Source: Mya arenaria | Lineage: Eukaryota; Mollusca; Bivalvia; Myida; Myidae | Length of the DNA stretch: 64,000 nucleotides | Assembly (NCBI RefSeq): GCF_026914265.1 | Contig: NC_069127.1 | Coordinates: forward strand, 17,185,045-17,249,044 | Direction: 5' to 3' | Shown here: positions 1 through 64,000 of the stretch, piece after piece | Layout: the number at the start of each line of letters is the position of its first letter | Numbering within the stretch: the first letter of the stretch is position 1 | Program-made: the position numbers and the translations under genes | The notes under the pieces: generated by a model | What the model was told of the DNA's origin: nothing | Database searches by the model: none | What the model saw: the letters and a program-made list of their open reading frames with translations, nothing else

Positions 1-202
1 GATGAGTGTATCTTGATGACTAATGACCCTGATAACGTCAAATTAATTCGTGAATAAAATTTAGTTATGTATCCAAAATGGTGGACTATGTAATTTCCGT
101 GATGGATTATTTGATTTATCATCATATTTTTAGAATGTCATGATTTGAATCAAAGTGTAAACGTACGAGGTAAATCCAAGGCCGAGGCCATAATTAAGAA
201 CA

Positions 203-340
203 ATGCTTACAGAGCTTGAACAAAGTGTGTACGCCGAGTTATTCCAAACGTGTGACGCCGATGGCTCTGGCAAAATCTCCGGAGGGCATGCATTCGAGTT
301 ATTCAGACAGTCAGGATTACCACATGATGTTTTACAGCAG
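203..340 (+). CDS. REPS1: REPS exon 1: start and first half of EH1
   Basis: The ATG at 203 has A at -3 and an in-frame TAA at 191-193, so the start is well placed. It encodes 46 residues of EH domain 1, including a degenerate EF-hand-like loop [12 protein letters not shown]. The loop has Asp at 1 and 3 but His at position 12, where a calcium-binding loop has Glu. The donor is CAG|GTAAAT, phase 0. Any 5'UTR exon further upstream is outside what I can support. Confidence 0.9.
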
Positions 341-3300
341 GTAAATATTGGGATAAAAACACGTTTTTTGAGTTTATTGCATACATACACTGTTATAGCC
401 TGTCTGCTCAAATAGTGCACAACACCAGCTGACATTTGTATTTAGCGTAGGCTAAAGGAAGAGTGCCCAATAAGGGACTTGTGGCTGCATTGCATATTTG
501 TTTACTGGAACACTATATCTGCTAAGAAAGCTAACTAGGCAGCTTGTTCATCATTTACATGGTGGTTAAACTTAGACAAACGGGCAAAACTTAGACAAAC
601 GGGCGAGTATGGCATGACAGCTTGGCCATATTCTATCTATATTCCATTAATGTCAAACCGCTACTGGGGACCTAGACATGTGCGCGTCAAGCTGCAAGAT
701 TGTTAGTAAAAGTTGTGAATGAAACAGTACTTTTAAAACCAAAAGTTAAAATAAGGGGGTACAGATTAGGTTTAAGAAAAAAAAGAGTTCCAAAAACGAA
801 TGGACGGACAGAAGGCTTGGATAGATATGCAGAGTTATTGCAATCAGGGCTTCTGAAAGACGACAATTTGCAAGTCTGGACCAATTTGACCACATCGGGC
901 CGATTTCAGGAACAGAAAATGGATTAAAAATAGATCTGAAATTTGTTCATTTTTTATCTATTTTCAATCCAAAACAGCTAAGTCAGTAAAAATTGTAATA
1001 CACAAACCTTGTTTGTCATTCAAAAATCCCCCTGACACCCCTGATAATAATAATAGTGACAAAATCACAACCATTAGATTAACGCGACCATCTGCTTTGA
1101 TTAGCTATGATGAACACTCGATATCTTCAAATTTGCAGAGATGCTCTAATGGCAGGTACATGTACTTGTTATTTGTTCAACCACATGGTAGAACACAGTA
1201 GACCTATGTTGCTGACTGCATAATGCAAATATTTTGGATAATTATTGTTCGCCTTTTTTTCCTTGTCCAAAATAAAACATACTCTTTTACTTATGTTTTG
1301 GCTTTGCTAAATTATGGCAGGTTCCAATACACATTTCGTTAATCATTACATTAATTAATCGGCAATTATCAATTGGTTATTTATTTCGCCTAATACAAGT
1401 ACCATCAACTGCAATCCAAACAAACACCTGAGAAAGTTTAACATATTAACACATGTATTGAAATGCGTCATACAGCTGCAGATCAAACAGTACACTTTGT
1501 GATGAGCGGTGTAGAGATGAATCGTATCGAAATCAGTCAGTCAAAACTCAGCCAAAAAGTCAAAACTCAGCCAAAAAAAGTTAGTTTTTCTAAATGTGTA
1601 ATTCTGATTTTAACACATGCTTGATATATTTTACCAGCAAATGATACTATTAAGCATGAATTTAAAAGGAAGAACAATTAATAATTGTCATATAACTACA
1701 ACCAATTAATGCATGCCTCTGACTAAACTGGGTTATTAATTGAAGTACATAGCACAAAAATCCTATAAAAAGACTTAATTTTATCACATCGAAATTTAAA
1801 TATATATGTCAATGCGAAAGCCTTTATTAGGTTAAAATAACAACATTACTTTGTACTTCTCACTAAATTTTGCGATATATCAAATAGTGTCAAACATCAC
1901 AAATAAACTTTAAAAAACAAACAAACAAAAAACAGTTATTGGACATACACATGTATTAGTATGCTTTTACTTCCCCCCTTCAACACCTATCCCGATGTCA
2001 AGGCTGTGATGGACCGGACCCGGGATCGATAATATTAATAGCTCTTGTTTTCCGATAATAGGGTCCTGGCATTTATACCTGCCCCAAAATGGCAATGTTT
2101 TGTTGACAGAAGAATCTGAATCAGTTTTTCATTTAAACTATTGTAATTAATGAAAGGTATTGGCTAAAAAATAATTTATGTGTAACTTTTGTGTGTTTAT
2201 CATACAATTCAGTGTTATTGTATATTAACAGTCGAAGAATACATTTTACATTGGTATGAATAAGACTTGTGGCATTAAGAAGAACATAATGAATGTTTAA
2301 AAAGTTCACTTAATGCCATTTTATATTGTGGCTATTGATCCATACCCTACTGCTGTTTTCTCGGAATTCTCCTGTCACCATAAAAGACTCTGTACAACTT
2401 ACACAACAAATAAATAAAACCTTTAGATCTGCATGTGTATTCCTTTATAGTATGTTCATAGTAAATTTAAAGACAGTGAGTCATGTCTCAGTTGTACAGG
2501 CTATGAAGTTTAATAAACGGCATTGTTTCATTTTTTTCATTTTTCATGTCCGGTGTACACATTTCCAGTTGTAGACTTGGGAGCCTTGTGTTGATTACAT
2601 TTTACAAAATCACATAAGGGTGTACAATTCACTTACATTAAAAACGGACTGTGATTCTGAATATAAGTGCAGGTATATATATAATAAATATATTGAATAT
2701 TTAGGTACCAATCAATTTGAACAACAGAATGCCAATCAATATAAGAAGAAAGGTACATGTGCACAGTAAGAAGGAGGGGGTCTTTATAATTAAACAAAAC
2801 GTGTTCTCAATTTTACAGTGTGAGAAATGTCTTCTAGTGCTAAATGTAAATTACTTGGCTTAAAGAAGCCACTCAAAGATGACTCCCGTCATAAACAATG
2901 CAGTTTATATTTTTGACTTGTAACAATACATTGCATTATACATACACCCACCTTTTTTTTTTAGGTTACTGAGCTGTGTGGTGCCAAGAGGCTAGGCCAT
3001 TTTGGTCGCAGTCAGTTCTACATCGCCCTCAAGTTGATAGCTGTGGCTCAGTGTGGCTTGCCCGTAACTACCGACAGCATCAACTCAGGTACCAACATGC
3101 ATGTGCCATAGTTAGTATTTATAAGCAGCAGTGTTAGATATTCAGGTTTTCAAGAACTGATGAGCGTCTACATGTATCAATATTAAGACTCACCAGATGG
3201 TGGGCGGGATGCAGTGTGTCTAAATATCATTGATGGGCCCGCAGCCTTTTTGGGCAAGACTGATAGGTCAATATGACCCAGAATGCCTTTCTTCTTTTTT

Positions 3301-6300
3301 TAAATATAAACTACAATAGAATTTTTTTTTTAACTTTATTTTGTCTACAAAATTCATATGAATCATAGGAAATTAAAAAAAAATATACAACAAGCAAAAA
3401 CGTTTTTTGTTAGTTTTCTTCAAATTACAATCACTGAAGCTACTTTGAATGTAAGATGTATGACTTGTTTAGTGTGTTAATGTTTGTGTGTGTTTTAGTA
3501 TCAGCAGATTTTCTGTCCTATTCTGATACCCTTATTAAGCAGGGTTATCTCAAAACATGTAATTGAATTAATAATTTCCCTAGATTTGTTTACTACAATC
3601 AGTTTGCATGCTATATTCCAATGCATCTGATGATTAACTTATAAATGTGAATCTATAAGGAACCTGTCTAAACATTTTAGCCAACTAGCTGTCATTTTCA
3701 GCAGTGTAAATCACTTTCAAAAGTACCCATTGATCAATTTTATCACAGATGTTAAACTGTCAGGCCGTGTCTGTGTTGTTTTGCTGTTTTTTTTGCTGCT
3801 TCCTTGTACTGTTTGCCTTTTGGGAAGCCATGAAGAGTGTACTGTATATTTAACATGTGAAAAGTCATGATTTTTTTATGTGATGAGTGTCAATAAATAC
3901 CGATGCTATTTTTAAAACTTACTGGCTAGACATACCCAGTAGATTTTGAATTGAAAAAATACACTCAATGCAATGTACACAACAATATTAATTTCATGCA
4001 AGTTTTTTACAATTTTTTACTTTCTCGGAATAGAATCATCTGGTTTTCTAGTCCCTTTAACGTTAATGTTCTTACAAATAATATTTTAATCTTGTTTCAG
4101 GTGTTGACATCCCTTTACCAAAATTCCATAAAGTATCTCCAAGTGATATTGGTATGTTCACATTTTAATGTCTGAATAATGGTTTTTAAATAAGTAAATT
4201 TTGGAAATGGATTAGATGTGCAGCAAATTACATGTACATGTACATACCATTCTGGCATATTTTTTTATAGTTAAGCCCCTTGATATTTTGAGAGATCCAT
4301 TTTCCATTATACATCAGGTGCTGCCTCTGGTACTGGCCAGTCCACTGCTGACAGTATTACTGAAAGGTAAGCACATACATGTATTTAATTACTGCGCATA
4401 AGTTATGAAGTTATTGTCAAGCCATAGTCATCACCTTGGTGATTCTGGGTATTTTGTGCTTGAGTGCTTCCTTCCATTTGGTTTTGGCACGTCTTGGCTA
4501 TTACTTGGCCATGTATCAGGGGATTTTAAAACAACACAAAGTGAACACGTGATACACGTCTGGGTCAAAGGTTAAGGCTACACTTGAAAGACTGCCTTGC
4601 TTAGACCTTTTTATGCCCAAAAGGTGGGCATATGATTATCGCTCTGTCTGTCTGTCAGGCTCAATTTCTTGTGTCTAGACTTTCTTTTTAATGGACAGAT
4701 TTTAAAATCCTTGACACATGTGTTTGACATACAAAGACAACGTGTTGAGTGCAAGACGGACATGGGTCTTGCACACAACACATCGTCTTTGTGGTCAAGG
4801 TCACACTTAGTGTTTGTTTACTATGGAATACTTCATATAAGGACATAAAGAATAGGTGGTCATGTCAGGGCTGTAACTTTCCCTGGTATTGACAAAATTA
4901 AAAATAACTTGCAACACATGTTCTACATACCAAGACAATATGTCACATGAATGACCCGTGTCGCTACATCAAAGTCAAACGTCACACTTAGTTTTTGTAA
5001 ATAGTGTAAAGTATGGAATGCTGCATATAAGGACATAGAGTCTAGGTGGTCGTGTTCGGGCTGACACTTTGTCATGCAGAAAGGGATTTCATAATTACTT
5101 AACACATGAGTTTTGTATATAAAGATGAGGTATTGCGTGCAAAGCTCAAGTGCCTACTTCAAAGTTCATGGCCACACTGACATGTTTATCATTATGGAAG
5201 GCTGCATATGCATATGTTGCAGTATAGGTGGTCGTGTTCAAGTTGTTACTTTGGCATGCACTGAGGGATCACGATTGAACTGGATGGCATTTCAGGGGCA
5301 TTCGTCACTTACTGTGACAGCTCTTGATCATAATTGTAATAACAGCAGACTCAACATTATTGACCTTTCATCAACTAGTTTATCAAAGTCTCACCATGCA
5401 AAAGGAGACATTTATGTTTATATCTATAATATTTGATTTATTTTAAAATTCAAAACCATGTTTTGTGTACAGAAGTACACACTAATAACTGTGTTAGGTA
5501 TAATTGAAAACAGCTGGTCCCCTAGATTAGATGGATGTTGGTGTTGTACATGCCTAGTCTGATACAAGCCTATGTATATTTACAGGCAGTTGCAGGGCCA
5601 GCTGCCTCCTCCCCCCAGCTCGGCCAAGAAGGTTCATTCCCGCAACTTGTCTGGGCAATTCCGGGGAGCCCACGCTGAACAACCACCACAACAGGTAAGG
5701 GGACTCTGGGTTAAGCTTCTGATTTTAGAAGGAACTCTATTTTGTGTTTGTGCGGTATAAAGAAGGTCAAATATAACAATGCACTGATGATGTTTATATA
5801 TATATATATATAGTAATGATAATTACATGTACGTGTTCATTATCCTTAGATTTCACCTCTTTATATGAAATAATTATTTTTATCTATAGACGTGTTGCTT
5901 TCCATTCCTGCGTTTTAATTGTATTATTTCAATATTTAAATGGCAAGTCAATCAGTGATACATTTAAGTCATTGTTTTGGGAAGCATTGTGTGGAAGATT
6001 TTTGTTTTTCAGATATTAAAGGATGGTCAGTCTGTTGTGCCCGACACTGTATCTTCTCCATTCCTTGCCAGTCAGTCACAAATCCCCACCCAGGGTCCTC
6101 AGCCTAGTGTGCCCCTGAGTGTCCCAATCTCACCCCCCATCTCCCCCAGGGACCAACCCCTTTTGCTCCAGTAGCCCCAGTGATGACCTCATCTGCTGGG
6201 AGCCAGCAGTTGACCTTGACTGGGGGAATACCAGAAACAGTACAGCAATCTGGGATGGTCAATCAGATACCACTGAGGGGCACAGAGGAGTGGGCTAGAT

Positions 6301-9300
6301 TCGAGAGTGATGATGAAAAACATGGTAATTATAATCTCTTCATATGGTGTTCAAGAGCTTTACTTATTTTTTATATCATTGGATATAAGTTTAAGAGAAA
6401 CTTTGGCAGAATGTTCAAAAATAGCTTTACGATATTTCTACAAATTTTCTTCTGAAAACGTAAGCTACATACGTACATATCTGATAATAATTATGAAGCT
6501 GATTTCCGGATAACTTGATTGAAAATCTTTAATATTCAACTGGGTGGTATGAGCAGCTAAAATACAGAGTATGAATGTGTCTATATCGTTAGGTTTGCTG
6601 GGCCATGGTAAGAAAGAGGGCTGGGATATGAAACTTCCAGACTTTGACTCCTCCTCATACAGCTCAGACACTGAGAGCGTGGAAGACGTCTGGTCCATCA
6701 ACGATGAGCAGCGGGAATATTACGTCAAACAGTTTGAATCCGTAGAGCATGACCCCAATGGACACATCTCCGGTCAGTCTCAATGGTTTTTAATTTCACA
6801 TTATTCATGCAAGCCTTGAACGAGAAACAGGGCTAAATGTTTGGCATGCTTGTTCAACATTATGGGCTTGTTCATTTCTCAAAGCCAAAAGGTGTAGACA
6901 ACAATGACATAAAAAAGTGCTGCTTCATCCTTGTACGTACATTTTGGTACTTTTCATATTTCCTTCTTTTCATTGTAAATGTGGCATGATTTTACATCGT
7001 TTATGAACAAGTAAAGCATGTAAATAATAAAATGTTGCTGGAATTTATTTACATTATCCTTCCATTTAATGTAGAGGATCTTGTTTGGATGGCATATTAT
7101 TTTTCTAGGTATTTGAACATGTACTGATTTTCTTTCTAGGTGTGGTTGCAAAGGAATTCTTTGAAAAATCCAAGTTGACTAATTTGGAACTGTCCAAGAT
7201 ATGGTAAGTTTATTGAAACAAAAATTGGAGTGCAATCATTAACTACGGTACATGTATATACGTAAAGTTTTATGCTATACAACTGTGATATATATTAAAG
7301 TAATCTTAAACAATACATAAAACATTGACCTCTGAAACACCAGACATAGACCTTTGATATGACTAAGTTGTATGTTTAATAAAAACCTCTCACTTGAATG
7401 GAATAGAAAGTATTAAATGAGTTGATATTGCTAGTTTTAAATCCAACTAATACACTGGGGTCAACCCTGAAGAGGATGACTTGGAAGAAGAAGAAGTCTA
7501 TATTTATTGAGAGACCAGTTTATTCTCTTCATAAACTACCCTGTACATATCAAAACCTGAATTCATGACAACTTCTCTCCAGATTGACACAGTTTTTTCC
7601 ATTTTCAAAGTCAGGATTGATCTCTGATACTTCTGTTTTAAGTCAGTGAAATTTTTACTTCTGATAGCTATTCTCATGTTGTTTTTGGTGTTGTCAGGAA
7701 CCTAGCAGATCTGAATCATGATGGAGCCCTGTCGTTAGAGGAGTTCTGTATCGCGATGCACCTTGTTGTATTACGCCGTAATGAGATTGAAATCCCCGAG
7801 AGACTGCCGTTCTCTCTCATGCCATACAATGCTTTCACCAATGGTACGTGATTGGGTCCTACTAATTTAATATTTAATACTTTAATATTTATGATCATCT
7901 AGGTGATTGGTGTTTCTGTAAAGGCAAGTGCAGATACATCATTGTATGCTGGAATTTTGCAACAGCAGAGATAATTAGATGAATACCAATATTTATTTCT
8001 CTGATATCTAATGTTTAGAAAAAATTATCATGAATTTAATATGTTGCCAAATTTGATCACAGTATAGTTCATAGGAAAAAACTTTTTTATCAGTTTTCAG
8101 CAAATACATGATTTTATTATTTTCAGATGAGAATGAGCCATTTGCTGCAGACCTTCCTGAAGGTAGCACATTAAAGCGGTTGAGCCCACAGACTCCACCT
8201 GCAGGCCACTGGGAGGGTCTCGTGCAGGACTCGCCTGCAGCAGTCTCCAGTAGCGAGGTCTCCTCACCGAGTGTTACCCCTGCAAACTTTGACTTCCAGA
8301 AACCTGAACCCTCAGATCCTGTATGTATTACTGTGGTGTAGTCGATGTATTTGTATGATATTTAGTTACTACTGTTGTTGACAATGTTATTGACAATATA
8401 CATGTATCTCATGTGACATAAGGCACTGCTTTATGGGTTTTTTAAGCTTCCAGCTGTCTGCCACGACAGGCAAAGAAAAGAAATGAGGTTCCTTATCAAT
8501 AAATATTGTCGTTTTTCATTTTAAAGGAATTATGTTTACAGAATCTCTTCTAGGAATGATTTTTAGCTTTGCTTTTCTTAAGGTAATAAGTCTGTTCGTC
8601 TGTCGGTCACAAATTGTGCCAGCTCAATATCTCTTAAACCTCTTGAAGGATTTTGAAATAACTCGATACAAATGTTCACCATCAAGGAGATAGGTTCAAG
8701 GTAAAGGTGACAGACAGTGGTCAAAGGTCATATGACTACATTTTCTGTCCACTCCATATCTCTTAAACCTCTTGAAGGATTTTGAAATAACTGATACAAA
8801 TGTTCACCATCAAGGAGATAGGTTCAAGGTAAAGGTGACAGACAGTGGTCAAAGGTCATATGACTACATTTTCTGTCCACTCCATATCTCTTGAACCTCT
8901 TAAGGATTTGAAATAACCTGTAACAAATGTTCACTATGTTGAGACAATGTGCAGCCGGGAAACATCAGTTTTGGAGTACAAGCAACTGTACAGTTATCTT
9001 CGCATTTGGCATCTTTGTACAAAAAAATTCTCTTCAAAAAAACATTCAAGATATTGAAATAAAACTTTAATAGTACATATCTTGCCAGAGACAATGCACA
9101 CATTTATAACAGGGCCCATATGCCGGGATTTGATAATTTAATATAAAATGTTATAAACCGAAAATATCGAACAAAAATTGGATTCACTCCACAGCAATCT
9201 TATTAAAATATGTTTTAATGAACCTTCAGAGTAAACATCTTGTGATGTTTCAGGAGGCCCATATAGTTCAGCCAAAAGCTGTGCGTCTCTCTCCGGACAT

Positions 9301-12300
9301 GTTGAATGAAATGCCTGAGGTTCGGCCAGAAAGGGGTAGGGCGTTTTCAGGTAGACTAACCCTGGGTGATGGACATGTACCCAGCTTTAAACTAACATTG
9401 TTTAATCATGTAGCTTGTGGTAAACAACAACAGTGCCCTGTCTCATGGCTTGCTGGATTGGGTGATAATCAATAGGCTTTAATCTGGGCTCAAGTTAGAC
9501 AGCTCTTGTAAGACTGTTCTACACAGAGCCATTCCAATAGGGTTTTAGTCGTAACTTCAATTATCTTAAATCTCATGTATAAACATCACAAATGGCAATA
9601 CATGTAAAAGAATATTTCCTCAACTTTGTGTTAACTATAGTTCAATTCACTCATGTACCAAAATAATGAAACTATGGCACTAAGATAATTGCAATTTACG
9701 TCTAAAATCGTCCAAGATCTTAAACGGCCCTCAGGTATTGAAAGCCAGTATGTTAAAAATGTTAAGGTAACCATGTGTTCATGTGTAAAGATTGAACTCT
9801 TTAGTTTACAATATCAATTTTATTAATACAGATATATTTATAACCATTCAATAGACAACATGCATTTTTTCTGACTGTTCTAAATAAAACTAATGATCTG
9901 ATAAGCCATGAGAGAGGGCACACACAGTTTACAGTTCTTTGTTTGGAAAATGTAATATTGATTTTGATCATACCATGTTGAGAGGTCATAAACAATTTCT
10001 CTTGTTAATTATTCACTTCACTCCAAGTTTTCAGTTCATTCTTTAGTTAAGCATGGCTGCATGCGACTTGGACATGGGATATTTACATAATGGTAGATGA
10101 GATTGTAACTAAAGAATCTTAGATCTTTATGTGTTTGCCTGTAAATGATGCATCATTGGATCGGGATGGATAGACAGGAATGGTGCATCTTGTGTGAGGC
10201 ATGGTGAAAATATTGTGACAGCTGCTGGGAACGTGGATGTAAATTATTTTGTTTATGTGTTTTAAAGGTTTTTTTATTGATTGTTTTAGCTAGCAAAGGT
10301 ATGGCCACATTTAAGTATCTAGAACTTGTAGAAATATGAATAAATCTGTTGTATTCAATATTTGCTAACTTGAATCTATTAAGCTTTTATAATACTGTTA
10401 CTATCGCTTTAAATATATCAGTATAACTGATCAAGAAAGAAATTGCAGTAATATACCTCAAGCAAAAAGGTCTGAATTATTTTCATAATAAAATGTCTAG
10501 TTATGATCATAGCCTTGGCGTTGTGAGTGATAGCATAGTCTGCAATAACTTCATTATCGGCCATTACTTAAAATCTATAAAATATATTAACATGAGACTT
10601 TGTCCACGATTTCCACTTGATTACTATGGCAATATACATACTGTATAAGTGTATCACGTTCCACAACTCTGGCTAGAATCTTTGTTGGGTAATGCCCATT
10701 GAAAAACAGAGGGCTGTTGGCATACGTTTCTGATGTGCTTGTACAAATCTTACTTAAATGCCAATCAGGTAAAGCTAGACTTAGCTACTTGTATATTATT
10801 ACAAATACCTATTACATATTAGAAGTCTCATCAGTACGTCTTTATAGATATTAAAAAACAAACAATTTTAGACTTAGTTAAAAACTGTAAATACTCTTAG
10901 CCTTTAGTGTTCATTTACCTTGTATACCCAAACTATATTGACACGCTTAAGTGGAGATAACTGTTGTTTAGTATAGTGTTATAGCTGTTGTTATTTTGTT
11001 CAATTCTATAAAATTGGTGCTTGGGTAATTACAGTATGTTCATTGTATAAACAAAAACTCTTGTCTATTTTAGAAAAAAACCTGAGATTATGTGCTAGCC
11101 TTTCTGTCATCAGTGGTTGTGTTGTCAAGGTGCTAAATCTTTAAACTTCACCATAACTCAAAAAAAAATTCAAGATATTCAAATAAAACTTTGTAAACAT
11201 ATTGCCAGAGACAATAGGCACATGTTTAGCAATGGAAGGCCCAAATATCTGCCTTTGATAACTGTCAAATTATGTCGGAAGTTTGACTGAAAAAAAAGCA
11301 CTTAGCGTTGATGATCATCTTGCAGCGCCCCTGGTTTTGTTACCCAGACAGCTTCATTATTCCTGTCATTCTTGTGCCACTCTCTATATATTGTTATTTT
11401 TATCGTTAGCTTAAACAGATTATTTGTTGCCTTTTTGTTTTTTTTGTTTTACACCATACAAATACATGTACTGTGATATCGTATATTTTTGTGGAAGTCT
11501 AATTTTTTATCACCGCCAAATGAATACAAGCTTTTTCTTTCACGGTGGTTGTAACTTCGCACATTCAAATTATAATGAAGTCATAAAAAGATGTAATAAA
11601 TTAATTCCAAATTTATATTTCTTAAGACTCTTTGAAAATGTTCAGAATTAATGACTGGTCAAGATAAGCTTTCTCATACAGCTGATGATATCGCTGTGGT
11701 TTCACCAGTTTGTCATAATATAGGTTATATATTGTCTTAAACAAATGACCAGGAAAGTTCACATCATATTGGTACAAAATCGCATGTTATTATTTAGACT
11801 GCTGCATCTGATATGAATCTGCGAATTGTGAACTCTGCATAAAACACGATATTACAGCACTTGTTATCTGTGTGTAGTGTTTGGAGGAGAGACCTTACAA
11901 GGGCAACAGTCGTCATCAGTTTCAAATAGAAACCACATTCGTTTTCTTGCCTATAAATCTATGGATTTCAGTACTTCAATACCAAATGAATTCATATGAG
12001 AAAAAAATAATTCCAAAACAATTCAGATGGCAGTAATGGGCTTGAGATACAGTCTACTTAGAATGCCATGGTGTTATTTATAACACCAACCAGATTAGAT
12101 TAAAGCAGCAAATTCGAGACTTCAGTATGATATAATTACTGTACAAAAGCATTGCAGACTTCTACTTTGTCACCCTAATATTGAGAATACAAATAATTCT
12201 GCATTACAAGTTGTCATTGATGAACTGCAATGGGCAAGTTCTTTATTAAGCTTATTAGACTGCATGTACACTGTGACGACCTTGCAGGGACTCTGTTCTA

Positions 12301-15300
12301 GCCTGTTGCATGCTGTTTATGCTGTTATGTTGTCCCCTGACAGAGCCAGGTCCACAGAGTCCAGAAAGTAGGGACCTCACCCTCCCCGAGTCTGACCAGC
12401 CAGGCGTGACAAAGCTCCGCGCTAACACTGCCACTATGGCGGACACAAATATCATAGATCCCACTGTACACAGCCGTCCAAGACCCCTGGTTAAGAGGAA
12501 CACAGGTAGAGATCCTCCACACACATCAGCCAGCCGCTTGCTCTCTATAGAAGTGATGATATGAATACATTCGAGCTGCTTCCTGCAAAATAGTACTTCT
12601 TGACATGCAAAATTATCTTTGATAGATTACTGTAATGATGTCAAAATATTGGGGTCTGCAGGCGTGCTTTTTGAACCATAGTATCACTAGTAATTAAGTG
12701 AATGTTTTTTTGAACAAATTTGTCTTTCATTTTATGTAAAATTGACCCAAAATTGCAGGATGTGGCTCATTTGTAGTGTTAGTGTTTGAAAAGAGACGAT
12801 ACCAGCCTTGCACTTTAGATCAGCATTACATGATCAATATTCTAGAATGTAGTGAGCAGTGCTATGGAATGAATGTCTTCCAGCTTGCATGTTAAGGTAA
12901 AATATGAACAGTCAGTATCCATTCAACATTGTGTTTTCAGGATAGGCAGGATAGGGTAGGCCATAACTTTGTCATGACCAAACTGGCAGCACTGGTGGTG
13001 GCACCTTGATGCATGTTGCATGCTCTATTTTGTTTTTGAGCTTTGTGTGAACATTTTACTTGCCTGCTTTAAAATGTTATTTTGTTGTTTTTCGCTCCTA
13101 AACAAGCTTGTCTGTATGAAATTGTTTAAGGAAAGACATGCTTTTAGCAAAAAGACGAGCAAAAAATGTTTTAATTTGATCATTAGTCATTTTCCCAAGC
13201 TAAGCTTCAATCATAAAAATACTTGATTAAAGGTGGTATAAAGATGTTATTCTTGTACAAGTTCTAAATGTATTACTGTGTTATATTTTATGAATGAATT
13301 TGTGCGCCTATTTGACTCAAAACAACACGGCTAATAAATACCAGAACTGTGTCCATCTGAAGTCTGCAGTATTCTCTGTTGTTTGTATTTGATAACATGA
13401 GAAATAACAACACATGTCCTGGAATGATTTGCATATTTCAGAAAGTAAAGAGTAGAAACGATGAAGAATAATACATAACTATTTTCTGATATACGTCTAG
13501 ATGTGCTCCATGATTTGTACAGAATTGAACTAGTAACTAGCTTTACTTGGCTGACTGATATTCAATAGTGGTCAGATGGTCAAAATGTTTGTTTTTTAAA
13601 AACACAACATAAATAATTTTATAAAGTGCATGTAAGTTGTCTTCAATTTATGGTCATGAGGATGTTCACATAAATGTAATGAAGGCAACAGACACACATA
13701 TGCCTCTCTGCAGTGAAACAAATGCAAACATTGTAGGTTTAAAAATATAAACATACTGTAAGGGTCAATATTGAATGAAGTCTTAGAACACAGTTGCATT
13801 TATAGTTTTGTTGTGTTATCTCTTGGCATACATGTTCAGATATCTGTCATGTGTTGTTGAATGTACAGTTTTATCATTCTTTCATTGTATGGACAGTTCC
13901 AGGTGCTATGCCGGGCCACATCCTGCCCCCAGTTCCCCTCTCTAGTCACAACGAGGACCGGTTTACAGTCACTACTAGTGTGGACACTGAACCGCCCGTC
14001 CCCCCACCCAGACCTCAAAATCGTAGCATGTCCGTAGACTACAAAGGTAACATGGTAGACACGTTTTTTGTGGCTTGAATAATATTTACTACTCTTGAAA
14101 AATGTAAATCTATTTTAAACTGCACAGTGATTATTGAATGATCTTGGCAGTAATACTTTAGTAACGATGTACTGTACATTAGAAACAAGATTCTATTGAG
14201 AAATAACTGTCCTATTTTCTAACCAAGAATCTAGCTGACACAGTGTTTACAATGATAGCAGGTAATTACAGAATGATTATTTACATGTCCATAACCTGTT
14301 GTTAAGGAAAATTATGACTGCATTCCTGGAGAAATGAGATGTACATAACCATGCCAATACATTTATAAGCAATGCTTTCTGTCTCTCAGCCCCGCCTGCT
14401 GTACCCCCTCGAGTATCCGCCAAGGAGGTGAGTAACTGGTGCTGCCTTGGAAAAGCTAACTAGAGAAGTTGTTTGTCGCACATAATTCAAAGTTGACACA
14501 ATGCCATGATTTAAATGTCATCATAATCATGATCAAGTTGTTATTTAAAAGTTTAAACCATAAACAAATGCCTTTCCCTGTAGTGTGATGACACTGTCCA
14601 TGAGTTAATGACCTTAAGTGTATAGGTACACTTACCTTTAATAACACAACATATCACTTTTGAAGAATATGAATGGAATATGATTTTGTGATGCTTATTT
14701 GCCACTTTACAACAAACCTCTCACACCCACTGACACATTCCTGACAGGCCCCTGGAGCCCAGAAGCTGGCCCACCTGAAGCACCTGGAGCCTGTGCAGTC
14801 CCAGGAGGTGCTCAACATCCAACCGGGCTCCACTAACGTGCCCCCGGGCTCGAGCGCTGCACCCACCATCACTGCCATACACCCCAATCAGCATGATCAC
14901 ACTCACTCACAGGAACGGAACAAGGTACACTGAGCTTGTTAAGGATACTTTTTTATGAAAAATTTGGGGAATTAAAGGATTTGTTTGTGATTGCATATAT
15001 GCTTACTCTGCTCTGTTTTGAGACACTTTGTGTACTTCAATGTGACTTGGTTATGAGGGTTAGGGTTACAGTTGTCTATCTGTAAAGGTTCACGCCGGGG
15101 AGAGAGTGATCTAGTGGTATAGGTGTCCACCTCTGTTTCCAAGACATCGTGGGTTTGATCCCAGGGTGAGAGTGGTCTAGTATATGTGTACGCCTGAACC
15201 CGAGACATCATGGGTTCTATCCTTATCAGGATGAGAGTGGTCTAATGGAATAGGTGTCCGCCCCCACTCAAGAGGTTGTGGGTTTGATGCCTACTAGGTT

Positions 15301-18300
15301 GAGAGTGGTCTAATGTTTAAGGTGTCCGCCACACTCAAGAGGTTGTGGGTTTGATGCCCACCCAAAACATGTGTTTGGTCCCTACCACAGTGAGAGTGGT
15401 CTAGTGGTATAATTATAGGTGTCATTACCCACCCAAAACATCATGTGTTCGGTCCCTACCACAGTGAGAGTGGTCTAGTGGTATAATTATAGGTGTCATT
15501 ACCCACCCAAAACATCATGTGTTCGGTCCCTACCTCAGTGAGAGTGGTCTTGTGGTATAATTATAGGTGTCATTACCCACCCAAAACATCATGTGTTCGG
15601 TCCCTACCTGAGTGAGAGTGGTCTAGTGGTATAATTATAGGTGTCATTACCCACTCAAAACATCATGTGTTCGGTCCCTACCTCAGTGAGAGTGGTCTAG
15701 TGGAATAATTATAGGTGTCATTACCCACCCAAAACATCATGTGTTCGGTCCCTACCACAGTGAGAGTGGTCTAGTGGTATAATTATAGGTGTCATTACCC
15801 ACCCAAAACATCATGTGTTCGGTCCCTACCTCAGTGAGAGTGGTCTTGTGGTATAATTATATGTGTCATTACCCACCCAAAACATGTGTTCGGTCCCTAC
15901 CTCAGTGAGAGTGGTCTTGTGGTATAATTATATGTGTCATTACCCACCCAAAACATCATGTGTTCGGTCCCTACCTCAGTGAGAGTGGTCTTGTGGTATA
16001 ATTATAGGTGTCATTAACCACCCAAAACATCATGTGTTCGGTCCCTACCACAGTGAGAGTGGTCTAGTGGTATAGGTGTCATTACCCACCCAAAACATCA
16101 TGTGTTCAATCCCTACCTCAGTGAGAGTGGTCTAGTGGTATAGGTGTCATTACCCACCCAAAACATCATGTGTTTGGTCCCTACCTCAGTGAGAGTGGTC
16201 TAGTGGTATAGGTGTCATTACCCACCCAAAACATCATGTGTTCGGTCCCTACCTCAGTGAGAGTGGTCTAGTGGTATAGGTGTCATTACCCACCCAAAAC
16301 ATCATGTGTTCGGTCCCTACCTCAGTGAGAGTGGTCTAGTGGTATAATTATAGGTGTCATTACCCACCCAAAACATCATGTGTTCGGTCCCTACCTCAGT
16401 GAGAGTGGTCTAGTGGTATATGTGTCATTACCCACCCAAAACATCATGTGTTCGGTCCCTACCACAGTGAGAGTGGTCTAGTGGTATAGGTGTCATTACC
16501 CACCCAAAACATCATGTGTTCGGTCCCTACCTCAGTGAGAGTGGTCTAGTGGTATAGGTGTCATTACCCACCCAAAACATCATGTGTTCGGTCCCTACCT
16601 CAGTGAGAGTGGTCTAGTGGTATAATTATAGGTGTCATTACCCACCCAAAACATCATGTGTTCGGTCCCTACCTCAGTGAGAGTGGTCTAGTGGTATAAT
16701 TATAGGTGTCATTACCCACCCAAAACATCATGTGTTCGGTCCCTACCTCAGTGAGAGTGGTCAAGTGGAATAATTATAGGTGTCATTACCCACCCAAAAC
16801 ATCATGTGTTCGGTCCCTACCTCAGTGAGAGTGGTCTAGTGGTATAATTATAGGTGTCATTACCCACCCAAAACATCATGTGTTCGGTCCCTACCTCAGT
16901 GAGAGTGGTCTAGTGGTAAAGGTGTCATTACCCACCCAAAACATCATGTGTTCGGTCCCTACCTCAGTGAGAGTGGTCTAGTGGTATAGGTGTCATTACC
17001 CACCCAAAAACATCATGTGTTCGGTCCCTACCTCAGTGAGAGTGGTCTAGTGGTATAGGTGTCATTACCCACTCAAAACATCATGTGTTCGGTCCCTACC
17101 TCAGTGAGAGTGGTCTAGTGGTATAATTATAGGTGTCATTACCCACCCAAAACATCATATGTTCGGTCCCTACCTCAGTGAGAGTGGTCAAGTGGAATGA
17201 TTATATGTGTCATTACCCACCCAAAACATCATGTGTTCGGTCCCTACCTCAATGAGAGTGGTCAAGTGGTATAGGTGTCATCCCCCACCCAAGAGGTTGT
17301 GGGTTCAATTCCTACCAGTGTGAGAGTGGTATAGGTGTCCGCCCCGCCCCACCATAGAGGTTGTGGGTTCCATCCCTACCAGGGTTAGAGTGGTCTAGTG
17401 GTATAGGTGTCCACCACACCCAAGAGGATGTGGGTTCCATCCCTACCAGGGTTAGAGTGGTCTAGTGGTATAGGTGTCCACCACACCAAAGAGGATGTGG
17501 GTTCCATCCCTACCAGGGTTAGAGTGGTCTAGTGGTATAGGTGTCCGCCCCGCCCCACCATAGAGGTTGTGGGTTCCATCCCTACCAGGGTTAGAGTGGT
17601 CTAGTGGTATAGGTGTCCACCACACCAAAGAGGATGTGGGTTCCATCCCTACCAGGGTTAGAGTGGTCTAGTGGTATAGGTGTCCACCACACCCAAGAGG
17701 ATGTGGGTTCCATCCCTACCAGGGTTAGAGTGGTCTAGTGGTATAGGTGTCCACCACACCAAAGAGGATGTGGGTTCCATCCCTACCAGGGTTAGAGTGG
17801 TCTAGTGGTATAGGTGTCCACCACACCAAAGAGGATGTGGGTTCCATCCCTACCAGGGTTAGAGTGGTCTAGTGGTATAGGTGTCCATCCAACCCAAGAG
17901 GATGTGGGTTCCATCCCTACCAGGGTGAGAGTGGTCTAGTGGTAAAGGTGTCCGCCACACCCAAAAAGATGTGGGTTCCATCCCTTCCTGGGTTAGAGTG
18001 GTCTAGTGGTATAGGTATCCGCCACACCCAAAAGGATGTGGGTTCCTTCCCTACCAGGGTGAAAGTGGTAATGGTGTCCACCACACCCAAGAGGATGTGG
18101 GTTTGGTGCCTTCCAGGGTAAAGTGGTCTAGTGGTATAGGTGTCTGCCCCACCCAAGAGGATGTGGGTTCCATTCCTACCAGGGTGAGAGTTGTCTAGTT
18201 GTATAGGTGTCTGCCACACCCAAGAGGATGTGGGTTTGATCCCTACCAGGGTGTCCGGTGAGAGTGGTCTAGTGATATAGGTGTCTGCCACACCCACGAG

Positions 18301-21082
18301 GATGTGGGTTTGATCCCTATCAGGGTGAGAGTGGTCTAGTGGTATAGGTGTCTGCCACACCCAAGAGGATGTTGGTTTGATCCCTACCAAGGTGAGAGTG
18401 GTCTAGGTGTCCGCCACACCCAAGAGGATGTGGGTTTGATCCCTGTCAGGGTGAGAGTGGTCTAGTGGTATAGGTACCTGCCACACCCAAGAGGATGTGG
18501 GTTTGATCCCTACGAGGGTGAGAGTGGTCTAGTGGTATAAGTATCTGCCACACCCAAGAGGATGTGGGCTTGATCCCTACCAGGGTGAGAGTGGTCTAGT
18601 GGTTTAGGTGTCTGCCACACCCAAGAGGATGTGGGTTTGATCCCTACCAGGCTGAGAGTGGTCTAGTGGTTTAGGTGTCTACCGCACCCAAGAGGATGTG
18701 GGTTTGATCCCTACCAGGCTGAGAGTGGTCTAGGTGTCCGCCACACCCAAGAGGATGTGGGTTTGATCCATGTCAGGTTGAGAGTGGTCTAGTGGTTTAG
18801 GTGTCTGCCACACCCAAGAGGATGTGGGTTTGATCCCTACCAGGGTGAGGGTGGTCTAGGTGTCTGCCACACCCAAGAGGATGTGGGTTTGATCCCTACC
18901 AGGGTGAGAGTGGTCTAGAAGTTTCGGTGTCTGCCACACCCAAGAGGATGTGGGTTTGATCCCTACCAGGGTGAGGGTGGTCTAGGTGTCTGCCACACCC
19001 AAGAGGATGTGGGTTTGATCCCTACCAGGGTGAGAGCGGTCTAGTGGTATAGGTGTCTGCCACACCCAAGAGGATGTGGGTTTGATCCCTACCAGGGTGA
19101 GAGCGGTCTAGTGGTATAGATGTCTGCCACACCCAAGAGGATGTGGGTTTGATCCCTACCAGGGTGAGAGTGGTTTAGTGGTATAGGTGTCAGCCACACC
19201 CAAGAGGATGTGGGTTTGATCCCTACCAGGGTGAGAGTGGTCTAGTGGTTTGGGTGATTGCCCCCAGCCAAGGTCAAGACCTCTCAAAAAGGGTACCAGT
19301 ACTGGTTCCCTGCCAACTGGAGAGCGATTCATGTCAGCTTTCAGCTGTCTTCCCAAATGTAGTTTATTCAAAATCATTAAAACTAATCACTTGATTAGGA
19401 TACTCTGTCTCATTTTTATCCTGTTTGTCTGTGCAATTGATGCATGTAACATTGTGATATTATGTGAGTAACACAAGTTTTGATTTCCTCTGTGAAATAT
19501 GGTCAAGAAAAATGGATGGGATTGAACTGTGTATCAAAGCTAATCTTCTGGTAGGATTTTAATAATTAGGCAATTCTCATTATTGTTCTCTCTATCTTTG
19601 CAGGCTGGTTATGATGGCGGAGGTGAGTTATTTCTCAACTTGTAGAGCCAGTTGTAGATTTACACAAATATCATATCATTACTTTTTTTTATTTACTATT
19701 ACATTTGGCATATTTTCAAGATCCAAAATGTACCTTTGCCATACCAGTGATGATGAGACAGCAAAGTCAATATGTTTGAAATATTGTGCATCCATGTAGA
19801 TTGATTATCACAGAAAGTGTGCTTCTATGGCTTGTATTATATACCTTACCAATCACAAGTATTGATTCTGTCTATAAGTTAATGAACGCATACTTTGTAT
19901 TACAGATGGGGGTGCAGACTTAAAGGTAAGCGGAGCGAGTTTTTGTTTTGCTTAGTACTGCCAGAATAAGGAAGGAATTACCGTATATGAGGCTTATGTA
20001 TTACATGACTTGATGCTCTTTTGTTCAAATTGAAACTGAGGTATTGTGGGATTTATGATTAAACTTGAAGGTACTCACATAGAAGTTGGTACACGTTTCA
20101 AATGACAATATGTATAAATGTACATACTGGTACTTCCCTTCTCCTTTTGAGTGATTCCTTGAAATCGTATCAGGGTAACATGCACAGAGCCTGGTCGATC
20201 ACCATTTAAATTGGGCTGACAACCCTGTTTTGGGGCTTTTACTTTCTAAATTCCTGTTTAAACTGCATGGCAGATGCAGTCAGGTCAAGCCATAATGCAG
20301 ACAAAAGGCAAGCACAGACCTCAAAAACTCTTAACACCTCCCTTCCCATACCTCCTTCAATTGCCCCTTTGCCAACTGAGAATAGCAGACAAGCCTTAGC
20401 TACCACCTGTGTTAACTTGTGTTTGATGTTCCAGACTGCAGTGGCATGGGACCTGCTAGGCCCAGACTTCCAGGATGGATCGGCTGAGAGACAGACAGAG
20501 TTCATACTGGCTGCACAGAGGTTAGATACCTACATGTATAGCCTAAAGTCTAAGAATTGTATGAGAATACTAAGCCTTCTTATAGGGTGATGATGAATCT
20601 ACCGGATATATGTTTTAAGGTTATTTATTCCAACATTCACTTTGGATGGGGGAACAATTTTAAGATTAAAGCCTTGGATAAAAAAAATGCAGTTGCCTTT
20701 TGAATACTATAAATATCAAAGGACAGACTAGATTTAATCAGTAATTGACATTCATGAAATGACTAGCAGTGAAATTGCAACATTTATCCCTGAGATGATT
20801 TGCAGGTACATCTTACAAGTAACTTTGTCTTATTTACAAGATTTAGTTTGTAACCAGAATAAACTTTGGTGATATTTTCTAATACACAGACAAGCCAGTC
20901 GAGATAAGAAAGAGTTACAGATGGCGATACGAACACACAAGGAGCGAAACTCAACGTTGTCCAGGCTCAACTCTGAGCTGAACCAGGAGTTACAGGAGGT
21001 CATGGAACAGAGAATTGCCCTGGAGATACAGCTGGAACATCTGCGCCCCTTCTCCAGCTATCATACGCACCATAACTCATGA
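203..21082 (+). CDS. REPS1: RalBP1-associated Eps-domain protein (REPS1/2 orthologue), 19 coding exons
   Basis: This is the whole coding span of a REPS-family endocytic adaptor. In the known family the EH domains bind NPF-containing endocytic proteins such as epsin, the proline-rich linker binds SH3 adaptors, and the C-terminus binds RalBP1, linking Ral signalling to receptor endocytosis. Joining 203-340, 2965-3088, 4101-4151, 4318-4366, 5586-5694, 6013-6324, 6593-6772, 7140-7203, 7698-7843, 8127-8320, 9254-9350, 12344-12505, 13897-14046, 14390-14427, 14748-14924, 19604-19622, 19906-19925, 20435-20520 and 20890-21082 keeps phase at every GT-AG junction, except for one missing base in 6013-6324. 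With that base the protein is about 769 residues, close to the vertebrate length. EH1 is residues about 4-95, EH2 about 295-390, PPVPPPRP about 575-582, and a coiled coil about 700-765. There is one gene of this family here, so REPS1 versus REPS2 cannot be decided. Confidence 0.93.
341..2964 (+). other. REPS intron 1
   Basis: A 2.6 kb AT-rich intron. Short ORFs here (for example 700-927 and 1013-1201) have no family resemblance and no flanking splice logic. A small direct repeat of about 19 nt sits at 1541-1580. I see no other structure. Confidence 0.6.
2965..3088 (+). CDS. REPS1: REPS exon 2: second half of EH1
   Basis: It follows a T8-rich acceptor and reads [20 protein letters not shown] and onward. 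This is the most conserved block of the first REPS EH domain (vertebrate form [20 protein letters not shown]). It ends in phase 1 at a GT donor at 3089. Confidence 0.95.
4101..4151 (+). CDS. REPS1: REPS exon 3: end of EH1
   Basis: This 51-nt exon encodes [17 protein letters not shown], matching the (V)KDLPLPRF segment that closes REPS EH1. The acceptor is TTGTTTCAG and the donor GTATGT; phase 1 in, phase 1 out. Confidence 0.9.
4318..4366 (+). CDS. REPS1: REPS exon 4: linker
   Basis: This 49-nt exon encodes a small Ser/Thr/Gly-rich linker ([16 protein letters not shown]). Support is a canonical acceptor (ACATCAG), a strong donor (GTAAGC) and exact phase fit between exons 3 and 5. There is no conserved sequence to confirm it. 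Confidence 0.75.
4605..5430. repeat. Hairpin-headed dispersed repeat with ~183-bp tandem units
   Basis: It starts with a small hairpin (TATGCCC, 7-nt loop, GGGCATA) and CTGTCTGTCTGTC. Three degenerate tandem units of about 180-190 bp follow; shared landmarks are the ACATATAAGGACATA-like segment and GGTGGTCGTGTTC at about 5045 and 5228. It lies in REPS intron 4. The architecture resembles 24538-25240 and 38675-39775. Confidence 0.65.
5586..5694 (+). CDS. REPS1: REPS exon 5: proline-rich linker
   Basis: It encodes [20 protein letters not shown] followed by a Gln/Pro stretch. The PPPP...KK block corresponds to the PPPPGRGQVKK block after EH1 in vertebrate REPS1. The acceptor is TTTACAG and the donor CAG|GTAAGG; ends phase 0. 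Confidence 0.9.
5795..5813. repeat. (TA)n microsatellite
   Basis: A short alternating TA run in REPS intron 5. Confidence 0.8.
6013..6324 (+). CDS. REPS1: REPS exon 6: Pro/Ser linker with a frameshift
   Basis: Entering in phase 0, the exon reads [17 protein letters not shown], then a Pro/Ser-rich stretch, and meets TAG at 6172-6174. The frame one base back is open from about 6150 through [14 protein letters not shown], which matches the family QENWVSFAD block, and it leaves exon 6 in the phase exon 7 needs. One base appears to be missing, most simply in the C-runs at 6132-6147. Supplying a C there gives a continuous [15 protein letters not shown] reading across the stop. It is probably an assembly or sequencing indel, but an allele-specific break is possible. 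Confidence 0.8.
6593..6772 (+). CDS. REPS1: REPS exon 7: acidic linker and start of EH2
   Basis: A Ser/Asp-rich segment ([16 protein letters not shown]) leads into [16 protein letters not shown]. This matches PWKITDEQRQYYVNQF, the start of the second EH domain in vertebrate REPS1. Phase 1 in, phase 1 out. Confidence 0.95.
7140..7203 (+). CDS. REPS1: REPS exon 8: EH2 core
   Basis: It encodes [20 protein letters not shown] and then the first two bases of the Trp codon completed by exon 9. That W is the conserved NPF-pocket tryptophan of EH domains. The acceptor is TTTCTTTCTAG and the donor ATG|GTAAGT. Confidence 0.95.
7698..7843 (+). CDS. REPS1: REPS exon 9: EH2 EF-hand
   Basis: It carries [12 protein letters not shown], a canonical 12-residue EF-hand loop with D/N/D at 1/3/5 and Glu at 12. 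[13 protein letters not shown] and PERLP follow, as in the family (FCAAFHLVVARKN, PEKLP). EH2 therefore looks competent to bind calcium, unlike EH1. Confidence 0.95.
8127..8320 (+). CDS. REPS1: REPS exon 10: Ser/Pro linker
   Basis: It encodes a low-complexity stretch with [18 protein letters not shown] and [13 protein letters not shown], which parallels the QWETFSERSSSS...QFDSN region of vertebrate REPS1. It enters phase 1 and ends phase 0 at GTATGT. Confidence 0.9.
8590..8940. repeat. Dispersed repeat with ~128-bp tandem units
   Basis: After GTCTGTTCGTCTGTCGGTC there are about three copies of a roughly 128-bp unit; TATCTCTTAAACC or its variant recurs near 8628, 8756 and 8885. Units one and two contain TGGTCAAAGGTCA, a DR1-type nuclear-receptor half-site pair. 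It lies in REPS intron 10. Confidence 0.7.
9025..9150. repeat. Dispersed repeat copy a (GCCAGAGACAAT family)
   Basis: The segment TTCAAGATATT.AAATAAAACTT followed by TTGCCAGAGACAAT, CACA and a GGCCCA block recurs at 11155-11290, and more diverged at 43860-43960. This marks an interspersed element with at least three copies in the window. Confidence 0.6.
9254..9350 (+). CDS. REPS1: REPS exon 11, with two possible donors
   Basis: It encodes [20 protein letters not shown]..., parallel to [22 protein letters not shown] in the family. The donor could be CAG|GTAGAC (exon end 9350) or, 15 nt earlier, GGG|GTAGGG (exon end 9335). Both leave the same phase, so the protein would differ only by five residues. 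Confidence 0.85.
9351..12343 (+). other. REPS intron 11
   Basis: A 3 kb AT-rich intron. Apart from the dispersed repeat at 11155-11290 I see no coding block with splice support. The short ORFs (9801-9995 minus, 11424-11651 plus) are Phe/Leu/Ile-rich and look random. Confidence 0.55.
11155..11290. repeat. Dispersed repeat copy b (GCCAGAGACAAT family)
   Basis: This is the second copy of the element at 9025-9150, in the same orientation and also in a REPS intron. It keeps TTCAAGATATTCAAATAAAA and TTGCCAGAGACAAT. Confidence 0.6.
12344..12505 (+). CDS. REPS1: REPS exon 12: linker
   Basis: Phase 1 in and out. It encodes [20 protein letters not shown] followed by a Thr/Ala/Pro-rich linker ending [12 protein letters not shown]. 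Codon composition and GC are higher than in the flanking intron. There is no recognised domain; it matches a poorly conserved part of the family. Confidence 0.8.
13897..14046 (+). CDS. REPS1: REPS exon 13: SH3-ligand region
   Basis: It encodes [20 protein letters not shown] and then [16 protein letters not shown] is a class II-like SH3 ligand and aligns with PPPPPPRPQPSHSRSSSLD of vertebrate REPS1, the region known to bind SH3 adaptors. Phase 1 in and out. Confidence 0.92.
14390..14427 (+). CDS. REPS1: REPS exon 14: short PPAVPPR exon
   Basis: This 38-nt exon encodes [13 protein letters not shown], matching HPPAVPPRPQ in the family. The acceptor is GTCTCTCAG and the donor GAG|GTGAGT. It enters phase 1 and leaves phase 0. 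Confidence 0.92.
14748..14924 (+). CDS. REPS1: REPS exon 15: linker
   Basis: It has 59 whole codons, starts [20 protein letters not shown] and ends in a His-rich stretch [15 protein letters not shown]. Symmetric phase 0-0 means it could be skipped without a frame change. It is GC-rich compared with the intron around it. There is no known domain. Confidence 0.82.
15091..19262 (+). repeat. tRNA-like tandem array, about 60 units of 67-74 bp
   Basis: Nearly all of REPS intron 15 is one array. Each unit carries TGGTCTAGTGG, which matches a Pol III A box as in tRNA-Glu/Gly/Asp, and about 41 nt on a B-box-like GGGTTTGATCC or GTGTTCGGTCC. The 67-bp type (mostly 17300-19262) also has a foldable T arm (GTGGG, 7-nt loop, CCTAC). 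The 68/74-bp type (about 15380-17280) differs by a 6-bp ATTATA indel in the D-arm region and a changed anticodon region. Early units (15091-15370) are the most diverged. Acceptor-stem halves do not pair, so these are tRNA-derived or tRNA-like, not working tRNA genes. Confidence 0.85.
19604..19622 (+). CDS. REPS1: REPS exon 16: 19-nt microexon
   Basis: It encodes AGYDGG between TATCTTTGCAG and GTGAGT and ends phase 1. Support is the strong splice sites and the fact that it and the next microexon together preserve frame (19 + 20 = 39 nt) between exons 15 and 18. Confidence 0.65.
19906..19925 (+). CDS. REPS1: REPS exon 17: 20-nt microexon
   Basis: It completes the Asp codon and encodes DGGADLK between TATTACAG and GTAAGC. 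It restores phase 0. Neither microexon keeps frame alone, so the pair should be spliced in or out together. Confidence 0.65.
20435..20520 (+). CDS. REPS1: REPS exon 18
   Basis: It encodes [20 protein letters not shown] and on to TEFILAAQR, after a GATGTTCCAG acceptor. The donor GTTAGA is weak. Its 28 codons and two bases join exactly to exon 19 to make the Arg codon. Confidence 0.85.
20890..21082 (+). CDS. REPS1: REPS exon 19: C-terminal coiled coil and stop
   Basis: It reads [20 protein letters not shown], then a Leu-heptad helix, and ends [20 protein letters not shown] and TGA at 21080-21082. Vertebrate REPS1 ends SLEVQLEQLRPFSHL, so this is the diagnostic family C-terminus, known to bind RalBP1. 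Confidence 0.97.
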
Positions 21083-21728
21083 AAGCTTACTCTTTCAGAC
21101 GTTAACAACGGGCAAAAACAAAAATTGGGACATTTCATTTTTGGTCACCTAGTGGGTGAAATTAACCCAAGCAGTTGTAAGATGATTTAATTTTAATTTT
21201 GGATTGTCCGGCTTGTTAGGATTTTAAAGCAATATAGTAAGGTCATGGGCATACAAACCATGGTTTACGGGTGTGTGGTAATGTGAGGATCAGGGCTTAT
21301 TGCTCAACTTGCTGGTTGCCTCCCCTGCATTGTTGCATAAAGTCTGGTTATTTCCCTTACATTGCAGATACAGACTGATTGCAGATTAAATCATAGTACA
21401 AAATGTTAACTATATGTATTAACTGCCAAATATTTTCTTTTCAACATCATCATCTTGATTGATACTGCTCTATGAAATAGACCAATTATATAATTGCTTC
21501 AAACTTATTATTTCCATTTGAAATTTATGATCACATGTTCGATGTTAGGGTGTGTATAAGCTGGCAAAATAGTCTGTGTTTCCACGGTAGTAGTCAGTGT
21601 TTGCCCTGGCGCTGTTGTGCACGGTGTGTGTATATAGGGAGATGGACCCTGGGATAGATTGCAATATACTCTTCACAAATATTACTGTGCTGACAATTAG
21701 TCATTATTGTAGTGTCACTCGTATCTTC

Positions 21729-21734
21729 AATAAA
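21729..21734 (+). promoter_or_regulatory. REPS1: Candidate REPS polyadenylation signal
   Basis: AATAAA followed by a GT-rich stretch (GTGTGTGC), about 650 nt after the REPS stop codon. Another AATAAA occurs at 22619-22624, so longer 3'UTRs are possible. Confidence 0.5.
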
Positions 21735-23179
21735 GTGTGTGCTTTAAGCTGCCTCCTTCGTGTGATCACATGTATAATGTCAGTTGTTTTTATTGCATGA
21801 TTACTAATTGTGTGTGTCAGATACTGTTGAACCAATGTTTTTCACAATTTCTTCATTATTATTCAATACTTTTTAGACTTATTTGAATGAAATGTGTAAT
21901 TTTGGATGAAATTTCTTGATTATCAAAAACTTTGATTCCTCAGTATGTGAAACAAACAATAATTTATCAACATTTTATTTCTCGTCAAATATGATCTATT
22001 ACCATTTACTTGTTCAAAAATGTTCATTCAATACGAATGAAAATTGTGTGCATTTAAGTCAGTCTTAGTGTCTGTGTTTGTTTCAATGTTTTCAAATTAT
22101 GTCATTTAAATTTCTGTCCTGGCTCTCCGAATGAAATGAATTTTATTCTTGTTACTTATTGTAATCTGCATGTTCATAGTATTGCATCTATCTCATAAAA
22201 TGTGTATAGTACAAGGAATGGTGTACCCCTGTTAAAATGAAAATCAAACAGATGTAATTATGGATTATATTGGCCTAGTTATTTATGATACATGTCTGTA
22301 GTGTACTCCCAAGTATCTATATCTTGATTTTGTCATCGGTTAGGACTAATGTGTCTTAATAATACTGTGGAAATGTTATCAATGAGTGTACAACAAAAAT
22401 ATGGTAACATCAACAGTTTCAGTTCAATATCTTCCGAGTGTCTCTTGGTACCAAAACATGACCGAGTTCCTTTAAGGTGTGTACATGTTTTCTGGTAGAT
22501 TGATAACATGTTCCTCCATAGAGTATGGCCCGTTCTTTAATTACATTTCAGCAAATGTTTGTTAATTCTAATTCAAGTTCAAAGATACTTTATAAAGTAG
22601 ACAGTCAATATACAGTCAATAAATAAACATGAGTCATGGAGTTAACAGTTAAAAGATGTTTGATACAAGTTGAAACATGTGGTGGATGTTGTTGCTTTGA
22701 TTAGCATGGTTGGTAATAATGGAATACCCCTACATAAACATGTACGAAGCTAGTAATCTTGATGCATTTAAATATTAACCCATATAAGTGGAATATGTGT
22801 TGTCTTCCAAGAAGATTTGATTTATGTGTGATCCTGTTCATGGAACATTCCCCATATGCTTGTCATGTTGATATGGGGTTTTAATGATTGGAATAATCGT
22901 ATTTGAAGATAAGGATCTATTTTATTATTAATGTGTACGGTATATATATGAGATGTACGGTATAAACATATATTTATATATATCTATATATGAGATTGCC
23001 CAAGCAATAACCCAGACGTCACTGTGTACTACATAACTGTGTACTACATAACTGTGTGCTACACATTTATACAATGTTTTAAAGGTAACAATTATGTTAC
23101 AAGTAATAAAGGCATGAAGATCAAACCTATTATATAATATTTTATCATATACCATTATACAAGTTTCGAAGTGTTTTGT

Positions 23180-23400
23180 TTTTGTGTCGCCTGCAAAGCA
23201 TGGCACACATATAGGGATTCATTGTTCGCACCATTGGCCCCAGTAACTTTTAACTTCTAATGTGAAGTCTTCAAACTTGGTTAGCTCATTGGCCGTGGTC
23301 AGGAGATGACTTCTATTGAGTTTGGGGTCAAGGTCATGGTAATCTTTCCTAGAAAATAATGATGGGTCCACTGACAGGCTACACATTCAATACACAGAAT
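23180..23400. repeat. Dispersed repeat fragment (GTCGCCTGCAA family)
   Basis: It shares TGTCGCCTGCAA.GCATG and a following ACATAGGGATT-like block with 46560-46960. It also has a GGGGTCAAGGTCATGG segment typical of the same bivalve-type elements. Confidence 0.5.
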
Positions 23401-24537
23401 TCTAGCATATATTATCGTTATGACAAATAATTTTGGTGTACACAATATGTAATGGTAGAATGTAACCATTTTAATCATTGCAGTTGCACATTATGGATAT
23501 AATATGGCATTATTTGGGAGGTGATCTACTAGTATATCTTTAATAGGTTCTCTTGCCTTTCATCTTTACTAATCTTTATCTTCATGTTGTAAGTTTAGTC
23601 CTACTGCTTAATGCTGCTGCGATACATTTTATTATGATTTTAGATGCTATGGAAATTAAGTATGCCATACTGGAGAGATTATAACAAAATGGCAAGCTGT
23701 GTATTTTTAGTTATGGCCCTTATGTCAAATTACTGAACATGTGCCGTGTGAAATTACTGCTTTCATGTAGAACTGATAAGCCGCTTTCTGTGAAGCCTCT
23801 GGCAGCTAGGTAGGTCTGTTTTGTCTTGGAAAGTATATGTCAGGGCTCAGCACATGATGGACGTAACTCCTATTTCATTATGGAGTTGTGTCAGTCTTAC
23901 GCTGAGCTAGTATGTATCTCAAATGAACGCAAATGGGTTTACTTGCTGTGTTTATTTTTCTCTTTGCTGATAGCTATTGTAAACTTAGAATTGCCATAGG
24001 TGGAAAACATTCTAAATTAGCTTACTGTCTTTTGGAATATCTGTAAATTTTGGAACCTTTCCATTGGTGCATTCGTGAATAATAATTATATTCATACAAA
24101 GTTATGTGGATTTCTGTTATGTATGTAAATAATTTTTATTTTAATGCATATCTGTTATATAACTTGTTTCAAATATACTTGTAATAAATCCAAAACGACC
24201 ATATGAAATTGTTGTACTTGATTATGTGCCCCCCCCCCCCCCCCCGAAAGGGAAAACCTGGTAAATATTTCCCAGTATGCATTTGGCAATGTAGTAAGAT
24301 AAGAGATATATTTCAAGTTAGTAAGGCCAGAAACACCAGCTGGCAGAGCCTTTTTAACCAACTTTTTTCAACATTATGTAAAGGGCCCTTATCCATGAAA
24401 ATTTAAGTGCAAATGTTCAACTTGGTGAAAGATTACCAGTTTTAAGCTTACCAGTTCTTTATTTAAAAAAAAACACCTTTATTTTTCATCAACTTGATTC
24501 ATATGTTATTATAATTTGTACCCTGTTCTGACCTTTT

Positions 24538-25600
24538 AGCTCACCTTAGCCGTAGGCTAAGGGTGAGCTATTAGGATCGATGATTGTCCGTCGTCTGTCG
24601 TCCGTCCTTAGTTTGTTAACACTCTAGTGGTCACATTTTTGCCTCAATTGTCACAAACTTTGGTCAGGATGTTTGTCCCAGTAATAAGTCAGACCAGTTC
24701 GAATATGGGTCATCTGGGGTCAAAAACTAGGTCACAGAGCCCAAATATGGAAAAACATTGTTAACAATCTAGAGGTAACATTTTCAGCCCAAATGTCCTG
24801 GAAATTTGTCAGAAAGATTGATTCGTTGATTTCTAGCTCAAGTTCGAATATGGGACATCTGGAGTAAAAAACTAGGTCACAGAGCCCAAATATGGAAAAA
24901 CCTTGTTAACACTTTAGAAGTTACATTTTTAGCCCAAATATCCTGGATACATGTCAGAAAGGTTGTTTTGATGATTTCTAGCTCTAGTTCGAATATGGGT
25001 CATCTGGTGTCAAAAACTAGGTCACAGCCCAAATATGGAAAAACCTTGTTAACACTCAAGAGGTAACATTTTCAGCCCAAATATCCTGGAAATTTGTCTT
25101 AAAGGCTGTTTCGATGATGTCTAGCTCACGTTCGATTGTGGGTCATCTGGGGTCAAAACTAGGTCACAGAGCCCAAATATGGAAATACCTTGTTAACACC
25201 CTAGACGTAACATTTTCAGCCCAAATATCTTGGAAATTGTAAGACGGTTATTGCCCTCTGTATCTTTATAAACAAATACATATTTGTCATGTGTTTAAAA
25301 CACTGGACATATAATAGTTCCACCTATGGTGTATGGAAGGGCAGACAGGTACCATCCAGTATGTAGTCCGATCAATTACTTTAGAACCCTTTGTCCAATC
25401 ATGACCAAATTTGGTCAGAATGTGTATTAACGTGTTTGATGATTAGCAAAATTGCTGTAGTTATCCGAGAGTTATTGCGCTGTAATCATAGAAATTACGT
25501 AAAATTGCTCTTGTCCTATCAATAACTTTTTAAGCATTTGTCCAATCATCACAAAATTTGGTGAGAATGTGAAAGGGTATAAAACATCAGAGAAGCCAAA
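24538..25600. repeat. Hairpin-headed dispersed repeat with ~144-bp tandem units
   Basis: A hairpin (AGCTCACCTTAGCC at 24538-24551, inverted at 24555-24569) is followed by TGTCCGTCGTCTGTCGTCCGTC. About four tandem units follow, with CCAAATATGG at about 24741, 24886, 25029 and 25172, a 143-145 bp period. A less repetitive tail runs to about 25600. Confidence 0.75.
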
Positions 25601-28600
25601 TCTCTGTTATTGCCCTTTATTTATCAACAAGTCTGTAGCACAGTATAGTTTTACTGAGGTTAGCGATATAGGGCCATCTCGGCACTCTTGTTTATGTTAT
25701 TGGTGTAAAGTTTATTTTCTTCAGATTCAATTTGGAAAAACTCGTCACTAAGATGCTTTATGAATAAGGCTCCAGCTGTGTAACCCCTAGAAAAAGGAAT
25801 ACAAATTATTGAGACACATAAACTCGTATTATATGCATACTGTACGAGATAAGACAGATATATGACATTTACATTAATAAAATAAATAGACATATTCATC
25901 AATTTGAATGAAAGACATTCATAAAAAACAATGATCTTCTAAAAATTCATCACAGTTGTATCAACAAATGCAAATGTTTAATCAAGTAAAAAGAAAATTG
26001 AAAATTAAATACAATGCTAATCCCAACGTGCGATGCGATGAATGCAATACAAGGTGCGTTGTATAGGCTGCGTATTTGCATGATAGTCAGGAATGGACCT
26101 GGCGTCCTGTTGAATAAAATGCGGTTTACAAATGTCCTCAAGCTTCGGGTTCTGTTTTAGTGTGATTAATTCAGTAGTCGGAATTCCTAATCTCGGGATA
26201 CCTGTTCTTTAGTCTCGTTCACAGGAATCGATAAACTAAATCGTCGAAGTACAAACATGACTTCTATTTCACAGTCTCAATAATTCCTTACAATTCTTTG
26301 TCATCTATGTTTATTAATAAGATCAAGTATTCATTTTAATCAAAAAGGTGAGCCCAGCTCGTTGGCCTGTTGTGTTTGCGCTGTGCATGATTGTTAACGA
26401 GATAAGTCTATACGTACAAATGTAGACTTGCCCGTGGTTCACTGCTTTAACATGTGGACGGACGGAACCACTTGGGCTTAAGTCTGGAATTGTTGAGATC
26501 AAGTCTACAATATTAATAAGGCTTTGATTTACATTTTCCTCTAGGTATTAAGTGCACCTGGACATACACAAGGCAGGGTTCAATACTGAATGTATCAACC
26601 GCGTTGATGAATTGTGGACTCGCGAGCGAGTGGAGATTAGTTCAATAATTTAGTGTTACATTACAGTTGGAGCCTACACGTTTTGCGGTAAGTTTTATAT
26701 TCTGATAAAGGAGCCTTTCCTTTCGTTTTTGTAACAAAAATTTGGGAAGTTTTAACTTAAAACAGTATATTCTGACATGGATCACATTTACAAACTATGA
26801 ATAATATCAATTGCATATTAAACAACGGACTGGTCATGTTCGAACTTCCACTCGGATGGTAATGGAAATAAATTGTAAGTTAACTTAATTGTATTGCAAC
26901 TTGATGAGGTACTATAGTTGTTCAATAATTAACCCAACTTATGCTGAAACAGTATACCAGACAAACCGATTAGTTGTATAAGTTTACAGAGGTATTAATT
27001 AGATTAACGTCCGATTAAGATTACTGGCAAGTCTCAACATCTGCATTCACTAATGTTATTTTATTTTGTTAATACCACTTTAAATAAACGAATACCCAGA
27101 GGTTGGAACCATCCAGGTGTTACGTTTTCTGGTCGATGTATAGAAAACACAAGAGCACACAGACGGTTACCAACGCTCGTCTGGTTTTTATCAGTATACT
27201 ACGGGTCATAGATATATTGAAACATGTTGGTATCGTCATTGTGAGCATGTGTACAAAGTTTGGTGTAATTGTCTTGCATGGATTTGGTTAATTAAATCAT
27301 ATATTGTATGTATGAACATACATTTATACAATATAATGTGATACAGAAATCAACAGAGGGACGGAAACAGTACAATGTTACATCCTTACATCGTCAAAAT
27401 GGACTAATCGTAACCCCAGCCGTAACTCTAGGAGATTGGGCAACGAGTGTTTCTAACACGGGTGGACCGTAAGATGACGGACGGTCTATGATTATGTATC
27501 TTACATGTCGTCACCTTATTGCAATAACTCAATAACTGCATATAGATATAGAAGAAGATATTGAGTTCTCGCATTAAGGTGACGATTTGTACATGTAACG
27601 GTTCTTTCTAAAAGTATCCATGTTCTTCCTTCTATCCGACCAAGTTCATCTCTTCAAACATTTGAACTGTTCAAACACGGGTATCTATAAGTGCGACACG
27701 AAATGGGCCTTCAGTATTTGCTCTTTCCTCTAACAGATAAGATGATACACTTGAACACTAACTAAGTCTGGGACAATGATAGCTTTATTATAGATCTGTG
27801 GTCGTTACAATTAGGGATTATAGGACTTAAGGTGCAAGCCCGGTCAGGCTGGCCTACCCACAGGTTAGTATTTATTGCACGAAACTTCATACACATGCTA
27901 ACAATGACGATATCCGCATGTTTAAATACATCCATGCGCCGTGTTAAGCTGAGAAAAACGGACGAGCGTTGACAACCGTGTGTGTGGCTCTTGGTTTTCT
28001 TCTATACCTCGACCGTAAATAACACACTGCCAGGATGATTCAATATGAACGCATATGCCACATTGCTTACCTTTTGGTGAACTCTGTCAGGACAAAAACG
28101 TTGATATATCAAATCCAATTAATTTCCAATAGTCAATACTACTGCATGGGCACTGGTATATGTAGTAAGTCGGTCGTAAAGGCAACTGTATCAATTAAGC
28201 CCATACTTGAAACAGAGCAATGGGTCCGCATCAAAGACAATCAAGGAATTGTGGAAAATGTGAAGATGCACAAATCATCAGATTGTATGGTCTATATGAG
28301 AGCACAGTATTTTCTGGGAAGCATGGATTAAGATTTACTTTGCTTAAACGCATTTTGTTGAAGTCAGAATTGACCAATACTATCAAAAACGGCCGCAACA
28401 TATTTCTCTCTTACCAGACCACACTTAAATATGTCAAAGACCTCTGATTGACCACTTAAACAAATTACATCATAAGATATTTTCATCTTAGTATTAAGTC
28501 ATTTGTTTGAAATGGTATTCTAATTTATTCTGTATGGTAAACGTTTCATTGTAAAGAATGACTTTAAACCCCGACAACAATAACTTCCAAAGCAATTAAG

Positions 28601-29121
28601 TAATTTGTTGACTCTCTTATACAATCCCTTGTAAAGATTATTATCTTTTATAAGTACAACAAGCCGTTGTATATATATTTTCCAATTTTACAAGGTATGC
28701 CAATAATAGATTTTCCCATTCCAGCATGTATTTCATTTTCAATCATTTGATAAAGATCGATTACCCCAGTTGTTTAATTCGTTCTCGCTGACATCGCTGT
28801 GTTACCGTGAAGTGCTTAAAACAGATTATGGATTTGCAGACATGCTCAAAATACATGCAACGTCTATCTTTAAAGTTTAGCTAAATATGACATACTTGTG
28901 TTTGAATCTAACATTCAAAATTTTAGGACAACAGTTCATTTATTCACGTTGTTTGGACAGCTAGAGAAGTAGTTTTAAGTGTCATGGATAAATGGTGCAA
29001 CGGAGTGTGCATTTTTAAAGTAATGATTTTGGCTAATTATAGAAAGTCTGCAGGAGACCCACATGTAGGCTCAGTGGTTTAATAGGTCTCAATGATTTCC
29101 TTCATCCAGGTTGCCTCTGCT

Positions 29122-29128
29122 ATGTCAG
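29122..29128 (+). CDS. Candidate first coding exon of the CAP-Gly gene
   Basis: ATG TCA G with a very strong donor (CAG|GTGAGT) leaves one base, exactly what the acceptor at 32520 needs, giving a start MSGSGQD. An in-frame ATG also occurs at 29092, which would add MISFIQVASA. The choice between the two rests on transcript data. Confidence 0.45.
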
Positions 29129-29146
29129 GTGAGTCTCTGTCTTTCT

Positions 29147-29231
<85 letters not shown>

Positions 29232-29299
29232 ACAGCATCATCAGCATCAGCATCGTCGTCGTCGCCGTCGTCGTCATCGTCGTCATCGTCATCATCACT

Positions 29300-29336
<37 letters not shown>

Positions 29337-32300
29337 GCATCAGCATCGGCAGCAGCAGGAGCAGCGTCGCCATCATCATCATTCTTCTTCTTTTTATTCT
29401 TATTCTTTTTCTACAAACACGATTTTTAAGTGCACTTTTTGACATGATTATAACGACACCAGTGTCAAATTGCATGCTTTAGTCATAGAACTATTCATAG
29501 TTCGCACTAATAGCCGTTAAATCAATTGCTTGAACCTTCATGCGTGGCATTGCTAATAGGCAGTTGCATATTTGAACAATGTGACGACCATCCGAGTGAG
29601 CATAATGAAAAGAAGGGCCCGGGTGATCAAAAGATACCCTATGTCAGTATGTTAACTTACATAAATACGAGTCTTTGGGAAAAATATATACATAATTGAA
29701 AAGTTGTTACAATGTATCGCACGGTCGCGGGTGGGACTCTTTTCATGCAACAATAAAATAAACCATGTTGAATTAAGGAACTGTTCTTGGAATTATCAGG
29801 ATTTTGCTTTTATGGTTTCATAATACACGCCTAATTGATTAAAAGGTATGTGTAACATCTGTTTAACTTTTGCACAGTTTTTATTGGTTGTCATAATTGA
29901 GTTTTCTATGATGTACAGTCGGACCCCGTGGGCTCGAACTCTCAGGGACCCGCGAAAATACCTCGAGCCTCGGGAAAGTTGAGATTTGCTTACCTCCAGT
30001 AGAAAGAAATCGGTCTTTTACATCCAGTACGAGCCAACGCGGAATTCGAGCCAAACGAGTTCGAGTTAACGGGGTTCGACTGTAGTTTAATGCCAACCTC
30101 CCAATCAAATAAACATAAGCCAATAATTCATTTATTTGCATGAAATATTTTTCCACATGGTCATTACACATGCTTTGTCTTCGTGCGGCGAAAATAATAT
30201 GTCATTCATTGCCACAAAATTAATTATCAGGTATCGCCCTCCCGCGGGATGACGTCGACATTGTCTGTGATGATTCCGATTTTCCAAGAATCGATTCTTG
30301 AAACTATCTTGCTACTAACCGCAGATAATAGATATCTTGCTAAGAGCTTTCAAGTACATGCATTTTCTAAACAGATGCAATTTCATACAGTTAGAGACGG
30401 CTTTGACATTATCTTTCAATTCTGTTTTTATATCTGTACAAGTCCTATCTCATAGGCGGGTGTTTTTTTCTGATTTGCACACAGCCACATACAGATTCCC
30501 TCCTTTGTTTTAGGTCAGCGCCTATATCTGACAATAAATCAGTCTTATTCATGTAAGTTTTTCACTGTCTAACTTACAATATAACACTCTATAAAGGTAT
30601 ATTATGATAACTAGATATGATACATAAATTAACACGCATTCAGAGACTCGGTCCATTTTCGCAGTAATGTGATTACACCCAAATGACGCAATATGATACC
30701 CACTATTGAGATTTGTTATTTCATTACTATATATCAATAGTCTATACTTTTCTGCGCGATGATTCATTGTAATCATTTCTTTTATGGCTCCTTCAGTAGG
30801 AGTTACATTGGTCTTTGATGATCTTGTCTAATATATGCAACTTTGTGAATGGAAAATGAAAATGGTTGCACTGAACTCGGACTTATGCCAAGGTAGTGTC
30901 AAAATTTAATGAATGTCTGCAATCTATAATGGCGGGTATATTCATTCATGTATTAGACTATTATTGTAAGCGTGTCTTATTACTTTATTGCATTTTGGAG
31001 TAATATTATGTATAGGTGTGTTCTATTTCATTTTGAATTACGTTCACTGCTTTCGTTGTTTCATTATATGGCTGATAGTTTATGTTCGTGTCCGATGTCC
31101 GCGCCGTATACATAAAAACCGATCCAGATGAATTCTGTTGGGAGTGTTGGTCCTATTCCATGTTTCAGCGTCCTCTTACACGTCCATGTCTGCACAAACC
31201 GCGCCATTGGCGAATTTAGCGAATGCGGACACATTTATTAAAGCGGACCGGATTTGGCTTGAACAAATATATATATAACTAGTGGAATAAACACTGTTGC
31301 TATGTAGTCCCTATTGTTCCATTACTTGCCTGTCTGAATATGCAAAATGAAGATAAAGTTTTATCCCTTTATGGATTTGCTGTACCTGTTACACCACTCG
31401 CCTTGCCAACAACAGGGATGTTGGTCTAGTTTTACCTGTGGTGGTTTTCTGACAAAAATCTCAAAATTGAAAATCTTGTAACATGTATAGGTGATAAAAA
31501 ACAACACAATCGACTGTCTGATCATTGTTCAACGTTACAAACCAAACTCGTGTATTTCGCAAGGTTTGGCCAAAATCATCAGGCCAGACTATTATAAAAG
31601 CAGGCGAACGTCCGGTGTACACCGGCGCCCGTTGACAAAACTCTTGTTACTTCTAAATCAAGCCACAACAAATTGACCACAAAACTACCATATTCCTTAA
31701 TTTTGTTTAAAAATCCCGGTAGTAAAATATTTCAGACGACAGGAACAGCTCGAGACCAAAAGAACTAATGATTGTGTACAACATGTACCTTTATACCAGG
31801 ATCAGTATTTTGTATGAACTCCACTGATTGATTATTGGCAACAATGCTAAAAGACGCCATTTATAATTGGCTTCAAACATTTTAATTAATTTTCAAATAC
31901 ATACATTCTAAAGAATGGGGAGTTGTTATTGACTGTGGAATTTTCTGACAAGAAGTTCAACAAACGGCATGATAAATTTTCAAATGGAAAATGATATAAA
32001 ATTTGATTTCGTTTTTCGAAATTTATGGTTGATTTAAGTACTATTTACAACTGCCAATAAAGACACTGTATTGTTTGTTGGACGGGAATCAGAAAGCATG
32101 TTGAGATGTAGAATCAGTTTAAGATTGATCACTCAGAAAACACGAAGATAAACATGGACAAATACGAACTGAACGATTAATTGATTCGCTATTTGGATCT
32201 AATATGTCTTCTTCAGGTACGCTTGTGTCTCACCATTTGAATATTAAATTGAGGGACATTCGTTAAACTCATAAATTATTATGCAATGCAATTGTTACAA

Positions 32301-35300
32301 TGCATACGCGGCGAAAACTTCCGATAAGTCCGACAATAAACATAGAACCGATCGTTTTATAGTTGATTATAGACTTAGCTCTCAAATGAATTGGTTTCTT
32401 ACTCATTTTAATATTTGCAATCAAATGTCACGCAGGAAATAATGATTCTTAGAAAGATTACAGGGGAAACTGTGTTCTTATATTCTTATGTAATCTAGTA
32501 GTTTTGAATATATTTGCAGGTTCTGGCCAGGATATCAATCCTGCAATCAGTGGAGGTAGTCAAGATACGCAAAGTGAAGTGTTGGATGATAAAGTTCCTG
32601 TCGAAGTTGATCGACTAGAAACTGACTCTGTAATCACTGACAAAGACCATGGAAACGGTGTTCAACAAGAAACTGATATAGTCAACAATGATGACACACA
32701 AAACCTGAAGACTAAGAGTACAAAGCAAACTGAAGAGGACGGGAAAGAACGTGTTGATAATACTTCTGTTCATGACGTGGATACACCAAGCAATGACGAA
32801 TCAGATTATGATGGTAACTTTGAAGTAACTTATGAAGAATCTGTTAATACAAATAATAGTGACGGCTTCATTGAGAATCCTAAGCACGAGAAGTCTGAGG
32901 TAGAAGAGGAAACTAGTAAGCTGGTAACGGGTATTGAAGCTGAAAGTGTTTTTAGTGGAATCGATGTGCGGATAGTTGTCACTTCAGCAAGTGATTTAGA
33001 AGACAGCTCTGCTGTTGTATCTAGTGTTGATTGTTCGAGTTCATCTGACGAACCTGACGGTTTATCTAATAAAAACGCCGAAGGAATCTTAGAATGCACT
33101 TCTTACGAAGAGGTTGAAGATTCGGGAATAAACAGCGTTGATGCATCTGAGCTAATTGTCACAGAAAGTGTTCAAACTACAGAAAATACGAGATCAACTG
33201 ATGACGAGTTAGAAGATGCATTAATTAAAGACACTTCAATTAACAACAATGATTTTGATACAGTTGGACTAGATCACGAAATAGTAGGATCATATGGGGC
33301 CAACCCAGAATATAATTCAGTGACTGAGCAGTTCAATGATAACCCAAAATTGCAAAATGAAGAGATATCTAAAAGAGAAAACGGCGAGAAAAACGAGCCT
33401 GAAGAGGAAATAGTTGAAAAAGCGACACACGAACTTACAACCGTTAGTTTGATCATTCACGAAAACAGCGATTTATCGACGGCCTATTGTGACTCAGACC
33501 TTGAAGACATTGAAAGGGCGAAGGAAGCCTTCATTACTTGTATCAAAGAGAAAAGAGAGTTGAGGGATAAAAGTAAATCCCGTGATATCGACACTGTGTG
33601 TACTTTTAATGAACTGGATATTCATGAGGATACTAGTGTTAAGGTAACACGGGATCTTTCTGCTAAATGTGCAGGAACTCAGATAAACTTTGAAAAAATC
33701 AAAACCGCAGAAGAACAATTTGAAACCTTCGACCACAAAGAGACTCCCGATAGTAAAGAGACGATAGGAAACTGTGGTAATACAAGAGAATCTGGCAACG
33801 TAACTCCAACGTGTAACAGTTTTACCAACAGTACTGTCGAGCCCGAGTCCCGGGTTAACTGCCTGGCGATGCCCGAGGGTCGTGAAGGAGACGGGTGTGT
33901 ATCCCCCTCCCTTACACACGCTTGCTGCAGATACCGCTGGGAAAGGACTATCTTCACCCAGGCTACCAGCGTCGTCTTTGTCACACTCAACAACAAGGTA
34001 AACTGTTTCATTCATATGAAAGTATGTTTAAAGTTAAAGCTGCACTCTAACAGATTGAACGTTTTGACAACTTTTTTTTGTCTTGGAACGAGCCTATTTT
34101 TGTGAAAATCCATGGAAACCAGTTATATAAGAATGCTGACAAAAATATTAGATTGCAGATTTGTATATTTATAAGTTCAAAAAATGATGTTTTATGCATT
34201 TCTCTTAAACCGTTCGTAACGGTTTAAGCCTTAAAACATTAATTTTCGAACGGAAATGTAATAATCTAAGATCTGATTTTTGGTTAGCAATCTTATTATT
34301 ATCATTGTTTTGCAGATATTTACGCAAAAATTTGCTCTTTCTAGGACAAAAAAATAAAAAAAGTTGTAAAAATGGTATATCGGTGAGAGTATAGGCTTAA
34401 AATGTTAAAGTTCCAACACGATAGAACAAGGGCCCTAATTCAAGAGTGTGTGGGTAAGAGTCCCACAAAGGACACTTCCTTATGATCTCCTCTAAAGGAC
34501 ACCAATACTATGGTTTCTTTCAACGAAACGGAGTCGAGTTTGATTCATGTTAATAATAATATATAAAACTTATTTAGTATCAATGTATACATATATAAAT
34601 GTTAGCCTCCTGTATTACAGGATATCGAACCGATCAAGCTAAGCTGGTCGGAGGGTTCCCGCTGTTTCTACTCGGACGAGGTAAAAGTCCCTGTGGGCGG
34701 ATACGTCGGCAACCTGGTGATTGATGGCACGTTTTACCCGGTGGAAGACGTCAACGTGAAGCACTACACATTTGAGGTGGACCTCTACCTCAAAGACGGT
34801 AAGGTCAACGTGGAGTGAGTGAGTGAGTGAGTGAGTGAGTGAGTGAGTGAGTGAGTGAGTGAGTGAGTGAGTGAGTGAGTGAGTGAGTGAGTGAGTGAGT
34901 GAGTGAGTGAGTGAGTGAGTGAGTGAGTGAGTGAGTGAGTGAGTGAGTGAAGTGAAGTGAAGTGAAGTGAAGTGAAGTGAAGTGAAGTGAAGTGAGCGAG
35001 CGAGCTAGCTAGTGAGCGAATGAATGAATTGAACTATCAACTAATTAATCAAACATTCAGTCAATCAATCAGCCAACCAACCAATATGTCATTAAATATT
35101 CAATCAATCAATCAATCGATTAAGCAATCAACCACATCAATCGATCCATTTCTATATTCATTCACTCAATCATTCAAAACTCAGTCTATCTTTATTCATT
35201 CAATGAATCATTTAAAGCATCAACTTATCAGCAAATTTTATCAAACAAACAATTTATCATTAAAAGAACCATTCAATAATCGATGGCAGTAAGACGATCG

Positions 35301-38300
35301 AACGAGCGGAACGGGTAAAAACTTGCCCGTACCGGAAGTTTATCAAATGTCAACAGATGAAGTACAATCACGGCCTTAAACGTTTTATTTCGATAAGGTA
35401 GAACATTGTATTCTCATTTTTTTATAGCTGTAAAATACAAAAACAATATTAAATACAAATAAACATAGCAAAAATTGTAGTTATTTCTTTTAAAAGGGTG
35501 CTTGTACGGTAAGAACATTGGTAGTCAAGTTTTTGTTTACATCGAGACGGTGTCGCAGTTGAAAATATCCATCTAAATGTGTCCCAAAATGATCCCGTCA
35601 TTGTCATATTCATCCATAGATATTCTAAGCTGTGTAAAATCACTATGATTTTATTCAATTGATAGGTGGTCCTTGAGCAGTTTAAGATATTTTGAAATAT
35701 ATACTTGTATGTGCAGTACTTTTTAGATTGTATACTGGCTACACGGTTAGTGATTCATTAGTCCAGGCTTCTTTTTTAATGATGTTTAGCCTGGAATATA
35801 CATCATTAAAAAAAAGCCTGGATGACATTTTAGAATGACTAGCTACACTGTATACTATGTGATGTCCCTTCCTCGGGTGTGAATTCAGACACAATTTCTG
35901 TAAATTGATTGCAGTCTTTAGAATTTGCTGGTAGAAAAACCCTTACCATATTTCTAAGAATACTTATTAACATTTCCAGTAGCAGTTGGCCAGTCAATAA
36001 TTTATCGTTGGAGCTGAGCCGATAACCAAGTCTATTTGTCATGAGTTAATTATGAGTGTAAGGAAAGTTAATTACATAAAATTTACCTCATATTCACTTT
36101 ATATACATACACATAGTCGTACAGATACATTTTCCCTTTATCAAGAATTCATATGTATCTTATGAAAACATTTTTGAACATGGTAAACAGATGCTGAGTA
36201 GTCATTCCTTGAACGTTTAAAGACAAGTCGCTATTTCTAGATGGCAAGAAAGAATTCAGCAAATAAATGACCAATAATCATTGATTATTGATGAAAACAA
36301 TTACCGTTGTTTCTAAGGTCTAGTAAGGCTAATAAAAGAACAGAAACAAATAAACAAAGGAAAAAAATAGAAGTGTATTGTTGTGTAAAAAACTGAAATT
36401 CACTCCTGGTCCCGATGTATATAGATTTTATTTGAAGTTTTTTCATTTATGTTGGAAGTGATTTTACGCTGACCTTAACTTAAGGAGTTGCATTAATCAG
36501 CTTTGTGTTATAATCTGACATTGGTTTGCATAAAATATTATATTCAGAAATCTATGTAACTGAAACAAATCTATGATTGCTTAACTTGATAATTACAGGG
36601 AATATTATTAAAATAATTCGCTTGTTCCAATGTTGCTTAACTTGACAATTACAGGGAATGTTATTAAAATAATTCGCTTGTTCCAATGTGAAACAATCAA
36701 TAGCTTACTGGAATTACTGCAATGAATCTGAAAGGAACATCCTGTTGTTGGTCAATACTTCATTGTACTATTTTAAATAAAGTAGTTGCAACTTGAATAT
36801 CTGTGCATTTGTTTTAGAAACCAAAATACTAGTTTTGCAGAGACAGATATTAAAATATTAACATGGCAGAAGCGGACTTAGTTACATTAGATGTTAATAA
36901 GAGGAGATTTAATTTTTCTAATGTTGTTCAAAAGATGTGCTTAAATATCCGCGAAAAGAAAAGTCAAATGACTTTTCCGAATAAGCTAAACAAAACTCGT
37001 GAAAAATGGATCCGGTTATCGGCCCAGCTTCCACAGGCGGTTTCTCTGTGCATGTCAGGTACGAAGCTTGTAGTGAAATAGTCAAATTGCTGCAAAATGG
37101 ACAAATATGAGCATGACTGCAATGATAAAATATTCTTAAAACTAACACTTGTATGTTACATGGTAGCTATTTTGAAACTGAAATCAAGCAATAAACTAAT
37201 GTTGTTTGAATTACCGGTAAATATTAGCTTACTCACAAACATTTGCATTAGAAATTAAAGGCACAACTATGTGTGAAAATTACATCACATTCAATTAAAT
37301 ACTCATTCACATGTGTTTCTACATTTATATAAAGGATTTTAATACAGAAAAAACATCAAATAAGTTTTGTGAAGGGAAATATTTCACTTTCTGCTAAAAG
37401 GTTTGATAGTATTTAACGTAGGAAGGACATGTTGGTTTAAGGTTAATCTATCAATACCACTGCTTAACCTGGTATGGTATTAACTTTCTTGTCAATGTCA
37501 TCGGCAGTTTGGTCACAGGTTTACAAGTGTCATTTACGTATATTGATTTATGAACAACTTGGTTTACAAATTAGATTGCTGATGATCTGTGAAAGTCGGT
37601 GGTTGAAAGTATAAAGCTAGTTACTATCATCGTTATTTCATCTGTGGTGGTGAATGAAAGAGAAAGCATTTCTTTACATTCTTGTTGTTGCTGTTGTTGT
37701 TATATTGATGGTGTCTGAGAAGTGTTATAATGGAGTAAGTGATATTTCAAGGATTTATGATGCTGAAAAAAAGAAACAACGGACATAAATCATGATATGA
37801 ATTTTAACAAAAATGCAAATTGATAAATTATATAAAGTTCAGTCAGTTATTCAAATTCTGTAGAAAATGAAAGATTGATAACAAAGAAATATGAATGAAA
37901 TTAATTTGTATTTGGTATTTTTTTCTCATTATTTTATATATTAATTTGTTTTGAATTTTCATTATTTGGTTTAAATCTAATGATTTCTTTTTATTAAGAA
38001 TTTCTTGAAAACTGAACTGTTCCCTACAAGCACATCATGAATCTCAACATTTATTTATCTAAAGTAAACATTTAAGATGAAATTACCATAATCTACATTT
38101 CCATTTACTTACCTGCAATCTATATGAAAACATTCAAGCTCAGACATGAAGTTCGTCATAGGGAAATCACATAAAAGCTTTGCAAACTGTAGACTTCAAA
38201 AGCTTAGTGTAATAATATAGTATTGATAAATTGGAGATAAAACATAAAAACAAATAGTCAAACAATCAAACATTTGAATTCCAATAATGGTTTACAGTAC

Positions 38301-41300
38301 GGAGAATACATTAACTGTTAATAGTGCGATACATTGGATTTTCTTCATACTTCATGCTGGATGAAATTTATGGTTTAAGTTTTTGTTAGGTCTGGGTCAA
38401 AAACTTTGTGAAATATTTATGCTGTCAATAAATGGAATTGTTCAGAAGTCTGTAAGTATTTGTCCATGCTGATAAAGTCATCATAATTACCAAGGTGTAA
38501 ACATTGATTGATATTGTTATTGTCTCCTGTGTATACAAAGAATGGATTCTTTGGAGTAATTTGAGGTGTGTTCAAGGTCTGAATTTTTCTGCTCCAACTA
38601 CTGATTTTAACAAATACAATAGTTATAATAAGAAGGAGAAGAATATTGATAATAATGATAATAATAATGATATTTTTATGCCCCCTTTTGAAAAAAGTGG
38701 GGTATATTGTTTTGCACATGTCGGTCGGTCTGTCTGTCTGTCTGTCTGTCTGTCGGTCGGTCGGAATACCAAATGGTTTCCGATCAATAACTTGAGAACG
38801 CTTTGACCGAGGGACCTCATACTTGGTAGGTGTATTGGTCATCACCAGCAGATGAACCCTATTGATTTTGAGGTCAGTGGGTCAAAGGTCAAGGTCAGTG
38901 TGACCTTTACATGAAAAACGGTTTCCGATCAATAACTTGAGAACGCTTTGACCCAGGAACCTCATACTTGGTAGGTGTATTGGTCATGACCAGCAGATGA
39001 ACCCTATTGATTTTGAGGTCAGTGGGTCAAAGGTCAAGGTCAGTGTGACCTTAACATGAAAAACGGTTTCCGATCAATAACTTGAGAACGCTTTGACCCA
39101 GGGACCTCATACTAAGTAGGCTTATTGGTCATGACCAGCAGATGAACCCTATTGATTTTGAGGTCAGTGGGTCAAAGGTCAAGGTCAGTGTGACCTTTAC
39201 ATGAAAAACGGTTTCCGATCAATAACTTGAGAACGCTTTGACCCAGGAACCTCATACTTGGTAGGTGTATTGGTCATGACCAGCAGATGAACCCTATTGA
39301 TTTTGAGGTCAGTGGGTCAAAGGTCAAGGTCAGTGTGACCTTAACATGAAAAACGGTTTCCGATCAATAACTTGAGAACGCTTTGACCCAGGGACCTCAT
39401 ACTAGGTAGGCTTATTGGTCATGACCAGCAGATGAACCCTATTGATTTTGAGGTCAGTGGGTCAAAGGTCAAGGTCAGTGTGACCTTTACATGAAAAACG
39501 GTTTCCGATCAATAACTTGAGAACGCTTTGACCCAGGAACCTCATACTTGGTAGGTGTATTGGTCATGACCAGCAGATGAACCCTATTGATTTTGAGGTC
39601 AGTGGGTCAAAGGTCAAGGTCAGTGTGACCTTAACATGAAAAACGGTTTCCGATCAATAACTTGAGAACGCTTTGACCCAGGGACCTCATACTAGGTAGG
39701 CTTATTGGTCATGACCAGCAGATGAACCCTATTCATTTTGAGGTCAGTGGGTCAAAGGTCAAGGTCAGTGTGACTGTAAGCTGAAAAAAGGTTTTCTGAT
39801 TGTCCATATTTTTTAATACCTTTTGCAATTTTTTTAATGCTTAATTGTTTATTTGGAGATCTTTATGAAAATTAAACTTTCAAGCCCAGCACAGCTAGGG
39901 TTACATTTAATGTGTTACAAATGAATAAATTTATTCCGATGGAACAGCATGTTAGCATGAATATTAAGTTTGATTAATTTGTAATATTTATGTAATTATG
40001 AACTCAGACAAGTTTATAAGATATTGTAGAAACTCAGGTCAGTAGATCTTTATGTCCAGCCAAATAGATAAACTGACTTAGTTACAAAAGCTAAAAAACA
40101 AAATAGGGTGCACAAAACACTTGGCACTGATTCGATTGGTTGAAGTGATACTATTCTTTGGATTCAAACAGTGAGCTTTAATTAATGAACATAGTGTAGT
40201 TGATTATTATCAAGAGCAAGATTGGTTGATCACTAGATAAGATATAACTTATTTGTTTTTTTTAAATTTTGAGCCAGATAACGTTTGAATGTTTTCCGAA
40301 AATGATATAAACAAACAATACAACTTGGTAACATGATTTATTGAGTTTTGTTTGTAAGTAGCTCATTTTGACTGAGGCTTAAAAAACAGAACTGAGATTT
40401 AAATGCCAGCAAAATATTAGTATAGGTGGCAAAATGGAAACACAGACGGCAGTTATTTTTGCTGGACTTTCTTATTGTAGGTGTTAAACTGACGTCAAGC
40501 ATTTTGATACAATAATTAACTTTATGACCTTCTTACGCATAACCATGGAGAATTTTTCTGTTATTACATCATGATTGATTTTCAAAATAACACTACATGT
40601 ACATGTATAAGTGCTTTAGTAGTGTTTCATTTAACAGCATTTAGATGATTATCTGCTCTTTATTTTCAGACATCCTGGAAGATGAGGGGCGTTCTACAGG
40701 AGTTGCGAAGGCGGAACAGTTTGTGAGAGACCAGCAGCATAACGAGAACCAGGAGACCAACACCGCAGGCAAGGAAGTCACATATACCCCTACCAGGGCC
40801 AGCAGGAGTTTTACACATCCTCAAACCAGGGCAGGTATGGATACAGGGAATGGTGACAATGTGCTAAGCCGGGAGGAGAGTGAGAGTAGCATTCATTTGT
40901 CTAACAAGTACGAGGACCTTGTTCGAAACCAGCTGACCAGCAGCAAAGGTGCCATGTCTGGAAATGAGTCTGAGTCTGAGCTGAGCCAAAGGCTGAAGAC
41001 GGATTTCCCGGACTTGAATGGTAGAGGAACGCCAGTAGGGGAAGATAGCGTCAAGCAGTACCAGGATGGGGATGACACCCTATTGAAGTCCATGGACATG
41101 GGACATGTGTATAGATCTGAAAATGGACTTAACGGAAATAGCGAATCATTTAAGAACTCATTGTTAGATGATTATCTTGAGAAACGCAGCGTTCAGTCAA
41201 ATGACTCACTTGGACGTGGTGGCAAATCTTCCCCAGTTGTGATAGACGATGTGTTAGGCACTGGACATTCTAGAACACCAATATACAGCACAGAGAGCCC

Positions 41301-44300
41301 AGTTGTTTCCAGGCACAACTCGGCTCACAGTTCTGCTAGGCATACACCCCTGGACAACATTGATCGTCCAGCATCAGTCAACTCCTTGCATTCCAAACAT
41401 AGCTCAGCACGTCAGACACCAGTGCTCTCTGATGATGTGGGGAGACCAGACTCTAGTGCCTCCCAGCCATCCCGCCACAGCTCTGTCCTAGGCTCTGCCA
41501 GACAAACACCCACCGAGGGCCGGGAGCATGGCAGACCAGGGTCTGCAGAAGGGTCTGTACATTCAGGGAATTCTGTAGGCAGACATGTGCTTGATGAGCT
41601 TATTACTGATGCACTTGGAAGGGAGAACAGGTCTCCATCTAGAGAGGGATCAACCAATGGCAGACCAGAGTCTGTAGGTTCCGCTCATTCTAATGACTCA
41701 AGCAGACAGAGAATCAATGAGCTGATAAATGAAGCATTCGACAGCACTCGCCAGGCCAGGTCAGCATTATCAGAGAGTTCCGGAACAGGGTCCCAGATTG
41801 GATCACAGTCAGGGTCCAGACCCCGCACACCCCAGGAGCAGATAGGGGACGTACTCAGTGCCGCTGACAGGCATTCTCCAATAAGGCGGGATTACTTGAA
41901 TGGTTCTCCATATGGCTCAAATATGTCTGTTACTAGTGCAAAATCTGCTCATGAGTCCTTACTTGGCTCTACCCACAGTACCCCTACCCGTGGATCAGTT
42001 CAAGAGTCAAAACACAGCTCAGTGGCTGGGTCTGCCCCAGGGTCCCAACGACAGACTCCTCAGAGGGAACTGATCCACTCCACCCTAAATGCAAGCCAGG
42101 AGAAACTGTACCAGTCCACAGATGTCCGTAAGTTAGTTGGCAGTGATTATGCAGGCAGCAATGCCAGCAACCAGGGCTCCCGACCGCAGAGTGTGACAAG
42201 TGAGCAGGAACTCACCCAGTACTATGAAGGGGTTACGGAAGGGGCAAGACAGGGGTCAAGAACTGCCAGTGCTTCCAGTCTGCCTGTTATAGGAGCCGCA
42301 CAGAGGTACACCCCAGACAAGCGCAGTATGACCCCTGATGGACATGTGAGGGTCCCTTTTAATCCTGTATCAAAGAGCCCCCTGCTGCCACCCCGTACAC
42401 CACAGTCTAACACCAGCAGTCGAACAGTCACACCCATGAATGGTGAAACAGAATCAGAGATGAATCTCCGTGAGGTAATCCCCATTTTGCCATATGTACA
42501 TCAATGTTGTGCTCAGTTTGATTTATTTAAAAATGAATTTGCAACATATTTAAAACCTACAACATATTTTTTTATACAGTTTTAATGCCTAATCTGTAAG
42601 ATTAGAAATAATCTTTTAAAAATTAAATGTCATGTACATTTAATCTCTTTTTCTTAAGCTTTTAAATGATCTAAGGCTTTTCCTTCAAGTTATTGTCTGT
42701 GATACAATGGTATGCATCTTTCTTTGTTTTTTATCATGCTGAGCATGCAATTTTCCATCACAGCAAATCAAAGATCTGGACAGTTTAATCCTGAATCTCC
42801 GCAAGCAGCTGAACAACCGAGAGCAGGAAATGAGTGAAGTACGCAAGCTTCTGGAGGATTCAAGGGAGACTAATCAGCATCTGCAAGGCGAGACTGATCG
42901 ACTTAGGGCAAGAGCATCCCCTGGGCCACAGATTGGCGAGGTATGTAAAATATGCATATCTGTTCACTGTGCTAGAAGTGTGGGGTTAAGGGTTTTTTGT
43001 TTGACACCATACTAGGCTTTTACCTTATTTCATATTATAAAACTGTGCCCCATTGCATTAAAGATTAAGTTTTATGATGGTGTCATATCATTATTTTGCT
43101 ATGTAAGTTCTATAATTATGTTTTTGTGAGAAATGAACATAAACCAGAATGAAATTAAAAACATCTGACACATATAAAATAAATATTTTGTTGCCATCTG
43201 GGATATTTGTAAGTTACAACTAAGCTCCTTTAATGAAACCAGCCCGTAATTCTGATAATTAAGTCTTCATGTAAAAAAAATACTTCACTTAAATCTCGGT
43301 ACTTATTGTCTTAATAGTACAAATATTTTTTAGCCTGATTGAACCAAAAGATGATAACCTTATAGGGTGTCGCTCAAGTCCATTTCCATAGTGGAATCAA
43401 TATTGGTGTCCTTTTCAAGAGACCAAGAGAATGTACATCATGTGGCTGGATCCAACAATTCTTGTATGCAAGGCAGACTTTCATGCCACTCTCAAACTTT
43501 CTGTTTATTTCAGTTGGAGCGTCGTCTGGTTGAGATGACAGAGGATCGTGACAGTCTTACCCAGGAGGTTGCCCGTTTAAAGGAGGAGGCAAAGCTGCGG
43601 AATGAGCCCGGGCTCAACAGATACAACCCAAACAGCCCAACCACTCTCCAGAGGAAGATAGGTAAGTGAATCAGGGGACTATATTCATGAAGCCTTAATA
43701 ATATTAAGATTTTTTTTTTTTAAACACTCCAAATGAGGGAATTGAGTAATTCAATTGTAATTAGCTTGTCTGTGTTTCGAAGAAAAAATGTTGTGATATT
43801 ATGGTAACCTTGGTGTTATTGTCAGCATTGGCATTCAATGATGGCCATATATATATTTGATGTATAAAATATTTAAATGAAGTTCAAAACACATGTTGCC
43901 AGAAACAATACCCACATGTAAAGCAAGACCCATAACTCTGTCTTTTATTAATGTTTTGCCTCTTGTATTCCTGAAAAAACAGTTCTTTGACCTTTAATAC
44001 TATCATAGTAAATCTTTTCAACTTCTTTTTTTTAAAACTGAACTATTTAAGACTAAGTCTGAATACAATCCCTTGATGTTTTATAATAAGATAGAAAATA
44101 GATTGGCAAATGGCAATTTGGCTTACACATCTATGTTTACAACTTATATGGTTCATCTCACAGCTTGGTTATGCAATATCACGCCAGGCTTAAAAATTAT
44201 GTTAATCATTGTGTGTATTTACATGAAGATGAGCTGAAGAGCCAGGTACAGGACCTACATGAGGCTAATGAGGCTGCAATGGAGGAGGTGCGTGCAGGAG

Positions 44301-47300
44301 AGCGGCGCATAAAGGAGCTAGCAGCAGAGAAAGAGACACTCCGTGTCACCCAGGACGACCGAACACGTGACCTCCAGGAAGAGGTCAGACACCAGCGGAC
44401 TGAGGTAGGCCTAGGGGCACTTATGTTTTCCTTAGCTATTGCAATACATTTGAGCTTAATGTGTAAGACAGATATAAGCTAATCAGGGGGATACTCTACT
44501 GCATGGCTATAAAAGCTAGCTCAACAGAATGGGTGTCAAATGCACAAGCCCTTGGGTGAGATGTGAACACTCCAGACCACTCTCATGGCCAGACCGCTCT
44601 CACATCTTGCTTTTGTTTTGTCTAGCTCTAACTTAAAGTAAAGGCATTATACAAGTTTATAAAGTTATCGGGAACATTCTGAAAAACAAAGTGATGTTAA
44701 AAGATTTTACGGAGTGTACATGTTTGAAGATCAAAATGAGATATTTAGTTAGGAATTCATTTTGTAGATGGTAGATTTGATATACCAGAACTTTTGTTGA
44801 ATGTCCCCTTTACTTTAATTTCCCTTCAGCTTACTCGACTCAGAGAGCACAGTTCAACTTACAACGAGGCTTCCGACTACAGAACCAAGATAGAGCTGCA
44901 ACAGATCAAGGAAGATAACCGCAATCTAAGGGAGAGAAATTACCAGCTGCACGATGACAATATCAGGCTCAAGGAAGAGTTGTCTGACCTGAGGAAATCC
45001 CTGGAGCTGGTGGACAGTGCAAGAAAGTCATACAAGGATGAGGGGAGGCGATCTCTCACAAGAATGGATGGATATGACAAGAAAGGTATGGGTCTAAACT
45101 CATGGTAAGCTCTAAGGGACAAAGGTATAATAAGCAGAATGAAACTGGTAATGTTTTAGTTCAGTGTGATGATTGTTACAATACTTAAAATATGTAAGTG
45201 CAAAAATTTGTCTCATATTTTCTATTAATGTTTTCAATTTTAGGAACAGCTTTATAGAAGGATATGAGTTTAAATTAATGTTTTGAAGATTTTCTTTCTA
45301 GTTTTTGACAAAGCCTTTTTTTTCAAATACAGAAGACCTCGAGAGAGAGCAGACAAAAAGACGATCTGACCCGCTAATAGACATCAGCTACACGAGGCAG
45401 ACAAACACTGGCAAACCCCAGTACGAGACCCGCACAGACATCAAACTTGCAGACCTACCTGCCAGCACAGACAGGCTATCCAAGTTGGATGCTTACAGGT
45501 CTGAGGATAATGTTTTTAGACATAGATGATACTTTAATTAGTAAAAGACTTTAACTTTGATGTAAAAGGATTGTTTTCAGTTACTCAGAAATTTGTAATT
45601 TTAACACGTGATAAATAGATTTAAAACAAATCTAAAATACTAAAATCTGAATAGTTAATTAATGTTGATGAAAATATGATAACCGGTAATGGAAGAGTAG
45701 TTTTCCCATATCATAATTGTACATGAATATCCATCCAAACAAAGTATATGTACACCATGTACAATGCTCTAGTTTTTTCTTTAGAGAAAGACTTTTGTTC
45801 ATTTTGCATGAACTGCTTCGCGAAGTGACATTTTATTGCTGCATTGGACAAATGTGATCATTAGACAATGTTTCAAATATAGGTGGTTCCTTTTAACAGA
45901 CTTTGTATATCTAATCTAATTTAACCGACATAATTTATACTTTTAATTAAAACATACAAAGTAAAAATGTAACAATATGAGTTTGATTCATATTTTTCAT
46001 TCAGTATTAAGGCTTTGGCACGATTTTGCAAAACATACCTAGAAGGGCTTAGATTTAATCCCTTACATCGAATGTGATTTCATTTGGTAGGTATGAAAGT
46101 TACCGCACAGGCCCAGATGGGAGGTCAGAGGAAAAGTTACGCTCTTCACTGTCCTTGACTCGACCTTTGACCCCGGAGAAGTCTAGGGGTCGTCATCGCA
46201 CAAGCTCTGCTGAGCTCGACTTCCGATCCATGCCTCTATCCGCATACAATTCTGACATGTCTAAGACAACCCCGAACCTGAGTGGCCGATCCAGAGGTCA
46301 GTATTGGAGTGTTTGCTTGAAATTAAATCTTAAAATATATATTTCCTTTGTAATCAAGATGCATATTCTAATGCAGTAGTAGAATGTAAGCAATAGGTCT
46401 GTGTGTAAATATAAACAAAATTTTCAAATGGTATGTACAGAATGTATATTTTTGGTTTGTAACGTGTGGACTTTATTATTTCTGGTTTTATATCTGTTTT
46501 GATTCTTCCGTAAATATGATTTTGTATAAAGTTTATTTTGCATTCTATTAGATGTTTTATTCTGTCGCCTGCAATGCATGAGAGATACATAGGGATTACT
46601 TTGTCTGCCGTCGTCCTCAGCATCACACTTCGCTTATGATCAATAATCTCTGAACAACTTGCAGTGGTTGAAATTAGCAAAAGCCCACAAGCCCTGCACT
46701 GGTAAAATGCTTTCTGGGCTTGCTCAAATTCTGGATTTGATATAGCAGGGCTTTTTCAAAAATTTGATGCCAAGCAATAATATAAAAGTTCGGGCTTGTT
46801 CATACAAAAGTCCAATTTCGCTGACTGAATTTGGTGCAGAGTCTTTAAACTTGGTATGGACATTGGGTGTGGTCCGTTTATTATTCATATTGATTTTTGG
46901 GTTATTGGCAAGGTTATGGTAACATTGACTTCAAAAAATAATAGGCAGTCCAGACAGGTGACACATGCAATTGGCTGCGATTCAGTTGGTTATGTAGCCA
47001 GGGAATACATGCTATATAGAAAAATCTGATCTTTTTAAACAAAGAAGGAAACTTGACATTGTAGCCATCTACGACCAGATATCAAACAAAAGGTCAGGTT
47101 CAAGGTCAAATATGGAAGGTCAGGAGGCTACCATACCTGAACACACTTGTGAGTCAGCTGATGACTTTAATACCAAGTCTATGCATACTGATCATACTAA
47201 AATGCATCATGAACTGCAAGAAAATAAACCTGAAAATGAGTGTGGTGTCCGTGTGAAACAAACTGATCAAATTGCTGAAAGAGTTGGTGAGGGCCAGTCA

Positions 47301-50300
47301 AAGAGTCAATCATCGAAAATATTAATGGCTCAGTACATCTCTGACTCACAAGACACTACAGATCCCACTCTTGGTATGGCTCGATATAGTGTTGACTGCA
47401 GTTTATGGTTGCAGTGCATACTGGGCTGTTTTTCTCTCTGTTGTTTGCTTGACTTCCCCAGTGCTAGCTGTCTCATCTTCTTGTTTCTAGAAAATGTGTT
47501 CACATATAATATAGTTATGAACTTTAGTGTTGACATTAAAAACAAAGCAGTTGATCAATATAGTGCCAGATTAGAAACAATAGAGCTTTATGGTATATTA
47601 CAGGGTTCTCAATAACTTTGGGCTGAACCATCTGACAAAAGAAATGTTAACAACCAGTTTCATTATGTTTTGATATTTAAAAAAAAAAAGAAGTTTATTC
47701 TGACCAGCTTAAAAACAATTTAAACCGTCTGTTTTGGCCGCCAGCCGGTTCTTATTGAGAACCTTGATATTAACACATCAATAGTCAATAATGAATGTGT
47801 TTTTTTTTAAGTTGACACTTATATATTACAGAACCTGGCAATCACATTCAGTCTTGTATTTCCTTAGATTTTAACATTGGCTTACATATAATTATAATTT
47901 AGATGCTAGTCTACTTATCATTTGTATTGTCTTGATAATACAGATTTAGTGGTCAAAATTGTGGGCAGATATCCTGATAGTACCTGAGTGAACGTTTCTT
48001 ACGAAAATCCATTTTGTTAAGCCTGATTTCTGCATGAATATCTTGGTGGATAGTCCAGTGTGCATGGTATGCCCTGGTTTGGGAAAACTTTGAATTTTCA
48101 AACATTAAAGGAAAAGATACCAAAATTGTAAACATTTTATTTTGTTTATCTAATAAGTCATATAGTATTTTCAGTCTGAATAATTATTAAGGCAAAGAAG
48201 TAACATTTTCGTTTGTTTAGCTTTTATCCTCAAAGTCTTTATTTGTGACAGTTATACACTAACATTTTTAATTTGTGATCCATATTAGAAATCAACATGT
48301 ATTTGTTCAATATGTTATCAACTGTAAATCAAGTGGTTTCTTACATAATACCTACTTACCTAGTGAATGTTTTGTTTTCCAAAGCTCTTTAGACAATAAT
48401 AGCACTTTTCTCCTCATTTTGTTACCCGTTCCAGTCAGTGTTACATTTACTGCTGCCATTTCAGGTGAGCGATGTCTTCTGGACAGGGGAGACAATTTCA
48501 GGAGGAAGGAGAACTCCAGGGAGGAAAAGGGTAAATAATTATCTCCCTTTGTTATTCTTTTATTCATTTTTATAGAGAAATGAAAATATTTTTTAAAAAC
48601 GGTCATACTAAATCTAGCATAGAATATGGAAGAGTTGTGTTTTTTATTGGAACTATGAGAGTGTGTTTCTTGTTTTCCAATGGTTAATTGTGATTTATTG
48701 AAAGAAACATTTTTAGCTCTTTTTTAATTGAATCTGTTGCAGTATATCAAGTATGCAATTGTTATCTGATATTTAATATATATGTTAAATTATAAAATGT
48801 TTAACCTAAATTTTACTTATAAAACTACAGTGCAGTCCCCTGATGATTAAGGTTTAAGAACATTTGAGTCATCTCCCTTTAGTTAAACATAAACTTACTA
48901 AGACAATTTAAAACCTAATTGAGTAAAGGGTGAACATTGATTAATGGCTGGCAAATAACATATTGATCCATTAATTGTATCAGGTTACGAGGGGGTGCAT
49001 GTATGTAGGCAAATAGATTAAGCTAATCTCTTCACTCACCTCGGATTTGGAATATGCTGATACAACTTTTTGTTCAAGATTTTGGACTTATGATTAATGC
49101 ATGTATGTTATTGAATACACATCAGAAAGCATGCTTAAATTTTATTAAGGTTTTTCATATCAAATATTTTGATGATAAGGTTTTGGCTGTAAAAAAATAT
49201 AATATTTTCCTGACGTTTGTTTCATTAAAAAATATTATATTTATAAGTAATTGCAACTACCATTAAAAATAAACATAGGACAATATTTAAAAAAGATAAT
49301 GTATGAAACTAAAAAAAATTGTATGTACAGTTTAAATCTATCTTAAGATATGCTGATATAATTTTTCATAATTTCTTTGGCAGGATTTGATGTCCGCCAA
49401 TCGCAGCAGCTCTCTGCAGCCTACCAAGATGATGGGAACATGAGTGACACGCCCACCGACATTCTCGTCAGTGCTCAGCCAACCGACAAGCTCACTGCAG
49501 CCTCGTGGAGACATCGGCAGAGGCGGGGCTCTGCAGGGTCAGACGCGTCCAACTCATCGTTCAGCGATATTGACGAGCAAATCAGTTCTGCAGTGAGAAA
49601 GAGGTCCAAGTCTGCTGACGGAAGAGGTAGGATAAAAATAAATTTGGGGACTTGTTTGTCTTTATAGGAAATATCTCATTGTTTTAATTCTTCACAAAGT
49701 CTCATGATATTGTCTACACCTTAATGGTGTCATCGACCATCATTGTCACAAACAGTGTGATGCAAAACATTTGGCATGCTTTTCAAATCTTACACCCATA
49801 CAATTGGTTTTTATTTTTTACAAATTACAAAATGATTTCATTAACTCTTTTCAAACTATTTTTAAATTAAGAATCCAGGGATTAGAATCATCTGTGTATT
49901 TGTTTCTGAACTACCAGTACAGATATGTTTTGATGCAGTCTTAGACTTTTAAAATGTTTTACACAGAGGAGCTGGCACCCTGGTGTAAAGTTAAGGGATT
50001 TATGTTACAAGCCATTCTATTCCATGACAATTATAGTGATAAGTTGTAAATGTAACACTAGGCAAATACATTACATGATAGTTATTATACTTCTTAACTA
50101 TTTTATGTGTATACAAAAAATTTACAAAAATAAATATATGATGCAACATGATTATACTGAAAGATAATGAATATTTAAAAAAATGATCATGAAATATGTT
50201 CTGTTTGATACAGAGATCCTACGCAGGATGGGTCCGACTGGTATGACATCAGGGGAGAAGACTCTGTCCCGCACAATCTCCCCGGCCCCTGCAGGTCTGC

Positions 50301-52140
50301 GTACGGTGACCACACGACCCCTCATCACCCAGCACAACAAATCCTCACTCTCACTCTCCACCAGGTAAAGGCTTGTTGCTGTAACTGTCGTTAACCTTAA
50401 TAGATTGTAGATAAGTCTTCATCGAACGGCGACTTGCGATGTAGTTTCTACTTTCAAAGTATCTCTACTCCAGAATGCTGAGTAGAAAGCACTGAAATGT
50501 TCATTGAGCTATTGTTTCTGTGCTGAAAGCTACTGAGTTGAACTTATCAGTTATTGAAGTTATTTCTTTTTCAGTTGTCATCATAACTTATAAAAAAGTG
50601 TCAGAGTTTGCATCTTGACAAAACCAAACATATTATTTCCCATATGTGTGTTCCAGCCTGACCTCCTTGACATCTGGTCTGCGACCTTTCGCCCCACGTA
50701 GCCCTGGAGATCTGCAAGTCAACGACGTTATCAAGTTTTCCCGGCAAGGCGGCAAGTTGAGCCAGGGCACCATCAAGTTCATTGGGCACTTGCCAGGACG
50801 CGGGGACATCTACCTGGGCGTCGAACTGGACAAAGAAGGTACAGACTGGGGTTTATTTAGGGTCACATATTACGTCAAGAAAGGGGTCAACTGCTACTAA
50901 AATTGCTTTTTTAAATAACATGGGTGTGTGTCATTCCCTTGTTTTAAAGATGAGACATTTTTTTGTTTTCTGCATCTTAAGATGCAATTACCGTATGCAT
51001 GTAATGATGAAATTATATGTACATGTTTATTTTGGGGGAGGGGGGCAAATATAAGTAATGATGATATCTGTGCTATAATAGCTCATCAGGTATATGTAAA
51101 TCCACCTGTATGTTCATTTTTGTGTGCAATAGATCTGATACATGTTGCCGTGTAATGATTTAAAGGTTGGTTAAAACATATCTAATATGTATCATGAGGT
51201 CTGAAAATGAACCATTTACATCCATGTTTAAAACTTTTGCACACTTTATTTCAGATGGAAAACATGATGGTGTTTTTGAGGACATTCGCTATTTTAAATG
51301 GTACGTCATTTTAATTTTCAGTGATATATGAAATAATATACAATTACTGACTAAGGTACCATTGAATATGATGTGATATTCTGGTAGGAAGTCATATTGA
51401 CCAAGGCACAGTCTAGGGCAGTGTTTTTTCACCAGTGAATCACACAGATTATATTCTGTTATTCCCTAGTCAACAACTGTTTTATTATATAAAAAGAGTA
51501 ATTTCATATCCAAGTGCATCATAATCACACAAGACAAAATATCAAGCATTAAATGTTTATGATAAAGCTGATAAACATGCCCTTTAACAGTCTTTTTCAA
51601 TGACATCATTTCTTGAATAACATCATTTTCGACTTCATAAAAAGTAGGTGGTATATGACGTCGCTGGCTTTCACCAAGCTACGTCCGCCCAACGATTGTT
51701 TTGTAACTGATAGACAGGGTATCATTTGGGCGCTATCTATAGGCCATGAATATGAAAACCCAACCTCATGAAATATTGAATATATTTTGCATTGCCCATT
51801 ATGCTTTAGACCAACTAAGAAACTGTTTATAGGTCATAAAATTAACATAATTATGAAGCTCTACATGTATTTTCTAAATTCCAATTGAGTTACTGAACAA
51901 ATTTTTGAAGTTCAACAATAAATGGTTTGCATAATAAATGATATAATGTTAAATGTAAATTCGAGTGTAGTCTATATTTGCTTATATGCAAAGTACACAT
52001 TGGAAAATACTATTAAAGGCTTTTAAATGCAAGTGGCACTTTAATATTCAAGATTTGCTATGTTTCTCGATTTCAGTAAGCCAACCAAGGGTGTATTTGT
52101 GGCGTACAATAAGGTTGTGATGGCCTGGACATCATACTGA
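29122..52140 (+). CDS. CAP-Gly domain, coiled-coil protein (long form), about 16 exons
   Basis: The likely joins are 29122-29128, 32520-33997, 34621-34798, 40670-42474, 42764-42940, 43514-43661, 44229-44404, 44830-45085, 45333-45498, 46091-46296, 48465-48530, 49384-49626, 50214-50364, 50657-50838, 51255-51300 and 52077-52140. They keep phase throughout and give about 1782 residues. In order it shows an acidic Ser/Thr-rich N-terminus (to about 440), a possible CS/p23-like beta sandwich (about 455-554), a Ser-rich low-complexity block (about 555-1156), coiled coils (about 1157-1400), basic Ser-rich linkers, and a C-terminal CAP-Gly domain (about 1705-1779) with GKHDG. CAP-Gly domains bind microtubule and EB-type C-terminal tails, so a microtubule-associated role is inferred. 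I do not recognise the vertebrate orthologue. The 29-35 kb part could be a separate gene. Confidence 0.75.
29149..29390 (+). repeat. (CAT)n trinucleotide tract
   Basis: About 27 uninterrupted CAT units (29149-29230), then interrupted CAT/CGT/CAG units, and a second pure run at 29301-29335. It begins 20 nt after the candidate first-exon donor. ORFs through it are only poly-His, poly-Ile or poly-Met readings. Confidence 0.95.
29916..30082. mobile_element. 167-bp MITE with TA target duplication (Tc1/mariner/pogo type)
   Basis: The ends are CAGTCGGACCCCG and the inverted CGGGGTTCGACTG, with further inverted similarity (CTCGAACTC / GAGTTCGAG) for about 28 bp. The flanks are TA on both sides (29914-29915, 30083-30084). 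There is no transposase inside, so it is a non-autonomous element. TA duplication plus CAGT ends is the known pattern of the mariner/pogo superfamily. Confidence 0.8.
32520..33997 (+). CDS. CAP-Gly gene exon 2: long acidic exon
   Basis: It is open for 1478 nt after TATATTTGCAG. It is rich in Glu, Asp, Ser, Thr and Asn, probably disordered, with a short charged helix near LEDIERAKEAFITCIKEKRE. The last 45 codons change character to Cys/Trp/aromatic residues (ACCRYRWERTIFTQATSVVF), which look like the start of a folded domain continuing in the next exon. It ends phase 0 at AAG|GTAAAC. The length makes chance openness very unlikely. Confidence 0.85.
34621..34798 (+). CDS. CAP-Gly gene exon 3: possible CS/p23-like domain
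   Basis: It starts DIEPIKLSWSEGSRCFYSDE and ends HYTFEVDLYLKD. The pattern of an N-terminal W, a central strand pair and a terminal xVDLxLKx strand resembles CS (CHORD/Sgt1, p23) domains; this is fold-level inference only. Donor GACG|GTAAGG leaves phase 1, which fits 40670. A second donor, GTGAGT at 34815, would change phase. Reading on without splicing meets TGA at 34816. Confidence 0.75.
34815..34995 (+). repeat. (GTGA)n then (AGTGA)n microsatellite
   Basis: About 34 tandem GTGA units (34815-34950) turn into 5-bp AGTGA units (34947-34995). It starts 17 nt after the end of the exon ending at 34798. Every unit forms GTGAGT, a near-consensus 5' splice site, on the gene's sense strand. Confidence 0.95.
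35040..35190 (+). repeat. Degenerate (AATC)n simple repeat
   Basis: Interrupted CAAT/AATC tetranucleotides follow the GTGA tract. The ORF 35020-35292 across it is an Asn/Gln/Ser/Ile artefact of the repeat. Confidence 0.7.
35763..35821. repeat. 22-bp-stem hairpin
   Basis: The left arm 35763-35785 and right arm 35800-35821 are inverted copies, with one extra base in the left arm, around a 14-nt loop. The ends are CCAGGCTT and AAGCCTGG. This suggests a tiny MITE remnant or a stable RNA hairpin in the intron. Confidence 0.75.
36577..36688. repeat. Tandem duplication of 56 bp
   Basis: Two adjacent 56-bp copies (36577-36632, 36633-36688) differ at only two positions. They lie about 175 nt upstream of the alternative first-exon ATG, so they may be in its promoter. 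Confidence 0.9.
36863..37058 (+). CDS. Alternative first exon of the CAP-Gly gene (short form)
   Basis: AACATGG is a strong start context. The exon encodes 65 residues (MAEADLVTLDVNKRRFNFSN, then a Lys/Arg-rich part ending QAVSLCMS) and a donor CAG|GTACGA. It leaves one base, G, exactly the phase of the acceptor at 40670. Joined there it gives a protein of about 1293 residues without the acidic and CS-like N-terminus. No acceptor precedes it, as expected for a first exon. Transcript evidence is needed to confirm it. Confidence 0.55.
37082..38660 (+). other. CAP-Gly gene intron, AT-rich
   Basis: I see no exon and no large repeat in this 1.6 kb; there are only short A/T runs and a (GTT)n-like stretch near 37682-37700. 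Confidence 0.5.
38675..39780. repeat. 145-bp tandem array (7 units) with nuclear-receptor half-sites
   Basis: After an imperfect hairpin (TGCCCCCTTTT.../AAAAGTGGGG) and GTCTGTCTGTC come seven units starting near 38775, 38921, 39066, 39211, 39356, 39501 and 39646. Units 2/4/6 share one set of variants and 3/5/7 another, so the array is really a 290-bp higher-order repeat. Each unit ends with half-sites AGGTCA, GGGTCA, AGGTCA, AGGTCA, TGACCT at spacings 2, 1, 0 and 3 (first module 38871-38906). Confidence 0.9.
40670..42474 (+). CDS. CAP-Gly gene exon 4: large Ser-rich exon
   Basis: It encodes about 602 residues starting (D)ILEDEGRSTGVAKAEQFVR and ending SEMNLRE. It is dominated by Ser, Arg, Gly and Thr with recurring HSSARQTP/HSSxxGSARQTP-like motifs about every 35-60 residues. 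These are potential proline-directed and basophilic kinase sites typical of disordered microtubule-associated regions. The acceptor is TTTATTTTCAG and the donor GAG|GTAATC; phase 1 in, phase 0 out. Confidence 0.93.
42764..42940 (+). CDS. CAP-Gly gene exon 5: coiled coil
   Basis: QIKDLDSLILNLRKQLNNRE and on to LRARASPGPQIGE. Clear Leu/Ile heptads. The acceptor is CCATCACAG and the donor GAG|GTATGT; 59 codons, phase 0-0. Confidence 0.92.
43514..43661 (+). CDS. CAP-Gly gene exon 6: coiled coil
   Basis: LERRLVEMTEDRDSLTQEVA then a helix-breaking Asn/Pro segment (RYNPNSPTTLQRKI). The acceptor is TTTATTTCAG and the donor GTAAGT; ends phase 1. Confidence 0.92.
44229..44404 (+). CDS. CAP-Gly gene exon 7: coiled coil
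   Basis: ELKSQVQDLHEANEAAMEEV continues in charged heptads to EEVRHQRTE. It is phase 1 in, phase 0 out at GAG|GTAGGC. The acceptor TACATGAAG is pyrimidine-poor, but phase and coiled-coil content support it. Confidence 0.87.
44830..45085 (+). CDS. CAP-Gly gene exon 8: coiled coil
   Basis: LTRLREHSSTYNEASDYRTK leads into heptads (LQQIKEDNRNLRERNYQLHD) and ends in a basic Ser segment. The acceptor is CCCTTCAG and the donor AAAG|GTATGG; ends phase 1. Confidence 0.9.
45333..45498 (+). CDS. CAP-Gly gene exon 9
   Basis: EDLEREQTKRRSDPLIDISY followed by a Thr/Tyr-rich linker ending RLSKLDAY. Its last two bases plus the first base of the next exon make an Arg codon, confirming the junction with 46091. 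Confidence 0.87.
46091..46296 (+). CDS. CAP-Gly gene exon 10: Arg/Ser-rich linker
   Basis: YESYRTGPDGRSEEKLRSSL and on through SRGRHRTSSAELDF to NLSGRSR. Basic, Ser/Thr/Pro-rich, likely disordered. Donor AGAG|GTCAGT, phase 1. Confidence 0.87.
46560..46960. repeat. Dispersed repeat fragment (GTCGCCTGCAA family)
   Basis: It opens TGTCGCCTGCAATGCATG, with ACATAGGGATTAC and CTGCCGTCGTCC, as at 23180-23400. It lies in the intron between exons 10 and 11 of the CAP-Gly gene. Confidence 0.5.
47065..47373 (+). CDS. Possible cassette exon of the CAP-Gly gene
   Basis: A 309-nt stretch (103 codons) is bounded by AG at 47063-47064 and donor CTTG|GTATGG. It is open in exactly the frame set by the exon ending at 46296, and leaves the phase needed at 48465. 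It encodes a hydrophilic Glu/Asp/His/Lys-rich segment (EHTCESADDFNTKSMHTDHT...). The acceptor is pyrimidine-poor and part of the stretch borders a dispersed repeat, so it may be fortuitous. Confidence 0.3.
47374..48464 (+). other. CAP-Gly gene intron
   Basis: About 1.1 kb, AT-rich. The open reading after 47373 (to 47615) is Phe/Leu/Cys-rich and looks like intron read-through. I see no other feature. Confidence 0.5.
48465..48530 (+). CDS. CAP-Gly gene exon 11: short basic exon
   Basis: It encodes GERCLLDRGDNFRRKENSRE and ends EKG. The 66-nt length is a multiple of three with phase 1 in and out, so it could be alternatively spliced. The acceptor is GCCATTTCAG and the donor AGG|GTAAAT. Confidence 0.75.
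49384..49626 (+). CDS. CAP-Gly gene exon 12
   Basis: FDVRQSQQLSAAYQDDGNMS through SWRHRQRRGSAGSDASNSSF to KRSKSADGR. Ser-rich and basic; 243 nt, phase 1 in and out, so skippable without frameshift. Confidence 0.88.
50214..50364 (+). CDS. CAP-Gly gene exon 13
   Basis: ILRRMGPTGMTSGEKTLSRT and on to LITQHNKSSLSLSTR. A basic Ser/Thr-rich linker just before the CAP-Gly domain. It ends phase 2 at CCAG|GTAAAG, completing Ser with the next exon. Confidence 0.88.
50657..50838 (+). CDS. CAP-Gly gene exon 14: first half of the CAP-Gly domain
   Basis: After FAPRSPGDLQ comes VNDVIKFSRQGGKLSQGTIK and FIGHLPGRGDIYLGVELDKE. The G-x-I-x-F/Y-x-G pattern and the GVELD strand are the CAP-Gly signature. The acceptor is GTTCCAG and the donor GAAG|GTACAG. 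Confidence 0.95.
51255..51300 (+). CDS. CAP-Gly gene exon 15: GKHDG motif
   Basis: A 46-nt exon encoding DGKHDGVFEDIRYFK and two bases of Cys. GKHDG corresponds to the GKNDG tail-binding motif of CAP-Gly domains, with His for Asn at the third position. Confidence 0.95.
51301..52076 (+). other. CAP-Gly gene intron 15
   Basis: AT-rich; I see no repeat array or extra exon in it. Confidence 0.5.
52077..52140 (+). CDS. CAP-Gly gene exon 16: end of the domain and stop
   Basis: It completes Cys and encodes KPTKGVFVAYNKVVMAWTSY with TGA at 52138-52140. The CKPTKGVFV strand is typical of CAP-Gly C-termini, so the domain sits at the very end of the protein. Confidence 0.95.
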
Positions 52141-52686
52141 CCACTGACCAACCACATTGACTGTCCAGTATGGTCAGCAAGCAACACAAGAAATACTGAC
52201 CAAACCTACTGACCAAACATGGTTACCCTGAGCGATGATGTGATTGGACTATATATCTTGGTTGTTACACACATAACACGCAGACAAAGACAGTACCATT
52301 CAGTTTGTAAATTGAGAATAGAAAATGTTTTTGAATTCCCCATCTGTGTGTGTTATATTCATCAATGTACATGTACTATTATCATATCCCCCTTTACAGA
52401 TGTAAAGGGATTTTATGTTCACCTTATTTACTGTGATATTTCCATGTCATCTGGCCATTTATTTATTTTGGTCTGTGATATGTTTACATATGTTTTGCTC
52501 ATAATGTACATTTTTATGCCTTAACATACATTCATGATTTAGTTATAAGAATATTTTTGATAAAGCTATATTTTAGGATGTGAAACATGTACATTCTACT
52601 GATGTTTGTTACGCTAGTCTTGATATAGATAGTTGTATTTACATTCATGTAACTGTCGGGAAGATATGTTTGTTTTCTAACCCTTG

Positions 52687-52811
52687 AATAAATGTATTTG
52701 TTAATCCTGGGGGATCAATGTCTCAGCTGTGTAGTATTGCTTTTGCTGATAGCTTTCATAGACTTTAGGTTTAAGCTATTTTTGCTGTATGCTTTGTTTG
52801 ATAGTAATAAA
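52687..52811 (+). promoter_or_regulatory. Candidate polyadenylation signals of the CAP-Gly gene
   Basis: AATAAA at 52687-52692 and again at 52806-52811, the second followed by CTCCTTGTGTC (GT/T-rich). A third occurs at 53335-53340. The 3'UTR is thus probably 0.55-1.2 kb. Confidence 0.5.
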
Positions 52812-53542
52812 CCGTCTCCTTGTGTCCAACCCAATGATTTTAATTTAAGTTTGTCAGCAACTTAAGTATTTGTGCTTTATGTTTATCTTATTTTATATAT
52901 TATTTACATAATTGCTTGATCTTGAACAAGATAGTTTTGTTCAAACACGGTATCCGTCCTACAGTTTACTTAGTTATTCATGTTACAGTAAAATCATATG
53001 AGTGAACATTGTCAGTCAGATCTGGGAGTTGTATTGTTATTGGTCCCAGGTCAGATCCATTTTCTATTTATTATGTGATATTTTTAATCCACTTTTAAAT
53101 GTTGCTTTATGACAGATTCTACATTGAGAGCCCATTTACAGACTTATACTGTCGTAATATTCACACAAGATATCTAATATTTTAATTTTCTCTCTTATGT
53201 TTACATGATACCGTCCTCGCTTTGCAGATGTTGCATTTTATGATCACTTTTTTTATTTTTTATGGATGTTAGAGTATTTTTGAGTAGATTTATTTGTATT
53301 TTAATGTAGCTGTTTAACATTTCGAGTGAGAAAGAATAAACATTCGGAACCACAACTGTTGTATGAGTTACACTCCGTCTCTCACCCACATACATCCTCC
53401 ATAAGGATAAATTTATATCCATTTGTAATAACTTTAGGTTTAAGTTTGTTGTTGTAAAATGAAACAGTCAAATATTGTGGTGCTGTTGTAGTGCAAAACA
53501 AGAGGCAATGGTCATTACCCAAAAACCACCAAAACTAAACTT

Positions 53543-53696
53543 GCTACATATGGTCACGATGACTCGCTACATATGGTCACGATGACTCGCTACATATGGT
53601 CACGATGACTCGCTACATATGGTCACGATGACTCGCTACATATGGTCACGATGACTCGCTACATATGGTCACGATGACTCTCTACATATGGTCACT
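53543..53696. repeat. 23-bp minisatellite, 7 copies
   Basis: The unit GCTACATATGGTCACGATGA plus CTC is repeated almost perfectly. The last copy has TCTACATATGGTCACTG. It lies 3' of the CAP-Gly gene inside a dispersed-repeat-like context (the segment with CACATGTGCACCAAGTCC). Confidence 0.92.
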
Positions 53697-53699
53697 GAC

Positions 53700-56600
53700 A
53701 AAAAGCACATGTGCACCAAGTCCTATAACTCTGAACTGTGCTGGGCAATGCCCCCTCATAAAAAATTGACCGGCGTTTTGGCACACACTTGCTATGATGT
53801 TGTAGGCTGTTAAACGTTCCAATGATATGCAACACTTGCTAAGCTGTTGGTTTCAAAAATGCAAAATTCCGGTATGCCAAATGCATTACAACGTTACCTG
53901 GCTTGCTAAAATCCCACCTATTGCAATGTATACCAAACACTGCATGGGAGCCTTCGTGGTGAAAAGGTTGATTTTTTTTCCAAGGTCACCCTTCTCGGTT
54001 TTAGAAGAAAAAAGGTAACGTGGTATTGAAGATGGATTGCTTGTAAGAGTGCACCAAAGATCGTATTAAAACTGTGACAATACTTGATGTTCTTAACATT
54101 TATACAAACTTTTTATGTAGTTCTAAGAACAGTAACGGAAAACGAATACTGTCAGTTCACACGGTCGTAGAGAGCAGGATAGTTTGGGACAAGTCAGCAT
54201 TCGTCTCATGAAAACGTTTCATTCATGAAATGCCGGAAATAGGATTTTCCCTGTTAAACCGTACTTGAAAGTGTTCAGCTCCACTCCTGAAAGAACTTAA
54301 ACACTTAACTGCCCCCGTCCCTGGCTTTCACAATAAATGCTTTCAAGAAGGATTCATACTGTTTTTATTGTTTTATCTTTCTGAAAGACCTATAACTATC
54401 AATGCGAGTGTAAGCTTTCAAAGAAATCAATTATATAGCTCGGTTTATTTTAAATTTCATTCACTTTTTGTAAATAATTGATTTGCAGTTCGTAGGAGCG
54501 GATTGTGGCGTCTTCTTAAACACAGTCCCAATAGCATGGACTCTATTGGGGTTTGTTCAATGTTCAAATTGGTTCGATGCGTGTTTAAACAAAATGTAAA
54601 TGACCTATTCAAAGTATGGGCTGTTTGAAACCTTGTATAGGAATTTGGCAGTGTTGTATAGTGTATACCAGCTATAGGTATAATACACATCGGGAAACTC
54701 TTAATATGCTAGATCCGATATTGATATTTTGGTTAAAACATTTTAATCCCAGGTTGACATTGTGGCTTATAAATAAATACTGTTTTTTTCTTACTGGGAC
54801 TTCAAAATAACCTTATTTAAAGCAAAGCATATTTAAGTGTGACTGGATATTTGAAACATGACTATAAGTGTGCATAAAGGTACGTATCATTTTCCACTGT
54901 CGTAGCTTGAAATTTTAGACAAAATGTTCCAGCAAATTGTACATACAAATGGGTAATGTGTGTTGGAATGAAACTCTGGTCTACATGTTTAACATTAGAA
55001 TATTAATACTTATTCAAATGCGAGCATATCAATGTTATTATATTCAATGCAATAAAACATATTTATTCTGTTTACTGAGATGCAAAAATGAATGCGCCAT
55101 GTGCAAATAAATAAAATAATAATGTGTCTGAGTAGATCGGAAGGGTTGTATGGTTTATACAAAGGAGGTGATCATGAAGTCATGTCGACTAGTTTAATGT
55201 CGGCTTGACATATGGCAATCACTATTTCCACTTGTTCACTAGATAAGTCGACGTTATTAACTAGATAAGTCGACGTTATTAACTAGATAAGTCGACGTTT
55301 TTATCGGGACACGTGGTTTCAACTCACACGTCGACATAGAACAAGTCGACAGGACCACATGAACTGTATATACCTATTTATCTATAGACCATATAGATGT
55401 ATATACATGTACTCGTATATAACCACGGAGTGAGCCAGCAAATCTCAAAAGATTCCCTGGTTGTAATCATTTTATAAAATATTCATCAATCTTTCGTTTT
55501 ATCTCAGTAGAAGGGGTTGTTGAGAAAATTGCAAATCAATAGCGGAATGAAGATATAGGTTCAATTTATCTTAACCCGATACCCATATAATTGTTTGAGT
55601 AAACAGGTTTGGAAGTTATCAATTACTACGCAAAATTGGAGTTAAATGGAGGTTGTTGCTTTATTGATAAGAGTAAGTGTTAAATGCGAGTTATATACTG
55701 TTTGTGAACATCATGGTAATTATTTCATCATGTTAACAACAAGATTTATTGGTATTAAAGTAACATAACTATAGCTAAAGAACTTCAGCGAACACGTTAC
55801 ACATTACCTTTTAAGACGTGTTGAACACATTAAACAAATTAATATCTGCAATAAAGTTATGGAAGCCAGAATTATCATAAATGCATATTTATTTTTTTAG
55901 TTTTATTCTTTACAGCTGTGATTTAAACGGATACAATACAGGTAGATGCCAAACAATTTTATTTCATTTTAATGCATTACTCTTTGTAACTCATTTGTCT
56001 TTTACGATCAAAACAAAAACAAGTATGATTTGCGTACAGATAAAAAATAGTAACCTTTATAAAAAATCCACAATTAATAGCTACGTAGCCCATTGTAGCC
56101 GCAAAATCCTAATATCGCTAATATATAATTTATATCTTTATATATTACAAATTATATGCTTGTTTTTGTTTTAATCATTAAACTACTTAAACATACTACT
56201 TCATTAAAAAATGCATTAACCTATATCGTGTCCCCTTTATATCGTGTCCCCTTTAAATCCGAAAGATCTAAGAAGCGGGTTGTTGCAGTAAACATATTGT
56301 ATGTGAAATGTCGTTTCTCGGTCATTGTTTTTATCATGGAACGCCTATTAATGGAATATTTCTTGGAGATGATTACTTATGGTGGACGACACGTTACCCT
56401 CTTACACTATGATATACATATGGGCCATTCGAAGATTGAAGCATTCAAATCATTTTCGAAGACCGTATAGTTCGTCAAACAAATAAGTGTTGGTTTTAAT
56501 AAATTTTGTAATTTCGAATTATTTTTTTGTGGATGTTCTAGTTTAATGATAATTCCGATGCCTAAACTGAAGGGGCAATAATACCAGGTTTCCCTTGCAC

Positions 56601-56770
56601 GATGATACGAACTAATGGTTATGAGGAGTTTATCTCATGGTGATTTAAAACACCTGAACTAAAAACACATACTCACACCGTGGCAATTTTGAAGGTAAAG
56701 GCATTTTAAACAAATTATTCAGATAAAAACATGCCTGAAGTTGGTCGCTTATATACATTTTGTTTGTTTC
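53700..56770. other. Intergenic region, no supported gene
   Basis: Only short ORFs occur (for example 56156-56470 and 54457-54690), with no family resemblance. It holds the GTCGAC repeat cluster at 55180-55345 and a 17-bp direct duplication near 56222-56257. Confidence 0.5.
55180..55345. repeat. GTCGAC-containing repeat cluster
   Basis: Three 22-bp tandem units ACTAGATAAGTCGACGTTAT (plus TA) at about 55240-55303 are flanked by further GTCGAC sites. They include inverted TTGTTC.../GAACAAGTCGAC segments. It is likely part of a dispersed palindromic element. Confidence 0.7.
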
Positions 56771-56843
56771 AGGCAAACCACAAGGACACGCCTGATGTTG
56801 TGGAGTGTATGAGCTTGTCTGAGTCTGCGGGCGGCGGGCGGTG
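56771..56843 (+). other. 5'UTR of the ankyrin-like gene after an intron acceptor
   Basis: TTTTGTTTGTTTCAG is a strong acceptor ending at 56770. The sequence to the ATG at 56844 is GC-rich and contains a stop (TGA at 56820-56822) in the CDS frame, so it is untranslated. Confidence 0.6.
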
Positions 56844-57779
56844 ATGGAGGTGCTAACGGTGCCCGCGTCCATGCAGCCACGGACGGAGGGCACCCAGTTC
56901 ATCATCCGCACCTTCCCAAGTGATTCCCTGGGGCTGGCACCTGAGTTTTGTCGCAGCCCACTCTGTCAGGCCATCTGTGAGAGGGACCCGTACCGGACGT
57001 TACGTTACATTAAACGTGGGGAGAACATTAACGTCACGTGCAGCAAAACCGGAAATACGCTTTTGCACGTGATTATGGTCGAAGCTAGTCCAATTTCCGA
57101 AACTCAATATGTACCTATTGTGTATCAGCTTTCAAACGCGGATGTGAAGTTCGATGTCAAAAACAATGATGGTGTTTCACCACTACAGCTTGCAATCAAA
57201 ATGCATTTATTAGAACTCATGGTGTCGCTCATCAAATGCGGTGCCACATGTGACCTTGAACCCGACCTTGAGCTAATCACCGCCTGTAGCGGCCCATTGG
57301 AGTATGAGTTCAAGGCTGCGTACCGGAAGTTCGCGCCAGGCTACTGGGAGCCGGTGGAGGAGAACAAGGCGTTCAAGGTGAACGTGCTCGTCAAGTCGTG
57401 GAGCAGGATAAACGTGCAGAGGGACGGGAAAACGCTCATTGAGTTCGCTAAAGAAAAAGGTGCACAAGAAAAAATAGTGAGACAGTTGAATGACAATGAA
57501 GTATCCATAGAATTTGCCCACGCGACTATAGCAGGTGACGGGGAGAGAATGGAGCACATGCTTCACTATTCCGTTGACATGGAGACCATGGACCACTCAC
57601 ACCGGGAGAACTATTTTGAGCCATACTGCCCGATGACGTTGTATGGCGCCGCCATCAAGTACGGCCACCGCCACGTCCTGCGTCTTCTTAAGAACGCTGA
57701 CAGCGTGGCCGTGAGACCCGGGCAAGGGACCAGGGATCAGCCTCTTGGATCACAGTCCTCAGTCTGCACTATATTGTGA
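56844..57779 (+). CDS. Ankyrin-repeat-like protein with C-terminal CaaX-like box
   Basis: A single-exon CDS of 311 residues. The start ATG at 56844 follows GTG, and an in-frame stop lies at 56820-56822. Ankyrin-type segments are visible: a degenerate one around residues 45-85 (YIKRGENINVTCSKTGNTLL), a second around 105-135 (NDGVSPLQLAIKMHLLELMV, then IKCGATCDL), and C-terminal helices (YGAAIKYGHRHVLRLLKNA). The middle includes an aromatic segment (KFAPGYWEPVEENK). The last four residues are CTIL, which fits a CaaX prenylation box with Leu, the residue preferred by geranylgeranyltransferase I. A membrane-tethered scaffold role is inferred; no orthologue is recognised. Confidence 0.85.
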   Translation: MEVLTVPASMQPRTEGTQFIIRTFPSDSLGLAPEFCRSPLCQAICERDPYRTLRYIKRGENINVTCSKTGNTLLHVIMVEASPISETQYVPIVYQLSNADVKFDVKNNDGVSPLQLAIKMHLLELMVSLIKCGATCDLEPDLELITACSGPLEYEFKAAYRKFAPGYWEPVEENKAFKVNVLVKSWSRINVQRDGKTLIEFAKEKGAQEKIVRQLNDNEVSIEFAHATIAGDGERMEHMLHYSVDMETMDHSHRENYFEPYCPMTLYGAAIKYGHRHVLRLLKNADSVAVRPGQGTRDQPLGSQSSVCTIL

Positions 57780-57925
57780 TATGCGTCCAGGATACGAATA
57801 TTAATGTGGTAAAATGCAAAACCACATTTGGTATGCAATAGAAATACACTGGCGACAGCGATAGAATTCCTCAAACGTTCAACAGTCTTTCAAAAACATT
57901 TGATGTACGTGTTTTCACGTTATTC

Positions 57926-57931
57926 AATAAA
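57926..57931 (+). promoter_or_regulatory. Polyadenylation signal of the ankyrin-like gene
   Basis: AATAAA about 150 nt after the stop codon, just before the 38-bp minisatellite. Confidence 0.65.
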
Positions 57932-57984
57932 GGTCATACTCTGACCATGCTCTCATATCATTTGATTTTACACAATGTTTGATT

Positions 57985-58478
57985 GACACCAGGGTAATTC
58001 TTGTTGTATGGTTTCGTGTTTGTACACCGGGGTAATTCTTGTTGTATGGTTTCATGAATGTACACCAGGGTAATTCTTGTTGTATGGTTTCATGAATGTA
58101 CACCAGGGTAATTCTTGTTGTATGGTTTGGTGAATGTACACCAGGGTAATTCTTGTTGTATGGTTTGGTGAATGTACACCAGGGTAATTCTTGTTGTATG
58201 GTTTGGTGAATGTACACCAGGGTAATTCTTGTTGTATGGTTTGGTGAATGTACACCAGGGTAATTCTTGTTGTATGGTTTCATGAATGTACACCAGGGTA
58301 ATTCTTGTTGTATGGTTTGGTGAATGTACACCAGGGTAATTCTTGTTGTATGGTTTCATGAATGTACACCAGGGTAATTCTTGTTGTATGGTTTGGTGAA
58401 TGTACACCAGGGTAATTCTTGTTGTATGGTTTCATGAATGTACACCAGGGTAATTCTTGTTGTATGGTTGCGTGAATG
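57985..58478. repeat. 38-bp minisatellite, 13 copies
   Basis: The unit begins CACCAGGGTAATTCTTGTTG and recurs every 38 bp exactly (57990, 58028, ... 58446). Variation is confined to a 3-bp site (TTGG/TCAT/TCGT before GAATGTA). The minus-strand ORFs here are repeat artefacts. Confidence 0.97.
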
Positions 58479-61029
58479 TTTATCACCATTTTAACTGTGT
58501 ACACTCACTCTCATTTGTAATAAGTATGATTATTTGATTTTGAAGCACTGCTGTGATACTTATAACGTTCATGTTATAAACTATGAATATAAAAACTGAA
58601 TGATCTCTCTTTGTTGTATTGTTAATTTACACGTACCATTCACGGTATGTTGGACCACGAAATTCACGAATCACATTTTATCACAAATTTGTAAAAGGTG
58701 TGATCACGAATTAAACAAATCGATTCATTATAAAAATGTACGCTCAAACAGAGGGTAGGGTGGGGGAGATCGAATATCCAAACGCAGTTTTTCACCAAAA
58801 ATGTTCTAAATGTCTTCTGCATTTAATACTTTCGGAAGCCTGTCCTGTAAGTTTGTCCGTCTGCCGGTTGCCATGTTTCCAATCGCCTGACTTTTACACA
58901 CTGGAATACTATTTCTTTTCAATTTGATTGACAGTAGTTGTTTCGCCGGGTGCATTAAAATTCACTGGACAGAGGACGGGGTTGGGATGGTGATTGGAGG
59001 GGGTGGGGGCATGGCGTGCATCAGCCCTCGACCCACCAGAGCACGCGGTGTGTCGCACTCAACATCAGCATCCCAAGCAAGGCAATGAAAGTCGATGGGA
59101 AAGTTTATATTTATTGTGAAAAATGTGCTTTCTGGCAAATTGTCTTCGTTGACGAGAAGAAATACTAGAAATGAAGAAATTGACTTATTTATATCACGCA
59201 CAAACTTCACACAAAAATGCGGTCTAAAAAGATACATTCTGCCCAAAATGGTCATACATCTAGGGATTCCTGTTGGCGTCGATGACGGTGTTGGCGTCAT
59301 CAGATAAACACTGTGCAGAATTTATCATCCATTCGCGAAGTAACTTGGTCACAGTGATCGTAGGCATACTGTTGCGGTCAAATTCGGTCGGTGGGATAAT
59401 CTTCCGAGTAATGCCCTATTTACAATAAAATAGTAAGTTGACATCTCGAGACGACAAGAAGTATTCAAAATGTAACTTGTTGGCAGTGTTTATGATCACA
59501 ATGTTGAGGTTACGTTGGATAGGCAGAAACACCGGGGATGTAGGCCCCCTTTTTACATAACTTTTTTATCATGACCTGATGTAAGGTATGTTAGTGAAGC
59601 CAATTCTCATTGACTTGTTGAATGCACCTACTGTAATTTAGGCAAACATTTTGGGCTTATCAGGTGGTGAACCTCTTCCTGTGAATTTTGTTGTACTGAC
59701 GGCTTTATGACCCACGGAAATTATGGAAGCAGTAGGCGGGGCCTGAGTTTAAAGCAGTTATTTAAGCCTACGACCCCTAATGATGAGGTTGTACCCCCAC
59801 TCTCTTGCGTACCAAATACTCATTTAATTTCGAACCAAATCCTGCGTTACAAATAATACGGAACTATTTTGAGAGTCTGCGTACCAGATAATTTCAAATA
59901 TTGAGATTAATCGAACCTCTTGAAACACGAGAACTTTTTAAAAACACGCCTGAATATCGCGTTACAATAAGTGGGTTGAAGGTTCAAGCTGATGAAGAAT
60001 TTGTCTCCTTTGACGGACAGTGTGATATAGATGAATTTATGCTGCTAATGCTATTATTATTATTATTATTGTTGTTGTTGTCGTAATTGGTAGTGTTGTG
60101 TGAATTTTTAATTGAAATGCACAAACAGTAGCGAGGCAAACAAAAATGGTTTGGTAACTTAATCGAAATAAATGAAACTAAACCGTTGATGACGCTTTAA
60201 TCAATACAAAAACAAAAACAAAAGTAATCATTGTTAACCTCAAAGTTACTATTGTTTAAGAGACAATAGACTTCAAATTCACTATACGAATTACTTCTAC
60301 ACATTAAGATATTGTGAGCATATTAAGTGGGATTTTTGAGTGACTAAGAACAACAAAGGCGTATTATCTTTATCGAATACATTTTAACCAAATAATAAAG
60401 GAAGATATTCCGGAGAATGCCAGAAGAACATCGATAAGTAAGTTATTTACCTGTTTTGTATTGTACAAAAGGGAAATATGATAACCACAACAAGGTTAAA
60501 TTCTTTTCACATAAATATCTGCTTAAAGATCAGAAAAAGTATGACATAAAATGTTGTACATTTTTTAATTGTTCCTACTCGTCGAAGTTCTGTATCAAAA
60601 TAACTACCCTGGTTGTTAAAATTGATGAGACGGCATGTCCCGATAATGTCGTGGTCACATTTATAGTACAGTTCATTATCATATACTGAATTATACACAC
60701 ATATTTTTTTTTTAAAAGGCACACAGTATAGGTTGATGCAAAGAAATGTTTTTAATTCTAAATCATTTTAATGCATTTTACTCATTGTACAAATAATGAT
60801 CAACAATATCAATTTGTGTGCAAATAAAACATATAAGCGATATTTTGGCGCTTTTTAACAAGAAAATTTGTGGATAAGTCCCTTTTAACACATTTTTTTT
60901 ACGTTTGTGAATGCTAATATTTGTTCACCTGTACACAAATCATATGCTTTTTTAATTTTGATCGTTTGAGTCAATTGAGTTAAAAATGCTAATTCAACCG
61001 GGCCTAAAACTTCCATGGGTTTCATGTGT
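58479..61029. other. Intergenic region, no supported gene
   Basis: Short ORFs only, for example 58962-59300 minus and 59901-60086 plus. The latter ends in a (TTA)n/(TTG)n microsatellite at about 60046-60082. No family resemblance or splice logic found. Confidence 0.5.
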
Positions 61030-62340
61030 TGGCGTTCTGCCTACACATGTTGGTAGGTTCGACATTGTTGGCGTCGCGCCTACACATCGGGTGGGTTCGA
61101 CATTGTTGGCGTCGCGCCGACACATGCGGTGGATTCGACGTTGTTGGCGTCGCGCCGACACATGGGGTGGATTCGACGTTGTTGGCGTCGCGCCTACACA
61201 TGGGATGGGCTCTACATTGTTGGCGTCGCGCTGACACATGGGGTGGGTTCGGCATTGTTGGCGTCGCGCCGACACATGCGGCGGGTTCGGCACTGTTGGC
61301 ATTCCGCATACGCATGGGGCGCATTCGGCGTTGTTGACGTTTCCCATGGGAACGCCGACACATGGGGTGGGTTCGACATTGTTGGTGTCGCGCCTACACA
61401 TGCCTACACATGGGGTGGGTTCGACATTGTTGGCGTCGCGCCTACACATGGGGTGGGTTCGACATTGTTGGCGTCGCGCCGACACATGGGGGTGGGTTCG
61501 ACATTGTTGGCGTCGCGCCGACACATGGGGTGTGTTCGACATTGTTGGCGTCGCGCCGACACATGGGGTGGGTTCGACATTGTTGGCGTCGCGCCGACAC
61601 ATGGGGTGGGTTCGACATTGTTGGCGTCGCGCCGACACATGGGGTGGGTTCGACATTGTTGGCGTCGCGCCGACACATGGGGTGGGTTCGACATTGTTGG
61701 CGTCGCGCCTACGCATGGGGTGGGTTCGACATTGTTGGCGTTGCGCCTACACATGGGGTGGGTTCGACATTGTTGGCGTCGCGCCGACACATGGGGCGGG
61801 TTCGGCACAGTTGGCATTCCGCATACGCATGGGGCGGGTTCGGCATTGTTGACGTTCCTCATACACATGGGGCGGGTTCACATTGTTGACGTTCGCCATA
61901 CGCATGGGGCGGGTCCGGCATTGCTGACGTTCCCCATACGCATGGGGTGGGTTCGACATTGTTGACGTTCCCCATACACATGGAGCGGGTTCGCATTGTT
62001 GACGTTCTGCCTACACATGGGGCGGGTTCGCATTGTTGACGTTCCCCATATACATGGGGTGGGTTCGGCATTGTTGACGTTATGCCTACACATGGGGTGG
62101 GTTCGGCATTGATGACGTTCTGCCTACACATGGGGTGGGTTCGCATTGTTGACGTTCCCCATACACATGGGGTGGGTTCGGCATTGTTGACGTTCTGCCT
62201 GCACATGGGGTGGGTTCGGCATTGTTGACGTTCTGCCTACACATGGGGTGGGTTCGGCATTGTTGGCATTCCGCATACGCATGGGACGGGTTCGGCATTG
62301 TTGAACTTTCCCCATACGCATGGGGTGGTTTCCATGTGCT
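61030..62340. repeat. GC-rich 38-bp minisatellite, about 34 copies
   Basis: The unit starts ACATGGGGTGGGTTCGACAT and ends with TGTTGGCGTCGCGCCGAC. The left part (61040-61800) keeps GGCGTCGCGCC; the right part (61800-62340) is a variant with GACGTTC(C/T)(C/G)CC. It is much more GC- and CpG-rich than its surroundings. Long ORFs in several frames of both strands are products of a stop-free unit. Confidence 0.95.
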
Positions 62341-62855
62341 GACGTTCCGGGCGACTCATTTGAACAGGATTTTGCTATTAAGATATTAAAAAATAAATCT
62401 CAATGTTATTATTATAATAATTATAATTGCCACCGCTCTAGTCTTACAGCACCACTGGTGCTGTGATGATGACAAAACAGGGGAAGTAAGCACCCGCTAC
62501 AACGGGACTGATTTGTATTGGTTTGATCCCCTGAGAGCGACAGACTTGTGAACAACAAAGCGGGTATATACATGTATTATCTAATAGCTCCTCTGATCAG
62601 ATCAATAGACTTATTGGAAGCCATATTGATCTCCTATTAATAGAATAACAAATATGTACACTGTATCGGTTGACCGGGTATGTTATTGTGCAAAAATGGA
62701 TGACAGTTAGTCATTAGCAATGGCTAATAAGGAATTTTATGAAATATGGACATAATAAGTCGTAAACGATATAGAGAGAAAACAGTCAAACTTCAGAGAG
62801 TGTTATTTTTCCTCAACTATTGCTGCAAAAGTGACAGTGTGTTTTAAAACTGAAA
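62341..62855 (+). promoter_or_regulatory. Probable promoter/5'UTR of the PPxY gene
   Basis: About 500 nt between the minisatellite and the ATG. It contains a short palindrome CAGCACCACTGGTGCTG (62448-62464) and a donor-like GTAAGC at about 62488. No clear TATA box. Low certainty. Confidence 0.3.
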
Positions 62856-63137
62856 ATGGATCCACGCCAAAACAATAACTATGAAAGTATAACACAAAAC
62901 GGGGCTCAAAACTGTGCTATAAACAATGATCATGTGACTTACCCGCCCTATAATGGCGTCAACGGCCACGCGCCTCCATGCGGCCCGGACGCCCCATACG
63001 AGGACGCTCCACCACCGTACACAGCAGTGGCATCATCCCCCGAGGGGCAGGGACAGTTCCACAACATCGCTCAAATTGGAAACACCCCTAACGGAAACGG
63101 AGCGGTCCAGCCACCCAGCTACGGAGTCGCTCTAAAC
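62856..63137 (+). CDS. PPxY-motif protein, first coding exon (gene continues past the window)
   Basis: The ATG at 62856 (AAAATGG context) follows an in-frame TGA at 62832-62834. It encodes 94 residues, Asn/Pro/Gly-rich, and ends AAC|GTAAGT in phase 0. It contains APPPYTAV, a PPxY ligand for WW domains (Nedd4-type ligases, YAP), and related YPPYNG and QPPSYGVAL. No signal peptide or membrane helix is seen in this part. Such N-termini occur in small membrane proteins such as dispanin/CD225, LITAF-like and Shisa-type; which of these is not decidable here. Confidence 0.75.
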
Positions 63138-63225
63138 GTAAGTGTGTACAAACTGTGTAGTTGCAAACTATTATAGTTTTCCTACTATGACAATGGAACA
63201 TGCATTTGTATTTATCGAAGATGGT

Positions 63226-64000
63226 AAGCAATAATGATAAGAGACGGGTAGGGAGCAATAATGATAAGAGACGGGTAGGGAGCAATAATGATAAGAGACG
63301 GGTAGGGAGCAATAATGATAAGAGACGGGTAGGGAGCAATAATGATAAGAGACGGGTAGGGAGCATTAATGATAAGAGACGGGTAGGGAGCATTAATGAT
63401 AAGAGACGGGTAGGGAGCAATAATGATAAGAGACGGGTAGGGAGCAATAATGATAAGAGACGGGTAGGGAGCAATAATGATAAGAGACGGGTAGGGAGCA
63501 ATAATGATAAGAGACGGGTAGGGAGCATTAATGATAAGAGACGGGTAGGGAGCAATAATGATAAGAGACGGGTAGGGAGCAATAATGATAAGAGACGGGT
63601 AGGGAGCAATAATGATAAGAGACGGGTAGGGAGCATTAATGATAAGAGACGGGTAGGGAGCAATAATGATAAGAGACGGGTAGGGAGCAATAATGATAAG
63701 AGACGGGTAGGGAGCAATAATGATAAGAGACGGGTAGGGAGCAATAATGATAAGAGACGGGTAGGGAGCAATAATGATAAGAGACGGGTAGGGAGCAATA
63801 ATGATAAGAGACGGGTAGGGAGCAATAATGATAAGAGACGGGTAGGGAGCAATAATGATAAGAGACGGGTAGGGAGCAATAATGATAAGAGACGGGTAGG
63901 GAGCAATAATGATAAGAGACGGGTAGGGAGCATTAATGATAAGAGACGGGTAGGGAGCAATAATGATAAGAGACGGGTAGGGAGCAATAATGATAAGAGA
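63226..64000. repeat. 27-bp minisatellite, more than 28 copies, open at the window edge
   Basis: The unit starts AGCAATAATGATAAGAGACG and ends GGTAGGG; some copies have AGCATTAATG. It fills the first intron of the PPxY gene. Because 27 is a multiple of three, the minus strand reads as an unbroken LLPTRLLSL nonapeptide repeat. Confidence 0.97.

Follow-up and report, generated by a model that had tools for sequence, protein, structure and literature searches.

Half-sites resembling nuclear-receptor elements in a Mya arenaria intron belong to a Helentron-type transposon whose DR0 core is probably constrained during spreading

The tandem array of receptor-like half-sites analyzed here lies in a 64,000-nucleotide stretch of Mya arenaria DNA (the window, to whose first letter all positions refer) and almost certainly makes up the tandem repeats at the center of a Helentron/HINE-type rolling-circle transposon, a non-autonomous element spanning approximately 38,675-39,813. 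Taking the explanation as a whole, we consider it likely that a HINE landed in an intron, that its DR0 pair of half-sites was under constraint while the element multiplied, and that the landed copy is now idle.

The first-pass annotation had described seven 145-bp units with a cluster of five half-sites in each, and both the units and all seven module starts were borne out. TRF placed the array at 38771-39794 (forward strand; period 145, 7.1 copies, 95% matches), in agreement with profile matches. Modules 1-6, located on the forward strand at 38871..38906, 39016..39051, 39161..39196, 39306..39341, 39451..39486, and 39596..39631, read AGGTCA-nn-GGGTCA-n-AGGTCA-AGGTCA-nnn-TGACCT and have an intact IR3 as described, and the IR3 of module 7 (39741..39776, forward) is indeed broken, ending TGACTG. 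Since other copies of the element have the GTGACTG tail too, this ending is a feature of the element and not local damage. The DR0 core AGGTCAAGGTCA, at 38886..38897 (forward) in module 1, recurs in each unit and is the best conserved part, and the IR0 TGGTCATGACCA is present in units 2-7, unit 1 carrying TGGTCATCACCA instead. The reported figure of more than 40 half-sites was reached with a relaxed RG[GT]TCA motif on both strands (47), but not with strict AGGTCA (27). A young unit contains six RGGTCA on the two strands compared to 0.30 in dinucleotide shuffles, none of 2000 shuffles reaching six. The excess of AGGTCA is local, because the window outside 38601-39800 holds 44 copies against 32.3 expected. 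Two other arrays were seen in the window, one with three RGGTCA in its unit (p 0.003) and one with a single RGGTCA (p 0.25), which hints at half-sites in further arrays but not at a general trait.

The borders of the element were recognized by comparison with other loci. Homology to loci on C10, C13, and C14 begins at 38675, the left flanks there being unrelated, and to the right of the element the window is again unlike these three loci. The whole mobile element was therefore placed at 38675..39813 (forward), with each end uncertain by 2-3 bases because both fall in T runs. On the forward strand this copy starts with a 5' subterminal inverted repeat (subTIR), ATGCCCCCTT at 38678..38687, which matches the reverse complement of the canonical 3' AAGGGGGCAT, and a short inverted repeat, GTGGGGTAT at 38697..38705, faces it when the reverse complement is compared (ATGCCCC / GGGGTAT, 6/7 paired). 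A GTCT/GTCG microsatellite detected by TRF at 38719..38762 belongs to the left module, and a short right tail (39777..39813) ends in ...GATTGTCCATATTTT. The window copy thus ends early, at the same place as copies L046 and L068, and has the 5' subTIR only, without the 3' subTIR and palindrome.

Ends and flanks were compared among 38 young-type copies, eight of which have the canonical 3' end, consisting of the subTIR GGGGGCATAAATG and the palindrome ATGTTTCACTAACAT; these eight carry subTIRs at both ends, the 5' TTTATGCCCCCTT being set against the reverse complement of the 3' one. A shared linker follows in 24 of the 38, four show an early or other join, and two are cut within the array. In the two of these composite copies that were read to the end (L040 and L049), a second short element ends in GGGGGCATAATGTTTGACAAACAT, with the palindrome ATGTTTGACAAACAT near the 3' end. 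The left flank ends in T in 38/38 young-type copies and the right flank begins with T in seven of the eight canonical ones, as would be expected for HINE insertion in TT. The parts seen in canonical copies agree with the HINE parts described in PMC4067079 and PMC7492417; several oyster HINEs have a GTCY, GTCC, or GTCK microsatellite at the corresponding place (PMC7492417), and the inverted repeat next to the 5' subTIR is described for oyster HINEs and DINE-1 and as absent in the mite HINEs of these accounts. Unit-like repeats were present in all 55 sequences examined. No stop-to-stop frame of at least 40 aa starts and ends within 38882-40077, and four frames of 70-154 aa enter from outside across the left end and the microsatellite. 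Elsewhere in the genome there are 85 Helitron_like_N matches, several of them within open frames of 1,505-2,468 aa.

The element is abundant, and near-identical arrays occur at unrelated loci. The module was matched 18,921 times in the genome (29 fixed letters, at most three mismatches) and the exact 5' anchor 1,382 times, with no match to either reversed control; both counts are possibly inflated by assembly duplication, and the exact anchor is biased to less decayed copies. This region is present on C6 in three near-identical copies, which may or may not be genuine. The window itself contains two old, decayed single units of the same superfamily, aligned on the forward strand at 23267..23353 (nhmmer 34.1 bits, E 3.8e-10) and 46837..46938 (28.9 bits, E 1.6e-8). 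One scan of viral_contigs for the module returned no matches, and we presume that similar repeats occur in bivalve sequences. The setting proposed previously, an intron of a CAP-Gly gene, is no more than plausible, and the array is more aptly regarded as a single insertion of a transposon that exists in thousands of copies. For the gene, an ATG near 36863 is accompanied by a donor-like CAG/GTACG, the open frame at 40645-42585 (646 aa) has no Pfam match, and a partial CAP-Gly match within 50619-50899 scores 24.0 bits, below the cut-off of 26.5.

One check proposed in the first-pass annotation was whether half-sites are conserved in excess of neighboring bases, and such an excess was found for the DR0 pair but not for the whole module, half-sites 1 and 2, or the IR0. 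Of 524 profile matches, 225 with fewer than 110 aligned columns, many of them reverse-strand self matches, were set aside. The 120 old units include a few third-family units (from L039 and L061) and ten from L028, a locus retrieved via the module itself, and L047/L048 and L057/L058 have common left flanks and are thus not independent. Genome-wide, the whole module showed no excess, with 18,921 matches vs 20,281 for a neighboring 29-letter stretch at the same mismatch limit, a control that overlaps half-site 1 by three letters. In contrast, the 21 letters formed by the DR0 core and the GTGACC that adjoins it within the IR3 have 13,866 exact copies vs 6,840 for a neighbor of equal letters; both controls contain the GACC of the IR0. 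Across the consensuses of the three families, no invariant run is longer than that at the DR0 pair AAGGTCAAGGTCA (13 bases; p 0.0016 by permutation), and in the 120 old units the 15- and 19-base windows with the least divergence fall there as well, the signal of the adjoining TGACCT being weaker. The IR0 is intact in none of the 120 old units and the full IR3 in 49, DR0 itself being not far above (49 and 61 of 117). Young and old families retain the IR3, and the third family retains DR0 without IR3 and without IR0.

Between the young and old consensuses 29/30 half-site bases were kept, compared to 2/6 of their spacer bases (p 0.0012), and the 29 bases upstream were as conserved as the half-sites (27/29 vs 29/30, p 0.61). 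Within old units spacers diverge no more than half-sites (0.102 vs 0.101), the half-site mask ranks 5th of 145 rotations, and the number of distinct shared alleles at the core is not reduced (p 0.29-0.79). Selection after insertion is not yet visible in young copies because these hardly vary. A split into private and shared variants gave equal frequencies of one-element variants at the core and outside (10/1775 vs 60/10361) and threefold rarer shared variants at the core, but since recurrent changes count as shared at ~10% divergence, this split was set aside and replaced by change counts on a tree.

The tree comprised 114 old units (L039 and three L061 units dropped) with CpG columns and unit ends excluded. 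On internal branches the DR0 core changed 11 times against a base-matched expectation of 34.6 (0.32, p 0.0003), and the depletion persisted after correction for scanning (p 0.015), the core having first been picked from the same old units. On tips, 64 changes compared to 85.8 expected were counted at the core (0.75, p 0.03; scan p 0.57-0.63), and all half-sites together reached 0.83 of expectation (p 0.038), the tip/internal contrast over all half-sites giving p 0.064. Half-sites 1 and 2 behave no differently from sites elsewhere in the unit, with 6.45 tip and 2.09 internal changes per site vs 5.74 and 2.31. Constraint thus looks like acting on the spreading element, and on balance we favor the view that the DR0 core has been constrained in the propagating element.

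Conservation that is strongest on internal branches would be given by any element-level function, and the DR0 core could have been kept for Rep/helicase recognition, array recombination, or single-strand folding with no transcription factor involved, which we hold to be possible though rather unlikely. As single-stranded DNA the young unit folds at -24.3 kcal/mol (z -3.85), better than 200/200 shuffles, in a predicted structure where CTTTGACCCAGGGACCTCA and TGAGGTCAGTGGGTCAAAG form a long stem and the IR3 a hairpin. Moreover, the reverse strand of the array scores 67-69 bits against the array's own profile, and the pairs of the IR3 hairpin are 83% kept in old units. However, old units preserve little of the long stem: 60% of cells are paired, compared to 56% after a shift of one position and 20-42% after other shifts, and foldback was therefore disfavored as the main cause of conservation. 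The feature kept in the third family is not the hairpin either, since DR0 stays there without IR3 or IR0, and Rep recognition offers no explanation for a need of two AGGTCA copies. Ungapped dyad symmetry of the whole unit was no better than in shuffles (62 matches vs mean 56, maximum 68), although partial reverse-strand matches of the unit are strong.

It is unlikely, in our judgment, that the core has no function at all, its conservation being mimicked by a handful of master copies, by sites that mutate at unequal rates, and by gene conversion among the units. The lack of excess for the whole module, the unreduced shared alleles, and the equal divergence of spacers and half-sites in old units are consistent with such mimicry, as are the arrangement of units in non-independent arrays and the A-richness of the core sites, A/T sites changing less. 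On the other hand, base-matching allows for composition and still leaves about a third of the expected internal changes, the invariant run of the three families consists of the same 13 bases (its p value being that of the longest run), and half-sites outlasted their spacers between the young and old consensuses.

Very improbable is the earlier proposal that the array serves the CAP-Gly gene as a nuclear-receptor enhancer of the host, or that the host maintains it as a receptor sink, since the tip depletion at the core is weak and fails scan correction in the old copies that stand in for the window copy (itself too young), near-identical arrays occupy unrelated loci, and young copies hardly vary. 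The motifs themselves are real: the modules contain perfect matches to the known DR1, DR0, and IR3 receptor sites, and the DR0 pair shows excess conservation; it is the enhancer role for this gene that is left unsupported. The genome does encode nuclear receptors (95 zf-C4 matches, counted per exon and with duplicated segments included), and the slight tip depletion at the core and over all half-sites would point toward a host role. Given 13,866 exact cores, the numbers would allow a receptor to be titrated passively, and a genome-wide receptor sink is conceivable. The oestrogen wording of the first-pass annotation fits a mollusc poorly, because mollusc ERs are described in the review PMC7827873 as constitutively active and not binding oestrogen.

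We therefore return to a non-autonomous Helentron that would have landed in the intron with its array ready-made, in which case the half-sites owe nothing to the surrounding gene. The Rep/helicase of autonomous Helentrons in the same genome would move the element, and a host DNA-binding protein reading DR0 or TCAAGGTCA-type sites may aid it in germ cells, for example via opening or transcription. Constraint would act during multiplication, and a landed copy would then decay almost freely, so that the one in the CAP-Gly intron most probably serves no dedicated purpose. Judged by its sequence, DR0 makes a DR0-binding orphan receptor a plausible candidate reader; we suggest only tentatively that a nuclear receptor fills this role. 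More speculatively, and with considerable doubt, a Helentron family, probably molluscan, may have kept tandem DR0 sites for reading by a germ-line orphan receptor (NR6A/GCNF-like or NR5/ERR-like) during spreading. As the genome carries thousands of DR0 sites, this family may supply most sites of that receptor, titrate it, and offer responsive modules to nearby genes.

A claim about one intron thereby becomes a testable claim on the scale of a genome. Elements of the HINE kind are known from several bivalves, with no role given to the central repeats in the descriptions of PMC7492417. If a host factor reads DR0, one family of central repeats gains a job in the life of the element, and the location of receptor binding sites in such genomes can be predicted. 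Conversely, the repeat with its exact cores will overwhelm any search for receptor sites in this genome.

Receptor-like half-sites are unmentioned in the main texts of PMC7492417, PMC8268682, and PMC11136912, where the matching terms fell in one reference title and in unrelated references. Among literature listings and the starts of abstracts, AGGTCA tandem repeats in bivalves led only to Pdx/insulin work, GGTCAAGGTCA in molluscs only to thyroid-receptor work, and Helitron tandem repeats as nuclear-receptor sites only to a review of sexual development; nuclear-receptor half-sites in mollusc transposable elements led to none. By its parts, the element resembles HINE/Cg_HINE of the Pacific oyster and the bivalve elements Pearl (CvE), MgE, and DTC84, which have a 5' subTIR with a facing inverted repeat, often a GTC-type microsatellite, a short repeat array (units of ~160-170 bp vs 145 bp here), a 3' subTIR with a palindrome, and dispersed copies (PMC7492417). 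Likened by sequence alone, the conserved core contains letter for letter the DR0 element AGGTCAAGGTCA, named as the NR6A1/GCNF site and known for the human protein (PMC7724306). DINE-1/Helentrons and mite HINEs share the order of parts, T-string borders, TT preference, microsatellite, and central repeats, and their genomes also contain autonomous Helentrons (PMC4067079). These elements are from other phyla and no sequence relation to them is claimed. Mammalian Alu, MIR, and ERV copies carry nuclear-receptor half-sites and similarly seed AGGTCA-type sites, whereas in the present rolling-circle element every tandem unit packs five sites into 36 bp. In Drosophila miranda, DINE-1-derived ISX elements reportedly spread the MSL recognition site, and the host recruited these sites for dosage compensation. 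In both cases a Helentron-type element would disperse a motif for protein binding genome-wide, but while the ISX sites were recruited by the host, the constraint described here appears on the spreading element.

The tandem array that the first-pass annotation had read as a possible receptor enhancer or sink in a CAP-Gly gene intron was borne out at 38771-39794 (period 145 bp, 7.1 copies). Its seven 36-base modules, each a block of half-sites 1-5 forming DR2, DR1, DR0 and IR3, start where they had been placed (38871, 39016, 39161, 39306, 39451, 39596 and 39741), with IR3 intact in 6/7 and the seventh ending in TGACTG. The proposed total of over 40 half-sites holds under a relaxed definition (47), whereas strict AGGTCA words number 27. 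The unit carries six RGGTCA words against 0.30 in shuffles, and its half-site density is far above chance. The letters had been read correctly and carefully, yet their subject is a repeat.

In the 1.216-Gb assembly (18 contigs), a 330-base query identified near-identical arrays at other genomic loci, and the module (29 fixed letters, up to three mismatches) was found 18,921 times (9,649 + 9,272; reversed control 0), a count that includes duplicated assembly segments and is approximate as a copy number. Exact matches to the 5' anchor TGCACATGTCGGTCNGTCNGTC numbered 1,382, with none for the reversed control. Unit-like repeats were present in all 50 loci (L039-L088) sampled among 100 anchor places listed, and in five other sequences (55/55); sampling by the 5' end alone is blind to repeats and biased to less decayed copies.

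Window 37500-41900 (intron plus exon) occurs three times on one contig, C6, at 99.9-100% identity; two of these, at about 708.6-713.0 kb (+) and 750.5-754.9 kb (-), are inverted relative to each other, separated by about 40 kb, and lie at a distance of 16.5 Mb from the window. The triple stretch reflects either duplication in the very recent past or an error of assembly. Many nuclear-receptor (zf-C4) exons are paired 0.3-2.3 Mb apart on one contig with identical or near-identical scores (C1, C2, C4, C8, C12, C14 and C16). These pairs look like uncollapsed haplotype segments, and copy counts from the assembly may be inflated. Elsewhere in the window, tandem arrays of 128 bp (8623-8934; one RGGTCA per unit, p = 0.25) and 145 bp (24696-25238; three per unit, p = 0.003) each follow a GTC-rich stretch and hold GGTCA words. 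Units of about 67 and 74 bases form an array at 15228-19256 that contains the words GTGGTCTAGTGG and GGGTTCGATCCC, tRNA-like by eye, and ARAGORN found no tRNA in 15000-19500. In two 38-base minisatellites (57986-58479 and 61027-62303), one strand or both contain long open frames.

At the loci on contigs C10, C13 and C14, homology begins with a run of T and then ATGCCCCCTTTTGAAAAAAGTGGGGTATA, and the right side common to these loci and the window runs to GATTGTCCATATTT, past which the window enters its own sequence and the other copies either of two longer tails; from these limits the window element therefore ends at about 38675 (left) and 39813 (right). By 3' end, the 38 young-type (little-diverged) copies comprise eight canonical, 24 with a shared linker, four whose join is early or of another kind (window, L046, L068 and L088) and two cut within the array. 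The canonical tail consists of the 3' subTIR GGGGGCATAAATG, the palindrome ATGTTTCACTAACAT and then TCTCTTGT. Left flanks end in T in 38/38 young-type copies, and right flanks start with T in 7/8 canonical ones. Among the linker copies (including L001, L040, L042 and L049), the two read further, L040 and L049, pass from the linker into a further short element, related to the first, whose own 3' end is GGGGGCATAATGTTTGACAAACATCTCTTGT; linker and further element look like a read-through capture that later spread as a single unit. In the window the copy ends early and lacks both 3' subTIR and palindrome. It terminates together with L046 and L068 at one common place (window 39785-39813), about 16 bases past GAAAAAAGGTTTTC, and because three copies share this endpoint, it suggests perhaps an alternative rolling-circle stop and not random damage. 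By eye, GAAAAAAGGTTTTC is a possible short stem-loop.

Signs of conservation above neighbouring bases were found for the DR0 core (half-sites 3 and 4) and, more weakly, for the adjoining half-site 5 of IR3, but not for the whole module: an upstream 29-letter stretch, overlapping half-site 1 by three letters and the separate IR0 site by four, occurs 20,281 times with up to three mismatches against 18,921 for the module, which is therefore without excess. Young units are scarcely variable and thus carry little information. In old (decayed) units, mean divergence was 0.101 at half-sites and 0.102 in spacers, and beyond the module it was 0.168 (against half-sites, p = 0.006 by site permutation); the half-site mask ranked fifth of 145 rotations; IR0 was intact in 0/120, DR1 in 37/120, full IR3 in 49/120 and DR0 in 61/117. 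In these units, CAAAGGTCAAGGTCA opens both the 15-base and the 19-base window of lowest divergence, and at 27 bases the lowest-divergence window spans that stretch through TGACCT. Between young and old consensus, half-sites were kept at 29/30 bases versus 2/6 in spacers (p = 0.0012) and 75/107 in other usable columns, spacers included (p = 0.0015); upstream bases (27/29) were equally conserved. A third family (145-base period, seven units in L039 and L061, aligned without internal gaps) keeps half-sites 3 and 4 at 12/12, half-site 1 at 2/6, half-site 2 at 4/6, half-site 5 at 3/6 and IR0 at 3/10, so that all three families retain DR0 and two of them, the young and the old, retain IR3. Across the three, 64/137 shared columns are invariant, the longest run being AAGGTCAAGGTCA (13 bases; permutation p = 0.0016). 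Exact 21-letter matches numbered 13,866 for the DR0 core plus GTGACC versus 6,840 for the upstream control. A related word, TCAAGGTCAAGGTCA, absent from the window's own unit, occurs 4,608 times in the genome (reversed control 12); among 100 places listed, its spacing is about 145 bases in some arrays and 63-65 bases in one. At C1:15,345,827-15,346,546 the word recurs in mostly 63-65-base steps, in what appears to be another tandem family sharing this DR0.

A tree built on 145 columns from 114 old units of 19 elements, in which units within arrays are non-independent and some loci duplicate one another, served to count Fitch changes; tips approximate change mostly after landing and internal branches change mostly while spreading. 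The DR0 core showed 11 internal changes versus 34.6 expected from base-matched outside sites (0.32, p = 0.0003) and 64 versus 85.8 at tips (0.75, p = 0.03), and all half-sites showed 40 versus 70.6 (0.57, p = 0.0055) and 145 versus 175.3 (0.83, p = 0.038), respectively; the tip/internal contrast gave p = 0.009 for the core and p = 0.064 for all half-sites. Changes per site at tips and internally were 6.45 and 2.09 for half-sites 1 and 2, 3.67 and 1.17 for half-site 5, 5.80 and 1.40 for spacers, 6.28 and 1.90 for the upstream block, and 5.74 and 2.31 for all sites outside the module. After scan correction the internal minimum had p = 0.015, and the tip minimum on this tree was not significant (0.57 and 0.63). 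A private/shared variant split agrees with the tree but is confounded by recurrent change, and distinct shared alleles were not fewer in it (p = 0.29-0.79). The DR0 core was first spotted in the same old-unit data, the three-family run being a partly separate comparison. We read these patterns as constraint that would act on the propagating element, with landed copies decaying near-neutrally.

Monomeric receptors, ERR and FTZ-F1 among them, use extended half-sites of the TCAAGGTCA type. The genome has 95 zf-C4 exon matches. One published passage gives AGGTCAAGGTCA as the DR0 site of NR6A1/GCNF (PMC7724306), and from another a genome, if molluscan, would be expected to hold members of every nuclear-receptor subfamily and a constitutive ER without oestrogen binding (PMC7827873). 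On these grounds a germ-line orphan receptor is placed before ER or RXR as candidate reader of DR0, a tentative assignment held at clearly less than even odds. That the DR0 core is instead recognised by the transposon's own protein, or has no function, are both live alternatives. Foldback explains the conservation less well: folding of the young unit is strong (z = -3.85), but old units retain its long stem poorly. What merits pursuit is a feature of the element and not of the intron, namely the DR0 core together with the neighbouring IR3.

The array-bearing element is very probably a HINE, a non-autonomous Helentron. The genome contains 85 Helitron_like_N matches, several within long open frames, so that a source of enzyme exists, and we infer that the genome's Helitron-type enzyme moves this family. 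Published passages on HINEs describe a TT preference and borders marked by strings of T (PMC4067079; PMC7492417), and GTCY, GTCC or GTCK microsatellites are described in several oyster elements (PMC7492417). The HINE anatomy set out there, with subTIRs, a facing IR, a microsatellite, central repeats and a 3' palindrome (PMC4067079; PMC7492417), is that of the canonical young-type copies.
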